64,000 bases of DNA from an uncultured beta proteobacterium. Lineage in GTDB: Bacteria > Pseudomonadota > Gammaproteobacteria > Burkholderiales > Burkholderiaceae_C. A program made the position numbers and the translations under genes. The notes beneath the pieces were generated by a model. That model saw only the letters and a program-made list of their open reading frames with translations. It did no database searches and was not told the origin of the DNA. The stretch is from the NCBI GenBank assembly GCA_903823025.1, contig CAIJRK010000003.1, positions 80,078-144,077 on the forward strand, written 5' to 3'. Positions 1-64,000 of the stretch are shown here, piece by piece. The number at the start of each line of letters is the position of its first letter. The first letter of the stretch is position 1.

Positions 1-414
1 GGGCGCCTGCTGCGCCATGGGATGTGCGCGCATACAGTCGGGCACCACGGACGTCGGGTTACCGACGACGTTCAACATGTGCTTGGCAGACTGAACACCT
101 TGTTCGGCGGCGGCCTGAAAAAAGAACGCGGCAGTAGCATCGTTGCGCGGCACGCCTCGTCCGTTGGCATACATCCAGCCCAGGTTGTATTGGGCTTGGG
201 CGTCACCCAGGCGTGCGCTTTTGCAATACAGAGTTGCCGCCATGGCCGGGTCTCGCGTGACCCCTTCGCCGTTCTCCAAGGCGAGCGCTTCGGTACGAAG
301 CAGGACGGCGAGGTTGTTCTGGGTTGTGAGGTCCTGGGCAGACGCGGCCAAGGGTGCCATCGCACTCAAGGCCGCGAGCAACAGGGCGGATAGCGTTGAA
401 AATAGAGGCTGCAT
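1..414 (-). CDS. Secreted Sel1-repeat protein, partial (C-terminus beyond window)
   Basis: Open frame on the minus strand starting at an ATG at 414 and running off the left edge; it is missing from the ORF track because its stop is outside. The protein starts MQPLFSTLSALLLAALSAMA, a typical Sec signal peptide with a cleavage site near ASAQ. It then has Sel1-like (TPR-type) helices: a unit around LGDAQAQYNLGWMYANGRG and another around ATAAFFFQAAAEQG. Sel1 repeats are protein-interaction scaffolds, here in the periplasm. In related bacteria similar N-termini precede a lytic transglycosylase domain, but that part cannot be seen here. The start is chosen because it gives a clean signal peptide. 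Confidence 0.75.
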   Translation of the reverse strand, partial: MQPLFSTLSALLLAALSAMAPLAASAQDLTTQNNLAVLLRTEALALENGEGVTRDPAMAATLYCKSARLGDAQAQYNLGWMYANGRGVPRNDATAAFFFQAAAEQGVQSAKHMLNVVGNPTSVVPDCMRAHPMAQQAP

Positions 415-460
415 GGACGCCAAGTGTCCGTGCTGTGGCCCGCGCAGACTTTGCGTATTG

Positions 461-1519
461 TCAGCGCGCGATTAAACGCAAGCGCGCCGCCGCCTCGCGC
501 AAACTCGCCTCGGTGCTGTCCCAACCCATGCAGGCATCGGTGATGGAAACGCCGTAACGCAAGTCTTGTAGCGCGCCTAATTTCTGGTTGCCTTCAAACA
601 AGTTGGACTCCAGCATCACGCCTTTGATCGAGCGGTTGCCCGCGCTGATCTGATTCACCACATCTTTCATCACCAGCGCTTGCAAGGCGTGGTTTTTGCG
701 TGAATTGCCGTGGCTGCAATCGACCACGATGTTCACCGGCAACTTGGCCGCGATCAACTCGGCCTCGGCTTGCGCAATGGCGACTGAATCGTAGTTGGGC
801 ACCGAGCCACCGCGCAAAATCAAATGCCCCAGCGCGTTGCCCCGGGTTTTGGTAATGGCGACTTGACCGGCACCATCAATGCCCAAAAATGAGTGCGGTT
901 GGGCGGCGGACAACATGGCGTTCAACGCCACTTCCAGATTGCCATCGGTGCCGTTTTTAAAGCCGACCGGGCTTGAAAGACCGCTGGCTAATTCGCGGTG
1001 CGTCTGGCTTTCTGTCGTGCGGGCGCCGATGGCGCTCCAGGCAATCAGGTCGCCCAAATACTGCGGCGTGATCGGATCCAGCGCCTCGGTGCCACAGGGC
1101 AAACCCAAGTCGTTGAGGTCAATCAGCAAACGGCGCGCCAGTTGCAGGCCTTCTTCGATGTGAAACGAGTCGTCCATGCGCGGGTCGTTGACCAGACCTT
1201 TCCAGCCCACGGTGGTGCGCGGCTTCTCAAAATACACGCGCATGACGATGAACAACTGGTCTTTCAGTTCATCGGCCAGCGCTTTAAGACGATGCGCGTA
1301 ATCCATCGCCGCTTTGATGTCGTGAATCGAACACGGCCCGACGACGACAAACAAACGCGGGTCGCGCCCGGTCAAAATGTTGGACAACGTGTGGCGCGCC
1401 TGGCTGACCGTTTGGGTGGCTTGGGCGCTGGCGGGCACATCGTCGTGCAGTTGCGTGGGCGACAGCAGGGTGTGCTGCTCCACCACGTTGAGATTTTCAA
1501 GTTCGGAGGGGAAAGGCAT
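461..1519 (-). CDS. aroG: 3-deoxy-7-phosphoheptulonate synthase (class I DAHP synthase)
   Basis: First enzyme of the shikimate pathway, condensing phosphoenolpyruvate and erythrose 4-phosphate in the cytoplasm. At 352 residues it has the usual length of the AroF/AroG/AroH family. Visible family motifs are VVGPCSIHD near residue 60, MRVYFEKPRTTVGWKGL near 92, GTEALDPITPQYLGDLI near 143, GARTTESQTHRELASG and the late DCSHGNS. The symbol is given by family; feedback type (Phe, Tyr or Trp) cannot be told from sequence alone. It sits downstream of glcF on the same strand with a 90-bp gap and may be independently transcribed. Confidence 0.93.
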   Translation of the reverse strand: MPFPSELENLNVVEQHTLLSPTQLHDDVPASAQATQTVSQARHTLSNILTGRDPRLFVVVGPCSIHDIKAAMDYAHRLKALADELKDQLFIVMRVYFEKPRTTVGWKGLVNDPRMDDSFHIEEGLQLARRLLIDLNDLGLPCGTEALDPITPQYLGDLIAWSAIGARTTESQTHRELASGLSSPVGFKNGTDGNLEVALNAMLSAAQPHSFLGIDGAGQVAITKTRGNALGHLILRGGSVPNYDSVAIAQAEAELIAAKLPVNIVVDCSHGNSRKNHALQALVMKDVVNQISAGNRSIKGVMLESNLFEGNQKLGALQDLRYGVSITDACMGWDSTEASLREAAARLRLIAR

Positions 1520-1609
1520 GGCAGATTCCTGTTTGCAATAGAGAAAACATTAAACCAGACGCGCCCTGCCTTGCCCTTCGCTGAACTGACAGCGCGATTG
1601 AAGGTGCCG

Positions 1610-2887
1610 CTATTTTTGCAAGGCTTCGTCCAGCACTTCAATCCAGTGCCGCACCGGCGTGGTCGTGCCGCTTTGCAAATGCGTGATGCAACCGATGTTG
1701 GCGGAGACGATCACGTCGGGTTTTTCCGCACCAAAGGTGTCGTTCAAATGGCCGAGTTTGCGGTCGCGCAATTGGTAAGCCAAGTCCGGGTTGATGACTG
1801 AATAAGTGCCCGCCGAGCCACAGCACAAGTGCGCCTCGCAGCCGGTGACTTTGACGTCAAAGCCCAGCGCGCCCAAATGCTGCTCCACGCCCCCGCGCAG
1901 TTGCTGGCCGTGTTGCAACGTGCAGGGCGGGTGGAACGCAATGTGCGGCAACGCCTTTTGGGTCGTGGTTGTGTTGTCGGACAAAGGCAACTTGTCGCGC
2001 AGCGATACCGCCAGCTCGGGTAGCCATTCGCTCACGTCGCGGGTTAGTTCGCTGATGCGTGCCGCCTTTGCCGCATACACCGGGTCGTCGCGCAGAATGT
2101 GGCCGTATTCCTTGACGGTGACGCCACAGCCCGACGCGTTCATCAGAATCGCTTCAACGCCGGAGCTTGCTTTTTGCCCTTCGATAAACGGCCACCACGC
2201 ATCAATGTTGGCGCGCATTTCGGCTTTGCCACCCTCTTGGTCGTTCAAGTGAAACTTGACCGCGCCGCAGCAACCCGCCTTGGGCGCAATCACGGTTTGA
2301 ATGCCCGCTGCATCAAACACGCGGGCAGTGGCGCGGTTGATGTTGGGGGCCATCGCCGGTTGCACGCAGCCCGCCAGCATCAAGATTTTGCGGGCGTGTT
2401 CGCGCGTGGGCCAACGACCGGCGTCTTGTTTGACGGGAACTTTGTTTTGCAATGCGGCTGGCAGCAGCGGACGAGCCAGTTGACCCAACGCCATGGCCGG
2501 GGCAAACAGGGGCGACGGCAGGCCTTCTTTCAGCGCCCAGCGTAGCGCACGTTCGCCCAGCGGACGCGGCACTTTGGCGTCCACCAGTTTGCGGCCAATG
2601 TCGAGCAAATGGCCGTAATCTACGCCGGACGGGCAAGTGGTTTCGCAACTGCGGCAGCTCAGGCAGCGATCCAGATGTTGCTGTGTTTTGCGCGTGGGCG
2701 TCGCGCCTTCCAGCACTTGCTTCATCAGGTAGATGCGTCCGCGCGGGCCGTCTAATTCATCACCCAGTAATTGATAGGTGGGGCAAGTGGCGGTGCAAAA
2801 ACCACAGTGAACGCATTTACGAAGAATGGCTTCGGCGGCGAGACCGTCGGTGGTGCCTTTGTATTCGGGGGCTAGATTGGTTTGCAT
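1610..2887 (-). CDS. glcF: Glycolate oxidase iron-sulfur subunit GlcF
   Basis: Electron-transfer subunit of the membrane-associated glycolate oxidase complex GlcDEF, which oxidises glycolate to glyoxylate. The 425-residue protein has two N-terminal 4Fe-4S clusters (CVHCGFCTATCP near residue 26 and CLSCRSCETTCP near 75). It also has two CCG cysteine-rich domains (GCCGAVKFHL and LCCGSAGTYSV). It lies 33 bp downstream of glcE, so the two are probably one transcript. The length is standard for GlcF. No GlcD is present in the window. Confidence 0.93.
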   Translation of the reverse strand: MQTNLAPEYKGTTDGLAAEAILRKCVHCGFCTATCPTYQLLGDELDGPRGRIYLMKQVLEGATPTRKTQQHLDRCLSCRSCETTCPSGVDYGHLLDIGRKLVDAKVPRPLGERALRWALKEGLPSPLFAPAMALGQLARPLLPAALQNKVPVKQDAGRWPTREHARKILMLAGCVQPAMAPNINRATARVFDAAGIQTVIAPKAGCCGAVKFHLNDQEGGKAEMRANIDAWWPFIEGQKASSGVEAILMNASGCGVTVKEYGHILRDDPVYAAKAARISELTRDVSEWLPELAVSLRDKLPLSDNTTTTQKALPHIAFHPPCTLQHGQQLRGGVEQHLGALGFDVKVTGCEAHLCCGSAGTYSVINPDLAYQLRDRKLGHLNDTFGAEKPDVIVSANIGCITHLQSGTTTPVRHWIEVLDEALQK

Positions 2888-2920
2888 ATAGGAGGTGTTA
2901 TTTCAGCGCACGCTGTCAAG

Positions 2921-4093
2921 TTAAAACGCCGGGTAAAGACGACCACGGTTAAAAATACCGGCGGGGTCAAACTCGGCTTTCAAGCGTTGGTGAATCAGGG
3001 TCAGTGCAGGTGTCAAGGGGCTAAAGCGGGCTTGGGCTGCCGTGCCAATGTCATGCGCCATGAAGAGGGTCACCGTGGCGCCGACTTTAGCGACAGCTTG
3101 ACGCAGTTGCGTCTGGACCGACAATGGCGCCCACAGCCAACGCTGGCCGCCGTGCCATTCGATCAGTTGCGCATAGGGCAGATCAAGCACGGGCGCGGTT
3201 TGCGGCAAACTCAGACGCCACAGCACCAGCGGGTCGTGTTCTTTTGAGGTCGGCTGGGCTGTTTGCCGTGTTTGTGAGGTTTGCGGTACAAAAAATGGCG
3301 AACGCAAATCACGGCTGTTTTCCCAATAAGGAAAAGCTTGCGCATTGTTCAGACGCGTACCGGGCACGGCTTGCGTCATCTTGCGACACGCTGACTCGAC
3401 GGCTGCAACGGCACCACGCAGGCGTACCCATAATTGTTCGGGTTGACCTGCGGCGGTGTCATCGCGCACCCAGCAACTGGCGTTCAGGGGCAGCGGCTGG
3501 CCGCCCCATTGGTGCAGTCGGGCTAACGCTGCGGCTTGATCTAATTCAAAAACCAGGGTGGCTTCAGCTGGGGCTACCGGCAGCACCTTGAGTGAAATCT
3601 CGGTCAAAACACCGAGCGTTCCCAAGGCGCCCACCATCAGGCGCGAGACGTCATAACCCGCCACGTTTTTCATAACCTGCCCGCCAAACGTGAGTAAGTC
3701 GCCTTTGCCATTGAGGAGCTTGACGCCCAAAACAAAGTCACGCACAGCGCCGACACTGGCACGGGATGGCCCGCTCAAACCCGCCGCGACCATGCCGCCA
3801 ACAGTGGCCTCGGGGCCAAAGCGGGGCGGCTCAAAGGCCAGACATTGCCCTTTTTCAGCCAGCGCGGTTTCCAGCGCTAGCAGCGGTGTGCCCGCGCCCA
3901 CGGTCACAACCAGTTCACTGGGTTCGTAGCTGGTGATGCCGCTGAGGGGGCGCACATCCAACAATTCGCCTTGTAGTGATTCGCCGTAAAAGTCTTTGGT
4001 GGCGCCACCGCGAATGCGTAACGGGGTGCAGTCGGCGGTTGCGGCACGAATGCGGTCAGTGATCTGACGGAGTGAAAAGTCCAGAGTATTCAT
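2921..4093 (-). CDS. glcE: Glycolate oxidase FAD-binding subunit GlcE
   Basis: FAD-binding (PCMH-type) subunit of glycolate oxidase. N-terminal flavin-binding signatures include LRIRGGATKDFYG, the stretch ELVVTVGAGTPL and the segment PEATVGGMVAAGLSGPSR. A second motif, GGQVMKNVAGYDVSRL, is typical of GlcE. The ORF track starts at 4114, but the ATG at 4093 (MNTLDFSL) aligns better with the family, so that start is used (390 residues). It precedes glcF on the same strand. In many bacteria the order is glcD-glcE-glcF; here the upstream neighbour is an SMP-30-like gene. Confidence 0.9.
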   Translation of the reverse strand: MNTLDFSLRQITDRIRAATADCTPLRIRGGATKDFYGESLQGELLDVRPLSGITSYEPSELVVTVGAGTPLLALETALAEKGQCLAFEPPRFGPEATVGGMVAAGLSGPSRASVGAVRDFVLGVKLLNGKGDLLTFGGQVMKNVAGYDVSRLMVGALGTLGVLTEISLKVLPVAPAEATLVFELDQAAALARLHQWGGQPLPLNASCWVRDDTAAGQPEQLWVRLRGAVAAVESACRKMTQAVPGTRLNNAQAFPYWENSRDLRSPFFVPQTSQTRQTAQPTSKEHDPLVLWRLSLPQTAPVLDLPYAQLIEWHGGQRWLWAPLSVQTQLRQAVAKVGATVTLFMAHDIGTAAQARFSPLTPALTLIHQRLKAEFDPAGIFNRGRLYPAF

Positions 4094-4161
4094 GCGCCAA
4101 ATAGTAAGGGGCAATCAGCCCCTTGCGTTTGAATTTTTTGAACCGTTTGGATGCTAAAAAT

Positions 4162-5112
4162 TTAGTCACTAAAGTAGTTGACCGGCAACCCAGGCACTTC
4201 AACCCGCCTTGAAAACACACAACCGGACAACGGGAAGGCCGCCAGTTCTGCGGCGCTGCGGCCATGGCGGGCGCTGGTGAGGAATATAGTTTTTAAATCG
4301 TCGCCGCCAAAACAAGGCATCGTGGGGCACTGCACGGGCGTGGCAAATTCGGCCAGCAGCGTGCCATCCGGTGCAAACTGGCAGACCCGGCGACCCTCAA
4401 ACAGGGCGACAAAGTAGTTGCCCTGTATGTCCACGGCAGCGCCATCCGGGCGACCCCGGTAGCCGCCGTTATCTGGGGTTGGGTCAAACTGCCAACCCGC
4501 CGGTTTGGGGATGAATTGGGCCAGGATACGAGGCCTTGTCAAGGCGTTGGTTTGCACCTCAAAGTCCCAGGCGTGCACGGTGTGGCTGGGCGTGTCGGCC
4601 CAATACAAGGTGCGCCCATCAGGACTCCAGGCCAAGCCATTGGCGGTGGTGACGGGCCAGGTGCGCGGGTCGATCTTGCGTTCTATTTGGGGTGCGCGGC
4701 CACCCCGGCAGTCCAGTGAATAAAGCGCGGCGTTGCGGGCTATTTTGGTTTCGTCAACCGTGCCAATCCAGAAGCGCCCCAGTGCGTCGCACTTGCCATC
4801 GTTGGCGCGCAGATGCGCCGGGTCGGCCTCAAGTGTGGCGATGTGCACCAGCGGCCCGTGCCAGTTGCGGGCACGAAAGACGCCGTGGCGCAACGCGATG
4901 ACCAAGCCGCCGCTGGCCGCCGGGGCGATGCAGCCCGGCTCACTGGGCATGTCCCAGGTTTCCACCGTGCCTTGCGCCGGGGCCATTCTCAAAATTTGTT
5001 TGCCTGAAATATCGACCCAGTACAGGCGCTGCTCCTGCGGATGCCAAAACGGCGATTCGCCGAGTTCACAAGGTTGGGTAGTGGCGGCTTGCCAGGGGTT
5101 GTTCGCGTGCAT
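4162..5112 (-). CDS. SMP-30/gluconolactonase family protein
   Basis: A 316-residue six-bladed beta-propeller of the SMP-30/gluconolactonase/LRE family, cytoplasmic metal-dependent lactonases that open sugar lactones. Characteristic pieces are LGESPFWHPQEQRLYWVDI at the N-terminus, NDGKCDALGRFWIGT (metal-binding Asn/Asp region), ANGLAWSPDGRTLYWADT and PDGAAVDIQGNYFVALFEG. The metal-ligand set (Glu18, the Asn of TANGLAWS, the Asp of RPDGAAVD) looks intact. It lies 68 bp upstream of glcE on the same strand, so it may belong to the same carbon-use operon. The exact substrate is unknown. Confidence 0.88.
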   Translation of the reverse strand: MHANNPWQAATTQPCELGESPFWHPQEQRLYWVDISGKQILRMAPAQGTVETWDMPSEPGCIAPAASGGLVIALRHGVFRARNWHGPLVHIATLEADPAHLRANDGKCDALGRFWIGTVDETKIARNAALYSLDCRGGRAPQIERKIDPRTWPVTTANGLAWSPDGRTLYWADTPSHTVHAWDFEVQTNALTRPRILAQFIPKPAGWQFDPTPDNGGYRGRPDGAAVDIQGNYFVALFEGRRVCQFAPDGTLLAEFATPVQCPTMPCFGGDDLKTIFLTSARHGRSAAELAAFPLSGCVFSRRVEVPGLPVNYFSD

Positions 5113-5156
5113 GAGATGTGGTTTTTCGATAATGGCGTTGCGCCTCGGTGGCGGGT

Positions 5157-5762
5157 TTAACGCGCAGTCAATGCAAGATAAGCCGTGCGTGTCTGCGGCG
5201 ACACGGCCGCCAGCAATTGTTCATAAGTCGTTTTGTGGCGCGCCATCAAGCGGGCTGATGCCACTGTTTTGGAACGGCAAAACCAGTGACAGGTGTGTTG
5301 CATTAAAAACAGTTCGGCTGACAGCGTAAAGGCCTTGTCTTTGGGGCTTTTGTTTTGCTCGTTTTGTGCCACTTGCGTGAGGCCTTGCGCGTGCAGGCGC
5401 AGCGCGGCTCGCATATCAAATGTAGCGTCGGGAAAAAGTTGGTTCGCGTAGGGTAAGGCCAGGGCGAGTTTGCTGACCCGCGCATCGGCCTCGCTGACTT
5501 TTGAAAACTCGGTAGCCAAGCGATTGAACTGCCCGCACAGCGCGGTCTCGGACGTGCTCAGGATGTTCCAGATTTGGGTCTGGCGTTGGGGATCCGTTTC
5601 GCCGAGCGCACGCAGGTAACCGTTGGCCAGGTCTTCCATCAATTTTTCAATCTGGTGTTGTCCGAGATGATGGCCCAACAGGGCAATGCGTTTGTTTTGA
5701 TCTCTTGATTTGAGTGCGTAGGCGCTGATAGCAATCAACATCAGCAGCGTAAATAGTTCCAT
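5157..5762 (-). CDS. Hypothetical membrane-anchored protein
   Basis: I do not recognise a family. From the ATG at 5762 (MELFTLLMLIAISAYALK) the protein is 201 residues with one N-terminal hydrophobic segment and then a helical soluble domain (GLAxGYLRALGETDPQ-like region, SKLALALPYANQLFPD). The track start at 5843 adds 27 residues that overlap the terminator hairpin of amtB, so the shorter start is preferred. It ends 44 bp before the SMP-30 gene on the same strand. It probably acts at the inner membrane, but no function can be assigned. Confidence 0.6.
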   Translation of the reverse strand: MELFTLLMLIAISAYALKSRDQNKRIALLGHHLGQHQIEKLMEDLANGYLRALGETDPQRQTQIWNILSTSETALCGQFNRLATEFSKVSEADARVSKLALALPYANQLFPDATFDMRAALRLHAQGLTQVAQNEQNKSPKDKAFTLSAELFLMQHTCHWFCRSKTVASARLMARHKTTYEQLLAAVSPQTRTAYLALTAR

Positions 5763-5816
5763 GAAGTCGTGTCGGTGTCGTTGAAGTAGGACTTGAGTGT
5801 AGTGGTGGCTGAAACT

Positions 5817-5851
5817 AAAAAGCCCACTGATGCACAAGGGCACCAGTGGGC
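5817..5851 (-). terminator. Rho-independent terminator of glnK-amtB
   Basis: On the minus strand, an 8-bp stem GCCCACTG / CAGTGGGC with a 14-base loop (5822-5851) is followed by TTTTTAG. It lies 43 bp past the amtB stop, the right place and direction to end the glnK-amtB transcript. Confidence 0.7.
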
Positions 5852-5893
5852 GGGTCGCCTCAGGGCGACGTCAGGCGGCGGTTGCCGACTGGA

Positions 5894-7270
5894 TTAACGG
5901 TTGTAAGCGGTTTCGCCGTGCGACGTGATGTCGAGGCCTTCGCGCTCGTCTTCTTCGCTCACACGCAGACCGATGGTCAGATCCACAATCTTGTAGGCAA
6001 TGAAGGCCACAATCCCTGACCATGCCATTGTGATGAGCACGCCTTCAGCTTGAATAAACACTTGGCTGGCGATAGAAAAATCGGCTTTGCCTGTGCCGCC
6101 CAAACTTGGGGCCGTGAACACGCCGGTGAGCAAAGCGCCCAAAATGCCGCCTACGCCGTGGATCCCAAAGACATCCAGCGAGTCATCGGCGCCGAGCATT
6201 CTCTTGAGACCACCAATGCCCCACAGACAAATAAAGCCAGACAGCAAGCCGATGACAATGGCACCCATTGGGCCGACTGAACCGCACGCCGGTGTAATAG
6301 CAACCAGACCGGCCACCGCACCCGAAGCCGCACCCAGCATGGAGGCTTTGCCTTTGGCCATCGTTTCACCGATACACCAAGCCAAGATGGCAGCAGCCGT
6401 AGCCACCAGCGTGTTGATGAAGGCCAGCGTTGCGCCGCCATTGGCTTCCAGGTTGGAACCAGCGTTAAAGCCGAACCAGCCCACCCACAGCAGCGAAGCG
6501 CCCACCATTGTCAGTGTCAGGCTGTGCGGGGCCATGGCTTCTTTGCCGTAACCGATGCGTTTGCCCACCATGTAGGCACCGACCAAACCCGCCACAGCGG
6601 CATTGATGTGCACCACAGTGCCACCCGCAAAGTCCAGCGCGCCCTTGCTCAACAGATAACCGCCAGCGCCCCACACCATGTGGGCAATCGGCAAGTAGCT
6701 AAACGTGAACCAAATTGCGCAAAACAGCAAGACGGCGGCAAACTTCATGCGCTCGGCAAAGGAGCCGACGATCAGGGCGCAGGTAATGCCTGCAAACGTC
6801 GCCTGGAAGGCGATAAAGATGAATTCAGGAATCTTCGCCGTCGGGGTGAACGTGTCGGCCAGCGAGTCGGGCGTCACGCCTAACAGGAACAACTTGTCAA
6901 AGTTGCCGATGATCAAACCTGAGCCACCGAATGCCAGTGTGTAGCCATAAATGACCCACAGCACGGAGGTCATGGCGAAGACCACCATCACCTGCATCAA
7001 CACCGACAGCATATTTTTGCTGCGCACCAAGCCGCCATAAAACAGGGCCAGGCCGGGAACAATCATCAAAATGACCAACAAAGTGGACATCATCATCCAG
7101 GCCGTGTCGCCTTTGTCAACGGTAGCGACAGGCGCGGCCGGGGCGGCATCCACCACGGCCGCCATAAGGGTTGTCGCGGATGGGGCTGCTTCCGGGGTTT
7201 GTGCCAGTGCAGCGCCACCACAGGCGAGCAGACTTAAACCCAAAGCCAGGGAGGTCAATAGTTTTTTCAT
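5894..7270 (-). CDS. amtB: Ammonium transporter Amt
   Basis: Inner-membrane trimeric ammonium channel. The start is placed at 7270 (MKKLLTSLALGLSLLACGG), which gives a signal peptide typical of proteobacterial AmtB; the longer track ORF overlaps glnK. An Ala/Pro-rich linker is followed by eleven predicted membrane segments. Family marks include DTAWMMMSTLLVILMIVPGLALFYGG, FAGGTVVHINAAVAGLVGAY (pore His region), VGWFGFNAGSNLEANG and FGIHGVGGILGALLTG (second pore His). Length 458 residues is normal. It lies 34 bp downstream of glnK, the standard partner whose product blocks the channel when nitrogen is plentiful. Confidence 0.95.
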   Translation of the reverse strand: MKKLLTSLALGLSLLACGGAALAQTPEAAPSATTLMAAVVDAAPAAPVATVDKGDTAWMMMSTLLVILMIVPGLALFYGGLVRSKNMLSVLMQVMVVFAMTSVLWVIYGYTLAFGGSGLIIGNFDKLFLLGVTPDSLADTFTPTAKIPEFIFIAFQATFAGITCALIVGSFAERMKFAAVLLFCAIWFTFSYLPIAHMVWGAGGYLLSKGALDFAGGTVVHINAAVAGLVGAYMVGKRIGYGKEAMAPHSLTLTMVGASLLWVGWFGFNAGSNLEANGGATLAFINTLVATAAAILAWCIGETMAKGKASMLGAASGAVAGLVAITPACGSVGPMGAIVIGLLSGFICLWGIGGLKRMLGADDSLDVFGIHGVGGILGALLTGVFTAPSLGGTGKADFSIASQVFIQAEGVLITMAWSGIVAFIAYKIVDLTIGLRVSEEDEREGLDITSHGETAYNR

Positions 7271-7304
7271 AAGAGTGTGTTCTCGTATCGGTTGAGCGAG
7301 GGCG

Positions 7305-7679
<375 letters not shown>

Positions 7680-7685
7680 TTACAC

Positions 7686-7701
7686 GCATGGTTCATGCCA
7701 A
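7686..7701 (-). promoter_or_regulatory. Candidate sigma-54 promoter of glnK-amtB
   Basis: On the minus strand the sequence TTGGCATGAACCATGC has GG and GC ten bases apart, matching the -24/-12 pattern of sigma-54 promoters. It lies 43 bp upstream of the glnK ATG. NtrC-activated sigma-54 promoters in front of glnK-amtB are well known in proteobacteria. No NtrC site was identified with confidence. Confidence 0.5.
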
Positions 7702-7850
7702 TAAATGCTTGAGTTTCAGGCTCATGGGAGACGTTTTTGGTAAATTCTTTGGACTAAGATAAATGAATAAATAAATAGAATGCACCATTTAAGTGCGTTA
7801 AATCCGGGGCCATCACGTCGGGATGCGCACCCTTTTAGAGAGGAATCCAC

Positions 7851-8732
7851 ATGAGTCTTTCTTTGGTGCAAAGCCGCGCCTTGCTGGGTCTGGACGCTGC
7901 CGCTGTTACGGTGGAGGTTCATCTGGCGAATGGATTGCCCAGTTTTACTTTGGTCGGGTTGGCTGACGTGGAGGTCAAAGAGGCGCGTGAGCGGGTGCGT
8001 TGTGCGATTCAAAACTCGGGCCTTGAGTTCCCGTATAACAAACGCATCACCGTTAATTTGGCGCCAGCGGATTTGCCCAAAGATTCGGGACGTTTTGATT
8101 TGCCGATTGCGCTGGGTATTCTGGCCGCCAGCGGGCAGATTGATGCAGCCCGGCTGGCCGGTTATGAATTTGCCGGTGAGTTGTCGTTGTCCGGCGAATT
8201 GCGCCCGGTGCGCGGTGCGCTCGCCATGAGCTTGGCGTTGCACGCCGGACGGGTCGTGACCCAATTGGTGTTGCCCCCGGACAGTGCCGAAGAAGCCGCG
8301 CTGGTGCCTGATGCCCAGGTGTACCGGGCGCGTCATTTGCTGGACGTGGTTCAGCATTTTTTGCCACAAACCTCTGACGCGCCACCGCCGGAGCCGTCGC
8401 CGGGCTGGTCGCGTGTCACGGCCATTGCACACGCGCCAGCCCTTCAGTACCCGGACATGGCGGATGTCAAAGGCCAACTCGGTGCCAAACGGGCGCTGGA
8501 GATTGCAGCGGCGGGCGGTCACAGTTTGTTGCTGATGGGGCCGCCCGGCTCGGGCAAGTCGATGCTGGCGCAACGCTTTGCAGGTCTGCTTCCTGCCATG
8601 ACGACTGACGAGGCGCTGCAAAGTGCGGCGGTTGCCAGTTTGGGCGGGCACTTTTCATTAGACCGTTGGGCGCAGCGTCCTACTTGCAGTCCGCACCATA
8701 CGGCCAGTGCCGTGGCATTGGTCGGCGGCGGT
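7851..8732 (+). pseudogene. comM: comM (yifB), 5' part, disrupted by transposon
   Basis: N-terminal 294 codons of ComM, the Mg-chelatase-like AAA+ branch-migration helicase that helps integrate DNA during natural transformation. It starts MSLSLVQSRALLGLDAAAVTVEV after a GAGAGG ribosome site and contains the Walker A motif LLLMGPPGSGKSMLAQRF. The reading frame is normal up to ASAVALVGGG and then enters transposon sequence (CHFQKLLRHF, stop at 8765). Joined to codons from 41121, the protein continues SPPRPGEISLAHHG with no frame change, giving about 512 residues, the expected ComM length. The truncated product lacks Walker B and most of the AAA module, so it is almost surely inactive. Confidence 0.96.
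8728..8732. repeat. Target site duplication GCGGT, left copy
   Basis: GCGGT directly precedes the transposon's TGT terminus and is repeated exactly at 41116-41120 after the ACA terminus. Five-bp duplications are the signature of Tn7-like transposition. Confidence 0.95.
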
Positions 8733-8777
8733 TGTCATTTTCAGAAATTGCTGCGACATTTTTGAATAGGGTGCGAC
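8733..8777 (+). repeat. Left transposon end with TnsB-type binding repeats
   Basis: The terminal TGT (8733) is followed by two copies of GTGCGACAT-like sequence, with cores TGCGAC at 8752-8757 and 8772-8777, 20 bp apart. The same core recurs at the right end. Spaced repeats of about 20 bp with a terminal TGT are the usual TnsB binding array of Tn7-like elements. Confidence 0.8.
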
Positions 8778-8862
8778 ATAACGTAGTATTAGCGTTGTCA
8801 ATTTCCATTTCTGGTTGGTGCCCACATTTGCCGATGATAGGTGGGCATTCGACTCGTTAACT

Positions 8863-10692
8863 ATGCCTATCCAGTTCAAACAAGACATCCTGAAATCACC
8901 CAAAGTTGTCAGTCTCCCCAAGCTTAAATTCGAAAATATGGCGTTTGTGGCTTGGTCTTACAGTGGAATTTATAAGAATACACAAGATGATTCGCAGCCG
9001 CAGGTTCTCGTTGGCTTTCGACAGCTAATTGCTGACAAACTCCTTTCTGACGAAGTTACTCTTCGAAGAATTCCTCTTACCGCTGTCGGTCAAGTACGGA
9101 TTGGCTCAATTTGGCAAGCGGGGACCAGCAACTCTGCAATTCGCTTTGAAGCACGCTTCTTCGATGTCAGTTTTGAACCCGGTCATTGGCGGTTTGTTTC
9201 GTTTAATAGCTTGTGGGAAGCCAGAAGGCCAGACCTCTATCCCATGGCGATTCACCGTCTGAAGTACGTAAAAGATGAGAATTGGTATCTCGAATTCAAA
9301 TTGCCAAGCGGGGGAAAATTAATTGTTTCCTGCATCGAATTTTTCTCAAGGTGCTACGGCAGATCTGACGAGTTGAATCGAATTCTTGCAACATATAGTT
9401 GGAATGATGCGTACCAGCGTTTCTATGCACCACTAGATGAGCCACCAGAAGCCGACAAGTGGACAGTAAAGCTGAAAATGCGATTGCGTAATGGAGACAC
9501 CACTTTCTTGGCGCACGCGAAATACGATCCGTACACGCTGAACGCAGCCAAAAGCATTCACTCTCAAATTGCAGCTGAGTATTCTCCAGGCAATACACGC
9601 CCATTGTTTATTCAAATCGGCCCTTGGTTTCAGGGACCAGCAGAACTTTTCTGTAGTGGCATTCCGTTTGACGGCGGGCGCTCTTTTCTCGCTCATCAGA
9701 TCAATGGTTGTAGCGATCCTGACGGCATCTTGATTGAACGTAACCGTGAAAACACCAACAAAGTGGTAGAAGCTGAACAAGAGCTAGAGAGTGAGGGCAC
9801 TGCATGGGCAGGCGTGCACAAAAATCGCTTGGTTCGGCCTCCCTCAATACTTGATCTAACAGACATCGATGCACCTGACCATAGAGCAAATGGCGTGGAA
9901 GTTCTTGATGCAGTGTTTTTAACACTTGGAATCCCTCGACACATAGTTGATAAATATGAAGCGCGCATTAGCTCTGGGGCCAAGAATCGCCCCCAAGGAA
10001 ATGATGAGTTGACATACTCATCCGGCGAGCGAAAAGGCAATGACAAAGGAATTGGCTACGCATCACTTCATGCGCCAGTTCAGGTTGAGATTAATGGCGC
10101 TCTTTTAGATATTTGGCATGCAATACAGGCCCTAAAAGTTAAACATAGTGACATCATTAAAGCTGTAGATTGGTTTTGCATTTCAGATGGATTCCACTCA
10201 GAAGGAATTCCAAAGTTGATTGATCTTGAGGCGATGAAAGAAAATTCTGACTACATCATCCCAAACATTACAAGAAAATGGTGTTTTTTTGACTCAGACT
10301 TGAGTCGGATGCGCGGCATCATGGTTCTGCGGCTTATCGCCAGTGGTCTTCCAATTTACATTGTTGAAATTGAACGTCGAATTCGGAAGACTGAAGAAGC
10401 CGATGGTTCTATTAATGAATTAGAGGAACCATATCGTGGGTTCGTTACTGTAATTGGTTCAGAAAAGGATTTTCAAGTATGGCTAATCAGATTTATGTCT
10501 GACGTTCGGTATGTCCGAGGCATTGTGAGCAAACTAGTCCCTTTCTCTCCCGGTAGAGCAGACACATTCAACCACCAAAAATCACGTGGGGGATGTGTAT
10601 CGGGCGAATCAGCTGTTCTGAAAGCATTGGAAAAGATGGGGGTATTCATCGCAGCCAAGGGCATCAAGGCACAAAAAAGGATGATTTGGTAA
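8863..10692 (+). CDS. Large protein at left transposon end; candidate divergent TnsE
   Basis: A 609-residue protein from the ATG at 8863 (MPIQFKQDILKSPK). It is the first gene inside the left end. I do not recognise a family with certainty. The middle (LIVSCIEFFSRCYGRSDELN) and the C-terminal region (IYIVEIERRIRKTEE, then GRADTFNHQKSRGG) faintly resemble Tn7 TnsE, which ends with a conserved NHPKG-type segment after a beta-rich domain. TnsE (about 540 residues) directs Tn7 to replicating and conjugating DNA through the sliding clamp. In Tn7 tnsE sits with tnsABCD, whereas here the gene is 24 kb away at the other end. The TnsE call is inference from weak similarity; a cargo function is possible. 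Confidence 0.45.
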   Translation: MPIQFKQDILKSPKVVSLPKLKFENMAFVAWSYSGIYKNTQDDSQPQVLVGFRQLIADKLLSDEVTLRRIPLTAVGQVRIGSIWQAGTSNSAIRFEARFFDVSFEPGHWRFVSFNSLWEARRPDLYPMAIHRLKYVKDENWYLEFKLPSGGKLIVSCIEFFSRCYGRSDELNRILATYSWNDAYQRFYAPLDEPPEADKWTVKLKMRLRNGDTTFLAHAKYDPYTLNAAKSIHSQIAAEYSPGNTRPLFIQIGPWFQGPAELFCSGIPFDGGRSFLAHQINGCSDPDGILIERNRENTNKVVEAEQELESEGTAWAGVHKNRLVRPPSILDLTDIDAPDHRANGVEVLDAVFLTLGIPRHIVDKYEARISSGAKNRPQGNDELTYSSGERKGNDKGIGYASLHAPVQVEINGALLDIWHAIQALKVKHSDIIKAVDWFCISDGFHSEGIPKLIDLEAMKENSDYIIPNITRKWCFFDSDLSRMRGIMVLRLIASGLPIYIVEIERRIRKTEEADGSINELEEPYRGFVTVIGSEKDFQVWLIRFMSDVRYVRGIVSKLVPFSPGRADTFNHQKSRGGCVSGESAVLKALEKMGVFIAAKGIKAQKRMIW

Positions 10693-11148
10693 TCTCAGAA
10701 GACTACTCGCCCGATGACGGTTTAAGTCTCCAGTTGCCAATGCACCAATGGATGGGTGCGAAAAGTTCAGACTATACAGGGCGGAATCAATAGGTTAGAT
10801 TAACAATTGGCCCGTGGCTTCGAGTCACAGAGCTAACAAATCAGAGTACAAAGATTCTGAAGCGCTTGAATTATTCAATTCTGACTGGCACGGCGGAGAA
10901 TTCCCGCACAAAGGTGAAACTTGATCGCTTGCGTGGCAAGTGGCAGTTGAACACGAGCTAAGCCTTCAAAGGCTTACTCAAATATGGCCGTTTATGGGGC
11001 GGTTTTCGACTCCTGCTCCTCTCCCGAAATGTTGATTTAGTGGTTAGCGGGGCTAGTGGAGTCGGTCGTATCCGCCGGAAGCCGACGGCCACCAATACCT
11101 GTTTTCGGGTAGACCAGTTTCATGATTTAGGAGGCCGGTCAGCCGCGT
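10693..11148. other. Non-coding stretch, nothing recognised
   Basis: About 450 bp after the left-end gene with only short, low-quality ORFs on both strands. I see no RNA gene, repeat or protein fragment that I can name. Confidence 0.4.
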
Positions 11149-11538
11149 TCATGGGTTTATGGTACGACTATCTCTGGGGCAATTTAAATACAAGGTTCTG
11201 GCTGCAGACTGTACCGTTTCTGCGCCTGTCGTCCAGTTCACCATCAATAATTGTGAATAGTGCTTCCAAACCGAAGCGGCTACATCAAGAGTGACGTCTT
11301 GCCCGAGTTCACGGAGTGCGAGTTGGACATTGCGCGCGTCTGATACCTCATTTTCATCCAGTTGCAGAGCTACATTTGAGGCGCTGCTTTGGACCCATCG
11401 GGCTAAATCTGACGCAAATTTCTTCGCGTCTTCGTCCATCAGTCTGTCGAAATCAAGGCTTCCAAATTCACGGCCTACTGGTGCCATTGAATCCCAGGCC
11501 AAATCTTCGTCAGAGAATTTATATCGACCGCCAGGCAT
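11149..11538 (-). CDS. Hypothetical protein
   Basis: A 129-residue acidic protein (MPGGRYKFSDEDLAWDS, DRLMDEDAKKFASDLARWVQ) with no recognised domain. It overlaps the 3' end of the next upstream gene by 64 bp in a different frame. Both reading frames look protein-like, so this may be two coupled genes or one gene split by a frameshift near 11500. The C-terminal end (ARTLYLNCPRDSRTINP) looks eroded. Function unknown. Confidence 0.4.
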   Translation of the reverse strand: MPGGRYKFSDEDLAWDSMAPVGREFGSLDFDRLMDEDAKKFASDLARWVQSSASNVALQLDENEVSDARNVQLALRELGQDVTLDVAASVWKHYSQLLMVNWTTGAETVQSAARTLYLNCPRDSRTINP

Positions 11539-11927
11539 TGAACTTGCCGAAATTCGATCACTGGGGCCAATCCAGAACTCGTGATATCCGTAAACACGGC
11601 GACTCGATGAATGGCCCCATCAGCGGGTGTCTCTCCTACGTAAAACGCACGCCGAAATGTCAGATCGGTGCCATCCTCAAATTGGACGTGAACACTGTCA
11701 TTTGAAAAATCGGTCGCCAACAGGTTGCCTTCAAAAATGTCTTCAGCAGAGCGACCAAGTCTCTTTGAAAGTGCATGCTGCCAGTTCTCCAGCATACCGA
11801 TCCATGGCATGACTGCTCTTTGTTTGAGATGATTAAGCTCTTCTTGGGCTGCAGCCCGGATATCGTCCTGAGATGGAATGTCGTCCTCACTAAATATGCG
11901 GTCCAGGTATGCTCCGCGCGCGTCCAT
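11475..11927 (-). CDS. Hypothetical protein
   Basis: A 150-residue protein starting MDARGAYLDRIFSEDDIPSQ, with an alpha-helical N-terminus and a beta-rich middle (VHVQFEDGTDLTFRRAFYVG). No family is recognised. It overlaps the downstream hypothetical gene by 64 bp; the last 20 residues may come from a frameshift. It lies in the transposon cargo upstream of the LexA-like gene but on the opposite strand. Confidence 0.4.
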   Translation of the reverse strand: MDARGAYLDRIFSEDDIPSQDDIRAAAQEELNHLKQRAVMPWIGMLENWQHALSKRLGRSAEDIFEGNLLATDFSNDSVHVQFEDGTDLTFRRAFYVGETPADGAIHRVAVFTDITSSGLAPVIEFRQVQCLAVDINSLTKIWPGIQWHQ

Positions 11928-12488
11928 GGTTGCGATGGCGTAGTCAAGCTAGGACTGGAAATCAGTCGGCGGGGTCGGTGTACTCATATCAGACCTCCAT
12001 CTTTCATTGCGGACTTCAATGACATCCATTAGAAATCCGGAAGTGTTTGGGACGCTTCTAGCGGGCTTACGATAGCAGTTTTGGGTTCAAACGGCCTCTT
12101 CGCGGGTCATTCGCTTAGCGAGGAAGTTCCACAAAGGCGGCCAGCCAGATTGACCGTTTTTGGGTTCATTGTGCAACTGGGTCAATGCTGGCTCGGAAAC
12201 AATCTCTTTATGGAGCCGGTAAATCATGGCAGGTATATTCCCCGCCCCTTGATGCGTGTGACTTCGACAGTGTCCGAAGGGTACTGTACGCACCGCATTG
12301 GTGACGGTGCGTTCCAACGGTGGTGACCGCCTTGAAACACCTCAGCCCGTCGAAGGCCACTTGACAGGGCGGACAAAACCCATCGGCCAGCGCGACGCCA
12401 GCAACGTTGCATGGCACTTCTCGTGTGTGTCGTAGCGATCAACAGTCTTAGTAAGCCTGCTGAGCTTGGGGCTAATCAAGTTAAGTTA
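11928..12488. other. Mostly non-coding stretch with a possible decayed ORF
   Basis: No supported gene. A minus-strand frame at about 12087-12230 (RLHKEIVSEPALTQLHNEPK, then WPPLWNFLAKRMTREEAV and a stop) has natural-looking protein composition and may be the tail of a decayed gene, but I cannot name it. The rest shows nothing clear. Confidence 0.35.
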
Positions 12489-12512
12489 TTTAATGTACGT
12501 TCGTACATTAAA
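12489..12512. promoter_or_regulatory. Operator palindrome of the LexA-like gene
   Basis: Perfect inverted repeat with 11-bp arms TTTAATGTACG / CGTACATTAAA and a 2-bp centre (TT), ending 8 bp before the ATG of the LexA-like gene. Its position over the likely promoter and ribosome site fits an autoregulatory operator. The sequence differs from the CTG(N)10CAG box of housekeeping LexA, so it is probably read only by the adjacent repressor. Confidence 0.75.
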
Positions 12513-12520
12513 ATGGCGGA

Positions 12521-13159
12521 ATGGCACGCCCTAACAATGATGAAACTCATCTCAAGCGACTGAGAGACCATTTCGCTGTTAATCAGTGCATGCCTGCGTA
12601 TGCGGGTATCAGTCGTCTTGTTGGGTTTAAGACCAAGAATGCTGCAGTCTTGCTTGTTCAGAGGTTGAGGGACGCTGGGTACGTGAAAATCGTTGAGGGC
12701 GGTAAAGTCGTTCCACTACGCCGATTTTTTGAATTACCGCTAATGGACATGCATGTACGAGCTGGCGTGCCCGATGCGATTGATCCTCAGACGTGGGCAC
12801 CGGAGACTTTTACCCTTGAAGGGTTCCTGTTTGGCAAACCATCCAATTCTGTAGTTATTCGGGTCAAAGGTGACTCCATGCGTGATGCCGGAATATTTGA
12901 TGGTGATTTCGCTGTAGTAGAGAGGTCGCAGACAGCGAACAGCGGGCAATTTGTGGTTGCTGCTGTGGACGGTGAATTCACTCTTAAAGAGTTGAAGTAT
13001 GAGAATCAGCGTCCTGTACTGATGGCACATAACCCGAAGTACGCACCGATTTACCCTAAAGCTGATTTGATAATTTTCGGCGTCGTCCAAGGTATTGTCC
13101 GAAACTACGTTTCAGAGAAACAAATGCAAGCACCACCCCTAACAGGAGCAAAAACATGA
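12521..13159 (+). CDS. LexA-like self-cleaving repressor
   Basis: A 212-residue LexA/UmuD-type protein. The N-terminal 65 residues form a winged-helix DNA-binding domain (LKRLRDHFAV, AGISRLVGFKTKNAAVLLVQRL). The C-terminal S24 peptidase domain has the Ala81-Gly82 cleavage site (VRAGVPD), catalytic Ser119 (VKGDSMRDAG) and Lys156 (FTLKELK). All features for RecA-stimulated self-cleavage are present. It overlaps the next gene by 4 bp (ATGA) and has a perfect palindrome just upstream, so it likely represses its own operon until DNA damage. Housekeeping LexA is expected elsewhere; this is a cargo-specific regulator. Confidence 0.88.
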   Translation: MARPNNDETHLKRLRDHFAVNQCMPAYAGISRLVGFKTKNAAVLLVQRLRDAGYVKIVEGGKVVPLRRFFELPLMDMHVRAGVPDAIDPQTWAPETFTLEGFLFGKPSNSVVIRVKGDSMRDAGIFDGDFAVVERSQTANSGQFVVAAVDGEFTLKELKYENQRPVLMAHNPKYAPIYPKADLIIFGVVQGIVRNYVSEKQMQAPPLTGAKT

Positions 13160-13899
13160 CTTCAACAAGTCGAATTGAATGGACAGAGCAAACTTGGAAT
13201 CCAACGGTTGGATGCACCAAAATTTCCGCAGGATGCAAACATTGTTATGCCGAAGCTATGGCGCATCGATTGCAAGCGATGGGCACGCCAGGTTACGAAA
13301 AAGGTTTTGAGCTAACTATTCTGCCGCAGCGCTTGGACGATCCGCTAAAGCGAAAGAAACCAACAACGTATTTTGTCAACTCGATGTCGGATTTGTTTCA
13401 TGACCTTGTTCCTGATGAACACATTGATGCCGTCTTTCGTGTTATTCAACAAACACCTCACCATACGTATCAAATTTTGACAAAACGTGCTGCACGAATG
13501 GCACGATATTTCAAAACACGTGCAGTCCCCATCAATGCTTGGCTGGGTGTTTCAGTGGAAAACCGCAAGCAAGGTGTTCCACGAATTAAATACTTGCGAA
13601 AAGTACCTGCACATATCCGTTTTCTGTCTGTGGAGCCGCTTCTGGAAGACGTTGGAGAACTTGATTTGACAAACATTCATTGGGTGATTGTTGGCGGAGA
13701 ATCGGGACCAAAGGCCCGGCCCATGAAGCAGGAGTGGGCAGATTCGGTGCATACGCAATGTGACGAGCAAGGGGTTGCCTTTTTCTTCAAGCAATGGGGT
13801 GGTTGGGGTGCTGATGGCAAGAAACGTGCAAAGGCTGCTAATGGTCGGCTACTGAATGGGCGGACCTGGGATGCAATGCCTGAAAATGTGGGTATGTAA
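13156..13899 (+). CDS. DUF5131 (phage Gp37/Gp68-like) three-Cys-motif protein
   Basis: A 247-residue member of the phage Gp37/Gp68 family (DUF5131). It begins SRIEWTEQTWNPTVGCTKIS and has Cys20, Cys27 and Cys30 (C-x6-C-x2-C, then YAEAMAHRL), a radical-SAM-like cysteine cluster. Further family marks are YFVNSMSDLFHDLVPDEHI, YQILTKRA, WLGVSVEN, RFLSVEPLLEDV and VIVGGESGPKARPM. From what I recall, these proteins recur beside TcmP proteins, which are named as their partners. The chemical reaction is not established. It is translationally coupled to the LexA-like repressor and followed by tcmP. Confidence 0.88.
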   Translation: MTSTSRIEWTEQTWNPTVGCTKISAGCKHCYAEAMAHRLQAMGTPGYEKGFELTILPQRLDDPLKRKKPTTYFVNSMSDLFHDLVPDEHIDAVFRVIQQTPHHTYQILTKRAARMARYFKTRAVPINAWLGVSVENRKQGVPRIKYLRKVPAHIRFLSVEPLLEDVGELDLTNIHWVIVGGESGPKARPMKQEWADSVHTQCDEQGVAFFFKQWGGWGADGKKRAKAANGRLLNGRTWDAMPENVGM

Positions 13900-13964
13900 T
13901 GCAAGCTTGACTGACAGGGAGGTTGGGCAGTGGCTTGCTAAATTAAATAACTAACAGCACACTC

Positions 13965-15269
13965 ATGGTCAAACACGCAGACAAATACCAATGGACAATC
14001 GGCACTTTACCGCCACCCATCGATCCCCATAGTTTGGTGAAGCACAAAATAGTGCGCGGCTACTTGGAGCGTTACATCCAGGTACTGATGAGCAACTACA
14101 ACATGGAAAAACTCACTCTGTCCATTGTTGATGGATTTGCTGGCGGGGGCGAATATTCATCAGAAGACGGGTCACCGTTTCACGAAGGGTCACCGTTGAT
14201 TGCGTTGACAACCATTGCAGCCAAAGAAACCGAACTTAATGTCGGTCGCTCAAAGCCTCGAAAGGTCGATGCAAAGTATTATTTTGTTGAAAAAGTCAAA
14301 TCCAACTTCAACTACCTTGATAAGTTACTCCGTACTCGGTTTCCATCATCAAGATTTGGCGTTGACATCGAGTTGCTGAACGGTACATTTCAGGATATGG
14401 CGAGCGGGATCATTGCTGACATCCACCGTCGCGCTGGGGGCGAGAGAGCAATTTTCCTTCTTGATCAATATTCGTATGATCAAGTGACAGGGCCAATGTT
14501 GAAATTTATTTTTTCACAGGTGAAGGGTGCTGAGGTCATTTTGACATTCGCCGTTGACTCCCTGATTTCGTTTCTCGCTGACAACAAGGCAAGCCGTGCA
14601 AAGTTGGCACAAATGGGAATGGATGCACACATTGATTGGGTTGCACTTGAAGAGTTGAGGTCAGCGCCACCGGCAACGTGGCGAGCAGCCATTCAACGTA
14701 ACTTGGCGAGAGGCCTTATTGAGTCAAGTGGCGCAAAAAACTTCACTATTTTTTACATCACGCCAATGGGCAACACCTCTTGGACATATTGGTTCATTCA
14801 TCTCTCAAACAGTCCCAAGGCTCGTGATGTCATGATGGAACTTCATTGGCAGTCTGCCAACCACTTTTCGCACTACTTGGAGCCTGATATTTTCACGCTC
14901 GGGTATCAAGCGAACCTTGATCGAAACGCCACCATGCAGGATGCACTTGAATTGGGGGAAAGTCATCAGTTTGATGCATTAGCAGCCAATCGGTGCAGGA
15001 CTGGGTTGACTGAGAAATTGGTGCCAGCCATTTACGACGGAAAACCAACTCAATTTTTTCAATTGCTTGACTCAATGGGAAGTCTGACGCCTGCTACGGT
15101 AGAAATGATTCGTGATGCTATAGACCCAGCGATCCGTTGCGGTGACATTTTGGTGACTTCAACGGACGGGGTTAAAAGAACCAAAGGACATTCCGTGAAA
15201 GCGAACGATGTCTTGCAGCCTTCACCTCAAATGACGCTGATTTCCTTGCCCGGAATGGGCTACCGTTAG
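13965..15269 (+). CDS. tcmP: Three-Cys-motif partner protein TcmP (first copy)
   Basis: A 434-residue TcmP-family protein. Family marks are SLVKHKIVRGYLERYIQVL near the N-terminus and LSIVDGFAGGGEY, similar to a methyltransferase motif I loop. Other marks are AIFLLDQYSYDQVTGPML and a C-terminal half with FTLGYQANLDRNATMQDAL. It is the third gene of the LexA-like operon, 65 bp after the DUF5131 gene. Its last 48 bp overlap convergently with a second tcmP. TcmP biochemical activity is unknown; a role with the three-Cys protein in modification or defence is inference. Confidence 0.85.
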   Translation: MVKHADKYQWTIGTLPPPIDPHSLVKHKIVRGYLERYIQVLMSNYNMEKLTLSIVDGFAGGGEYSSEDGSPFHEGSPLIALTTIAAKETELNVGRSKPRKVDAKYYFVEKVKSNFNYLDKLLRTRFPSSRFGVDIELLNGTFQDMASGIIADIHRRAGGERAIFLLDQYSYDQVTGPMLKFIFSQVKGAEVILTFAVDSLISFLADNKASRAKLAQMGMDAHIDWVALEELRSAPPATWRAAIQRNLARGLIESSGAKNFTIFYITPMGNTSWTYWFIHLSNSPKARDVMMELHWQSANHFSHYLEPDIFTLGYQANLDRNATMQDALELGESHQFDALAANRCRTGLTEKLVPAIYDGKPTQFFQLLDSMGSLTPATVEMIRDAIDPAIRCGDILVTSTDGVKRTKGHSVKANDVLQPSPQMTLISLPGMGYR

Positions 15270-16460
15270 TTGTAACCTTTCTGATTTTTGAAAGTGAAGT
15301 GGACGCTTCGGGCGTTTGGTCGTAGAGTCCAAATTGATGACCTGTCCACTGGCAATTAAACGCGACAAGGATATTTGAAGGGTGTCTGGCAACCAGTCCG
15401 TTTTTTCGAGAATGTCCGCAAATTCGGTTTGACCAATTGCCTGAATACCAGAGGATAAAAAGTCCACCCAGTAAGCATCAACGACTGTTTCATCAACAGT
15501 TGACGGCTCAGTGTTGGTGTCTGGTTCGTCTGAAAACATGTCACGGACACGAGATTGTTTCTCTCGCTTGTCAAGTTTTTTCGTGGCCCGAATTTGTTTT
15601 TGAATCAGGTCAACGCCCTGTGAAATTTCCATGAACTCAATCAATCCTTTTGGATGAGAGGTCAAGTAGATTAAATGGTATTTCGGGCGCTCCTTACTTG
15701 GGTCCATCACTCGAACGTAGCCAGTGCGTGGACGATATTCATTTTTTGTTGGCGATGGCACACGACTTTTGATCCCATCACGATAGCTGTTCAGAAGCAG
15801 CTTTTCTCGCTCGTGTGGCAAATGCCCATCAAGGGTTTGAACTGTATCGTGAGATGTGCCCAAAAAGGCGGCAATGTCTGACTCCCAATCGGTCATCGCA
15901 GCGGTTCGATTGATAAAGTCGTAAATGAAGTTGATCAGAAACTCAGACCGTGGTCTTTGAAGTAAGGGTCGTAATTGATCCACGCCGACATCCTTCCATC
16001 CTTTGGGATCGATGAAGAAAAATACGAAAGCTTGGTCACCACACCAAGTCAATATGTCTTCGCGAAGATCCAAAAAATTCCCTTGAAGGTATTTTGAATT
16101 TACACCTTCAGGTGTGAATGCTTGCAGGTAAGCGGACAACCGTTTAAAAGCGCGTAGATTTTTTTCGATGTACAGCGCACGTATGTTTGCCTTAACCCCC
16201 AGGCTCAATAACTTTTTGCGACACGAATCCATGGTCTGCAACGAAATGGCAATTGAAGTGCCTGCCATTGATTCTGACTCATCACCCCAAGGGCCTGCAA
16301 AGCAGTCAACGTACCCGATTTCCACAATCCGTTCGCGTTTGGCACTCATGCCGATGATCAGGATGAGCTTTTCAAGATACGCTTCGAGCAACTTATGCTT
16401 CACCAGAGCCTGCTCACGGCCAATGTAGGTGTCAGGGATGAACTGTGGGATTTGAGTCAT
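15222..16460 (-). CDS. tcmP: Three-Cys-motif partner protein TcmP (second copy)
   Basis: A 412-residue TcmP-family protein with the same layout as the first copy: ALVKHKLLEAYLEKLILII, then IGYVDCFAGPWGDESESMAG, then FVFFFIDPKGWKDVGVDQL, LINFIYDFINRTAAM and YHLIYLTSHPKGLIEFMEI. It is only distantly related to the neighbouring TcmP, so it is not a recent duplication. Its 3' end overlaps the other tcmP by 48 bp in convergent orientation. It has its own promoter region on the minus strand and so is not under the same LexA-like operator. Confidence 0.85.
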   Translation of the reverse strand: MTQIPQFIPDTYIGREQALVKHKLLEAYLEKLILIIGMSAKRERIVEIGYVDCFAGPWGDESESMAGTSIAISLQTMDSCRKKLLSLGVKANIRALYIEKNLRAFKRLSAYLQAFTPEGVNSKYLQGNFLDLREDILTWCGDQAFVFFFIDPKGWKDVGVDQLRPLLQRPRSEFLINFIYDFINRTAAMTDWESDIAAFLGTSHDTVQTLDGHLPHEREKLLLNSYRDGIKSRVPSPTKNEYRPRTGYVRVMDPSKERPKYHLIYLTSHPKGLIEFMEISQGVDLIQKQIRATKKLDKREKQSRVRDMFSDEPDTNTEPSTVDETVVDAYWVDFLSSGIQAIGQTEFADILEKTDWLPDTLQISLSRLIASGQVINLDSTTKRPKRPLHFQKSERLQLTVAHSGQGNQRHLR

Positions 16461-16765
16461 ATTGACTGTAGATTCATAGATGGCTATTGCACATCGGTCT
16501 GAGCCGCTGGCGTGGTGGACACAACGAGTTTGAGTTCAGTCAAGAGCTTTCATGTGTGCTACCGATTGGCACACAATTTCAGACGCCAGATTTTTTCAAA
16601 ATCCTCTCGACGGATGTTACTCGGTACTGCGTTTTCTCATTCCCATATTTTCACGGGCTCAGAGATCGCGAACAGTCTCTTTTAGATTGTGTGTGTCGGC
16701 GCAAAGATTTGCCGCAGGGACATCGTGCGGGCTTTGGCTGAGAGAAGCAGGTGCTGGGGCATAAA
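16461..16765. other. Intergenic region, nothing recognised
   Basis: Upstream region of the second tcmP. Short ORFs here (16487-16764) have no recognisable content and start codons without ribosome sites. It probably holds the minus-strand tcmP promoter. Confidence 0.4.
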
Positions 16766-16812
16766 TATCGCACTTATTTGTCATATATCTCATATGGCAA
16801 ATAAGTGCGATA
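16766..16812. repeat. Long inverted repeat upstream of the DUF6471/type ISP locus
   Basis: Two 21-bp arms (TATCGCACTTATTTGTCATAT and its complement with one mismatch) separated by five bases (ATCTC). The pair ends 30 bp before the ATG of the DUF6471 remnant. There is no T-run, so it is more likely an operator or control element than a terminator. A strong hairpin in the mRNA leader is the other option. It lies where transcription of the restriction-modification gene would begin. Confidence 0.75.
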
Positions 16813-16842
16813 GTATTTGACGCATTGATATGGAACGATGCA

Positions 16843-17062
16843 ATGCGTGACGAAGATTGGAAAAAGTGGGCGACCAACACCATCAAGGCAGAACTGGCCA
16901 AAGTTGGTGTCGACTATGAAGAATTAGTGCGCCGTTCCGCTGCTATTGGTGTGCAAAAAAGCTATACCGCGCATTGCGGCCAAGATCAATCGTGGCACGT
17001 TTAGCTTCATGTTTTTCATGCAGTGCATGAAGGCATTAGGAAAAACCGAAATTCGGCTGTGA
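16843..17062 (+). pseudogene. DUF6471-like small regulator, frameshifted
   Basis: Frame one reads MRDEDWKKWATNTIKAELAK then VGVDYEELVRRSAAIGVQKS. After TATACC an extra G shifts the frame; the next frame reads AAKINRGTFSFMFFMQCMKA then LGKTEIRL and stops at 17062. Together they make the complete about 72-residue DUF6471 domain, a small helix-turn-helix-like protein. The unshifted frame stops at about residue 54. A one-base insertion (or a sequencing error) in ACCGCGCATT explains it. It sits 61 bp upstream of the type ISP gene and may have been its regulator. Confidence 0.7.
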
Positions 17063-17123
17063 CCTTTGCTGCTAAAGCTATCCAACACCCGGTGCCCACC
17101 GGCAACAAACAACAAAGTTACTC

Positions 17124-20100
17124 ATGACCACCACTTTTAGCGATCTACTCGACGAGCTGACCGAAGCAACCCAAACAAACCGCGACAAGGGCACACAATT
17201 CGAGTTGCTTATTGCCAATTATTTGAAGACCGATCCCCAATATGCAGACCGTCTCAGCGATGTTTGGCTATGGGGTGAATGGCCTGGTCGCTGGGGCAGT
17301 GATGATGGCATCGACATCGTTGCCCGTGAGCATGGCACTGGCGACTATTGGGCGATTCAATGCAAATTTTTCTTACCAACACATTCACTTCAAAAAGCCG
17401 ACATTGATTCGTTCTTTACAGCATCCGGCAAGCTCTTTACGGACAACGAAGCAACGCACAGTTTCAGTAACCGGCTGTTGGTATGCACTACTGATAAATG
17501 GAGTTCCAAGGCTGAGGAAGCGCTGAATGGCCAGACCATTCCGGTATCGCGCCTATGGTTCAAGGATTTGTCCGATAGCCCTATTGACTGGTCACAGTTC
17601 AGTCTCTCCAACATCAAGGATATACGTCTCAAAAAGAAAAAGGAACTCCGCCCTCATCAAAGTGAAGCCACCAGCCTTGTCATTGAAGGATTTTCTAGCA
17701 ATGATCGAGGCAAGCTCATCATGGCTTGTGGTACCGGCAAAACTTTTACATCACTGCGTCTGGCGGAACAGCTCACGCCGCCCAACGGGCGAATTCTATT
17801 TCTCGCGCCATCAATATCGCTGGTTTCGCAAAGCCTGCGCGAATGGACAGCCGAAGCGCTCACGCCGATTCATGCCTTTGTCGTTTGTTCAGATACCAAG
17901 GTTGGTAAGAATGAAGAAGATATTCGCACCCACGATTTGGCCTACCCGGCCACTACGGACGCAAACAAGTTAGCGTTAGCTGCTCAGGCCATTAGTGCCG
18001 ATCGGCGTACCGTGGTGTTTTCGACTTACCAATCGATTCAGGTGGTTGCAGATGCGCAGAAAAAAGGCTTTGGTGAATTCGACCTCATTATTTGTGATGA
18101 AGCACACCGCACCACGGGTCTGACCTTACCGGGTGAAGACGACTCAGAATTTAACAAGGTTCACCACAATCACATCGTTCGCGCCAAGAAGCGGCTTTAC
18201 ATGACGGCCACCCCCCGTATTTATGCCGATGCTTCAAAAACGAAAGCGGGCAAAAGTAATGCGGTTTTGTATTCGATGGATGACGTATCCACCTACGGTC
18301 CCGAGTTTTACCGTCTGGGTTTTGGTAAGGCTGTTACCAAAGATTTGCTGTCTGAATACAAGGTGCTGATCGTTGCCGTTGAAGAAAGCAAGATGGCAAA
18401 TCTGGCAAACGCATTCAATAACGCCTACAAAATTGACGGCAAGACGGCCATTGATATTCGCTTTGCGACCAAAATTATCGGTAGTTGGAAAGGGCTTTCA
18501 AAGCAGGGGTTAAAGCTGATCGCTGAAGACGGCCAAGAGGAAGCCATGACCGAGGACGTGGCCCCGATGCGCCGCGCAGTCGCATTCTCAAGAACAATCA
18601 AAGATTCGATTCAAACGAAAGATATTTTCGGCAAGCTGGTCACGTTGTATCAGCAGTCGCACACCGATGATGAGGACGGTAATTTGGCTCGGTGTACGCT
18701 TGGCCATGTGGATGGCGGCATGAATGCGCTAAAACGGCAAACCTCTATTGACTGGCTCAAAGGCAATGTAGACGAGGGTGAATGCCGAATCCTCTCAAAC
18801 GCACGCTGCCTGTCCGAAGGCATTGATGTTCCGGCACTCGATGCGGTGGTGTTTTTTGACACACGAGAATCTATTGTGGACATCGTTCAGTCAGTTGGTC
18901 GCGTCATGCGCAAGAGCGATGGAAAGAAATACGGTTACATCATCCTGCCAGTCTGTATTCCATCCGAGAAGGTCAAGGACTACAACACCTACATCGAGAG
19001 CGACCCGCAATTCAAAGGTATCTGGAAGGTCATTAAAGCCTTGCGTGCCCATGATGAATCATTGGTTGATGAGGCAGAATTTCGACGCAAGATCAAGGTG
19101 ATCGGTGAGGGTGCTGGCGGTGGTGACGACGGTGGCCACGGTAAGGGTTGTGGCGGCGGTACTTTGCCGTTGGACTTTCCCATGTTGCCCATTGATGCCA
19201 TTGGCGATGCCGTTTATGCAGCGATTCCCCAGAAGTTGGGCGACCGCGAATACTGGAGTGAATGGGCCAAGAGCGTTGCGACGATTTCCGACCGATTGAG
19301 TGAGCGTATCAGAAGTTTGTTATCCAATCCTACCGCAAGAAGTGCCTTTGACGGTTTTTTGAAGGGTTTGCGCGACAACCTGAATCCAGCCGTCAGTGAA
19401 ACCGATGCCATTGAAATGCTGGCCCAGCACATCATCACCCGTCCGGTGTTTGAAGCGCTGTTCGAGGGCTATTCATTCACGAAAAACAATGCGGTGTCGA
19501 AGGCCTTGCAATCCGTGACCGAGGTCATGGATGATCACGCAGTAAGCAGTGAAACCGAAAGTCTGGAAAAGTTTTACGCCAACATCCGTGAGCGTGTCAG
19601 TCTGGCAAAAAGCGACAAGTCACGTCAGGAAATCATTCGCAACCTGTACGACACTTTTTTCAATAACGCTTTCCCTCGCATGGCCCAGCGCTTGGGCATT
19701 GTTTATACGCCGGTGGAGGTGGTCGATTTCATCATCCACAGCACCGAGGCGGCACTACGCAAGCACTTCAAAACCGGCCTGACTGACAAGGGTGTTCAGA
19801 TCGTTGATCCCTTCACCGGGACGGGCACATTTATCGTCCGCCTGTTGCAGTCGGGTTTGATCAAACCCGAGGACTTGGCGCATAAATACCAGCACGAACT
19901 GCACGCCAATGAACTGGTCTTGTTGGCCTACTACATTGCCGCCATCAATATTGAAAGCAGCTATCACGCCCTGACCAATGAATATCGGTCTTTTGAGGGC
20001 ATCGTCTTGACCGATACCTTCCAAATGGGCGAGAACGATAAACAGCAAGACTTTGAAGGGTTTTCGCCGGAAAACAGCGAGCGAGTCAATCGACAGCGGC

Positions 20101-21926
20101 AGCAGGATATCCGCGTTGTTATTAGCAATCCCCCGTATTCGGCACAACAGGATAGTCAGAACGACAACAATCAGAATATTGGTTACCCGTCACTTGACGG
20201 GCGAATTCGCGATACCTACGCAGCCAAATCTGGTGCTGCAAACAAAAAGAATCTTTACGACTCCTACATTCGCGCTATACGCTGGGCCTCAGACCGCATT
20301 CATGAAAAGGGCATCGTAGCGTTTGTCACCAATGGCTCATTTCTGGATGCGAACAACATGGACGGGTTACGCAAATGTCTGACTGAGGAATACAGTCACC
20401 TGTACGTTTTCAACCTGCGCGGCAATCAGCGAACCTCTGGTGAGGAATCCAGAAGCGAGGGTGGGAAAATTTTCGGGTCAGGCTCACGCACTCCGGTTGC
20501 CATCACGCTGATGGTCAAAGACCCAGTACATTCTGGGCCTTGCGAGTTGCACTACCACGACATTGGTGACTACCTTAGCCGGGAGGAAAAGCTGGCCATC
20601 ATTGACGGCTTTGGCAGTATCGACGGCATGAATTGGCAAAGCCTTGCCCCCAATGCTGAGGGGGATTGGGCAGAGCAACGTGATCCGGCATTTGACAAGT
20701 TTCTACCGCTTGCAAACAAAGATGATGAGTTCGTCGGGTTGTTTGAAATTTGGTCGAATGGTTTACTTGCCGCACGGGATGCATGGGTTTACAATTTTTC
20801 TCGCGATGCATTAAAGCAAAACATGTCTCGAATGACGGATACCTACAACGCTGAAGTCGATAAGTATGCAAAAGTCTGTAGCGACAAACCTAAAGCTCAA
20901 TGGCCTAGTCCTGATAGTGTTGTGGATAGTGACCCGAAGAAAATTAGCTGGTCAAGCAGTCTGTTGCCGAATGTAGCCAGAGGTCGTAAAGCCACTTTTG
21001 ACTCCACTTCAATAGTTACCGGGATGTATCGCCCATTCAGTAAGTGTTATTTTTATTTTGACAGCTTGATGAACCATCGTGTGGCACAGTGGCTCCGACT
21101 TGCCCCAACATCAAGGCATTGGAATATTGTTATATCCGCTACGGGTATCGGTGCCAGCAAAACATTCTCCGCACTGGTTTCGACGTGTATTCCAAATTAC
21201 CACATGCACGACACCGGTCAATGTTTTCCCCTCTACTGGTATGAAAAATCAGAGGATATGCGCAAGTCCGCTGACGATATGTTTGCCACGACTGGCACTC
21301 CAGACGCTGATGGTTACATTCGCCACGATACGATTACCGATTGGGCTCTGGCTACCTTTCAAAAGCACTATGCCGATTCGACCATCATCAAAGAAGACAT
21401 CTTTTGGTACGTCTATGGCATCCTGCATTCACCTGAATACAAGCACCGGTTCGCCACCGACCTCAAGCGGATGTTGCCGCGCATCCCTTTCGCCGAAAAT
21501 TTCCATGCCTTTTGTGAGGCGGGACGGGCGCTGGGAAAATGGCACTTGGCCTATGAGTCGGTTGAACCCTATGCGCTGACCGAGGAAAGCAAGCGCCTGG
21601 TAATGGAACCAGGCGACTACCGGGTGACCAAGATGAGTTTTGGCAAAAAAGACGGTAAGCCTGACAAGACGGTCATTGTCTATAACGAGCATCTGACCCT
21701 GCGCGGCATCCCGATGCAAGCCTATGACTACGTGGTCAATGGCAAACCCGCCATTGAATGGATCATGGAGCGGTACGCCCAAACCACCGACAAGGATAGT
21801 GGCATCAAAAACGATCCCAATACTTGGTCAACCGATCATCGCTATATCGTTGATTTGGTTAAACGTATTGTGCGTGTCAGTGTTGAGAGTGCCGAGCTTG
21901 TAAAGAGTTTGCCAAATTTAAATTAA
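17124..21926 (+). CDS. Type ISP restriction-modification enzyme
   Basis: Single-chain 1600-residue restriction-modification enzyme of the LlaBIII/LlaGI (type ISP) kind. Order: an N-terminal Mrr-like nuclease (Asp64 in DDGIDIVA, Gln79-x-Lys81 in AIQCKF), then a superfamily 2 helicase with Walker A ACGTGKT at 201-207, DEAH at 325-328 and the late QSVGRVMRKSDGKKYGYI. A coupler follows, then an N6-adenine methyltransferase with VDPFTGTGTF near 892 and NPPY near 1002, then the C-terminal target-recognition region. Known members methylate one strand of an asymmetric site and cut after head-to-head translocation. The protein looks intact. Its 3' end overlaps the convergent neighbour's stop by 4 bp. 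Confidence 0.93.
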   Translation: MTTTFSDLLDELTEATQTNRDKGTQFELLIANYLKTDPQYADRLSDVWLWGEWPGRWGSDDGIDIVAREHGTGDYWAIQCKFFLPTHSLQKADIDSFFTASGKLFTDNEATHSFSNRLLVCTTDKWSSKAEEALNGQTIPVSRLWFKDLSDSPIDWSQFSLSNIKDIRLKKKKELRPHQSEATSLVIEGFSSNDRGKLIMACGTGKTFTSLRLAEQLTPPNGRILFLAPSISLVSQSLREWTAEALTPIHAFVVCSDTKVGKNEEDIRTHDLAYPATTDANKLALAAQAISADRRTVVFSTYQSIQVVADAQKKGFGEFDLIICDEAHRTTGLTLPGEDDSEFNKVHHNHIVRAKKRLYMTATPRIYADASKTKAGKSNAVLYSMDDVSTYGPEFYRLGFGKAVTKDLLSEYKVLIVAVEESKMANLANAFNNAYKIDGKTAIDIRFATKIIGSWKGLSKQGLKLIAEDGQEEAMTEDVAPMRRAVAFSRTIKDSIQTKDIFGKLVTLYQQSHTDDEDGNLARCTLGHVDGGMNALKRQTSIDWLKGNVDEGECRILSNARCLSEGIDVPALDAVVFFDTRESIVDIVQSVGRVMRKSDGKKYGYIILPVCIPSEKVKDYNTYIESDPQFKGIWKVIKALRAHDESLVDEAEFRRKIKVIGEGAGGGDDGGHGKGCGGGTLPLDFPMLPIDAIGDAVYAAIPQKLGDREYWSEWAKSVATISDRLSERIRSLLSNPTARSAFDGFLKGLRDNLNPAVSETDAIEMLAQHIITRPVFEALFEGYSFTKNNAVSKALQSVTEVMDDHAVSSETESLEKFYANIRERVSLAKSDKSRQEIIRNLYDTFFNNAFPRMAQRLGIVYTPVEVVDFIIHSTEAALRKHFKTGLTDKGVQIVDPFTGTGTFIVRLLQSGLIKPEDLAHKYQHELHANELVLLAYYIAAINIESSYHALTNEYRSFEGIVLTDTFQMGENDKQQDFEGFSPENSERVNRQRQQDIRVVISNPPYSAQQDSQNDNNQNIGYPSLDGRIRDTYAAKSGAANKKNLYDSYIRAIRWASDRIHEKGIVAFVTNGSFLDANNMDGLRKCLTEEYSHLYVFNLRGNQRTSGEESRSEGGKIFGSGSRTPVAITLMVKDPVHSGPCELHYHDIGDYLSREEKLAIIDGFGSIDGMNWQSLAPNAEGDWAEQRDPAFDKFLPLANKDDEFVGLFEIWSNGLLAARDAWVYNFSRDALKQNMSRMTDTYNAEVDKYAKVCSDKPKAQWPSPDSVVDSDPKKISWSSSLLPNVARGRKATFDSTSIVTGMYRPFSKCYFYFDSLMNHRVAQWLRLAPTSRHWNIVISATGIGASKTFSALVSTCIPNYHMHDTGQCFPLYWYEKSEDMRKSADDMFATTGTPDADGYIRHDTITDWALATFQKHYADSTIIKEDIFWYVYGILHSPEYKHRFATDLKRMLPRIPFAENFHAFCEAGRALGKWHLAYESVEPYALTEESKRLVMEPGDYRVTKMSFGKKDGKPDKTVIVYNEHLTLRGIPMQAYDYVVNGKPAIEWIMERYAQTTDKDSGIKNDPNTWSTDHRYIVDLVKRIVRVSVESAELVKSLPNLN

Positions 21927-22177
21927 GCAAACGGATTTTTGACTACCTTGACAGGCTTTAGCTTCACCGTATCTGGAAGCTGCTTCTCCGCCTCCAGTGC
22001 CTTGACGATACGGCCAATGAGCGATTGCAGCTCTTTGGCCAGCGTCAGGCCCGCTTGGTCTTTGGTGAGCACCACGTCACCTGTGATTGACACGCGATCG
22101 ACCCGGTTCTCAATCTCCAAGTCACCGATGCGCAGCACATCACTTTCGTTGGCGTAAGGCTTGAATTCTGATGTCAT
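21923..22177 (-). CDS. Small hypothetical protein next to the nuclease gene
   Basis: An 84-residue protein from the ATG at 22177 (MTSEFKPYANESDVLRIGDL), preceded by a good ribosome site (GAGGAAC). It has a beta-rich N-terminus (LEIENRVDRVSITGDVVLTK) followed by a helix (GLTLAKELQSLIGRIVKALE). It lies 11 bp after the nuclease stop, so the two form an operon. It overlaps the end of the type ISP gene by 4 bp. Function unknown; a role as a partner of the nuclease or the restriction system is only suggested by position. Confidence 0.65.
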   Translation of the reverse strand: MTSEFKPYANESDVLRIGDLEIENRVDRVSITGDVVLTKDQAGLTLAKELQSLIGRIVKALEAEKQLPDTVKLKPVKVVKNPFA

Positions 22178-22188
22178 AGCTGAGTTCC

Positions 22189-23052
22189 TCAAGGTTGAAG
22201 GGCGCGTTTGATGGCGTCCATGATGCTGCGGGAGAGGTCACGCAGCGTAAATTCATCTTCGGTTGGACTCTTTGGCTTGTTACCCCCGCGCGAAGAGGTC
22301 GGTTTTGGCAGCGCCATGCCACTGTCTCGGATTTTCTGGGACAGCCCCGGCAAGGCACTGACACCAATCATTTTCTCCAGATCGGAGACCGAGATCGAGG
22401 AATAATCACGGGTATCGTCGTTCGTGATCACGTAGGCTCCAGCCCGCTGTTGGGCAGGGCTGTAGAGCACTTTCCAAAGATGTGTCGGCACCAGCACGTT
22501 TCCGATACGCTGAATATCGTTGCCGATAAAAGCAGGCCCCGACACCACATAAACTTCACCTTCGTTGAGCGCCAGTTGTCGCGCCGACTTTTCAATACCA
22601 GCCCAGACCCCCGCATTGTTGGCATGTATTTGCGGAACCATGTTGGCCAGTGAAAACGATTCTGCTTGCGCTGATCGGGTAGCGAAATCGGCATTGGGGG
22701 CCATGTGCCCACGATCGTAGCCCGAGCGGGCGTAGTCGCGCAGTTCAGCCCGATCCTGAGTGGGTAAGGCGCTCTCAGCATGAAATGAATCCTTCCTGGA
22801 TAGCGTCTTTGCCGCCACCAGATTAGCCCGTGTCAGGTGCTCGGCTGAGTAGAGGGGGGTTCGGCTGATACCGGAGTGCAACACAGCGAAAGCCTCAAAG
22901 CAGACCTCCTGTGTACGAGCCTGTAGTTTGGGATTAGTGATGGTGGGCGCAACGCCGCTGGCGAAGTGTGCAGAACATTGAGTAGCAGCAGCCCAAGTCG
23001 GCATCGCAAGGCAGGCAACCAGAGACAAAGTAAGCGGGAGAAATCGTGACAT
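22189..23052 (-). CDS. Secreted DNA/RNA non-specific endonuclease
   Basis: A NUC-family (beta-beta-alpha-metal) endonuclease. From the ATG at 23052 it has a signal peptide (MSRFLPLTLSLVACLAMPTWA); the track start at 23097 is also possible. The catalytic DRGHMAPNADF motif is intact, followed by SFSLANMVPQIHANNAGVW containing the metal-binding Asn. It then continues EVYVVSGPAFIG and VPTHLWKVLYSP, as in serratial nuclease relatives. A C-terminal tail of about 40 charged residues is unusual. It is probably exported. It is divergent from the small HRSGCHRWH protein. Confidence 0.88.
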   Translation of the reverse strand: MSRFLPLTLSLVACLAMPTWAAATQCSAHFASGVAPTITNPKLQARTQEVCFEAFAVLHSGISRTPLYSAEHLTRANLVAAKTLSRKDSFHAESALPTQDRAELRDYARSGYDRGHMAPNADFATRSAQAESFSLANMVPQIHANNAGVWAGIEKSARQLALNEGEVYVVSGPAFIGNDIQRIGNVLVPTHLWKVLYSPAQQRAGAYVITNDDTRDYSSISVSDLEKMIGVSALPGLSQKIRDSGMALPKPTSSRGGNKPKSPTEDEFTLRDLSRSIMDAIKRALQP

Positions 23053-23135
23053 GAGCAAGAGTACGTAGTAAGGCATGGACAGCTTGATGTGAAACACATC
23101 CGTTGCAGCTTAAATTTAAGCGACACTAACAAGCA

Positions 23136-23399
23136 ATGAACAGATATTTAACGATTCTCGCGTATTTCGCACTCATTTCGTTGGTTTCTACGGTCAGTCC
23201 TCCTGCTTCCGCCCACCGAAGTGGGTGTCATCGGTGGCACAGTTGCCCCTCGGACACGGGTAGTTATGTCTGTGGCGACACAGGACACAGTAACGAATGC
23301 GGGCGATCTGACGTAGTCTCAGCTTCCCGAAAAAACGCTCATAGCTCTAAACTGTCGGCCAAACCAGCACGAGCACTGAACAACCACCTACTTAAGTAG
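23136..23399 (+). CDS. Small secreted Cys/His-rich protein
   Basis: An 87-residue protein with a signal peptide (MNRYLTILAYFALISLVSTV ending at ASA). It then has the motif HRSGCHRWHSCPSDTGSYVC with GDTGHSNECG. This Cys/His motif is widespread as a short extracellular domain, sometimes attached to secreted nucleases. It is divergent from the non-specific endonuclease 84 bp away. The last codons (NNHLLK, stop) lie within a 20-bp palindrome, so the original C-terminus may have been replaced. Function unknown, probably periplasmic or secreted. Confidence 0.65.
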   Translation: MNRYLTILAYFALISLVSTVSPPASAHRSGCHRWHSCPSDTGSYVCGDTGHSNECGRSDVVSASRKNAHSSKLSAKPARALNNHLLK

Positions 23400-23542
23400 G
23401 TGGGTTCGCGCGGGTCGCAGAGGACTGGAAGTCCACCCGATTCGCTCCCCGCGCTGGGGATGCAATTGCGAATACTTGTGTGGTTCATCCAACGCCAAAG
23501 AGAAGAAATAGCATGGCTAAAGCTGACCGGCTGGAAGCCGGT
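23384..23542. repeat. Pair of hairpins, possible IS200/IS605-type end remnant
   Basis: A perfect 20-bp palindrome CCACCTACTTAAGTAGGTGG (23384-23403) is followed about 120 bp later by a second hairpin ACCGGCT-GGA-AGCCGGT (23526-23542) and GGTTTTAACC. Subterminal hairpins of this kind are typical of IS200/IS605 family ends. No tnpA or tnpB is present. The identification is inference from shape. Confidence 0.35.
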
Positions 23543-24092
23543 GGTTTTAACCTTGTGATTGAAAATAAAAAATTCTGGCACCGGTCAACTTTATCCGAAG
23601 CCGACCGTCAAAATTGAAAGTCAGCAATGGAGCGCCACGTACTTCGGTTGGGCAGCGATTGCGGGTATTGACGACTGGCAGCTTGATGGCAGCCCAATTG
23701 CATGATTTTCGATGCCGGTGTGCCGCCGCTCACAGGCTTCGGCATCGTGCCCGAAGCGGTCAGCCGCCGCTGGATGGAGCAGTCATTCGCCGACGCTGTC
23801 GGTTACAGACAGCGGACATTCGCCATGCAGGTATGGGTTTCATCCACTGGGCGGCTCATGTGCAGCGTTAGCGGGTACTGACTAACGGCTGCTTTCTTGA
23901 AGTGCAGCAACAAAACTTTGGGCGCAAGACAGCAGTTATTAATGTCGGCCAGACATGGTGCAACAAACTCCAGCCATTCGCCTGTTGAAATTGCGTTCCT
24001 TCAATTAGTCATTCAGTTTCCAGGCGCTGGTTCATATCAATGAAAAGAGGTGAGAAGAAATACGGTTAGTGCGCATCTTCCCCCTTACTTAT
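23543..24092. other. Intergenic region with one imperfect hairpin
   Basis: No supported gene. A short hairpin (CAGCGTTAG ... CTAACGGCTG, about 23867-23896) stands out. The 85-residue plus-strand ORF at 23614 has no recognisable protein content. The end of the minus-strand HEPN-STAND gene lies at 24093. Confidence 0.4.
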
Positions 24093-26783
24093 TCAAGCTA
24101 CCAACCAAGCCTCAGTTGCACGCAATGCATTTCCGGTTCGGCTTGGATCGAATTTGAACGCGAGTTCAACGCCTGGAGCAAGTAGCCCTCGCTTCTGCCA
24201 ATCTCCATTGTCGAAAACGTCTAAATGAACAAAATAATCTTCTCCTGCATGGTCTTGCACAAAAATATAGCTTGTTTCGCCACGCATGCCATTTTTCACC
24301 CGACCAAACGTAAAGCCGTTCTTTTGAAAATTGCTTCGAGTGGCTTCATCTGGCGCAAGTTCTTGAGCCTGGCCGCCAATTTCAGTGAAAAGTGATATCA
24401 GTATCGATATCTCTTTTGAGTCTATTCCTTTTCGATTTGCATCATTCGAAAGACAAAAACGAAGTAGGTTAAGAATTGCTGTGCGATTTTCCTGTTCGAA
24501 ATCACAAAAATTGACCCCGCGAGTATCGTAATACCGAATTTCATTACTCAGCTTTCGGAGTTCCGGCATGAGCCACTTTTGGAAACCTTCAGCGATAATG
24601 GTTTTCAACATTGGTTTCGAAGCCTTTGCAAGCAGGTTGCCAAGCCGACGTGTATCGCATTCGTGCTTTCTGAATTCCTCGTCTGCTTGCCGCCTATACG
24701 CAGATGCGCGTCCAATTGCCAAGCTTGGCAAGCTATCTAGTTTTGCTTCCCAATCTGCTGTTGAATCAAAGACTTCGCTAAATTTTTCAGCAATATTTGC
24801 ACTGTGCAGGAAAAGCCCCCAAATTCGATTCGCATGATGCTCACCGGCCTTTTCTGTAGAGCCCCAGCCCCCATTTATAAGACTCTTGGTTACTTGGTAG
24901 AGTTCACTAATGTTATGCCGCTGATACGCTAAGGCCAATCCAAACATCGGTGCGGGGTCATCAGGGTTGAGTGCACATGCACGCTTAAATTGATTGACAG
25001 CGGTAGCATGGTCATCAAGTTCGAACGTTGCCCTAGCATAAAGACGGCATAAGAAAGATGAGTCGGATTCCGCAAATAGCTTATGACGAAGTTCCCCTTC
25101 AATTTGAACCAGTGCTGCTCGATCTTCACGTTTAACGGCTGCCTTTATTTTCTTTGATATGGCAATTAGTGATGCAGGTGTGTTTGACGGAATGTAGTTA
25201 AGATCTACCGGAGAAATATTCCGTTCTAACTGAAGTTTTAGCGCTGATTCAGCGGTTGCTTTGCTCTGCATTAGCCACTCTGCCGCTTTCGATCGCATTG
25301 CGAGGTTTCGCGGGTGCGACCTAAGTAGATCACGTATTGAACTTCCGAGAGAATAGACTTCTGAGTTATCAGCTTCAAGCCTGGTAAGAAGGGACGTCTT
25401 TGAGAGTTTGGAAATTGCCTCTGCCGCTTCATCAACGCTACATTCCAAAGCGCCGCAAATTTCTGATCGGTTTGGGGTATCCAGCGCAAACACTGTCTCA
25501 AGTACTTGATTTTCTAATTCGGAAAGCTGGTCCAGCAGGCTCGTAAACGAGAAGGCCAATACGTCTTTTTCAGACTTTTGCAAAGCCTCCGATATTTCAG
25601 CGCCAGAGACATAAAGATCAATAGTAATGCGTATTGCCAGCGGGTTGAAGTTACACCCGATGGCAATTCTTTCCAGCAGGTCATTATCCTTTGTAGGATG
25701 CCCTTTGCTGCTCAGATATGCCCTAGCCAAGGCGATTGCCCCTGACTTGTCTAAGACGCCCAACGGAACATTCTTGGCACTATCAACAGGAATTCGGCTG
25801 GTTACTACAACTTTCCAGTCTTCTGGCAATTCCTCATAGAAGGAATTAAAAGTTGTGGGCGAGTCACGTAAGAGAGTTTCCAAATTGTCCAAGCAAAGAA
25901 GTAGTCTTTTCTTACGTAGCCTATCTTTCAATTGTTCAAAACTATTGAAATCCTCTCCAAATATCTCTGACGCCTCCTTGCAGAGAATGTCTTTCATATC
26001 CTCCAGGCCGGCCGGAGCAGTGAGTATTTGAACCCCCGTCGATGTAAGTCTTTCCTGCTTGAATGAGGTCCACAAAACACCGTCAAAGAATTGTGCTGAT
26101 TCGGTGGAAAGACAAAAATCAGATACCACTTGCTGCATAAGACTTGTCTTTCCAACCCCTCCCTTTGCAACCAGTGCTATTAGTGGAGCGCGTCGGTTTT
26201 TCAGTTCCTTTTGAAGAACTGCAATGTCCCTAGCACGGCCAACCAAACCAGTTATTGAATGTTCGAAATCTGCTGGCAGAACAGCTGGGACTGACCAACG
26301 CTTTTTGTACATCCAGTCTTCTGGTGGCTCCTGTAGAGTTCCCTGGTCTGCATTCTGGAATGCAAGAGAGACTTCAAAAAATCCTAGCGCGTCAATAGTC
26401 GGGTCGACAGCAATAGTCGCGCAGCGATACCAAAAACAATCAGGAAACGGTCGATTTGGATGACTGATTGCATTCCGAATATCAAATATTTCGAGCGCCG
26501 TACTTAATTTTTCAAGAGACGCTAAAAAAGCCGCATCAGAAGTTCCAACTGCACAAATTTGGGCTAATGAAAACACTTCGCCAAGATATGAGTTTTCAAC
26601 GATTAAACGAGATTTATGCGTTGAGTCAACATCGTTCGCTATGCTTGAACGAGTAAGGATCATTTTCCCCGTCTCAGTGTGGGAGGCTTGCGAGCCTTTT
26701 TCCCTAACATACCGGCCCAATGCGCGCTCCAATTCGTAGACAATCATCGCGCATTTGATTCTTGCTATTGAGTGCTGTTCCAA
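24093..26783 (-). CDS. HEPN-STAND NTPase-TPR protein with cold-shock-like C-terminus
   Basis: An 896-residue multidomain protein. The N-terminal 160 residues are helical with R103-N104-x3-H108 (DIRNAISHPNRP), the Rx4-6H motif of HEPN RNases. A STAND NTPase follows: SITGLVGRARDIAVLQKEL, Walker A AKGGVGKTS at 206-214 and Walker B LLLCLDNLE at 294-302. After a winged-helix region (about 420-500) come TPR-like helices (about 560-680, e.g. ALNPDDPAPMFGLALAYQRH). The last 75 residues (GFTFGRVKN, YIFVQDHAGEDYFVHLDVF) look like a cold-shock OB-fold. STAND NTPases with nuclease effectors are known antiphage sensors (Avs group). The domain order is visible; the defence role is inference. Confidence 0.8.
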   Translation of the reverse strand: MEQHSIARIKCAMIVYELERALGRYVREKGSQASHTETGKMILTRSSIANDVDSTHKSRLIVENSYLGEVFSLAQICAVGTSDAAFLASLEKLSTALEIFDIRNAISHPNRPFPDCFWYRCATIAVDPTIDALGFFEVSLAFQNADQGTLQEPPEDWMYKKRWSVPAVLPADFEHSITGLVGRARDIAVLQKELKNRRAPLIALVAKGGVGKTSLMQQVVSDFCLSTESAQFFDGVLWTSFKQERLTSTGVQILTAPAGLEDMKDILCKEASEIFGEDFNSFEQLKDRLRKKRLLLCLDNLETLLRDSPTTFNSFYEELPEDWKVVVTSRIPVDSAKNVPLGVLDKSGAIALARAYLSSKGHPTKDNDLLERIAIGCNFNPLAIRITIDLYVSGAEISEALQKSEKDVLAFSFTSLLDQLSELENQVLETVFALDTPNRSEICGALECSVDEAAEAISKLSKTSLLTRLEADNSEVYSLGSSIRDLLRSHPRNLAMRSKAAEWLMQSKATAESALKLQLERNISPVDLNYIPSNTPASLIAISKKIKAAVKREDRAALVQIEGELRHKLFAESDSSFLCRLYARATFELDDHATAVNQFKRACALNPDDPAPMFGLALAYQRHNISELYQVTKSLINGGWGSTEKAGEHHANRIWGLFLHSANIAEKFSEVFDSTADWEAKLDSLPSLAIGRASAYRRQADEEFRKHECDTRRLGNLLAKASKPMLKTIIAEGFQKWLMPELRKLSNEIRYYDTRGVNFCDFEQENRTAILNLLRFCLSNDANRKGIDSKEISILISLFTEIGGQAQELAPDEATRSNFQKNGFTFGRVKNGMRGETSYIFVQDHAGEDYFVHLDVFDNGDWQKRGLLAPGVELAFKFDPSRTGNALRATEAWLVA

Positions 26784-27244
26784 AGCGTTCCCCCTAAATT
26801 GTTATTCTGGATCGAAAATTCAACCGCTTCACCGCAAGTATCGCCGTTTTCGTCGTAGTAGACACCCCCAACAAAATTCAGAAATCAATGTCAGGTATCG
26901 GGCAAGCAGTTTCGGAAGTTGTATAGCCGCTTCGGGTCTGTTGAAGTCAGTGGCCGTGAAAATCGACATTTTCTTGCTCGGTGTCTGCAAGAGACCCATA
27001 CCCGACGCTCACCGGAACCGCATGAATCCCGCCGAAAAGTGGAAAGCTGACTTTCAATTTCGCCGGAAGCAGTCGCTCATCCTCGAGGCCAAACAATTGA
27101 AAGCGGGCGGCCAAACGGAGATGCGAATTTACTTGACTGTGCGGCTCCTGGGCAGCGGTTGCGATCCTTTACAAATGACTGTTTTCACGACAAGTATATA
27201 GATTGATCTCCGTGGTGCCATGCTGACGCCACGGAGTTGGCAAA
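26784..27244. other. Intergenic region, one strong hairpin
   Basis: No supported gene; the 148-residue plus ORF at 26755 overlaps the start of the HEPN-STAND gene and has no recognised content. A hairpin with stem CTCCGTGG / CCACGGAG lies at about 27209-27236, next to the tyrosine recombinase remnant. It has no T-run. Confidence 0.35.
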
Positions 27245-27375
27245 TCAATCCTTTGTCCGCTCAGTCATTTCAAGGTCATCCTCTACTTCAATGCCCAAGT
27301 AGCGTACCGTGCCCACTAGCTTGGTGTGCCCCAAGAGCAATTGCACAGCCCGAAGGTTCCTGGTTCGTCTGTAAA
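27245..27375 (-). pseudogene. Tyrosine recombinase, C-terminal remnant
   Basis: Too short for the ORF track. The minus strand reads YRRTRNLRAVQLLLGHTKLV followed by GTVRYLGIEVEDD and LEMTERTKD, stop at 27245. It contains the GHT histidine and the RYLGIE nucleophile tyrosine of phage-type integrases. An in-frame TAG just upstream (about 27377) and the absence of the rest of the gene show it is a tail fragment. It marks an older integration event within the cargo. Confidence 0.75.
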
Positions 27376-27392
27376 TGACCTACGCTGGCGAT

Positions 27393-27605
27393 TTAGGGGG
27401 TCTTGCCGTGTCCGGGTATGCCAGGTGCGGGTGATCGGCCGCCGCCGGACACTCCGCCGGTCGTGCTGGGTCGCCCGCCCCAGCCAGTTCCTGTTCCTGT
27501 TCCTGTTCCTGTACCATTGGACCCGCCACCCCACCCACCGTTTCCGCCTTTGCCGCTTCCCTGTGCACTCCCTGCCTTACTACCGCCTACGCTACCTTTT
27601 GCCAT
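27393..27605 (-). CDS. Small glycine-rich protein
   Basis: A 70-residue Gly-rich protein (MAKGSVGGSKAGSAQGSGKG), with four TG dipeptides encoded by a CCTGTT tandem repeat near 27505-27530. It ends with RPSTTGGVSGGGRSPAPG. Small proteins with a similar PSTTGNPSGGGR ending are common unnamed genes in mobile regions. A good ribosome site (AGAGGTGATT) precedes the ATG at 27605. It is divergent from the 343-residue gene. Function unknown; the sequence suggests disorder. Confidence 0.5.
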   Translation of the reverse strand: MAKGSVGGSKAGSAQGSGKGGNGGWGGGSNGTGTGTGTGTGWGGRPSTTGGVSGGGRSPAPGIPGHGKTP

Positions 27606-27713
27606 GAAAATCACCTCTTGCAACGCCCCGAGCCGACCGAATGGCGGCGTTCTTGTCGGGCGTCGGGATTGATCTTGCAACGAATTAAGTTGACCGACAG
27701 AGGAAACGTGGAA

Positions 27714-28745
27714 ATGCATATACCAACCGTTGGTCAGATACTTCAAAACGGGCTGAGCCAGCCATTTCAGCCGCTCACCCTGCGTCGTTCGATGGAGCTG
27801 TTCCCAACCGCCCTGGGACTTGAGCCGCTCAAATCCGACCTTCCGTGCGACGACTTTCTTGCCAACTTCCTGAGCGGGCACCGGACGTACCTGGCCATCA
27901 TCCGCAATGGTTTCGGGAAGGATTTCAAGAACTTCAAAAACTACGCGTTGCAGAGGGTGGAGACGACGTCGGCGGTTCGCCAGCGGCTACTGAAAGCCGT
28001 GGATGAAAGCGAAGAACTGCTGGCAATTCTGGCGAACGGAATGCTTGAGGGTGACTTGATCGCGCAACTTGCGCAGCTGACCCGGGCCGCGGAAGGCACG
28101 CTATACCAAGTGATGCGAACACTCTCATCTGGGTCGCTGAAGTGCCCACACTGCCAAGCCGAATTGATTTCCAGACCAAAGCAGTGGTGGCGTGAGCAGG
28201 CCTGCGAATTGGGTGAGGCGGAATATTGCTTCGTCGACCGGATCCTGTACGACGCACTGGCCATGACATTGCTTCCCTTGGTCTTCGGGTCCAATTGTGT
28301 CCAGAAGAAACAAGCCGTGGAGCAGCTAGCCGGCCTGTGCGATGCCGGTGCCAACTTGTTCGGGAATTGGTTAGTCCTCGTACGGCACGCTTACCGGGCA
28401 AAAGACTTAGCAGCGCTGGCCACCCGGGCGGGTCTGTACGGTCCTTCCCCAGACAGCCACCTGCAGCGATGCGCCCGTGGTGAAATGCTTACGGCCGATA
28501 CGATCCAAGCGGTCACGGCGCGGCTGAAAAACCCAGTGCCACTGCGAAACCTCGGCATGCGCATACGTGTCCTGGCATTTGCCATTGACTTCATTGTCGC
28601 TGCGGACAGTGGCGCATCTCCCTTGGACTGGTCTGCCGCACAGGCTATCGTGAGGGTTCGAATCCTTCGGTTGTTTCAAGACCTACAACTCAGCTTCACG
28701 ACGGGCGTTCGACGTGAAACGACATCGGCCGAGATGACCGCCTGA
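27714..28745 (+). CDS. Hypothetical protein with one CxxC pair
   Basis: A 343-residue protein of unknown family. The ATG at 27714 (MHIPTVGQILQNGLSQPFQP) follows CAGAGGAAACG, a better start than 27618. It is largely helical with one CPHCQAEL pair near residue 160, which may bind zinc with partners not seen. The regions DDFLANFLSGHRTYLAIIRN and ILYDALAMTLLPLVFGSNC suggest a folded enzyme or scaffold, not a repeat protein. It is divergent from the Gly-rich gene. No function is proposed. Confidence 0.6.
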   Translation: MHIPTVGQILQNGLSQPFQPLTLRRSMELFPTALGLEPLKSDLPCDDFLANFLSGHRTYLAIIRNGFGKDFKNFKNYALQRVETTSAVRQRLLKAVDESEELLAILANGMLEGDLIAQLAQLTRAAEGTLYQVMRTLSSGSLKCPHCQAELISRPKQWWREQACELGEAEYCFVDRILYDALAMTLLPLVFGSNCVQKKQAVEQLAGLCDAGANLFGNWLVLVRHAYRAKDLAALATRAGLYGPSPDSHLQRCARGEMLTADTIQAVTARLKNPVPLRNLGMRIRVLAFAIDFIVAADSGASPLDWSAAQAIVRVRILRLFQDLQLSFTTGVRRETTSAEMTA

Positions 28746-28929
28746 TTCCCGTCCGCAAATGATTGCCTCTGGCCGTCACAAGCCGCCAGGCTTAGCTGCC
28801 GGCAGCTGAAGCTGGATGTCGCCTATCGGACGCCACAGTGTTCGACGCCTGTGGGCCATATCCAGCCATTCGCCAACGGCAGCTTTGTGGGAAGTTCAAT
28901 TCCCACGTATTTCCTGTTTGTTACCTGTC

Positions 28930-29023
28930 ATTCAACGCCCTCGGTAAGCTGGGCCGGAGCGCGAAGCGCGGAGGGCACCAACGACTGCAAGCCGTTGGCG
29001 TCCGCTTGACCAACCAGTTAGGC
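28930..29023 (-). repeat. attC-like recombination site 1
   Basis: On the minus strand it begins GCCTAACTGGTTGGTCAAGC, continues GGACGCC, and ends GGGCGTTGAAT. The 7-bp ends fit the attC simple-site rules (RYYYAAC and GTTRRRY). The inner arms TCAAGC / GCTTACC pair with an extra unpaired base, as in integron attC sites. The 94-bp site starts 14 bp after the stop of the minus-strand gene at 29038, as expected for a gene cassette. Confidence 0.65.
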
Positions 29024-29037
29024 CGGTTTTTATGATG

Positions 29038-29631
29038 CTATTGCGCATGTGTGTGCCGTTTTGCGCGCTCTCTTCGCCAGGCCTCAAGGAGCGCGGTGTT
29101 GCCACCTGCGACTTCCAGGAGCATTTGAAGGGAAAGGATTGCTCCCGGAATAATGCCCTCTTCATCGACCTCTGCATTCGCGTAGTCTGGATTGGTTGGA
29201 ATTTCAACGTTGACTACCCACCATACTTCAATCTTTCGCAGAAGCTCAATTAAAACGTGGAACTGGTCTGTGTGGTTGGACTCCGCTAGGCCCGTAACTA
29301 CCGCGAAGATTTGGTGAGCGAGAAGATTTCTGCTCTTCTTGAGTATCTCGAAAGTTTTTAAGACTCCGTCGTTTATTTCTTGTTGCTCAAGAAGCCAGTT
29401 GAGAGATGCGTAGACCGCGCTTTTGTTGCGCGCAAGAACCTTTGCTTCGTACTCGGGACAAACAGTCCAACCTTCTTCCGAGCAACCAAGTGAGTAAAAG
29501 TCTCGGATGCGATCAACTATTGAGTTCTTGAGAATCTCAAAGGTGGTGATGAACATCGTGGTCATGAAGAGCGACGGCCTGACCACGTCCGGATCGAGGA
29601 AGCGTTCCCAGCGTTCTTCGTGTGCGCTCAT
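29038..29631 (-). CDS. Cassette-borne protein with HEPN-like RNxxxH motif
   Basis: A 197-residue helical protein (MSAHEERWERFLDPDVVRPS). It contains R101-N102-x3-H106 (KKSRNLLAHQIF), the spacing found in HEPN domains, followed by helices. No other family is recognised. It is followed directly by an attC-like site, so it is probably an integron-type gene cassette. HEPN proteins are often RNases in toxin-antitoxin or abortive systems, but non-catalytic members exist. The motif is visible; the activity is inference. Confidence 0.6.
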   Translation of the reverse strand: MSAHEERWERFLDPDVVRPSLFMTTMFITTFEILKNSIVDRIRDFYSLGCSEEGWTVCPEYEAKVLARNKSAVYASLNWLLEQQEINDGVLKTFEILKKSRNLLAHQIFAVVTGLAESNHTDQFHVLIELLRKIEVWWVVNVEIPTNPDYANAEVDEEGIIPGAILSLQMLLEVAGGNTALLEAWRRERAKRHTHAQ

Positions 29632-29763
29632 AAAAGGCCTAATGAATGAAAGGGACTTCCCCGTCCCAAGCTATCCGCGCCCCGTCAGGGTTGCGGTTTA
29701 TGGCAAATAATGGACAGGATGGAGAGGGGAATCTTTTCATCAACTCAATTGAGATGGGAAATC

Positions 29764-29840
29764 ATGGCTATCGTAACCGTTGGAATCAACCTCGCAAGAA
29801 CGTCTTTGCCGTCCACGGTGTGGACGAGTCTGGCAAGCCG
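29764..29840 (+). pseudogene. IS110-family transposase N-terminal fragment
   Basis: The plus strand reads MAIVTVGINLA; after a one-base deletion it continues KNVFAVHGVDESGKP in the next frame. This is the start of an IS110/IS1111-type transposase (usual MxIVTVGIDLAKNVFAVHGVD). It breaks off at 29840 where attC-like sequence begins. The 94-residue ORF in the track (29646-29930) is this fragment fused by chance to flanking DNA. Confidence 0.75.
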
Positions 29841-29852
29841 TACCGGAACATA

Positions 29853-29906
29853 GCGGAGGCCACCAACGACGAAACTGTTAACGTCAGCTTGACCAACCAG
29901 TTAGAC
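29853..29906 (-). repeat. attC-like recombination site 2, truncated
   Basis: The minus strand begins GTCTAACTGGTTGGTCAAGC, continues TGACGTTAAC, and is closely similar to the first half of attC-like site 1. It begins 5 bp after the stop of the gene at 29912. Its far half is missing and replaced by the IS110 fragment. Confidence 0.6.
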
Positions 29907-29911
29907 AACGA

Positions 29912-30475
29912 TTATGTGGCCCGAATGTGAGCTATGAGAGAGGACGCAAGCTCGATATAGGTTCGTGCTTCGGCTTCGCTAAGGTTCAGATTAATCGCAT
30001 GTGCTGCTTTGTTGCGCAGTTCGTGCAACTTGTTAAAGATGGCCAATTGCTTCTCGTCGATTACCTTACATTTCAACAGATAGTTGCCAAGCCGGAGGTC
30101 GTTCTTGAATACGTCGCTTGGTGGCTGATTCCAGAATGAGCTGGCTACTGCCATAGATACCGACTCTAGCTCTGACCAGGCTTCAAGTATTGCCGCGCTC
30201 GCTGAGATAGACGCGATATTGAGTAGGCGATTGCTGGACGTACTCAATGCTGGCGGCTGCGATTTCTGGCTGATCGTGGATTCGGTCGCTGCAAACTCTG
30301 ACTTGAGCTGTGCAAGTTCTTTTGAGAATTCCAACTCAATTTCTTTGTACTTGAGTTTGCGTAGAAATGGGAGTAGCTCGATCACAGGCTTGCGAACCAT
30401 TAAGGCGACGAGCACCACGGCTACTGGCCAAGCTAGCGCCTTGATCGTTTCTGCTGCGAACGTAAGTGCATCCAT
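29912..30475 (-). CDS. Cassette-borne membrane protein with HEPN-like RNxxxH motif
   Basis: From the ATG at 30475 the protein is 187 residues: one membrane segment (about 13-28, LAWPVAVVLVALMV), a charged coiled-coil-like stretch (YKEIELEFSKELAQLKSEF), then a helical domain ending in R154-N155-x3-H159 (LHELRNKAAHAINLNL). The order membrane anchor, coiled coil, HEPN-like end is common in unnamed cassette proteins. It is followed 5 bp later by attC-like site 2. The track start at 30511 would reach into the presumed upstream recombination site. Function unknown. Confidence 0.6.
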   Translation of the reverse strand: MDALTFAAETIKALAWPVAVVLVALMVRKPVIELLPFLRKLKYKEIELEFSKELAQLKSEFAATESTISQKSQPPALSTSSNRLLNIASISASAAILEAWSELESVSMAVASSFWNQPPSDVFKNDLRLGNYLLKCKVIDEKQLAIFNKLHELRNKAAHAINLNLSEAEARTYIELASSLIAHIRAT

Positions 30476-30492
30476 GGTGTAATTTTTGAGTT

Positions 30493-30499
30493 GCCTAAC
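30493..30499 (-). repeat. Possible recombination core of an upstream cassette site
   Basis: GTTAGGC on the minus strand, 17 bp before the ATG at 30475, fits the 3' simple site of attC or attI. The rest of a site is not convincing, so this may be a remnant or chance. Confidence 0.3.
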
Positions 30500-30639
30500 G
30501 AGGCTGTGCAAAAGCCCTGATTGCGCGTGGCGCCAACAGGTTGATCGGATACGGATTTGATTTCATCGCCTGGCGCCCCCTTTTATTGCTTCTCAGTTTT
30601 TTTTGCACCCATTCTCGCATCGATGCGGTCTGGTCAAGC

Positions 30640-30770
30640 TCTTTTGGAACTTGCATGGCTCATCTTATCGCCCTCTTCGGTAGCCATGGTGCGCCAAATT
30701 TTCAATGTTGTGCACCAGGCAGTACAGATTCCACAGGGTGTGCACCTTACCCAGAAGCCGAGCCCACTTC
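30640..30770 (-). pseudogene. Possible transposase C-terminal remnant
   Basis: Minus-strand frame reading LLGKVHTLWNLYCLVHNIEN then LAHHGYRRG resembles the C-terminal end of IS4/IS5-type DDE transposases as I recall them. Only this fragment is visible, in a 300-bp stretch with no other gene. Family assignment is uncertain. Confidence 0.35.
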
Positions 30771-30860
30771 GAGCCATGATCGCGTGCGACGAGTATTTGA
30801 TGGAGCGAGGAGAGGAGGCCAGACTTCGGTCTCGGTTAAAGTAACGCAACGGGAGAAACT

Positions 30861-31499
30861 TTGGCTTCAAATCATGAATATGCGGTAATCGGCCATAGCC
30901 GCGCAATGGTCGGCCGATTCCTCGGAATCGTGGCGGGACTGGTCAGTTCAGGTCTAGCCGTTCTAATCGCCACCGCAATAACTTATGCTGAAAGTTGGGG
31001 ATTTTTGCACGCCCGCACGTATTGGACATTGCCTCTGACAGCGGCAATTTTCTACACCGTGGGTCACTTGGCCTTTGACAAGTGGGCCTGGAGAACGTGG
31101 TTGGTCCATTTCATTCTGGATATTCCTGACTTGCGTGGCAAGTGGGACTGCGTCGGCGAAACCCTTGATCCCAATACCGGTGCGGTAACGTACACTTGGA
31201 CTGCGGAAGTCACGATTTCGCAGGGCTGGGAAAAGATCAGGATCTACTCCCAAACGAAGCAGTCGCGTTCGCGTAGTGTTGCCGCTTCCATCTTGGTGGA
31301 AGAAGACGTTGGCTATATCCTGATGTACAGCTACCGCAACGAGCCGGGCCCCGGTGAACCTGAACTGAAGGCGCACCACGGCTATGCAGAATGGCACATC
31401 ACTTCTGATGGAACCTCCGCCGATGCGACCTACTTTAACGGTGGAGGCCGCTATACAGGCGGCCGCATGAAACTTACGAGGAAGACACGTGGCAACTGA
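30861..31499 (+). CDS. cap15: CBASS effector Cap15 (membrane beta-barrel)
   Basis: A 212-residue protein with two N-terminal membrane segments (about 20-43 and 55-73). A compact beta-barrel follows (LDIPDLRGKWDCVGE, EVTISQGWEKIRIYSQTKQS, HGYAEWHITSDGT, GGGRYTGGRMKLTR). This matches Cap15, a CBASS effector that binds a cyclic dinucleotide and disrupts the inner membrane. The start is a TTG after GGGAG. It overlaps the CD-NTase gene by 11 bp, so effector and synthase are co-translated. The call rests on topology, barrel pattern and the neighbour. Confidence 0.8.
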   Translation: MASNHEYAVIGHSRAMVGRFLGIVAGLVSSGLAVLIATAITYAESWGFLHARTYWTLPLTAAIFYTVGHLAFDKWAWRTWLVHFILDIPDLRGKWDCVGETLDPNTGAVTYTWTAEVTISQGWEKIRIYSQTKQSRSRSVAASILVEEDVGYILMYSYRNEPGPGEPELKAHHGYAEWHITSDGTSADATYFNGGGRYTGGRMKLTRKTRGN

Positions 31500-32595
31500 C
31501 TACTCAACCCGCCTTGGCAGAGTAAACGAACGACGTAACAACACCGCTGTTGCTAGTCTTAGTAAGAGCGCCTCGTTCGCCGAGAACAGCGCTTTTCTTG
31601 ATTCCGTGACAGAAGGCTATCGGAACAAGACAAAGTCCAAGAGCTTTCAGTATGCTCTGGTGTCCATGCAGGAGGTGGATGCGCAATACACCGCCATCAG
31701 CTATCGTGAGGCCGAAAGGGTCGCAAAGCAGATTGATTCAGGACTTATAAGACGCGGCAAGTATGTGACGATCGAACTCCAAGGTTCACTACCATTGAAT
31801 GTGCATTTGAGACGTGTGAGCGACGTCGATATGCTCGTATGGCCGTTGACCTTCTTCATCTTTGATAACTATGGGGTTGCTGCTTCCAGCTACACCGTCA
31901 GCACGAACAACACTGTTTCCGAAATATCCTCCTTGCGTTCTGAATGCTGCTCGGTGATCCGATCTTCATTTCCTGCGGCGAAGGTCGATGACTCTGGGGC
32001 GAAGTGCATCACGGCGTCAGAGGGCTCTCTTCTCCGTGAGATTGATATTGTTCCATCCGTTTTGTACAAGACTGCGGCCTATCAAAGAACGAATAATGAC
32101 GAGGACAGAGGGGTTCAAATCTGCGACAAGAAGACGAATGAGCTGATCACGAACAACCCATTCAAAGTGCGTTCCTTGATCAATGCGAAGGAAGGCCGCA
32201 CAAGCGGCGGGTGCAAGAAAGCCATTCGCTTGCTCAAAAACATGAAGGAGGACTCCGATACTTCGATTGTTCTGTCCAGCTTCAACATCATGTCGCTCGT
32301 CTATGCGATGCAAGACTCCGACCTCGTGCACGTGTCCTACTACGAGGGCAAAATCGTCGCCTCGCTGCAAAACTGGTTTTATTCTCTTGCGCATGACGAA
32401 AGTTATTTGAGACGGCTCGACACCGTGGATGGAAGCCGGAAGGTCGTGCAGTCGGCGGCTGATGTCACTGCGGTTTCGCAAATGTCTGATGAGCTGAACA
32501 CGCTTGTGTTGCGAATGGCGCAGGAGTTGCAGCCCGACATTCCCACCAGCTTCCCTGCGTGGCGAGCCAAGGTTGAAAGCGAGTTTTTGATCTAG
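31489..32595 (+). CDS. CBASS cyclic oligonucleotide synthase (CD-NTase)
   Basis: A 368-residue nucleotidyltransferase of the cGAS/DncV-like (CD-NTase) family. The active site is LQGSLPLNVHLRRVSDVDML (Gly99-Ser100, Asp112, Asp114) with the third acid Asp186 in LLREIDIVPS. A GTG start follows GAGGAAG and overlaps the end of cap15. No Cap2/Cap3 or HORMA genes are next to it, so this is a minimal type I CBASS. After phage sensing it should make a cyclic nucleotide that activates Cap15. Clade and product cannot be told by eye. Confidence 0.83.
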   Translation: MATDYSTRLGRVNERRNNTAVASLSKSASFAENSAFLDSVTEGYRNKTKSKSFQYALVSMQEVDAQYTAISYREAERVAKQIDSGLIRRGKYVTIELQGSLPLNVHLRRVSDVDMLVWPLTFFIFDNYGVAASSYTVSTNNTVSEISSLRSECCSVIRSSFPAAKVDDSGAKCITASEGSLLREIDIVPSVLYKTAAYQRTNNDEDRGVQICDKKTNELITNNPFKVRSLINAKEGRTSGGCKKAIRLLKNMKEDSDTSIVLSSFNIMSLVYAMQDSDLVHVSYYEGKIVASLQNWFYSLAHDESYLRRLDTVDGSRKVVQSAADVTAVSQMSDELNTLVLRMAQELQPDIPTSFPAWRAKVESEFLI

Positions 32596-33008
32596 CGGTG
32601 GAGTGCCTCCTCGGGCTGGACCAGATCTGATACGCTGGCAGGGTCTTCACGAGGGGGATACTCCAAATACTGGTGGTTAGTGGGTCACTTCTGGATGGGA
32701 TTCAACAGCCAGCCAATGACTGCTGATGTTGACGTCTAGCTAACGCATCTGGCCGAGTCCGGCCCGACACATCTCAGAATCCAGGGACAGCAAACGTTGC
32801 ACAAGCGAAGTTCACTCAACCAGAGTGTTTTTACTGATTGAATGACTGCAATCGGCACATTAAGTTTTCACGGTGGATGACAGCTTTGGGTCGGTAAGAG
32901 TCAGTTGCCGGAAAACTGCGCACTTTTCAGCTTGAAGGATGGGTCCAGACCCTTATGTACAGTTCCCAGTTATGAACAGTTTGATTCGGTAGTTCGCGTG
33001 GAAGCCGC
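32596..33008. other. Intergenic region, nothing recognised
   Basis: About 410 bp downstream of CBASS with no ORF of quality and no clear terminator or repeat. Confidence 0.4.
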
Positions 33009-33197
33009 GTGGATTTGGCATCGAAAGAATCCCTTCTGCCGCCCAGACTCCTAGATACTGAATTCACCGATTTCGTTAGACCCGGCCTAATCAGCATTGC
33101 ACTGGTGGCCGAAAATGGCCGCGAGTTTTACGCCGAACGGACGGACTATCACAGGGATGCCTTGCGGTGCCTTTGTACAGGAAACTGTGCAGCCCTT

Positions 33198-33202
33198 GCT
33201 GG
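33198..33202. repeat. Target site duplication GCTGG, left copy (mini-element)
   Basis: GCTGG immediately before the terminal TGTT at 33203, repeated exactly at 33640-33644 after the terminal ACA. Confidence 0.9.
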
Positions 33203-33639
33203 TGTTGACTCAAAATAAAGTTCTATCCCAACGAATAAACTTCTATCCTGAGTAATAAAGTCCTGTCCTGATGACTAAATTTGCTACCCAAGTGGTGTAC
33301 TTTTCATGAGATTTTCGATTCTCCTGACTGCGTAATTTTTGGCCTTCTCAAGTGTTTCAATGTCTTTTTCTGAATCATCACCAAGATCGTCAAAAAGGGA
33401 CTGAAGATCAGCGTCTCTAACCATCGCTGCCGCCATTTCTAGCGCTTTTCGGTTGGCTTCACGTTGTTTTAATGCCATTATTTTTCCTTTTGGGATAGAA
33501 CTTTATTTTGTGCGTTCTGTGTTTTGAGCAGTTGTGATGCAATTCAGGATAGAACTCTTTAATTTCACCGTTGAGTGTTGTTCTATGTAAATCAACGACT
33601 TACAACAGCTTCAAGATAGAACTTTATTTGTCGCTAACA
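33203..33639. mobile_element. 437-bp non-autonomous Tn7-like mini-element
   Basis: Both ends start TGTT and share AAATAAAGTTCTATC as terminal inverted repeats. The left end has four tandem sites at exact 20-bp spacing (33214, 33234, 33254, 33274; consensus AATAAAGTTCTATCC, the fourth weak). The right end has three inverted copies (33493, 33547, 33614). It is flanked by a perfect 5-bp duplication GCTGG inside an exonuclease pseudogene. TGT termini, repeated about 20-bp sites and 5-bp duplications are Tn7-like. Its repeats are unlike the TGCGAC sites of the large element, so another TnsB-type transposase moved it. It carries one small ORF. Confidence 0.85.
33284..33478 (-). CDS. 64-residue protein inside the mini-element
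   Basis: A short helical, acidic protein (MALKQREANRKALEMAAAMV, DDLGDDSEKDIETLEKAKNY) with a good ribosome site (AAGGAAAA) before the ATG at 33478. It is the only ORF of the 437-bp element. The stop overlaps the fourth left-end repeat. No family is recognised. The good ribosome site and full-length fit between the two repeat arrays suggest it is a real gene; it could help mobilisation or be a stray antitoxin-like gene. Confidence 0.55.
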   Translation of the reverse strand: MALKQREANRKALEMAAAMVRDADLQSLFDDLGDDSEKDIETLEKAKNYAVRRIENLMKSTPLG

Positions 33640-33644
33640 GCTGG
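33640..33644. repeat. Target site duplication GCTGG, right copy (mini-element)
   Basis: Second copy of the duplication; deleting 33203-33644 rejoins the exonuclease frame (PLLGRVPGAACSR). Confidence 0.9.
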
Positions 33645-33999
33645 GGCGTGTACCTGGTGCGGCTTGTAGCCGATCTGAGTTAACGAAACGTCTGCATGTG
33701 TGGTTTGAACAGTTGCCAGAGTCCGCCACCATCATTTACGACTTTAAAAGTGATTGGCTGTTGCTGGCGGATGCCTTCCTTGGCTGTGCTTACAGAAATC
33801 CCCCCGCCAATTTTGGCGAACCGCTGCACTTGAGGAACTCCAGTATTACTCACCCGGTCTTTGAGCGGGCATAGAACCGCATCTACACCCAAGATTGGCC
33901 CCCACACCATGCTCTGGCTGATAGCGGGCTATCGTGCCTGGCACCAGTTCATGGAGAAGATTTGGAGGATCGAATAAAAGTTAGTGATATTCCGATGAC

Positions 34000-34197
34000 T
34001 TGGCGAAACGGCATGACGTTGTGTATGTCAAGACCGGAAGCAACGCTTTGGCGCAAGTGATTACACGTCTGGCAGGCTACGATGGAAATCCAGATGAAAC
34101 TGAAAAGCTCGTTATCGCTCTGCGCCGCGCCAATATCATCAATGGGCCGACTGCGGTAACGCTTCTCGGACGCTACTTTGATGAGCTGCGCAATTGA
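34000..34197 (+). CDS. Small hypothetical protein
   Basis: A 65-residue protein starting at TTG (AKRHDVVYVKTGSNALAQVI, then NIINGPTAVTLLGRYFDELR). Composition and the conserved-looking VYVKTGSNALAQ and GPTAVTLLGRYFDE stretches suggest a real small conserved protein, but I cannot name it. The true start may lie further upstream. It follows the exonuclease pseudogene by 22 bp on the same strand and may once have been its partner. Confidence 0.45.
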   Translation: MAKRHDVVYVKTGSNALAQVITRLAGYDGNPDETEKLVIALRRANIINGPTAVTLLGRYFDELRN

Positions 34198-34288
34198 AAA
34201 TCATACTTACCGAAATCGACAGCACACCATCGAGCGCAGCAACCAATAGACACGGCACCGCACGGCGATGCAGATTGTGGTGGAGACG

Positions 34289-34657
34289 TTACGCGCTCAT
34301 AGCGATGGCCGATGCCTTGGCGATATTCTCACTGGTCAACAAATGGAGTTGGTCACGATTGGTTGCAGTGGCCCGAATAATCTCTAATCGCCGCTCGGTA
34401 GATAGCACGCAGGACACTGGCGAGGCTTGCCGCAACTGGTTGCCGCGCTCATCCGTACCCAACGCAGTGACCCAATCCCGTTCTCTGAGAATTCGCACCC
34501 ATTCGTCTCGCAAGGGCTTGGAGCAAACGCTGACATGGGTATCCCACCGTGCCAATCTATCTAGCACCTGCTTAATCAGCGTTTCGTCCCCTCGCATCAA
34601 CTCAATGGCAGCAGTGTGCAGCGCGAGGCTTCTGGTGTCTTGTTCCTGATGGTGCAT
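34289..34657 (-). CDS. Conserved-looking hypothetical protein
   Basis: A 122-residue protein (MHHQEQDTRSLALHTAAIEL, HVSVCSKPLRDEWVRILRER, NQLRQASPVSCVLSTERRLE). The pattern RSLALHxxAIELM ... RLARWDTHVSVxSKPLRDEW looks like a family of small unnamed proteins found in mobile regions. No catalytic motif is visible. It is divergent in orientation from the preceding 65-residue gene and lies 284 bp downstream of the transposition operon's last gene, on the same strand as it. Confidence 0.5.
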   Translation of the reverse strand: MHHQEQDTRSLALHTAAIELMRGDETLIKQVLDRLARWDTHVSVCSKPLRDEWVRILRERDWVTALGTDERGNQLRQASPVSCVLSTERRLEIIRATATNRDQLHLLTSENIAKASAIAMSA

Positions 34658-34941
34658 AGTGATGAAGATTTTGCGCCAAATGTCCTCTGGTTACCGGTGA
34701 CGGTGCCAGGGCAGAATGATTGGTTGCTAAATGGTTGCACTCACAACAAACTGCAACCTTTTCGCAACCTTTCTAAGGTAAACATCACTTACCGCAATCA
34801 TTTGGCAACATTGTTCGCATTGCTCCAGATATTTTATTGTCAACAAACTGTCAACGGCATAGCTGGATAAAGCACGGGTAATGCTGTTTTAGACTGTGTT
34901 CTGAGTTCTTTGTGCCTGACAAAGCAGGGTCTAATGCTGTT

Positions 34942-36402
34942 TTATTGGATGGACTCATAAGCCATACGGATATCTAAATTGCTTGGGAGCCAGTATTTCT
35001 TTTTGGCAATCGTCACAACGACTCCAACTCCATCAGTCGCCGCAACCACACTCTCCAAAACCTTTTCCGTGATGTCCTTCTGCACCACCTCGTGAAAATA
35101 GGCCATCGCCACCGCAAGTAACTTCAACCGCCCGTTCTTGCTCTGATCATTTCCCGTCAACAGCCTTAGTAAATCGTTTTCCAGTTGATTTTTCTTTAAC
35201 TTCGTGGCCTTGTTGTTGGCAGGTGTGAGAGTGATGTTTACTTTATGGCTATCACGCAAATACCCAACAAAGCCTGAAACGGCAGCACGTTGCCCCGGAG
35301 TTTTGCCAAGGTATGCATCCAGCATTTTTTGATCAGGTGGACAGATATCTTTTGTTGCAGCATGAAGCAACAACGCAGCCGCTGGCGTCATGGCTAACCG
35401 AATCGAACGCCAGGTTGTTTTGCCTTCTTTTTGCCCGGTGAGAAGTTGATCATGGTAGCCATCAAGGATCGATCTTTGCGCCGTTCCTGTTTCAAACTTT
35501 TTCAGAGTGGCAGCAATTCGCCGCTGGTCAGAGTCTTCAACTTTCGCTCCTGCGTCTGGCACCACAAAACCTGCTTCCTGCATCCACTTCATTGGAAGCA
35601 ATACCTTTCGTAACCCAGGTGTTCCAAAATGCTTCAACAAGATGGCGTATTCAGGAATCGATTTCCACTGTTTTTCAATATCCAGAAAGAACGGCAAGTA
35701 CCGATGGAGCGTAATCGCCGCCTTATGTGTACCAACTTTCCCACCAAGCCACTCTCCAAAATTGGAAAAGTGCAACGCTATAACGGGTACTGAAAATCCA
35801 GCACAGTCTATCGTTATGCGTTTTTTTAAGAGTTCTTTCCAGTAGCATGACTCGCACTGTTTATTGCGGCCAGCAGGCATAGGTTGATTGCATTCAGGGC
35901 AAGGTATTTCGCCAATAGTTAGACATGCATGGCACAGCAGTCGTCCATCGGGTGAGGTTTCCAGTAATCGGTGTCGATGACACGCACCACAATTTCCATG
36001 GTCAGAACGGGCGCATTTTTGACAGACACGCTTATCGTGATCAAAGCGTGAAACACGAGTCAGCCTACTGGAAAGAACTCCACAAATTTCGCATGGTTCT
36101 TGTTGCCGGAAATAGGGTGAGCAACTGTTGCACACGGGACCATATTCAGTAATTTTTCCAATTGAATACTCAACTACCCCACACCTTGCGCATGGCTTGT
36201 CAACCTGGCAGTTCAAACAAACAGCACTGGCATCATTTTTTGGAAGCCGTGCAAAGTTGCCACACTTCGGACACATACGCCGTTTAAAAACTCGTGCGTA
36301 ACACGTCGAGCAGAATTTATGGCCTTTGTGAACGCGCCAAATCTTTGCAACATTTTTTCCGCATTCGTCACACATTTTGGAATCATGAACAGGCTGAGTC
36401 AT
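34942..36402 (-). CDS. Multi-zinc-ribbon protein of the transposition operon (TniE-like)
   Basis: A 486-residue protein with about 190 N-terminal residues made of seven or more Cys-x2-Cys zinc ribbons (e.g. CDECGKNVAKIW, CPKCGNFARL, CARCGVVEY, CEICGVLSSR). A helical domain of about 290 residues follows (FSNFGEWLGGKVGTHKAAIT, TWRSIRLAMTPAAALLLHAA). It overlaps tniQ by 4 bp (ATGA) and is the last gene of the five-gene operon. The position matches tniE of Tn6022-type elements, whose role is unknown to me. Many zinc ribbons suggest binding of nucleic acid or protein during target choice; that is inference. Confidence 0.6.
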   Translation of the reverse strand: MTQPVHDSKMCDECGKNVAKIWRVHKGHKFCSTCYARVFKRRMCPKCGNFARLPKNDASAVCLNCQVDKPCARCGVVEYSIGKITEYGPVCNSCSPYFRQQEPCEICGVLSSRLTRVSRFDHDKRVCQKCARSDHGNCGACHRHRLLETSPDGRLLCHACLTIGEIPCPECNQPMPAGRNKQCESCYWKELLKKRITIDCAGFSVPVIALHFSNFGEWLGGKVGTHKAAITLHRYLPFFLDIEKQWKSIPEYAILLKHFGTPGLRKVLLPMKWMQEAGFVVPDAGAKVEDSDQRRIAATLKKFETGTAQRSILDGYHDQLLTGQKEGKTTWRSIRLAMTPAAALLLHAATKDICPPDQKMLDAYLGKTPGQRAAVSGFVGYLRDSHKVNITLTPANNKATKLKKNQLENDLLRLLTGNDQSKNGRLKLLAVAMAYFHEVVQKDITEKVLESVVAATDGVGVVVTIAKKKYWLPSNLDIRMAYESIQ

Positions 36403-37490
36403 CGCTGTGCCATGTCAAGCTTTCGCTGCAATCTCGCCATCATGCGTTTCACCTGATACCTTGGCCGTGGGCCATTAAGTCGTGCGGTTGACCGCGTTGA
36501 TTTTTCACGCAGAGCGCTTGGTAAAGATGCCGAAGTCGTTCTAATCCAAGCTGGCGAAACAAGCCCGTGACCAGCGAGACCTTGTTTGGTGATGTTTGAT
36601 TTTTGCAAGGCTTCATCGAACTGAATCTTACTGGCCGACATCATTGGAAAAAGTGCTGCCAGTAATCTTTCACGGTCATGTGTTTGAAGAATTTCCAGAT
36701 GGTTTCCTGGCTGCATCGGTATGCTGACGGGCAATTGAACGCCAGTCAGTCTCAAGAATTCACTCAAAGGCTCGTTCTCGCCTCTCTGCGCCACCCGAAT
36801 AAGCGACACAAAATAATTGGACAACTCAAACCATGGCGTGATGCTCATGGTGCTTCCCTGAAACGGCCCAACGCCATTGCGCAAAACATCGTCAGCCATC
36901 AGTTGAAATTTCAAGGCATCTGGCAAGCAACTGCGAACAGTTGCTGCACGCAGGTCAGACTTGCACGTCGCACAAACCGTTATCAGCACATCTTCTGCCT
37001 GCAAACGGTGATATTCAACTGGTGCATTGCAAATGTGGCATCGATCAAGCAAAGCATGACCATGTACTTGGCATCCCGTGTGCCATGCAAAACGCCACGG
37101 GAGGCGGAAATACGGTCTCACATCGGTTTTCAAACAGGTCGGACAGTATTGAATGCCGCTATGACGTTTGGTGTTTCTGGCCCCAGGAGCAACAAACCAT
37201 GTCCAGATTGCTTTTTCTGGTGGTTTTTTGCCATAGATTTGCTTGGCAATCGGAAGCAGACTGGCCGAGTTCAGCACGGTTTTTTTGATCCCGGACGCAG
37301 CACAAATCTGATCAAACCTGTCCTCATTAAAGAACCTGTCAGCATCTTGCGTCCAAATTCTCCACTTCGGCCAAACCGTCAACGTCAGAGTCATTGGGTC
37401 GCACCCTTGTATCAGCGCAGCGCGAACCAGCCATGAGGAAATGATTTCGTCAGGCATCAGTGGCGCTACAACCGACCATCGGGAATTCAC
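36399..37490 (-). CDS. tniQ: TniQ/TnsD-family target-selection protein
   Basis: A 363-residue TniQ-family protein. The N-terminus PLMPDEIISSWLVRAALIQG followed by WPKWRIWTQDADRFF is typical. A zinc-finger region follows: YCPTCLKTDVRPYFRLPWRF, then HTGCQVHGHALLDRCHICN, then a second Cys pair (VCATCKSDL). TniQ/TnsD proteins bind the chromosomal attachment site and recruit TnsC. Because the element lies in comM, this protein is the likely reader of the comM sequence. It is shorter than Tn7 TnsD (508 residues). It overlaps both neighbours by 4 bp. Confidence 0.88.
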   Translation of the reverse strand: MNSRWSVVAPLMPDEIISSWLVRAALIQGCDPMTLTLTVWPKWRIWTQDADRFFNEDRFDQICAASGIKKTVLNSASLLPIAKQIYGKKPPEKAIWTWFVAPGARNTKRHSGIQYCPTCLKTDVRPYFRLPWRFAWHTGCQVHGHALLDRCHICNAPVEYHRLQAEDVLITVCATCKSDLRAATVRSCLPDALKFQLMADDVLRNGVGPFQGSTMSITPWFELSNYFVSLIRVAQRGENEPLSEFLRLTGVQLPVSIPMQPGNHLEILQTHDRERLLAALFPMMSASKIQFDEALQKSNITKQGLAGHGLVSPAWIRTTSASLPSALREKSTRSTARLNGPRPRYQVKRMMARLQRKLDMAQR

Positions 37491-38386
37491 AACACGAGTT
37501 CCCTAATGCCCCGAGTTGGACGAACCCAAGCTTTGCTTTCAATGATCGCTTTGTCGATCTGTTCCTTCCCACTGGTAATGGCTTCAGTGGCACACTTGAT
37601 CAGTAATTGATGCAAATTACCTGTGTTTCCTTCGGAAAGGGTATGCAGCAAGCTGGCCAGCTCGGGTGTGTGGAGCTTGGACGGTTTTTTCAGAGGCAGC
37701 ACCTTCTCAAAGCCCGCCAGTAGCTGCTGAAAGTCTTTGTTCAACTCCCACAAGGGAAGGCTCATAACTTCAAAGCGGCTTGCGTGCTGTGGATCAGTGT
37801 GAAGCACCTGAACCGCTTCTCTTGTGCCAACACCGACGATAGGGATCGCCAGTTCATTGCACAAAAGCTTGATCGCATTCATGACCTCACGCTGTTTAAC
37901 AGGCGTGCCTGTCAGTAACGAGTGAAATTCATCAATGATCAGCAATTTGACATGACATAGGCGGAAAAGATGAATGACCTGATACCTCAATTTTGAAGCA
38001 GGATCGGTCGCCCGGTATGGCGTGAAAAAGCATTCCAAAATTGAGATGTAAAGCCCTTTTTCGTCTGCGCTTGGTGGTGCTTCGGCAATGATGATCGGTT
38101 TGACTGGATCGGCATTGTCATCAACATAGCCTTTGCCGCACAAATCCTTAAATCTGCGCACCAGAGTTGTCTTGCCGTTGTTGGATTCGCCCACGATCAA
38201 CAAATTTTGCATTCGAGGTTTCGATGGCTTGTGCATCAACCCTTGGAGGTTATCAAGGATTTGTTGGCCTAGCCGGTAACTGATCCATCTAGGCTGATCC
38301 ATGAATTCAATTCGCTCCTTGTCAGTCATCCCCATGATGTGTCTGAAATCAGGATGTATGTGCTCGTAATCGGTTGTAGTGGTCAT
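37487..38386 (-). CDS. tnsC: TnsC-like AAA+ ATPase (TniB)
   Basis: A 299-residue AAA+ regulator of transposition that bridges target-site protein and transposase. Walker A GESNNGKTT lies at 66-74 and Walker B LLIIDEFHSLL at 148-158 (Asp152-Glu153). A sensor-like PIVGVGTREA follows near residue 190. Size is like TniB and smaller than Tn7 TnsC. It is translationally coupled (4-bp ATGA overlaps) to tnsB upstream and tniQ downstream. Confidence 0.92.
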   Translation of the reverse strand: MTTTTDYEHIHPDFRHIMGMTDKERIEFMDQPRWISYRLGQQILDNLQGLMHKPSKPRMQNLLIVGESNNGKTTLVRRFKDLCGKGYVDDNADPVKPIIIAEAPPSADEKGLYISILECFFTPYRATDPASKLRYQVIHLFRLCHVKLLIIDEFHSLLTGTPVKQREVMNAIKLLCNELAIPIVGVGTREAVQVLHTDPQHASRFEVMSLPLWELNKDFQQLLAGFEKVLPLKKPSKLHTPELASLLHTLSEGNTGNLHQLLIKCATEAITSGKEQIDKAIIESKAWVRPTRGIRELVL

Positions 38387-40308
38387 GCGATGTCTCCAAA
38401 GGAATCCAAGTCACCATCAACCAGACCGGAACTTGTCGCAAGCGAAATAATTGGGGTTTGAACAGGCGGCGGCAATGGTGCAGCAGGAGACACATTTTTT
38501 TCGTGTTCCTTGCGGCGTTGACTTTGGCGACGAGCCGTTTTAGTGCGTTCTTTCGATTCGTCAACTTGAGTGCGCAACTCAGTAATGGCGTGCAAAATTT
38601 GGTGTTCATTGACGCTTTTTTTGCCTTCACGTCGCAATGCATCACGCGCTTGCTGATATTCCCAAATACTCATTGGCGGGAGTGCTTGATCTGCAAATGG
38701 GACTTTGAAATATTGTTTTATTTCAGGATCAAAGAACCAGATCGTGCTGATGTCACGCGGGTCGCGTCTGAAAATGAAATCTCTTTTTTTTGTTTTATCA
38801 ACCGGGTCGCCCGCATTGATCCACTGTCTCAAAATGTCCGCGTAATAGGTCATGCCGTCAATGGTCACACCAAAGGCTTGAATTGTGCGACGAAAGTGCG
38901 GCAGGAAGTCGAGTAAGACTGTTTGCCGATTGGCTGGTATGGGTGGAATGCCAATGCCCTGAACACCGGCATTGCCAAATATGCCGATTTCCCACTTGCG
39001 CATCGGAGTCATCCCGATGCCACTGTGCATTTTTTGGTGATACACCTTGCAAATCAGTGTCACCAGCCAAGTTTCAAACTCAGATTTGGTCATCACCGCC
39101 TGCTTTTCTGAGTCGTACCCTTCTTTAGCCTTGATGTTGGAAAACGTTGTGCCTGGAAGTTCATGAACCTCACGCATGAAGGTTCCCAATACGCGTTCGA
39201 TATGTCCACCATAACGAGGTGTTTTGACCGGTCGGAATTCCAGGTTGATGCCGTACATCGTGCATGATTGCTGGAAATTGTCCGAGCGAAAGTCAGTACC
39301 GTTGTCAACATAGATTTTTTTGGGAACGCCCCAAACCGGCCACGTTGCACCAACCTTGTGCAATATTAGCCATTCGTCTTTGGGTAGGATTGAATGCGCC
39401 ACACACATAGCAACCGATGTCTCCGACGGGGCATCAAAAGACAAGTAGTACCCTGTAACCATCCGACTATCGATGTCCATTGCCAATGAAATCCAAGGCC
39501 GTCCAATCGGCTTTCTGTAAAGGTCATCAACCAGAATGATGTCCGCAGGGGTATGGTCAATCTGAATGACAGCAAGTGGAAAATCAGCATTCGGGAAATG
39601 CCCTGGAACGGGTAGAAACCTGTTTTTTGCTTTTTCTTTGAAACCACGCCCTCGAAGCCTCTCTTTTTCTGAAACATCAGCAACCCTTGATCTAATCGTC
39701 GATGGGTGGGGTGGCTCCACGCCGCGTAATTGGCACTGACGAAGAACTTCAATCACGGTTTTTGTGGGAGTCGGTCTTTGCTGGGTTAGGTAGTAGTTTT
39801 TGATGACCTCAGTAATAACGCCCTCGGCCTGGCTGTGTATCCGGCCTCTACCTTGAGTCCAGCCGCTTTTCTTGGGGATAAGAGCCGCTACATTTTTCAT
39901 CCCTTTGTACTTTTGCAGCCAACGGTAAATGGTGGCAGTATCAACACCAACTTCCTTGGCTCGCAACCCAACCTCGCGGCGACCTGGTGAAAACGCACTT
40001 ATCAAAGGTTGGATGGCTGCAAATCGTTCTTCGGCCACTTTCCAATCTGAGTCACCAATTCCTGCAATGTCCAAGTGCGGATCATGTTTTATCTCAGAAT
40101 CATCATTGGTGACTGATTGGAGTTCAAGAATTCGCAAGGGTTTGCTTCGGCCTGTTTCAACCGCAGTACCAACGACCGATTCAAAGTCAATGATCTGCTC
40201 AATGCGGTAGATCAAGTTTTCACTTTTGACCAAAGAGCCAACTTGAACATCCAGACGCTGCCTAGAGGCTTCAAACTCTGGATTTGGCATATCGTCTTTA
40301 TCACGCAT
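38383..40308 (-). CDS. tnsB: TnsB-like DDE transposase (TniA)
   Basis: Transposase that binds the end repeats and joins 3' ends to the target. The start at 40308 (MRDKDDMPNPEFEASRQRLD) is chosen because it overlaps the tnsA stop by 8 bp; the track start at 40515 lies deep inside tnsA. The resulting 641 residues have an N-terminal helix-turn-helix region (RREVGLRAKEVGVDTATIYR). The Mu/Tn7-type catalytic core has Asp251 (VIQIDHTPADI), Asp335 (IYVDNGTDF) and Glu371 (GGHIERVLGTF), with 35 residues between the last two. The C-terminus is charged, as expected for contact with TnsC. Confidence 0.93.
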   Translation of the reverse strand: MRDKDDMPNPEFEASRQRLDVQVGSLVKSENLIYRIEQIIDFESVVGTAVETGRSKPLRILELQSVTNDDSEIKHDPHLDIAGIGDSDWKVAEERFAAIQPLISAFSPGRREVGLRAKEVGVDTATIYRWLQKYKGMKNVAALIPKKSGWTQGRGRIHSQAEGVITEVIKNYYLTQQRPTPTKTVIEVLRQCQLRGVEPPHPSTIRSRVADVSEKERLRGRGFKEKAKNRFLPVPGHFPNADFPLAVIQIDHTPADIILVDDLYRKPIGRPWISLAMDIDSRMVTGYYLSFDAPSETSVAMCVAHSILPKDEWLILHKVGATWPVWGVPKKIYVDNGTDFRSDNFQQSCTMYGINLEFRPVKTPRYGGHIERVLGTFMREVHELPGTTFSNIKAKEGYDSEKQAVMTKSEFETWLVTLICKVYHQKMHSGIGMTPMRKWEIGIFGNAGVQGIGIPPIPANRQTVLLDFLPHFRRTIQAFGVTIDGMTYYADILRQWINAGDPVDKTKKRDFIFRRDPRDISTIWFFDPEIKQYFKVPFADQALPPMSIWEYQQARDALRREGKKSVNEHQILHAITELRTQVDESKERTKTARRQSQRRKEHEKNVSPAAPLPPPVQTPIISLATSSGLVDGDLDSFGDIA

Positions 40309-40999
40309 GAGTTGGTATCCATAATTCAGTGAAATCATCCAGCGGACGTGAGATGTCGCAATCCAACTGCCTTGTCGCCAGTAAGTGCCAGATATGTGCT
40401 CTACCTTGACGCTCAAACATACTGCCCATGAAGTGCCTAGCCAAGATGTAGTGATAGGGCGCAACGCCCATTGCCCGGACGTTCTCAAGAACCCACCGTG
40501 TTTCCTCAATGGCAAAGTTCATGCGCTGGTAAATTGCTAGAAAACTGATGTTGTCGAAGACAACATCTCTGATTCTGGATTCGTCATGGACATGGAACTC
40601 CCATCCCTGCTCTTTGGCATAGCGATAGGCCGCTTTCCACTTTGGCATCCATTCGCGCCAATGTTTTCGCCACTCTGATTCTGGCTTTACTTCGATCAGC
40701 ATTGGTTTCTGGCAAGCTAAAAGCGAAGCGTCCTGATGGATGCGGTAATAAACGAGAAAATCAGGTGTGTAGGTGTAAATCCGCCCATTGTTGTGCGTGA
40801 ACGGAATCTGGACAGGTTGGGGAATGATGTCAAGAACGCAGAGGCTGAATTCTTTGCGGATCAGGAAGTCGCGTTCAAGCGTGGATTCGTAAGGAATTGC
40901 AGTCTCACCACGGAAGGCGTAAACGCCAGACACGCTCCTGCGGGTCGGTTTTATTTTGCGAGTTTGCTTGGGTTTAACGGAGTCGCATTGATTTTGCAT
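40301..40999 (-). CDS. tnsA: TnsA-like endonuclease subunit (TniC)
   Basis: A 232-residue restriction-enzyme-like nuclease that cuts 5' ends of the transposon so that it moves by cut-and-paste. Family marks are YESTLERDFLIRKEFSLCVL (catalytic Glu), QPVQIPFTHNNGRIYTYTPD (catalytic Asp) and PMLIEVKPESEWRKHWREWM (Glu-Val-Lys). The ATG at 40999 lies inside the right-end repeat array, so TnsB binding probably controls its promoter. It is the first gene of the operon. Confidence 0.92.
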   Translation of the reverse strand: MQNQCDSVKPKQTRKIKPTRRSVSGVYAFRGETAIPYESTLERDFLIRKEFSLCVLDIIPQPVQIPFTHNNGRIYTYTPDFLVYYRIHQDASLLACQKPMLIEVKPESEWRKHWREWMPKWKAAYRYAKEQGWEFHVHDESRIRDVVFDNISFLAIYQRMNFAIEETRWVLENVRAMGVAPYHYILARHFMGSMFERQGRAHIWHLLATRQLDCDISRPLDDFTELWIPTHA

Positions 41000-41115
41000 A
41001 AATTTGAACGAAGTCGCATCGAATGTTAGTAAAAAAGTCGCATTGAATTCAAAAAATACCGATCTAAGTCATTGATCTACATAATTCATTGTCGCATTGA
41101 TTTTGAAAAGTCACA
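40982..41115 (-). repeat. Right transposon end with four TnsB-type repeats
   Basis: On the plus strand GTCGCAT cores occur at 40982, 41013, 41037 and 41091, and the element ends ...AAAAGTCACA at 41115. Copies at 40982 and 41091 share GTCGCATTGATTTTG. The innermost copy lies in the first codons of tnsA and the next two lie directly upstream of its ATG. A denser array at the transposase-proximal end is typical of Tn7. Confidence 0.85.
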
Positions 41116-41120
41116 GCGGT
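41116..41120. repeat. Target site duplication GCGGT, right copy
   Basis: Second copy of the 5-bp duplication, immediately after the terminal ACA of the transposon. Confidence 0.95.
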
Positions 41121-41777
41121 TCGCCACCCCGGCCCGGAGAAATCTCACTGGCGCATCATGGCGTGCTTTTTCTCGATGAGTTGCCTGAATTTCCAAGGGC
41201 TGCGTTAGAGGCACTGCGTGAGCCGCTGGAGTCGGGCACTATTACGATTTCACGGGCGGCGCGGCGGGCGGAGTTTCCGGCGCGCTTTCAACTCATTGGG
41301 GCCATGAATCCTTGTCCCTGTGGCTATCTTGGGTCGGCACAAAAAGCCTGTCGTTGCACGCCTGACCAGGTGTTGCGCTACCAGGGCAAGTTGAGCGGCC
41401 CGCTGATTGACCGCATTGATCTGCACGTTGAAGTGCCCGCGTTGCTACCGACTGATTTGATGCAAGCCAGGGCCGGCGAGTCAACCGCCTTGATTCGCAC
41501 GCGCTGCACCGCAGCCCGGGCGCTGGCAATAGCGCGCCAAGGCAAGTCGAATCAGGCGCTGCAAGGGCAAGAAATTGATACGTTTTTGCTGCTGGACGAG
41601 GCTGCTGTCAAGTTCCTCAACATGGCTGCTACGCGTTTGGGTTGGTCGGCGCGCAGCACGCATCGAGCGCTAAAAGTGGCCCGCACCATCGCCGATCTGG
41701 CCGGGACACGCACCACCACGGTGGCGCATGTGGCCGAAGCGATGCAATACCGGCGCGCTTTACGCACCAGCGCTTAA
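41116..41777 (+). pseudogene. comM: comM (yifB), 3' part
   Basis: C-terminal 218 codons of ComM: SPPRPGEISLAHHGVLFLDE (Walker B DE), EPLESGTITISRAARRAEFP, FQLIGAMNPCPCGYLGSAQK and the C-terminal AARLGWSARSTHRALKVART-type arginine-finger/helix region. The ORF-track start at 41097 (MILKSHSG) is an artefact made of transposon end sequence. The part has no promoter or start of its own. It completes the 5' part at 7851-8732. Confidence 0.95.
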
Positions 41778-41798
41778 TGAACCCTCGCGTCTCCTCTT

Positions 41799-44390
41799 TT
41801 AGGAGAGGTCGGGTTTATTTAAGAGCGAGGTCATCGCTTCCAAATTCGTCCCTTTGAAGGGTTGTGGATTGACCATCAGAGTTGCAAAAAGACGACTCAC
41901 ATCAACCGATTGAATCAGCAATTGACCGCCGTTGGCCTTGATGAAATCTTTGATCAACGGGCCATCGCCGGGTCTTGCAAAAGGATTGGGCATGAGTTGG
42001 CTGTCATGGAACTCGGGCACGCCATGCAGCGCATCAACCAGCAGTCCCATCATTTGCCCGCCGTGACGCACGATGATCACCTGGCTGCTTTTGTCGATGA
42101 CGGAGGAGATGCTGTGCAAGAGATAGCTGAGGTCAAAGACCCAAACCGAGCTATTGGTTTCACCCTCTCGCTCCATCCCCAGGAGGCCGATGCACACTTT
42201 GCGGTCAGCCCGGGGTACCGCCGACATTTTTGAAGCCGGGAGCGCCTCTTGTACTGATTCGGCGGGCAGGGCAAACAAACTGGCGTTGATAAAGAAGGTG
42301 GCAAATTCACGCCCGCCCATCTCTATTAAGTCAGATTTCAGCACCGTTTTACCCTTGTGCCCCGTGCTCAAACGGTCACGGACTTCGCCAAAAGAGTGAA
42401 ATACGACGGCCAGCACCTCATCGCGGTAACCGTCCGAGACCTTGAATTCACGGTAACCGCTGGAGGCGGTGCATCCCAGAATGGCGTAATGCCCATCATG
42501 AACGACGATGCGTGAGGCACTGTGACCATTGGGTAGCGCCAGCAAAGAGGGCTCCATTTCCAGGATCGATCCCACCGGACGTTGGGCGTCTGCGCTGGCG
42601 ATAACGTGGCCTTGGCGATTGATAAATAAGGCCTTTGTTTGGGCTTGGTTGCCCAGTCCAGCGTGCAGCATGGCTAACAACTCGGGCGTGGAATCAAACA
42701 CGATGCCAATACCGCCTATCACCCGGGCATCGTCTTCGGGATGTCGAATGGCGGCATGGTAAATGTAGGTGGGCTGACCGTCGTAAAGGGGCGTGGCTGC
42801 AAAGGGCGTGACGTAGTAATCCTGTTCGGTGCGCAGCGCCAGCACATGCGCCAGCGTGACTGCATCAATGGCGGGACTTGGCGCTGTTTCGCTATTTTTA
42901 TGGGCGTGCGTGCTGGCGATGATGTTGCCGTCCACGTCATAAACCACAAGCCGGGTATAGACGGTGTACAGGCGGTTGATGTACGCCAGAATGCGGGTCA
43001 GGCGCTCAACAACTTCGTGGTCTCGTTCGGGCGCGGCCAGCGCGACCCGCAACTCGGGTGTCAAGGCCCACCAGCGGCTATCGTTGGCGCGTTCATATAA
43101 GTTGCGGTCCAGCAGGTCAACCAGCAAATGCGACATAAATTCTGAATCACGCAGGCTCGACGCCAGCACGGTTTCATAAAGATCACCAATGGATTTTGAA
43201 AACAGTTCGTTGCTGCGCGCTCCGGTCTCGCTGATTTGGGTCAGGATGGTCTTGAGTTTGACCAGTTCGCCGCGCTGGCCCGCTGTCATCACCTGACCAT
43301 TCCAGACCACGCGCTGAATAGTTTCGGCAGCGGCCATGATCTCATACAGCGGCGGCGAAAAAGACTGGGCGTGTGACAGCAAACCTTCGGCCACACGGGC
43401 ATCCAGCGAGGCCAGTGCTGTGCTGCTTCGCCCGGTAAAGGCCACGTCCACCGGCACCATCACCTGGCCCAGCCAGCCGGGCGGCCCTTTGTAGCCTTGA
43501 TAGCCCTCGGCGGCAAAGGTTCGCACCAGATATTCGCGCCCTGAAAACATCATCAATCGGGGTGCCTTGTCCGGGTTGACCGGCACCACGGAGCCGCGTG
43601 GAATCCACAGGGCATCGGCACTTTCAATGACGTGATGGCTGGCGTCGAGCAGCATCATGTTCGTGCGCCCCGCCGGGTCGCGGTGCGACTGGAAAATGCC
43701 TGCCATCTCTTGTTCAAAGTTAAAGCACAGGCACAACACGCCCACGACGGTCCCGCTGTCGGGATGCAGCATCCGGTGCGAGTAAATCAGAGCCTGCTTT
43801 TTGGATGGACGCAAATCGCTGGCCCGAAAAGTTTCAATATATGTGGCGCTGCCCAGTGCTTGTGCCAGCAACGGGTCGGTGCTGCCTTCCAGCGGCGTGG
43901 ATTCATCAATTTGCACCAGCACGTTGCCTGCTTTATCAAGCAAAATAATTTCGTCATAAACCGTGTATTTGCTACGGTAGGCGCGCAGCCGTTGGCGAAT
44001 GGCGGGCGCGTTGTCACGCAGGCCCGCGACAAAGGCACACAACTCATGGTCGGTGGCTAAAAAGCCCACATCAGCGGTGCGCTCGTAGAGATTGCGCACG
44101 ACGATGTTGATCACATATTGCGCCTTGGTGCCAAGCTCATCGAGCACCGTCGTCACCTTCTCATTGACCAGACTGGCGACCAATTCCTGCTCCAGCCGAT
44201 TGAAGCCTTCGCGCGTGGCCGCCATCGTTGGCAAAATAGTTTTGGCCTCGACCGGGCAATTCATCTTGGCCGATGACTCGATCATTCGCCACATCAGGTT
44301 CAGTTCGCGCAACGATTGTTCGCAGCGAATGACGTCGCGCATGTAGGGTAGAAAAGTGTCTATTTGAAGCGGAGTGACGTGGTCCATCAT
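41799..44390 (-). CDS. Double cache-domain protein with C-terminal CheW domain
   Basis: An 863-residue signalling protein. The N-terminal helical region is followed by two similar sensor halves (YTVYDEIILLDKAGNVLVQI and YTVYTRLVVYDVDGNIIAST), each with cache/PAS-like features. The C-terminal about 150 residues form a CheW-like domain (EFATFFINASLFALPAESVQ, VIIVRHGGQMMGLLVDALHG). No membrane segment is obvious and there is no methyl-accepting signalling helix, so it is not a classical receptor. It may couple small-molecule sensing to a CheA-type array. It ends 21 bp after comM, convergent. Confidence 0.75.
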   Translation of the reverse strand: MMDHVTPLQIDTFLPYMRDVIRCEQSLRELNLMWRMIESSAKMNCPVEAKTILPTMAATREGFNRLEQELVASLVNEKVTTVLDELGTKAQYVINIVVRNLYERTADVGFLATDHELCAFVAGLRDNAPAIRQRLRAYRSKYTVYDEIILLDKAGNVLVQIDESTPLEGSTDPLLAQALGSATYIETFRASDLRPSKKQALIYSHRMLHPDSGTVVGVLCLCFNFEQEMAGIFQSHRDPAGRTNMMLLDASHHVIESADALWIPRGSVVPVNPDKAPRLMMFSGREYLVRTFAAEGYQGYKGPPGWLGQVMVPVDVAFTGRSSTALASLDARVAEGLLSHAQSFSPPLYEIMAAAETIQRVVWNGQVMTAGQRGELVKLKTILTQISETGARSNELFSKSIGDLYETVLASSLRDSEFMSHLLVDLLDRNLYERANDSRWWALTPELRVALAAPERDHEVVERLTRILAYINRLYTVYTRLVVYDVDGNIIASTHAHKNSETAPSPAIDAVTLAHVLALRTEQDYYVTPFAATPLYDGQPTYIYHAAIRHPEDDARVIGGIGIVFDSTPELLAMLHAGLGNQAQTKALFINRQGHVIASADAQRPVGSILEMEPSLLALPNGHSASRIVVHDGHYAILGCTASSGYREFKVSDGYRDEVLAVVFHSFGEVRDRLSTGHKGKTVLKSDLIEMGGREFATFFINASLFALPAESVQEALPASKMSAVPRADRKVCIGLLGMEREGETNSSVWVFDLSYLLHSISSVIDKSSQVIIVRHGGQMMGLLVDALHGVPEFHDSQLMPNPFARPGDGPLIKDFIKANGGQLLIQSVDVSRLFATLMVNPQPFKGTNLEAMTSLLNKPDLS

Positions 44391-44568
44391 GTTTCTTCGT
44401 GTTGTTGACGGGCGATGGATGCTTGACGTGCCGCCGGTCTGTTTCAGGGGCGATCAATTTACGCAAAATTGGTGCCATAGCGCCTATTATTTCATTGTCG
44501 CCAGATGCGCTGGTATGCCGTTTGCGCCAGCCGGTTTGCCTTGGTTTACTTTCGCTACCATCGTCGGC

Positions 44569-44973
44569 ATGAAGAAATCTTTGCGCCCCACCCTGGTTCC
44601 TTGTCCTTGCCAAAGCGGGCAGTCTTACGCCACTTGTTGCCGCGTTTGGCACACGGGTTTGAGCGAAGGTCAACACGCCCCCACGCCCGAGGCGCTGATG
44701 CGCTCGCGTTACAGCGCCTACGTGCTGGGGCGGCTTGATTACCTGCAAGCCACTTGGCATCCGACCACGTTGCCGCTTGATTTGACGTTGCCGTGCGTCA
44801 AATGGCTGGGATTGGAAGTGCGCCACATGCAAACAACGGGCGACGCGGGCGTGGTCGAATTTGTGGCCCGCAGCCGCGAGGCGGGTCGGGCGCAACGGCT
44901 GCACGAAACCAGCCGCTTTGTGCGCGAACGTGGCCGTTGGTATTACCTGGACGGCGACCTCAAAACGACTTGA
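44569..44973 (+). CDS. ychJ: YchJ-family protein with SEC-C motif
   Basis: A 134-residue member of the YchJ (UPF0225) family from the ATG at 44569 (MKKSLRPTLVPCPCQSGQSY). An N-terminal SEC-C-like zinc motif (PCPCQSGQSYATCCRVWH) precedes an NTF2-like core (LMRSRYSAYVLGRLDYLQAT, WLGLEVRHMQ, VEFVARSRE, ETSRFVRERGRWYYLDGD). The track ORF starts earlier but the extra N-terminus overlaps the divergent cache gene. Function of the family is unknown. Confidence 0.88.
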   Translation: MKKSLRPTLVPCPCQSGQSYATCCRVWHTGLSEGQHAPTPEALMRSRYSAYVLGRLDYLQATWHPTTLPLDLTLPCVKWLGLEVRHMQTTGDAGVVEFVARSREAGRAQRLHETSRFVRERGRWYYLDGDLKTT

Positions 44974-44988
44974 TTGAAGCGGTGAGCC

Positions 44989-47949
44989 TCAAGCCAAATG
45001 TTTGCCCACAATCCCTGCCAGCTCAAACATCGTGACTTGCGGTTTGCCAAACACGGCGAGTAACTTGGCGTCGGCGTTGATGGCGCGTTTGTTGGCTGCG
45101 TCTTGCAGGTTGTTGGCTTTGATGTAGTCCCACAGCTTTTTGATGACTTGGGGTCGCGCCACCGGTTCGCTGCCAATGACCGCCGCCAAGGCTTCGCTGG
45201 GTTTCAAGCCTGAGCCGGGTTTGGGCACCGCTGTTTTGCGTGGCGTTTTAACAGCGGATTTGGCGGCTGCTTTCGAGCTTGCGACTTTCTTGGCCGCTAC
45301 TTTTTTAGTCGCCGCACTGCTTGTTTTAGCGCCCACCGTTTTGGTCGCTGCTGCAGTTTTGGTGGTGGTTGTGCGCGGGGGGAACTTGGACGGTGCAAAT
45401 TCAAAATTGACCTTGCCCGCCTCAGCGTCCCACGCCAACATCGCTTTAAAACCCCGGCGCGTGCGCATCGACACAAACTTGTCCAGTAAATCTGTTTTGC
45501 CGGTGGTCAACAACTTGCTCATTTGCTCGCGCACGATGGGTTGTTGCAGAATGATTTGCCCGCTTTTGAAGTCGCAACTTGGCGTGGGTTGTGCCAAGGT
45601 CGGAACCGATTTCTGACACACATAGCTCTTGCCGTGTTCAAACACTGCGCTGGCGCATTTGGGGCAAGCGCCCAGCGATTCTTGTCCACTGAAGTCGATC
45701 AACTCACCGGATTCTTCACCTTTTTTGTCGTCGCCAAAATCAAATTCCAGCTTGTAGTTTTTGGTTTCTTCGTCGAATTTGATGACCATTTCAGCGGTGA
45801 AAGGCCAACCCGCTTTGGAGCGGAAACCTTCCAACGGGCCAATCTTTTTGTCGCGCAAAAACTGTTCGACTTCGGCCACTTCAAAGGTGCGTCCTGCCGG
45901 TGTTTTTCCGAATGAGAAGCCGCAGCCGTCTTCCTTGCCGGTCAGGCCGGTGCAGTTGTAGCGCCGGTAGTTTTCTTTCACAATGCCGCCGCAGTTGGGG
46001 CAAGGGCTGTTGAGCGTGGCGAAGTCGCCGGGAATGGTGTCGCGGTCGTATTCTTTGGCTTTTTTCACCAAGCGTTCAGTCATGGCGACGATCTCGGCCA
46101 TGAAGGATTCGCGGCTCAATTTGCCGTGTTCCATCTGCGTCAGCTTGTATTCCCATTCGCCGGTGAGTTCGGCTTTGGACAACTCTTTCACGCCCAAACC
46201 GCGCAGCAGCGTCATGAGCTGGAACGCTTTGGCCGTGGGCATCATTTCGCGGCCTTCGCGCAGCATGTATTTTTCGGCAATCAGCCCTTCGATGATGCTG
46301 GCGCGGGTGGCCGGCGTGCCCAAGCCTTTTTCTTGCATCGCCTGGCGCAGTTCGTCGTCTTCCACGGTTTTGCCTGCGCCTTCCATCGCACCCAGCAGCG
46401 TGGCTTCCGAGTAGCGGGCGGGTGGACGGGTTTTCAGGGCTTTGGGTTCCACGGATTGGGTGTTGACCAATTCGCCCGGCTTGACCGGCACTAGGTTGCC
46501 CGCGCTCTTGTCGCCGCTGTCAACGACTTCGTCAGCGGCTTCCTTGCCGTAAATCGCCAACCAGCCGGACTTGACCAGCACCTTGCCTTCGGTCTTGAAA
46601 TTGTGGTCTGCTGCCGTTGAAATACGCGTGGTGATCTGGTATTCAGCCACCGGGAAGAACACCGCCATAAAGCGACGCACCACCAAGTCATAAATCTTTT
46701 GCTCTGTTTCTGAAAGACCGCTAGGCGCTTGCAGCGTCGGGATGATGGCAAAGTGATCGCTGACCTTGGCGTTGTCAAAAATGCGTTTGCTGGGGCGGAT
46801 GTAGTTGCCGTTCAGGGCGGTGAGCGCGTGCGGTGCCAGATGCCGCATATCGCTGCCCGCCAGCATTTCAAAGGTTTGTTTGACCACCGGCACGTAGTCT
46901 TCGGGCAGGGCGCGTGAGTCGGTTCGCGGGTAGGTCAAGGCCTTGTGGCGTTCGTACAGACTTTGCGCAATCGACAGCGTGGTTTTGGCGGAAAAGCCAA
47001 ATTTACCGTTAGCCTCGCGCTGCAGACTGGTCAAGTCAAACAACAAGGGCGACGCTTGCGTGGTGGGTTTGCTTTCTTCTGTGACACTGGCTTTTTGACC
47101 GCGCACGGCATCGGCTACGGCCTGTGCTTCACGCTGGCTCCAGACGCGATCTGCCCGGAGTTCGGCATCCATCTCGTCGGTGTTGCCAGCCGCTGCGTTG
47201 GCTGCCGCACGCTTCCATTTCGGGTCAAACCACTTGGCGGTGTAGTCACCGGCTTGGGCGGCAAAGGTGGCGATCACTTCCCAATAATCGCGGCTGATGA
47301 ATTTGCGAATTTTCTCTTCGCGCTCCACCACCACGCTCAGAGTCGGCGTTTGCACCCGGCCTACGGTGGTCAAAAAGAAGCCGCCTTCGCGGGAGTTGAA
47401 CGCGGTCATGGCGCGGGTGCCGTTGATGCCGACCAGCCAGTCAGCCTCGCTGCGACAACGCGCTGCATCGGCCAACGGCAACATCTGCTCGTCGCTGCGC
47501 AAGGCGTTAAAGCCATCACGAATGGCTTGCGGCGTCATCGACTGCAACCACAGCCGCTGGACCGGGAGTTTGACCTTGCTGTATTGCTGGATCAGCCGAA
47601 AGATCAGTTCGCCTTCGCGCCCGGCATCGCAGGCGTTGATGAAGGCGTCTACGTCTTTGCGCTTGGCTTGTTTGACGATGGCGTTAAGCCGTGTCTTGGT
47701 TTTGTCCATCGGCTTCAAGTCGAAGTACGGCGGAATCACGGGCAGGTTGGCAAAACTCCACTTGCCCCGCTTGACGTCAAATTCCTCGGGCGCCTGAATC
47801 TCCAGCAGGTGACCCACGGCGCTGGTGACGACGTATTTTTCGTTCTCGAAATGCTCATCGTGCTTGTCGAACTTGCCCGCCACTGGCGTGAGGGCCTTCA
47901 CAATATCTTGGGCCACAGAGGGCTTTTCGGCAATTATTAATGTTTTCAT
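44989..47949 (-). CDS. topB: DNA topoisomerase III
   Basis: Type IA topoisomerase that decatenates and relaxes DNA. The start is placed at 47949 (MKTLIIAEKPSVAQDIVKAL, the Toprim domain), giving 986 residues; the track start lies in a repetitive upstream region. Marks include CDAGREGELIFRLI (Toprim acids), REGGFFLTTVGRVQTPTLSV and the active-site stretch ALTYPRTDSRALPEDY with the catalytic Tyr. C-terminal zinc-ribbon-like repeats follow (CPNCGGIVKENYRRYNC, ACPKCASAVFEHGKSYVCQK), then an Ala/Lys-rich tail. The last about 70 residues (KPSEALAAVIGSEPVARPQV) form a SWIB/MDM2-like domain, seen fused to this enzyme in betaproteobacteria. Confidence 0.93.
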   Translation of the reverse strand: MKTLIIAEKPSVAQDIVKALTPVAGKFDKHDEHFENEKYVVTSAVGHLLEIQAPEEFDVKRGKWSFANLPVIPPYFDLKPMDKTKTRLNAIVKQAKRKDVDAFINACDAGREGELIFRLIQQYSKVKLPVQRLWLQSMTPQAIRDGFNALRSDEQMLPLADAARCRSEADWLVGINGTRAMTAFNSREGGFFLTTVGRVQTPTLSVVVEREEKIRKFISRDYWEVIATFAAQAGDYTAKWFDPKWKRAAANAAAGNTDEMDAELRADRVWSQREAQAVADAVRGQKASVTEESKPTTQASPLLFDLTSLQREANGKFGFSAKTTLSIAQSLYERHKALTYPRTDSRALPEDYVPVVKQTFEMLAGSDMRHLAPHALTALNGNYIRPSKRIFDNAKVSDHFAIIPTLQAPSGLSETEQKIYDLVVRRFMAVFFPVAEYQITTRISTAADHNFKTEGKVLVKSGWLAIYGKEAADEVVDSGDKSAGNLVPVKPGELVNTQSVEPKALKTRPPARYSEATLLGAMEGAGKTVEDDELRQAMQEKGLGTPATRASIIEGLIAEKYMLREGREMMPTAKAFQLMTLLRGLGVKELSKAELTGEWEYKLTQMEHGKLSRESFMAEIVAMTERLVKKAKEYDRDTIPGDFATLNSPCPNCGGIVKENYRRYNCTGLTGKEDGCGFSFGKTPAGRTFEVAEVEQFLRDKKIGPLEGFRSKAGWPFTAEMVIKFDEETKNYKLEFDFGDDKKGEESGELIDFSGQESLGACPKCASAVFEHGKSYVCQKSVPTLAQPTPSCDFKSGQIILQQPIVREQMSKLLTTGKTDLLDKFVSMRTRRGFKAMLAWDAEAGKVNFEFAPSKFPPRTTTTKTAAATKTVGAKTSSAATKKVAAKKVASSKAAAKSAVKTPRKTAVPKPGSGLKPSEALAAVIGSEPVARPQVIKKLWDYIKANNLQDAANKRAINADAKLLAVFGKPQVTMFELAGIVGKHLA

Positions 47950-48048
47950 TTCACTACAATCCAAATTCTCGCGGGCGCACAGGCGCACGCACACAGGTGA
48001 GCGCGCACACGCACGCCCATACGAGTTCACGATACCAAATTTTCAGCC

Positions 48049-48537
48049 GTGCCAAAAAAAGCAATTCCCAGCGTTCGTCGCCGCATTCAAACCCGCCGCT
48101 CGGGCGTGCATGGCAAAGGCGTGTTTGCCGTACAAGACCTGGCCGAGGGCGAGACGCTGATTGAATATGTGGGCGAAGTCATCAGTTGGTCGCAAGCGCA
48201 AGCGCGTCATCCGCATGACTCCAACGACCCCAATCACACGTTTTACTTTCACATCGATGAGGATCACGTCATTGACGCCTTGTTTGGCGGCAACTCGTCA
48301 CGCTGGATCAACCACGCTTGCGACCCCAACTGTGAAGCCGACGAACAAAACGGGCGCATTTTCATCAAGGCACTGCGTAATATCCCGGCGGGTGAAGAAC
48401 TCAACTACGACTATGGCCTGATCATCGACGCTCGTTACACGGCCAAACTCAAGGCGGAATATCCCTGCTGGTGTGGCGCTGAAAATTGTCGCGGCACGTT
48501 ATTGGCACCAAAGGCTGGGCGCCTGAAAAAATCATGA
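48049..48537 (+). CDS. SET-domain protein-lysine methyltransferase
   Basis: A 162-residue compact SET domain with GTG start. Marks are RRSGVHGKGVFAVQDLAEGE, RWINHACDPNCEADEQNGRI (cofactor and substrate site), AGEELNYDYGL (catalytic Tyr) and a post-SET zinc motif (CWCGAENCRGTLL). SET proteins methylate protein lysines using S-adenosylmethionine; bacterial substrates are mostly unknown. It overlaps birA by 4 bp (ATGA), so both are in one operon. Confidence 0.9.
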   Translation: MPKKAIPSVRRRIQTRRSGVHGKGVFAVQDLAEGETLIEYVGEVISWSQAQARHPHDSNDPNHTFYFHIDEDHVIDALFGGNSSRWINHACDPNCEADEQNGRIFIKALRNIPAGEELNYDYGLIIDARYTAKLKAEYPCWCGAENCRGTLLAPKAGRLKKS

Positions 48538-49349
48538 GCACCCCAATTAACGCTATTCACCCGATTCGCTGGCCCGCCGAAGCTATTTGGGAAGCCGTGG
48601 AACCTGATCTGCCTGGCTTTACGGTTGAAATCGTGGGGCAGCTGGATTCGACCAACTCTGAGTTGATGCGCCGCGCCCGTGCCGGACAAATGGCGCCGGT
48701 GTTGCTGGTGGCCGAGCGGCAAACCGCAGGACGAGGTCGCTTGGGGCGCGATTGGCACAGCGAGGCCGGGGCCAGGGCCGCAGGCGGATCTTTAACGTTT
48801 TCCATCGGTTTACCTTTGTCACCGCTGGACTGGTCGGGCTTGTCGTTGGCCGTGGGCGTGAGTGTGGTGCAAAGCCTGCATCCTGATTTGCGTTTGAAGT
48901 GGCCCAACGACGTGTGGCTGCATGACTACAAGCTGGCGGGCATTTTGATTGAAACCGCCAGTTTGGGTGAACGGCGTTACGCCGTGGTAGGCATCGGTCT
49001 CAATATCAAACCGCGTGATGGCATTGGACTGGCCACGCCGCCCGCTTGGCTGGGCGAAGTTTTGCCGGGTGTGGACGCGCCGCAAGCGTTGCTGCGAATA
49101 GTCGCCCCGCTCATTCAGGCGATCAAGGCATTTGAGGCGCACGGGTTTGCGCCATGCCAGACCTCTTTCAACCGCCTTGATGCGCTGGACGGCTTGACCA
49201 TCCGGTTGAGTGATGGCACGACGGGCGTGGCGCAAGGCGTCGATGCGGTGGGAGCTTTGCAGGTATTGACCGCGCACGGCCTACAAAAAATCACCAGTTC
49301 CGAGGTGAGCGTGCGCCCTTTAAGCCCCTTTGGCTACGAAAATTTTTAG
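48534..49349 (+). CDS. birA: Biotin--[acetyl-CoA-carboxylase] ligase
   Basis: Attaches biotin to the biotin carboxyl carrier protein. The start is at 48534 (MSTPINAIHPIRWPAEAIWE), overlapping the SET gene stop. Biotin-protein ligase marks are VGQLDSTNSELMRRARAG, VAERQTAGRGRLGRDW (the GRGRxGR loop), LKWPNDVWLHDYKLAGILIE and VVGIGLNIKPRD. There is no N-terminal helix-turn-helix, so it is the mono-functional enzyme and not the E. coli-type repressor. Length 271 residues. Confidence 0.93.
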   Translation: MSTPINAIHPIRWPAEAIWEAVEPDLPGFTVEIVGQLDSTNSELMRRARAGQMAPVLLVAERQTAGRGRLGRDWHSEAGARAAGGSLTFSIGLPLSPLDWSGLSLAVGVSVVQSLHPDLRLKWPNDVWLHDYKLAGILIETASLGERRYAVVGIGLNIKPRDGIGLATPPAWLGEVLPGVDAPQALLRIVAPLIQAIKAFEAHGFAPCQTSFNRLDALDGLTIRLSDGTTGVAQGVDAVGALQVLTAHGLQKITSSEVSVRPLSPFGYENF

Positions 49350-49351
49350 CC

Positions 49352-49612
49352 ATGTTACGTTTGATTTTTCTGTTGCTGATTTTGGTGAATGGCCTTTATT
49401 TCGCATGGTCACAAGGCCTGTTGTCCGGGCTGGGTTGGGCGCCGGTTCAGCAGTCCGAGCCACAGCGTCTGGGTCAGCAAATTCGCCCGGAGGCGTTGCG
49501 CGTGCTCACCGCGCAAGAGCTGAGTCAGCCTGAAGTTGTGCCGGTTCCGGTGCCCGTTGGCCCGGTTGCGCCAGCTTCTGCCCCACTGGTTAACGCCCCG
49601 CCAGCCGAATAA
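49352..49612 (+). CDS. Small membrane-anchored proline-rich protein
   Basis: An 86-residue protein, 2 bp after birA, with one N-terminal membrane helix (MLRLIFLLLILVNGLYFAWS) and a Pro/Val-rich tail (EVVPVPVPVGPVAPASAPLV). In related genomes a similar N-terminus is, as I recall, sometimes attached to a SPOR-like domain; none is present here. Probably translationally coupled to birA. Function unknown. Confidence 0.6.
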   Translation: MLRLIFLLLILVNGLYFAWSQGLLSGLGWAPVQQSEPQRLGQQIRPEALRVLTAQELSQPEVVPVPVPVGPVAPASAPLVNAPPAE

Positions 49613-49656
49613 AGGTTGGTGTTGCTTTACATGACGTGATGTCACCTCATGTTGCG

Positions 49657-51105
49657 TTAAGCGAGCTTGGTGCTGTCATCGGCGACAAAGCGCACGCTAA
49701 AGCACGCACCCGGCGGCATCCGTCCCGGTTGGGTATCTTCCAGCGTAACCGTGGCATTGTGTTGATGGGCAATTTTCATGACGATGGGCAAACCTAGCCC
49801 GGAGCCATCGGCTTCTGTCCCCAAAGCACGGTAGAACGGCTGAAAAATCAGTTCCCGCTCGGCCTCGGGCACGCCCGGCCCGGAGTCTTCAACCTGCAAT
49901 ACCAGCGTTTTCCCAAAGCGGTCAATCAGCACCCGCGCTGTGATGACGCCAGGAATTTTCGAGCTGGAGGGGGTGTAGTTGATGGCGTTGTCCACCAAAT
50001 TTCTGATGAGTTCTTTGAGGAGCGTGGGGTTGCCTGCCAACTGACCGCCTGGCGCACCAGGCTGCTCCCCTTCATAACCCAGATCAATTTGTTTTTCGAG
50101 GGCGCGCGGCACACAATCGCGCACCACGGCCATCGTTAACTCGGCCAAATCACAGGTTGTACTCGGCATGGCGACCCCGTTGCTTTCAGCCCGAGCCAGG
50201 GCTAGCAACTGGTTGACGGTGTGGGTTGCCCGGATGCTGGCGCGGCCAATTTGGCGCAACGAATGTTTAAGTTCTTCGGCGCTGGCGCCTTCACGCCGTG
50301 CGAGTTCGGCCTGCATTCGCAAGCCCGCCAGCGGCGTTTTAAGTTGATGAGCGGCATCCGCCAAAAAGCGTTTTTGAGCGGCAATCGAGTCTTTGAGTCG
50401 CATCAACAAGTCATTCACTGAATCGACCAGCGGGGCCACCTCCAGCGGCACGGTTTGTGAATCAATGGGACTCATGTCGTCAGATCTGCGTGCTCGAATG
50501 CGTTCTTCGAGCTGGTGCAGGGGTTTAATGGCCTGCACCAACGCCAGCCAGACCAACAGCACGGCCATGGGCAAAATCACAAATTGCGGCAGCATCACCC
50601 CTTTAACAATTTCTGTCGCCAGCACCGAGCGTTTTTCCATTGTTTCGGCCACTTGTATTAACGTGGGCTTGGCGCCGGGCAAGGGCTGTAGCCAGGTGTA
50701 GGCGACCTTGACTGCGATGCCCCGGACTTCCGCCTCACGCAGGTAAACCTGTCCAAAAACAACGTTTTTCTCTTCGGGAGGAGTCGGAATTTTTTGTTCG
50801 CCGCTTAAATGCTCGCCGTGTGCACCTTGCACCTGGTAATAAACCGTATCGGACTCGTCTGCGCGCAAGAGTTCGCGCGCGGGACGCGGCAAATTAAATT
50901 GAACCCGGTTGTTGTGGGTCGTGACCAACTGCGCCAACGCCCGAACATCAAACTCAAGCGAGCGGTCAAAGGGTTTGCCTGCAATGTTTTGGGCGACCAG
51001 CCAGGTCAGCATCAAGCTCACGGGCCACAGCAGTAGCAGTGGCGTGAGCATCCAGTCCAGAATTTCACCGAACAGGGAGCGCTGCTCGCGGTGGAAGATA
51101 TTCAC
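49657..51105 (-). CDS. Two-component sensor histidine kinase (TctE/QseC-like)
   Basis: A 482-residue membrane kinase. The first membrane helix (LTPLLLLWPVSLMLTWLVAQ) and the second (ILPMAVLLVWLALVQAI, about 180-197) bracket a periplasmic sensor (about 45-170). A HAMP linker follows, then the H-box FLADAAHQLKTPLAGLRMQA, the N-box RNLVDNAINYTPSS, the G1 box VEDSGPGVPE and the G2 box GSGLGLPIV. The architecture is that of TctE-type kinases, often linked to tricarboxylate uptake, but the ligand cannot be told. It lies 44 bp downstream of its regulator gene. Confidence 0.9.
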   Translation of the reverse strand: MNIFHREQRSLFGEILDWMLTPLLLLWPVSLMLTWLVAQNIAGKPFDRSLEFDVRALAQLVTTHNNRVQFNLPRPARELLRADESDTVYYQVQGAHGEHLSGEQKIPTPPEEKNVVFGQVYLREAEVRGIAVKVAYTWLQPLPGAKPTLIQVAETMEKRSVLATEIVKGVMLPQFVILPMAVLLVWLALVQAIKPLHQLEERIRARRSDDMSPIDSQTVPLEVAPLVDSVNDLLMRLKDSIAAQKRFLADAAHQLKTPLAGLRMQAELARREGASAEELKHSLRQIGRASIRATHTVNQLLALARAESNGVAMPSTTCDLAELTMAVVRDCVPRALEKQIDLGYEGEQPGAPGGQLAGNPTLLKELIRNLVDNAINYTPSSSKIPGVITARVLIDRFGKTLVLQVEDSGPGVPEAERELIFQPFYRALGTEADGSGLGLPIVMKIAHQHNATVTLEDTQPGRMPPGACFSVRFVADDSTKLA

Positions 51106-51149
51106 GGTGTCAAGAATGCAGCAGACGCCGTGGCAAGCGGAGAGTCATA

Positions 51150-51824
51150 TTAGTTAGGAATTTTTTCCAGACAGTAACCCAAGCCGCGTACCGTGGCGAT
51201 GCGAATCGGGCCTTTTTCGATTTTCTTGCGCAAGCGGTGGATGTAAACCTCAATCGCGTTATTGCTGACCTCTTCGCCCCATTCGCACAAGCGCTCAACC
51301 AATTGGTCTTTGCTGACCAGGCGACCCGCGCGTTGCAGCAGCACTTCAAGTAAACCCAACTCGCGGGCGGACAATTCCACCATCACGCCATCAATGGTGG
51401 CCACGCGGCCTGACTGGTCATAAATCAGCGGACCGTGTTTGATGGTGCTGCTGGCTGACCCCATGCCGCGCCGACTCAAGGCCCGCACGCGGGCTTCAAG
51501 TTCACTCAGGCTGAAGGGTTTGGCCATGTAATCGTCGGCGCCATAGTCCAGACCTTTCACGCGCTCCTCAACGCTGTCGGCGGCGGTCAAAATCAGCACG
51601 GGCAAGGTAGAACCCCTTGCCCGCAATTTTTTAAGAACCTCCAGCCCATGCATTTTTGGCAGACCCAAATCCAGAATCAGCAAGTCAAATTCGGTGTTGG
51701 TCATGAGGGCAGCATCAGCCTCAGAGCCGCTGGCCACATGGTCCACGGCGGCTCCCGAACTGCGGAGGGTTCGCAGTAAACCGTCCGCCAAGACCTGGTC
51801 GTCTTCTGCAATCAAAATTCGCAT
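51150..51824 (-). CDS. OmpR-family response regulator (TctD/QseB-like)
   Basis: A 224-residue regulator. The receiver domain has acidic pocket EDD (residues 7-9), phospho-acceptor Asp in LLILDLGLPKMHGLEVLKKL (about Asp51), Thr in LILTAAD and Lys in YMAKPFSL. The winged-helix output domain follows (LSARELGLLEVLLQRAGRLV, VEVYIHRLRKKI-like segment, IRIATVRGLGYCLEK). It precedes the kinase gene on the same strand and surely pairs with it. An 1840-type AT-rich leader with a likely promoter lies upstream. Confidence 0.92.
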   Translation of the reverse strand: MRILIAEDDQVLADGLLRTLRSSGAAVDHVASGSEADAALMTNTEFDLLILDLGLPKMHGLEVLKKLRARGSTLPVLILTAADSVEERVKGLDYGADDYMAKPFSLSELEARVRALSRRGMGSASSTIKHGPLIYDQSGRVATIDGVMVELSARELGLLEVLLQRAGRLVSKDQLVERLCEWGEEVSNNAIEVYIHRLRKKIEKGPIRIATVRGLGYCLEKIPN

Positions 51825-51930
51825 AGTTATCTCTTTTTATAAGTGAAGAAAGTGTGGGGGGTGGCCGGTATCTGCTTGCGCGTGATTCTAGGCGCACGGC
51901 ACGCGCCCCACGCTTTTTTGCCGGGCGCTT

Positions 51931-52404
51931 TCAGGCCGCATAGGCCTCCAGCCCAATCGCCACGACGGCGGCAACGTCGCGGCCAACGGCGGCGCGAAGT
52001 TCTTCTTCGGCTTGCGCCACGGCTTGTTGAAAGGCCTGCAGCCAAGCCAGGCCTGCTGGCGTGAATTGAATGCGGCGCGCACGCGCGTCACGCACATCGA
52101 CTTGGCGCGTCACCAAGCCCCAGGCTTCACTTTGTTCCACCAGTTTTCCCATGGCCTGTTTGCTCATGTGGGCGCGTTGGGCGAGATCGGTCAGGCGCGA
52201 GCCTTCCAGCGCCAAATGGCGCGTGATGTGAAGGTGTGACGCGCTCAAATGACCGCGTGCCGCTAGGTTGGATAGGGCCAGCGGTACGTCTTCATTACGG
52301 GCCATCAAGGTCAGCACGCGCGCGTCAAACCGCTGCAAGGCCGAGGCCATCCAGTAGCCCAAATGGGTTTGCCGCCAGCCATCATTTAAGGAAGGATAAA
52401 TCAT
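51931..52404 (-). CDS. MarR-family transcriptional regulator
   Basis: A 157-residue winged-helix regulator from the ATG at 52404 (MIYPSLNDGWRQTHLGYWMA). MarR marks are LAARGHLSASHLHITRHLAL, LTDLAQRAHMSKQAMGKLVE (recognition helix) and VTRQVDVRDARARRIQFTPA (wing). It is divergent from recA. In the shared region, GTAAAC (52414) and GTTTAC (52439) form an inverted pair that may be its own operator. The ligand and targets are unknown. Confidence 0.85.
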   Translation of the reverse strand: MIYPSLNDGWRQTHLGYWMASALQRFDARVLTLMARNEDVPLALSNLAARGHLSASHLHITRHLALEGSRLTDLAQRAHMSKQAMGKLVEQSEAWGLVTRQVDVRDARARRIQFTPAGLAWLQAFQQAVAQAEEELRAAVGRDVAAVVAIGLEAYAA

Positions 52405-52545
52405 TTGTAAATAGTAAACCAAATTGACTAAAAAAACTGTTTACAGATTTAAACAACACAAGATAAACTACCTTTCAAGCATCCAGTCTGACGCAGAGGC
52501 TAGGGATGTATTCGGTTTAAGCCATTGATATTCAAGGAGATTTTT

Positions 52546-53649
52546 ATGAACCTGCCCGTTAAAACCCCAACTCCCATTAACGCTGAAAAAGCCAAAGCTT
52601 TGCAGGTTGCTTTGGCTCAAATTGAAAAACAATTTGGCAAAGGCACCATCATGCGTCTGGGCGAAGGCGAGGTCATTGAAGACATTCAAGTGGTGTCCAC
52701 CGGCTCGCTGGGACTCGATATTGCGCTAGGCGTTGGCGGCTTGCCACGCGGTCGTGTGGTTGAAATTTATGGCCCGGAATCGTCCGGCAAAACCACGTTG
52801 ACGTTGCAAGTGATTGCCGAGATGCAAAAAATTGGCGGTCAGTGCGCGTTTATCGACGCCGAGCACGCGCTGGACATTCAATATGCGCAAAATCTGGGCG
52901 TCAACCTGCAGGATTTGCTGATCAGCCAGCCCGATACCGGCGAGCAGGCGCTGGAAATTGTGGACAGTCTGGTGCGCTCCGGTGCCGTTGATTTGATCGT
53001 GGTGGACTCGGTCGCCGCCTTGACCCCCAAAGCTGAACTGGAAGGCGAAATGGGCGACTCGTTGCCTGGTTTGCAAGCCCGCTTGATGAGTCAAGCCCTG
53101 CGCAAGCTCACCGCGCACATCAAAAAGACCAATTGTATGGTGGTTTTCATCAACCAGATTCGCATGAAGATTGGTGTCATGTTTGGCTCCCCCGAGACGA
53201 CGACCGGCGGTAATGCGCTGAAGTTTTATGCCTCGGTGCGACTCGATATTCGCCGCATTGGCACCATCAAAAAAGGCGACGAGGCGATTGGCAATGAAAC
53301 CCGCGTCAAGGTGGTTAAAAACAAAGTGGCGCCGCCCTTTAAAACGGCTGAGTTCGATATTTTGTTTGGCGAAGGCATCAGCCGCCACGGTGAAATCATT
53401 GACATGGGCGTGACGGCCAACATCATCGACAAATCGGGCGCCTGGTATGCCTACAACGGCGAAAAAATCGGGCAGGGCCGCGATAACGCGCGGGAGTTTT
53501 TGCGTGAAAATGCCACCTTGTCGCTGGAGATTGAAAACAAAGTGCGTTTGTCGTTGGGCATTCCGTTGCTAGCCGGTGCGCCAGAGCCGGAAGTCAAGCC
53601 CAAAGCGTCCGGCAAAAAAGCGGCTGCTGTCCCGATTCTGGCCGCTTAA
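52546..53649 (+). CDS. recA: Recombinase RecA
   Basis: Homologous recombination and SOS co-protease, 367 residues. The ATG at 52546 has a strong ribosome site (CAAGGAGA). Marks are [12 protein letters not shown], Walker A GPESSGKT at 76-83, [11 protein letters not shown], the L1 loop [40 protein letters not shown] and [19 protein letters not shown]. Its activity would be the trigger for cleavage of both host LexA and the cargo LexA-like repressor. I saw no clear LexA box upstream. Confidence 0.98.
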
Positions 53650-53674
53650 CGCGCGCGCCCGCCATTCGCCGCTT

Positions 53675-54133
53675 ATGTCGTTTGTCAAACCTTCACTGAA
53701 AGGCCGGGCCTTGCGCTTGCTCAGTGGGCGCGAGTATTCGCGGGCTGAACTGGTGCGCAAGCTTCACAGCTTTGAAGAAGAGTCCGGCGCGCTCGCTTTG
53801 GTGCTGGACGAGCTGCAAGCCAAAGACTTCATCAACGAACAGCGGGTGATTGAATCGGTGGTGCACCGCCGGGCGGCCAAGTTGGGCACGGCGCGTATCA
53901 AGCAAGAACTGCAAGCTAAAGGCCTGAACCCCGAGGCCGTAACCGAGGCCTTGACCGATTTAAAAGCCACTGAGCGTGAGCGCGCACAGGAGGTCTGGCG
54001 CAAAAAGTTTGGTGCGCCACCCGTGGACGCCCAAACCGCCGCCAAACAGATGCGGTTTCTGGCATCGCGCGGGTTTGGCGCTGACGTGATCCGACGCGTG
54101 GTTTCAGGCAAACTTGATGATTATTCGTGTTGA
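53675..54133 (+). CDS. recX: Regulatory protein RecX
   Basis: A 152-residue RecX, which limits RecA filament growth. Start at 53675 (MSFVKPSLKGRALRLLSGRE), 25 bp after recA. Three helical repeats are visible: REYSRAELVRKLHSFEEES, FINEQRVIESVVHRRAAKLG, GTARIKQELQAKGL and the last RFLASRGFGADVIRRVVSG. It is in the usual recA-recX operon. Confidence 0.93.
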   Translation: MSFVKPSLKGRALRLLSGREYSRAELVRKLHSFEEESGALALVLDELQAKDFINEQRVIESVVHRRAAKLGTARIKQELQAKGLNPEAVTEALTDLKATERERAQEVWRKKFGAPPVDAQTAAKQMRFLASRGFGADVIRRVVSGKLDDYSC

Positions 54134-54136
54134 TCT

Positions 54137-54155
54137 GCGATTTAGAATCGCTTTT
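54137..54155 (+). terminator. Probable terminator of recA-recX
   Basis: Stem GCGATT / AATCGC with loop TAG followed by TTTT, immediately after the recX stop. The stem is short (6 bp). Confidence 0.45.
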
Positions 54156-54274
54156 CGCGCGTCCGTTTCGTGCGTCGTCAGCGGTTCGCACTGTCCGCAT
54201 CCGCCGCGTTTGCCAATCAGCTTAACTGCGTTCGAGCTTTCCCTTCTCAACCACATGAAAGATGGCGTTTTCTC

Positions 54275-55603
54275 ATGGTTATGACTTACGAACTTTGGAT
54301 CAAAGACACCGCCTCATTTGGCAGACCACGGAGCAAAGAACTTAAAGCAGTCGATAACGCGTTGAATGCCTACAAAAAGGCGGAGCTAGAGTCAACAGGC
54401 TCAATTTTGAATGAGAAAAAGGCATTGCAGCAAGCAATGGCGACCTGGAAAATTGCCCAGCAAACCAAGGGGCAGGATTGGAAAAAGAGCATACGAAACA
54501 AGAACCGGGCGGTCGAAAAGCTGGATGGTGAACTCGGACATGTGATGGTCGGCGCCGGTGGGCTTAACCATCGCGGTGAGTCAATGATCGACGCCCGGGA
54601 ACTCCTGGCACTCAAAATCGTCTCGGAGGCGATCAAGCAGAACACGCGGTTGATGTTCTCGGGTCAGACTCTCAGCGTGAGAAATTCCAAAGGTCTGGCC
54701 GATTTGAATGGCGTGCGCACCGCGCTGGATACGTTCAAGGTGGCCGCCAAAGACATCAAGAACGCGGCGACAGGGATGGGGGTCGCATCGCCAAACCTCA
54801 ACTTGGAGCTTCAAAAGTTGCTGGCGAGTTTGTTTGGAGAAGCGAGCGCGAATGAAGCGCGGGCTGCACTGGGTCCCGTTTTTTCCGAGTTTTTGACAAG
54901 TGTCACGCCGTTTGTGGGCGCGCTCAGCTCGGGCGCGAAAGCCATCAGTAATTGGGGCCGTGCAGCCAAGACGCTCTACGATAAAAGTGGCATGAAAGAC
55001 GCTGCCGGGTCATTTGCGCCAGGGGACCCGGCTGCCGCATTTGACGCCGTGCTCCAGATCATGACGCGCGAAATGAACATGTACGCCACCACGGCTTCAG
55101 TTCACACGGTGGGCGCCACCGCGAAGGCGGCGTTCACGGTGGTCGATTTTGGTACGTTGAGCACAACGTTAATAGGCGCGGCGGAGAGTCTGGCGTTAGT
55201 TGTGCAAAAAATCTACTTGTTCGCTCGCGACTGGAATGAAATGAAGGCCGTGAATACGCTGCTAACTGCGTCAGCAATTGACTTGACCTTGTTCAAGACT
55301 TGTCCGTTGCTGGGTTGCTATCTGATCGCCAATTCAGACACCAGCGCAGTTATCAACATGGCAGTCGCGGATTACGGCAAGACGAACTGGCAACTGGACG
55401 TTGAAACAATGGTCAAGAAGGCAAAGCCCGTGTTTGAAAAAGCGCGTAGCGTCATTCAGGCGTCCCGCTATGAAATCGTGGGGATGCGCGGGATGAAAGG
55501 ATCGGCTATTAACCGCACAGCAAAAACGCTGGGTCTTCCAACAGGAAAACTCAGCGGCTTTGTGGCTGACATAGCGAAGAAAGTTGATGCGATAGCGCGC
55601 TGA
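54275..55603 (+). CDS. Hypothetical protein
   Basis: From the ATG at 54275 (MVMTYELWIKDTASFGRPRS) a 442-residue protein with helical, Lys/Ala-rich N-terminus and hydrophobic helices near the middle and end (AAFTVVDFGTLSTTLIGAAE, LFKTCPLLGCYLIANSDTSA). I do not recognise a family. Its place between recX and argC is unusual for the conserved recA-recX-sucCD order, so it may be a later insertion. It could be an effector-like or toxin-like protein, but that is a guess. Confidence 0.6.
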   Translation: MVMTYELWIKDTASFGRPRSKELKAVDNALNAYKKAELESTGSILNEKKALQQAMATWKIAQQTKGQDWKKSIRNKNRAVEKLDGELGHVMVGAGGLNHRGESMIDARELLALKIVSEAIKQNTRLMFSGQTLSVRNSKGLADLNGVRTALDTFKVAAKDIKNAATGMGVASPNLNLELQKLLASLFGEASANEARAALGPVFSEFLTSVTPFVGALSSGAKAISNWGRAAKTLYDKSGMKDAAGSFAPGDPAAAFDAVLQIMTREMNMYATTASVHTVGATAKAAFTVVDFGTLSTTLIGAAESLALVVQKIYLFARDWNEMKAVNTLLTASAIDLTLFKTCPLLGCYLIANSDTSAVINMAVADYGKTNWQLDVETMVKKAKPVFEKARSVIQASRYEIVGMRGMKGSAINRTAKTLGLPTGKLSGFVADIAKKVDAIAR

Positions 55604-55605
55604 AG

Positions 55606-56541
55606 TTAAAGCCCCAACATGAGTTTCATGTTTTGCACGGCGGCCCCGCTGGCGCCTTTACCCAAGTTATCAAGCCGGGCCACCAGCACTGCATGGCGAA
55701 AGCCATCGTCGGCGTCTTGATTGGCAAACACGCGCAGTTCCATTTGGTTGGTGTCCACCAGCGCCAGTGCATCCAATTTGTTGTCAGGGGTGGCGGGCAT
55801 CACGCTGACGTAGTTGCAGCCCGCGTAGTGTTTTGCCAGCGCTTCATGTAAGTCTTGCGCGCTGGGCTGCCCCGGCAAAAGATCAAGATGCAGCGGCAAT
55901 TGCACCAACATGCCTTGTTTGAAGTTACCCACCGAAGGCGTGAACACGGGGCGACGCAGCAAGCCTGAATAACGGATGATTTCAGACAGATGTTTGTGCT
56001 TCAGTCCTAAAGCGTACAACTCAAAAGCGGGTGCTTCGCCTTTTTCGTAGGCCTCAATCATGGGCCGTCCGCCCCCCGAATAACCGCTGACGCCGAACAA
56101 GGTCAACGGCGAATCTTTGGGAATCAAGCCTGCATCCACCAAGGGCCGAATCAGCGCAATCGCGCCTGTGGCATAGCAGCCCGGATTGGCCACACGCCGG
56201 GCTTGCGCGACCTGGGTGGCGTGACCGGCTACCAGTTCCGGAAAACCAAACACCCAGCCGGGCGCGGTGCGGTGAGCGGTGGAGGCATCAATAATTTTGG
56301 GGCCGGGCTGGCCGGTTAATCGCGCCGTCTCGTCGATCATGGCGACGGATTCAATCGCTGCTTCGTCGTGCAGGCAAAGCACGACCAAATCTACTTGGGC
56401 CATCAAGGCCTGCTTGGCGCTCGCGTCTTTGCGCAACTCGGGCGTAATGCTAACCAGTTCGATGTCAGGCATCGCTTGCAGGCGATCCCGAATTTGGAGG
56501 CCGGTGGTGCCGGCTTCGCCGTCAATAAAAATCTTGTGCAT
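55606..56541 (-). CDS. argC: N-acetyl-gamma-glutamyl-phosphate reductase (type 2)
   Basis: Arginine biosynthesis enzyme reducing N-acetylglutamyl phosphate with NADPH. Start placed at 56541 ([20 protein letters not shown]), where the nucleotide-binding loop [10 protein letters not shown] begins the protein. The active-site Cys is in [20 protein letters not shown], with [14 protein letters not shown] downstream. At 311 residues it is the short type 2 form. It converges with the hypothetical gene (2-bp gap) and is divergent from sucC. Confidence 0.93.
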
Positions 56542-56702
56542 GGTGAATCTCGGTCGGATTGTCGGAAGGCACCTTGTAAGGCTGGGTAAAGTTTGGTGCG
56601 TTGGCGCATGATACATTCGACAGCTGCATAGTCCAGTGCCTGCCGCCCGGCTTACAAGCAGGCGGTTGGATCAAAAACTACCCACTCCCGAGAGAGTCCC
56701 CC

Positions 56703-57872
<1,170 letters not shown>

Positions 57873-57881
57873 GGAATAAAA

Positions 57882-58775
57882 ATGTCCATTCTCATCAATA
57901 AAGACACCAAGGTCATCACCCAAGGTATTACCGGCAAGACCGGTCAATTCCACACTGAAAAGTGCCAAGAATATGCCAACGGTAAAGAATGTTTTGTCGC
58001 GGGTGTGAACCCTAAAAAAGCGGGCGAATCCATTTTTGGTATCCCGATTTTTGCCTCCGTCAAGGAAGCTGCCAAAGACACCGGCGCCACCGTGTCCGTC
58101 ATTTACGTGCCACCAGCTGGCGCCGCCGCCGCGATCTGGGAAGCCGTTGAGGCCGATCTGGATCTGGCGATTTGCATCACCGAAGGCATCCCGGTTCGTG
58201 ACATGCTCGAACTGCGCAACAGAATGCGCGCCAAGGAAGCCGCTGGCGGCAAGAAAACCCTGCTGTTAGGCCCTAACTGCCCCGGTTTGATCACGCCTGA
58301 CGAAATCAAAATCGGCATCATGCCTGCGCACATTCACCGCAAAGGTCGCATTGGTGTGGTGAGCCGTTCCGGCACGCTGACCTATGAAGCTGTGGCGCAA
58401 TTGACCGAAATCGGTCTGGGCCAGTCCAGCGCGGTCGGCATTGGTGGCGACCCCATCAATGGCTTGAAGCACATCGACATCATGCGCGCCTTCAATGACG
58501 ATCCTGATACCGACGCCGTCATCATGATTGGCGAAATCGGCGGTCCGGACGAAGCCGAAGCCGCACGCTGGTGCAAGCTCAACATGAAAAAACCTATCGT
58601 TGGCTTCATCGCTGGCGTGACTGCACCTGCAGGCAAACGCATGGGTCATGCCGGTGCCTTGATCTCGGGTGGCGCGGACACTGCGGATGCCAAGTTGGCG
58701 GTGATGGAAGAGTGTGGTTTCACCATCACGCGCAATCCGTCTGAAATGGCGAAACTGCTCAAAGCCTTGTTGTAA
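57882..58775 (+). CDS. sucD: Succinyl-CoA synthetase, alpha subunit
   Basis: Alpha subunit, carrying CoA and the phosphorylated His. It starts [20 protein letters not shown] (CoA-binding Rossmann loop). Further marks are [38 protein letters not shown] and the phospho-His region [20 protein letters not shown]. 297 residues. The operon with sucC ends at a strong terminator. Confidence 0.97.
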
Positions 58776-58815
58776 ATTGTTTGGCCTGCAAAGGCCAAAA
58801 CAAAGACTTCATTAA

Positions 58816-58853
58816 AGCCGGATTGTCTTGAGGGACAATCCGGCTTTGGTGTT
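58816..58853 (+). terminator. Rho-independent terminator of sucCD
   Basis: Stem AGCCGGATTGTC / GACAATCCGGCT (12 bp, 6-base loop) followed by TTGGTGTTTTT, 40 bp after the sucD stop. The ATG at 58828 used by the ORF track for terC lies in this loop. Confidence 0.85.
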
Positions 58854-58887
58854 TTTAGTGCCAAGTGTTTCTTACAGAAAGAAGACC

Positions 58888-59586
58888 GTGGAAGAATTTC
58901 TCACCGCTCATTTTTGGCTTGCCGTAGGTCAAATCATCATGATTGATGTTTTGTTAGGAGGCGACAACGCTGTGGTTATTGCGTTGGCTTGCCGCCAGTT
59001 GCCAGCGCATTTGCGTCTCAAAGGCATTTTATGGGGTACAGCGGGCGCCATTGTGTTGCGCGTCATCCTGATCGCCTTTGCTTTGACTCTGCTGCAAGTG
59101 CCGTTCTTAAAGCTGGTCGGTGCCGCCTTGTTGCTGTGGATAGGCATCAAATTGCTGGTGCCCGAGGAAGAGGGACACAGCAACATTCAGGGCAGCGACA
59201 AGCTGTGGGCAGCGGTCAAAACGGTGATCATTGCCGACTTGGTGATGAGCATTGACAACGTGATTGCCATTGCAGGCGCCGCCACTGGTGCAGGTTCCCA
59301 GCATCAATTGCCGCTGGTGATTTTTGGTCTTCTGGTGAGCGTGCCCATCATCATTTGGGGCAGTCAATTGGTACTCAAATTGATGGACCGATTTCCGGTC
59401 ATCATCACAGTGGGTGGCATGTTATTGGGCTGGATTGCCGGTACGATGGCTCAAACCGACCCGGCTGTGAAGAACTGGTTGCCGCAGGGGCCGCTGTGGG
59501 GTTACGCCATGGGAGCCACCGGTGCGTTGGGCGTCTTTTTAGTAGGTTCTGTGCTTAAAAAACGTGCAAAACTCTCAGGCGCTTGA
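58888..59586 (+). CDS. TerC-family integral membrane protein
   Basis: A membrane protein of the TerC/Alx superfamily, now linked to manganese export and metal handling. The GTG start at 58888 (VEEFLTAHFWLAVGQIIMID) is chosen because the earlier ATG lies within the sucCD terminator. Marks are IMIDVLLGGDNAVVIALACR and LVMSIDNVIAIAGAATGAG, the two repeated motifs with membrane-buried acids. About seven membrane segments and 232 residues, typical of the short YjbE-type members. Confidence 0.88.
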   Translation: MEEFLTAHFWLAVGQIIMIDVLLGGDNAVVIALACRQLPAHLRLKGILWGTAGAIVLRVILIAFALTLLQVPFLKLVGAALLLWIGIKLLVPEEEGHSNIQGSDKLWAAVKTVIIADLVMSIDNVIAIAGAATGAGSQHQLPLVIFGLLVSVPIIIWGSQLVLKLMDRFPVIITVGGMLLGWIAGTMAQTDPAVKNWLPQGPLWGYAMGATGALGVFLVGSVLKKRAKLSGA

Positions 59587-59623
59587 GATGTTCATCAACC
59601 AGTTTCAAAAATAGGAGGCGGGT

Positions 59624-60226
59624 ATGCCGAAAGTGATTATGTCGATTGACGGTGCTGTAGTTCAGGAGGTCGCCTTAACCAAGGCGCGCATCACTTTGGG
59701 TCGGCGTCCCTACAACGACATCGTGATTGACAACCTGGCGGTTAGTGGGGAACACGCGGTGTTGCATACGGTCGGTGGCGAGGTCTTTCTGGAAGACCTC
59801 AACAGTACCAATGGCTCTTACGTTAACGGCCAGGCGGTCAAGAAACAGTTGCTCCACAACGGGGACAGTATTGATGTGGGCAAAAGCAAAATCACGTTTG
59901 TCGATACGGGAGGTGCGACGGCCCGACTTGCCGAAAAATCAGGAAACTCAGGAGGTTTAGACATTTTTTCGGGGAGTGTCAAGGTTTTGTCAGGCGCTGC
60001 GACAGGCCGCGAGGTCGCCTTGACCAAAGTGGTGACGACACTCGGAAAACCCGGTGTGGCCGTGGTGGCCATCACCCGACGGCACCACGGTTTTTTCATC
60101 CAGCATGTTGAAGGCAAAGGTGACCCAGCGCTCAACGGCGTCGTTATTGGGTCTGATCCGGTGGCTTTGAAAAATGGTGACCTGATTGAATTGGCAGGTA
60201 CTCACATGCAATTTATTCAAACTTAA
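59624..60226 (+). CDS. FHA-domain protein (two FHA-like halves)
   Basis: A 200-residue protein with a clear N-terminal FHA domain (ITLGRRPYNDIVIDNLAVSG, VFLEDLNSTNGSYVNGQAVK) that binds phosphothreonine. A degenerate second FHA-like half follows (VALTKVVTTLGKPGVAVVAI, NGVVIGSDPVALKNGDLIEL). A ribosome site AGGAGG precedes the ATG. It lies 14 bp before the PilB-like ATPase gene and is probably co-transcribed with it. No kinase gene is nearby. Confidence 0.87.
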   Translation: MPKVIMSIDGAVVQEVALTKARITLGRRPYNDIVIDNLAVSGEHAVLHTVGGEVFLEDLNSTNGSYVNGQAVKKQLLHNGDSIDVGKSKITFVDTGGATARLAEKSGNSGGLDIFSGSVKVLSGAATGREVALTKVVTTLGKPGVAVVAITRRHHGFFIQHVEGKGDPALNGVVIGSDPVALKNGDLIELAGTHMQFIQT

Positions 60227-60240
60227 CCGCATCCGATTTA

Positions 60241-62616
60241 ATGAGTGAAACCCTGCAACCTCCCATTGTCAAACGGGGCATGACCTTTGAAGCGTTTTTT
60301 TATAAAAAGCTGCAACAAGTCACTGCCCGCATTCATGCGACTGAAAACATTGAGCAAATCATGGAGGAGGCCAGTCAGGATATTTGCAAACTGTTCAATG
60401 CAGATCGCCTCACCCTTTATCTTGTCAATGAGGATCAGACTTCGATTATTTCCAAAGTCAAGACCGGGCTTAACAGCAGTCGCGACCTCAAGCTACCCAT
60501 TACGCCTCAAAGTCTGGCGGGTTACAGCGCTTTCAGCCGGCAACTGCTCAACCTGTCCGACGTTTATGACGAAGAGGCGCTCAAGCAGATTCATCCGGCC
60601 CTGACTTTTTTGAAAGAGGTGGATAAACGCTCGGGTTATCGCACCCGTCAAATGCTGGTCGCCCCTTTGCTTGACGGTGAGAAAATTTTTGGCGTGCTGC
60701 AGGTGATTAATAACAAGAGCGACCAGCCTTTTGGTGAGCTGGAAGTTGAGGGTGTGGCGCAGTTGTGTAAAACCCTGGTTACCGCCATTCGGCAACGGGG
60801 GCAAAAAGCCGAGAGTGCTGAGGTTGGTTTACGGCGTAAGCCTACCAAATATGATGGTTTGGTCGCCGATGGCGTGATCACGGAGGCCGCGCTTGAGCAA
60901 TGCTGGCAGAGTGCCCGCATTGAAGCCAAGCCCATGGAACACATTTTGCTTGTGAACCATCAAGTACAGACTGTTCAAATGGGAGCCTCGCTGGCGCAGT
61001 TTTTTAATGTGCCCTATGAGCCGTTTAGCCCTGGGCGAATTCGCTCTGAAATGCTGCATGGCGCGCTCAAGCGGGAGTTTGTCATTGAGCAGGGCTGGCT
61101 GCCGCTGGAGGAGTCGCCCGACGGTTTGATCATCATGTGTCTGGACCCGGAGGCGGTGCGTGGCTCGCGCGTAGTGCCACAGATTTTCCCTCGAATTCCC
61201 CACTTTTCTTATCGGGTGACGACGCAGGCTGAATTCACCCATACCCTCAAGCAAATTTTTGGGGTTGAGGTGGAAGGCGGCTCGATTGACGAGTTGTTGG
61301 CCGACATGGACGGCGTGCCTTTTGATGACGGCAGCGACGAGTTGTTGGTGTCGGCGGCGGCGGACAACGAGCTGGTCAAGTTCGTCAACAAAGTCATCAT
61401 TGACGCCTACTACCAAAAGGCCTCTGACATTCATATTGAGCCGATGCCGGGCAAGCTGAAAACCGGCATCCGGTTTCGTGTTGATGGTTCTTTGCAGCCT
61501 TATGTCGAGGTGCCATCGCATTTTCGTCAAGCCATGGTGACGCGCTTGAAAATCATGTGTGACCTTGATATTTCAGAGCGTCGTCGCCCGCAGGATGGCA
61601 AGATCAGTTTCAAAAAATACGGCCCGCTGGACATCGAATTGCGCGTTGCCACCATTCCATCAGCAGGCGGGGTGGAAGACGTGGTGATGCGAATTCTGGC
61701 CGGTGGTGAGCCGATTCCGCTGGACAAGTTGGGCCTGACGCCGCACAACATTGCACGCGTCATCAAAACCATAGAAAAGCCCTATGGCCTGTTCTATGTC
61801 TGCGGACCTACCGGCTCCGGCAAGACCACCACGTTGCACTCCATTCTCAAGCACCTCAATACGCCCGATACCAAAATATGGACCGCTGAAGACCCGGTAG
61901 AAATTACCCAAAAAGGTCTGCGCCAGGTGCAGGTCAACCGCAAAGCCGGTATTGATTTCGCGCTCATCATGCGCGCTTTTTTGCGGGCCGATCCTGACAT
62001 TATCATGGTCGGGGAATCGCGTGACAAAGAAACGGTGGCCATGGGTGTGGAGGCTTCGCTCACGGGTCATTTGGTGTTCTCGACTCTGCACACCAATTCG
62101 GCACCCGAGTCCATCACGCGCTTGCTCGATATGGGCATGGATCCCTTTAATTTTGCCGATGCGCTGTTGGGAATTCTGGCGCAACGACTGGCTAAAAAAC
62201 TGTGCGACTGCAAAGAATCGTATGTACCAGATGCGCAAGAGCTGCGCCGATTTGCCGTCGAATATGCCGATGAACTGAGGCACTCTGCCGTCTGGCTGGC
62301 CGACTATGAAGGGGAAATCCAAAAGCTGATTGAAAGCTGGCACCAGCTTTACGACGTGGAGGGTCAGCTCCATTTTTATCAGCACGCAGGGTGTGACAAG
62401 TGCCAACAAACCGGCTACAAAGGCCGCGTGGGTTTGCACGAGTTGCTGATCGCCACAGAGGACATCAAGAAGCTGATTCAGGAACGCGCCCGCGTCGCCG
62501 AGATATTTTCGGCGTCGGTGGAGGGCGGAATGCGCACCCTGAAGATGGACGGCATGGAGAAAGTCATGATGGGCTTGACGGACATCAAAATGGTTAGACA
62601 AGTTTGCATTAAATAA
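60241..62616 (+). CDS. GAF-domain fused PilB/GspE-type ATPase
   Basis: A 791-residue type II/IV secretion ATPase with an extra sensor. Residues 30-185 form a GAF domain (MEEASQDICKLFNADRLTLY, LVAPLLDGEKIFGVLQVINN). A MshEN/GspE N-terminal-like domain follows (about 205-350). The ATPase core has IHIEPMPGKLKTGIRFRVDG, Walker A GPTGSGKTTT near 523, RAFLRADPDIIMVGESRDKE (Walker B) and THTNS-type LVFSTLHTNSAPESITRL. A zinc site (LCDCKES, CDKCQQTGYKGR) is present. It may power assembly of a pilus made from the downstream pilin, regulated by a small molecule via GAF. Confidence 0.87.
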   Translation: MSETLQPPIVKRGMTFEAFFYKKLQQVTARIHATENIEQIMEEASQDICKLFNADRLTLYLVNEDQTSIISKVKTGLNSSRDLKLPITPQSLAGYSAFSRQLLNLSDVYDEEALKQIHPALTFLKEVDKRSGYRTRQMLVAPLLDGEKIFGVLQVINNKSDQPFGELEVEGVAQLCKTLVTAIRQRGQKAESAEVGLRRKPTKYDGLVADGVITEAALEQCWQSARIEAKPMEHILLVNHQVQTVQMGASLAQFFNVPYEPFSPGRIRSEMLHGALKREFVIEQGWLPLEESPDGLIIMCLDPEAVRGSRVVPQIFPRIPHFSYRVTTQAEFTHTLKQIFGVEVEGGSIDELLADMDGVPFDDGSDELLVSAAADNELVKFVNKVIIDAYYQKASDIHIEPMPGKLKTGIRFRVDGSLQPYVEVPSHFRQAMVTRLKIMCDLDISERRRPQDGKISFKKYGPLDIELRVATIPSAGGVEDVVMRILAGGEPIPLDKLGLTPHNIARVIKTIEKPYGLFYVCGPTGSGKTTTLHSILKHLNTPDTKIWTAEDPVEITQKGLRQVQVNRKAGIDFALIMRAFLRADPDIIMVGESRDKETVAMGVEASLTGHLVFSTLHTNSAPESITRLLDMGMDPFNFADALLGILAQRLAKKLCDCKESYVPDAQELRRFAVEYADELRHSAVWLADYEGEIQKLIESWHQLYDVEGQLHFYQHAGCDKCQQTGYKGRVGLHELLIATEDIKKLIQERARVAEIFSASVEGGMRTLKMDGMEKVMMGLTDIKMVRQVCIK

Positions 62617-62799
62617 AAAACAGAGGCGCTGGCAAGGTGTCGGTCAGGCGCACTCTTGAGAAAAATCAACGGCTTGAATTTTGGGAAAACGTAAACTTTT
62701 TCTCCGAACAGGACGTTTCTAACGTGTTGAGAGTCAGCTTTAGAAACAGTAAAGCTGACTCGCCCTGTGTTTGATTTTTTCTTAATTGAGGAGCTTCAC

Positions 62800-63288
62800 A
62801 TGATGCGTTCTATGCAAAAGGGTTTTACCCTGATTGAGTTGATGATCGTGGTGGCGATTATTGGCATTTTGGCGGCAGTGGCCTTGCCTGCCTATCAAGA
62901 CTACACGGTGCGCGCCAAGGTTTCCGAGATAATTCTGGCCGCCTCGGGGTGCCGCACCAGCATCACGGAAGCCCTTCAAGTGTCGGTCACCGATGCCTCG
63001 ACAGCCCTGCCCGCTGCGTGTACCACCCAGTCCTCCAAATACGTGACCTCCGTGAGTGCTGATGCCAATGGCGTGATCACCGTCACCGCTGACGAGGCCA
63101 ATCTTTCCCAGTTGACGGCGGCGACCAATGTGTTGACCTTGGTGCCGATTCAAACGGGCACAACGGCTGTGGTCGGCACGACCGACGGTGGCAAGTCGAT
63201 TGCTGGATGGCGTTGCGGCTTGCCCGCCGATGGCACCACCATTCCGGCTAAATATTTGCCTGCTTCATGCCGTGGCACTTATCCATAA
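62800..63288 (+). CDS. pilA: Type IV pilin (PilA-like)
   Basis: Start at 62800 after GAGGAG; the prepilin has a short leader MMRSMQKG, then [20 protein letters not shown], with cleavage after Gly8 and Glu at +5. The 162-residue length and the C-terminal Cys pair ([10 protein letters not shown] ... ASCRG) fit a major type IV pilin with a disulfide loop. An additional Cys pair (ASGCRTS, AACTTQ) is present. It follows the GAF-PilB-like gene and precedes a terminator. Confidence 0.92.
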
Positions 63289-63321
63289 GTCAGGTTTAGT
63301 CAGGTTTTAGACATTAAAAAA

Positions 63322-63345
63322 GCACCGGGTTTGCCGGTGCCTTCT
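63322..63345 (+). terminator. Probable terminator of pilA
   Basis: Stem GCACCGG / CCGGTGC with loop GTTTG followed by CTTCTT, 33 bp past the pilA stop. The T-run is interrupted, so it may be weak. Confidence 0.6.
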
Positions 63346-63692
63346 TAAAACGCCTCTCAATGTGGGGGCGCTGTTTTTTATATACCCGTCAGGGTTTGTC
63401 TCCTGGGTCTCTCACCTTCAGCTGGCCTGAGGCCCGTTGATGATTGGCATGAATATACGCTGAGGTCAGCAGTTTAAACATCAGGGCTTACCCTTTGTTG
63501 ACTCGCTGTGTTTGGGTGTCATTTAAAAGCGTTGGCGCTTGGTCGCTTTGTGATGGTGAATTCCAGCGGATTGAAGGACTTCGGTAACGACGCGTAGTGC
63601 CGGGAAAAATATGGCGTACCCGCTCGCAAAACGTGGCTCAAACCTCATCAGGTAGTTGACGAAAACTGCCGTCGAATTGACGACATATGAAG
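63346..63692. other. Intergenic region, nothing recognised
   Basis: About 350 bp between the pilin terminator and the insertion sequence end. No ORF or named repeat is visible. Confidence 0.4.
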
Positions 63693-63711
63693 CATCACGT
63701 TATACACAAGT
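63693..63711 (+). repeat. IS50-type insertion sequence left end
   Basis: CATCACGTTATACACAAGT ends with TTATACACAAGT, identical over 12 bases to the inner part of the Tn5/IS50 outside end. It lies 42 bp before the transposase ATG, the proper place for the left inverted repeat. The target duplication cannot be checked because the right end is outside the window. Confidence 0.65.
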
Positions 63712-63753
63712 CCCCCATGCGTTATGCTACATATTTAATAGCGGGTGATAAAA

Positions 63754-64000
63754 ATGAGTTGGGCTGTCACTGAATTTGAAAGTCTCGATCTGGGCGACCC
63801 CAGACGTAATCGGCGCGCCATTCGCCTGATGGAGAAGTTGAGCGCCAAACCCACAGCCAGCATCCCCGGTGCCTGTGGCGACTGGGCCGACACCCTGGGC
63901 GCCTACCGCTTCTTTAACAATGAAGACGTCGAGTGGCCCGCCATACTGGCCCCTCACATCCAGAACTCGGTTGCCCGCATGGCTGCCCATGACGTTGTCC
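63754..64000 (+). CDS. IS4-family (IS50/Tn5-like) transposase, partial
   Basis: Open frame from the ATG at 63754 to the window edge, so absent from the ORF track. It reads SWAVTEFESLDLGDPRRNRR, then ACGDWADTLGAYRFFNNEDV and WPAILAPHIQNS. This is the N-terminal DNA-binding domain of Tn5-type transposases (GDWADTxxAYRFFxN is typical). The catalytic core is outside. It sits just inside an IS50-like end. Confidence 0.9.
   Translation, partial: MSWAVTEFESLDLGDPRRNRRAIRLMEKLSAKPTASIPGACGDWADTLGAYRFFNNEDVEWPAILAPHIQNSVARMAAHDVV

Follow-up and report, generated by a model that had tools for sequence, protein, structure and literature searches.

The comM-targeting elements, a family that includes Acinetobacter resistance islands, carry remote homologues of TnsE. 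Faure et al. 2023 describe these homologues, less than 10% identical to the TnsE of Tn7, in Tn6022-like elements, where they lie close to the left end and far from the core (PMC10293859); for A. johnsonii Tn6022, the same paper shows that TnsF selects comM jointly with TniQ. According to a 2024 review, almost all glmS- and comM-targeting elements carry TnsE, mechanistic information comes only from Tn7, and no experiment shows plasmid selection by any TnsE other than that of Tn7 (PMC11406308). TnsE outside Tn7 eludes standard annotation, so that in databases the plasmid-jumping half of comM-targeting elements mostly goes unseen. Here we analyze the gene at the left end of an element contained in a 64,000-nucleotide stretch of DNA (the window). 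We conclude, with a probability of about 0.87, that its product is TnsE, the second of two target selectors in a Tn6022-type transposon whose left-end module has seemingly been replaced by recombination.

A Tn6022-type element interrupts comM

The window contains a Tn7-like element whose flanks, once joined without it, restore an intact 512-aa ComM frame, the break falling at codon 294 (Table 1). Its tnsA-B-C-tniQ-tnsF operon and its insertion into comM with a 5-bp duplication identify it as Tn6022-type. Nearly all related elements examined have such a pair of repeats, likewise spaced by 20 bp, at their left ends. The 486-aa gene following tniQ fits TnsF in position, size and its Cys-rich N-terminus, the first ~190 residues of which hold repeated CxxC pairs. 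The cargo, at 10.7–34.9 kb of the window, is a defense island that includes, in addition to the tabulated genes, an S24 peptidase and DUF5131/TcmP pairs.

As the sequence-only reading had stated, the outermost gene at the left end encodes a 609-residue protein: its frame runs uninterrupted through 609 codons, starting with an ATG located 131 bp inward of the end, and no gene of the element precedes it. A TTG at 8815 is also a possible start, and the antisense frame over the gene contains many stops.

Table 1 Features of the element and of the interrupted comM gene, in window positions
Feature	Position	Strand	Basis or remark
comM 5' part, codons 1-294	7851..8732	+	
Target-site duplication GCGGT, left copy	8728..8732		
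Tn7-like (Tn6022-type) element, 32,383 bp	8733..41115		TGT...ACA ends, 5-bp duplication, restored comM frame
Two 20-bp left-end repeats, TTGCTGCGACA type	8739..8778		presumed TnsB sites
tnsE (divergent)	8863..10692	+	609 aa; profile, fold, position in relatives
TnsE N-terminal region, residues 1-295	8863..9747	+	mostly beta strands; AlphaFold2 pLDDT mostly 75-95
Conserved SCIEFFSRCYG segment, residues 156-166	9328..9360	+	aligned with PQLELAR.. of Tn7 TnsE
TnsE linker, residues 297-411	9751..10095	+	probably disordered; pLDDT mostly <50
TnsE C-terminal domain, residues 412-595	10096..10647	+	matches TnsE C-terminal structures 5d17, 5d16, 9d5l
Type ISP restriction-modification enzyme, 1600 aa	17124-21926		
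DNA/RNA non-specific endonuclease	22189-23097		
NB-ARC STAND protein	24093-26783		
CBASS Cap15 + CD-NTase	30861-32595		
tnsF (former tniE/orf3), 486 aa	34942..36402	-	after tniQ; Cys-rich first ~190 residues
tniQ	36399..37490	-	PF06527 2.7e-22
tnsC	37487..38386	-	PF05621 TniB 1.8e-70
tnsB	38383..40515	-	PF09299, rve; start codon uncertain, overlaps tnsA
tnsA	40301..40999	-	PF08722, PF08721
Four right-end repeats, GTCGCA core (40982, 41013, 41037, 41091)	40973..41111		presumed TnsB sites
Target-site duplication GCGGT, right copy	41116..41120		
comM 3' part	41121..41777	+	

Profile and fold comparisons support a TnsE identity for the left-end protein

The faint resemblance to TnsE noted in the sequence-only reading was invisible to family models and was borne out by comparison of profiles and folds. 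Scans of the 609-aa protein with Pfam and NCBIfam models gave no match, nor did PADLOC and PDB sequence searches. PF18623 matched neither the protein nor its relatives above cut-off and found nothing in its own genome; control genomes gave no match either. This failure is a matter of sequence detectability rather than a functional trait, and Tn6022-type TnsE copies were weakly detected by sequence in Faure et al. 2023 as well (PMC10293859). No relatives were found in genome contigs with the single window protein as query, or in viral contigs with the TnsE family alignment.

Relatives gathered from genomes and plasmids were aligned, and their profile was compared with that of eight Tn7-type TnsE proteins. 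The Tn7 TnsE query retrieved records annotated as TnsE, the top ones 99.8% identical to it, and all comparisons after that retrieval used database sequences only. With hhalign, positions 34-580 aligned collinearly with 17-514 of the Tn7-type profile over 466 columns, at ~13% identity to Tn7 TnsE. The score of 30.2 was higher than that of any control: the 150 column permutations reached at most 28.7, the 100 block shuffles at most 23.5, and the reversed profile 15.7; the program's own probability for the alignment is only 3.6%.

A structure search had been fixed beforehand as the test capable of refuting the TnsE assignment. When the AlphaFold2 model of the window protein (mean pLDDT 70.9) was compared by Foldseek with 350,542 PDB chains, TnsE C-terminal domains occupied ranks 1-5 with probabilities of 0.77-0.91, and the next match, a non-TnsE chain, had a probability of 0.07. 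A second modeled allele, the G056 protein (~38-39% identical to the window TnsE; pLDDT 69.2), gave TnsE at rank 1 and as all high-probability matches, up to 0.96, the best non-TnsE match reaching 0.15. Weak matches of the G056 model to RPA (OB-fold) in the PDB fit the SSB-like N-terminus of TnsE, for which two SSB/PriB-like folds have been reported (PMC10293859). Since the E-values of the best TnsE matches of the two alleles are 0.03-0.15, each single test is modest. Combined with gene position, the fold and profile tests make a convincing case for TnsE identity, and the assignment of the 609-aa protein as a divergent TnsE is supported.

Across 15 divergent members of the window TnsE family, 28 columns are invariant. 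The beta-clamp motif of Tn7 TnsE lies, as we take it, at the segment PQLELARSLF; opposite it stands SCIEFFSRCYG, with Cys instead of Gln, and the Gln is not kept in the family. A scan of the window TnsE for generic clamp patterns gave no match. The same patterns miss Tn7 TnsE itself, and their absence here therefore says nothing.

Related elements occupy comM and other sites, including plasmids

At nine further loci in beta-, gamma- and deltaproteobacteria (G056, G009, Guyparkeria, Halomonas, L032, L033, L036, L037 and L039), tnsE is the gene immediately next to the left end of an element that splits comM at codon 294. Among the genomes of 101 relatives, full-length TnsE and TnsF are confined to the same three. 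In a Methylobacter MAG (L031:4088-4440), the comM sequence matched ahead of the left end covers codons 1-106 only, and this may reflect an element at another comM position or a decayed comM.

Elements of the family were also found elsewhere. A Methylobacter plasmid carries one encoding TnsABC-TniQ-TnsF-TnsE (NZ_CP091425.1:53547-85112; duplication AGTGC), which interrupts a PDDEXK-nuclease gene. Joining the flanks makes the reading frame of that gene whole again; the plasmid has conjugation genes. A. baumannii pS21-2 contains an element of the same composition at a non-comM site (duplication TAAGC), and an A. seifertii plasmid another at a non-comM site (duplication CTGGC), with tniQ and tnsF interrupted. 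The complete congeneric genome G009 holds, besides its comM insertion, a decayed second copy (L055/L056) with intact ends and the duplication ATCGT at a non-comM chromosomal site, about 2.1827-2.2197 Mb of G009:C1, within a polysaccharide gene cluster. The comM loci, together with plasmid and chromosomal copies flanked by different duplications, indicate that the family uses comM and other sites, plasmids included.

In G009, dnaA is at position ~400, and the second copy of the element is ~0.27 Mb away from the chromosomal point facing that gene, with a ~12% probability of this arising by chance; a dif site was looked for in this genome and not found. The location is suggestive when set beside the terminus preference of Tn7, and we leave it out of the evidence. 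Annotation divides the tnsE of L012, an element on a P. putida plasmid, into two ORFs; the ends of this element could not be fixed. For some plasmid copies of tnsE, such as L015, no tnsABC could be detected up to 20 kb away; tnsE can therefore persist after the loss of its element. On several different Acinetobacter plasmids (L011, L013, L015 and L018), tnsE follows a CBASS-like set, that is, genes annotated as nucleotidyltransferase, ThiF, Mov34/JAB, SAVED or nuclease. Genome G054, which is without TnsF, encodes a 533-aa protein (L005:1318-2919) that weakly matches the N-terminal half of the window TnsE, with an E-value of 5.9e-5 and with a IPCLELIRFYFGSS motif in the match; judging from its sequence, it may represent a broader family that shares a TnsE-like N-terminus.

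The TnsE module differs among elements with a closely similar core

The core proteins of the window element are closely similar to those of the congeneric elements G056 and G009, with identities of 90/90% for TnsA, 92/85% for TnsB, 95/93% for TnsC, 84/78% for TniQ and 82/79% for TnsF. Against this 78-95%, TnsE is only 39/37% identical, which suggests that the TnsE module was replaced through recombination with a different member of this family. The TnsE proteins of G056 and G009 are 76% identical to each other, and that of the window is nearer to Methylobacter copies (43-47%, the plasmid copy being nearest at 46-47%) and to deltaproteobacterial copies (44%). In two trees it groups with a deltaproteobacterial copy, with supports of 95/97 and 83/96. 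Similarity to the left-end DNA of G056 and G009 ends at ~8780, about 45 bp inside the element.

The same low identity could arise if tnsE evolved very fast with no exchange of modules, and the AU test leaves room for this, since it disfavors yet does not reject the grouping of the three TnsE proteins (window, G056, G009) as one clade (p 0.08 and 0.13). We nevertheless hold fast evolution to be unlikely: a TnsE clade of window and G056, the closest pair by core identity, is rejected (p 3e-73), the G056 and G009 proteins are similar to each other while that of the window is nearer to copies from other hosts, and DNA similarity stops close to the left end. Exchange of the left-end module by recombination is the simplest reading of this mosaic divergence; in the open-licence literature available to us, we found no earlier report of such an exchange. 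More tentatively, and with the odds somewhat against it, tnsE might be a generally exchangeable left-end cassette of comM elements, by which near-identical transposases and selectors are combined with different TnsE proteins that may tune the plasmids or forks entered. Elements with the same core and different TnsE constitute a natural experiment on what TnsE recognizes.

Proposed role of the window TnsE and alternatives

Judging from the family, TniQ and TnsF would send the element into comM codon 294, as demonstrated by others for A. johnsonii Tn6022. By analogy with Tn7, TnsE would recognize replication-associated DNA, above all incoming plasmids, and would activate TnsABC there, at sites without fixed sequence. 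The window TnsE is predicted to contact the replication fork, to recruit TnsC and to prefer plasmids, and TnsE is the presumptive director of the family's non-comM and plasmid insertions. Two targeting pathways had been proposed from the sequence, for the chromosomal site and for mobile plasmids. The plasmid-borne relatives lend indirect support to such a two-pathway life; the chromosomal branch needs amendment, being attributable to TniQ with TnsF rather than to TniQ alone.

No family model matches the protein, and in Acinetobacter plasmids its gene stands directly after CBASS-type genes, as might be expected of unrelated cargo, e.g. a defense or nucleic-acid-binding protein lying near the left end by chance. 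We rejected this identity, which is largely refuted and very improbable, on the grounds that the position beside the comM break is kept in nine other elements from three proteobacterial classes, that the gene co-occurs with TnsF, and that the fold matches TnsE ahead of every other PDB chain. It is also rather improbable that the protein descends from TnsE and no longer selects plasmids, acting instead at the left end, for example in an accessory role or in target immunity. Its ~13% identity to Tn7 TnsE, the missing Gln of the presumed clamp motif and the restriction of functional work to Tn7 TnsE (PMC11406308) would leave room for such a change, whereas the conservation of the 28 invariant columns, the presence of related elements on plasmids at non-comM sites and the second G009 insertion with its own duplication argue against it.

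Comparison with known systems

Compared with Tn7 TnsE of E. coli, the window protein, here read as TnsE, shares a collinear profile and the fold of the C-terminal domain. It differs in its low identity, in its length (609 versus 538 aa), in having no Gln at the presumed clamp-motif position, and in the location of its gene outside a tnsABCD-type operon. The Methylobacter sp. YRD-M1 plasmid element agrees with the window element in its ends, gene order, TnsE (47%), TnsC (81%) and TcmP-type cargo, and differs in its target, a plasmid PDDEXK-nuclease gene with the duplication AGTGC instead of comM. In the Tn6022 family, too, a remote TnsE, likewise identified by structural comparison, has its gene close to the left end of a comM insertion, and a distant tnsA-B-C-tniQ-tnsF operon occupies the other strand (PMC10293859). 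The split gene layout, which had been considered unusual, is the rule in these elements (PMC10293859), and a remote left-end TnsE in a comM element is largely known. What distinguishes the window element from the described family members is its host, which falls in the genus group of a Rhodoferax MAG, its different TnsE allele and a module that looks replaced relative to congeneric elements; the new observation is the combination of a closely similar core (78-95%) with only 37-39% TnsE identity to those elements, which suggests replacement.
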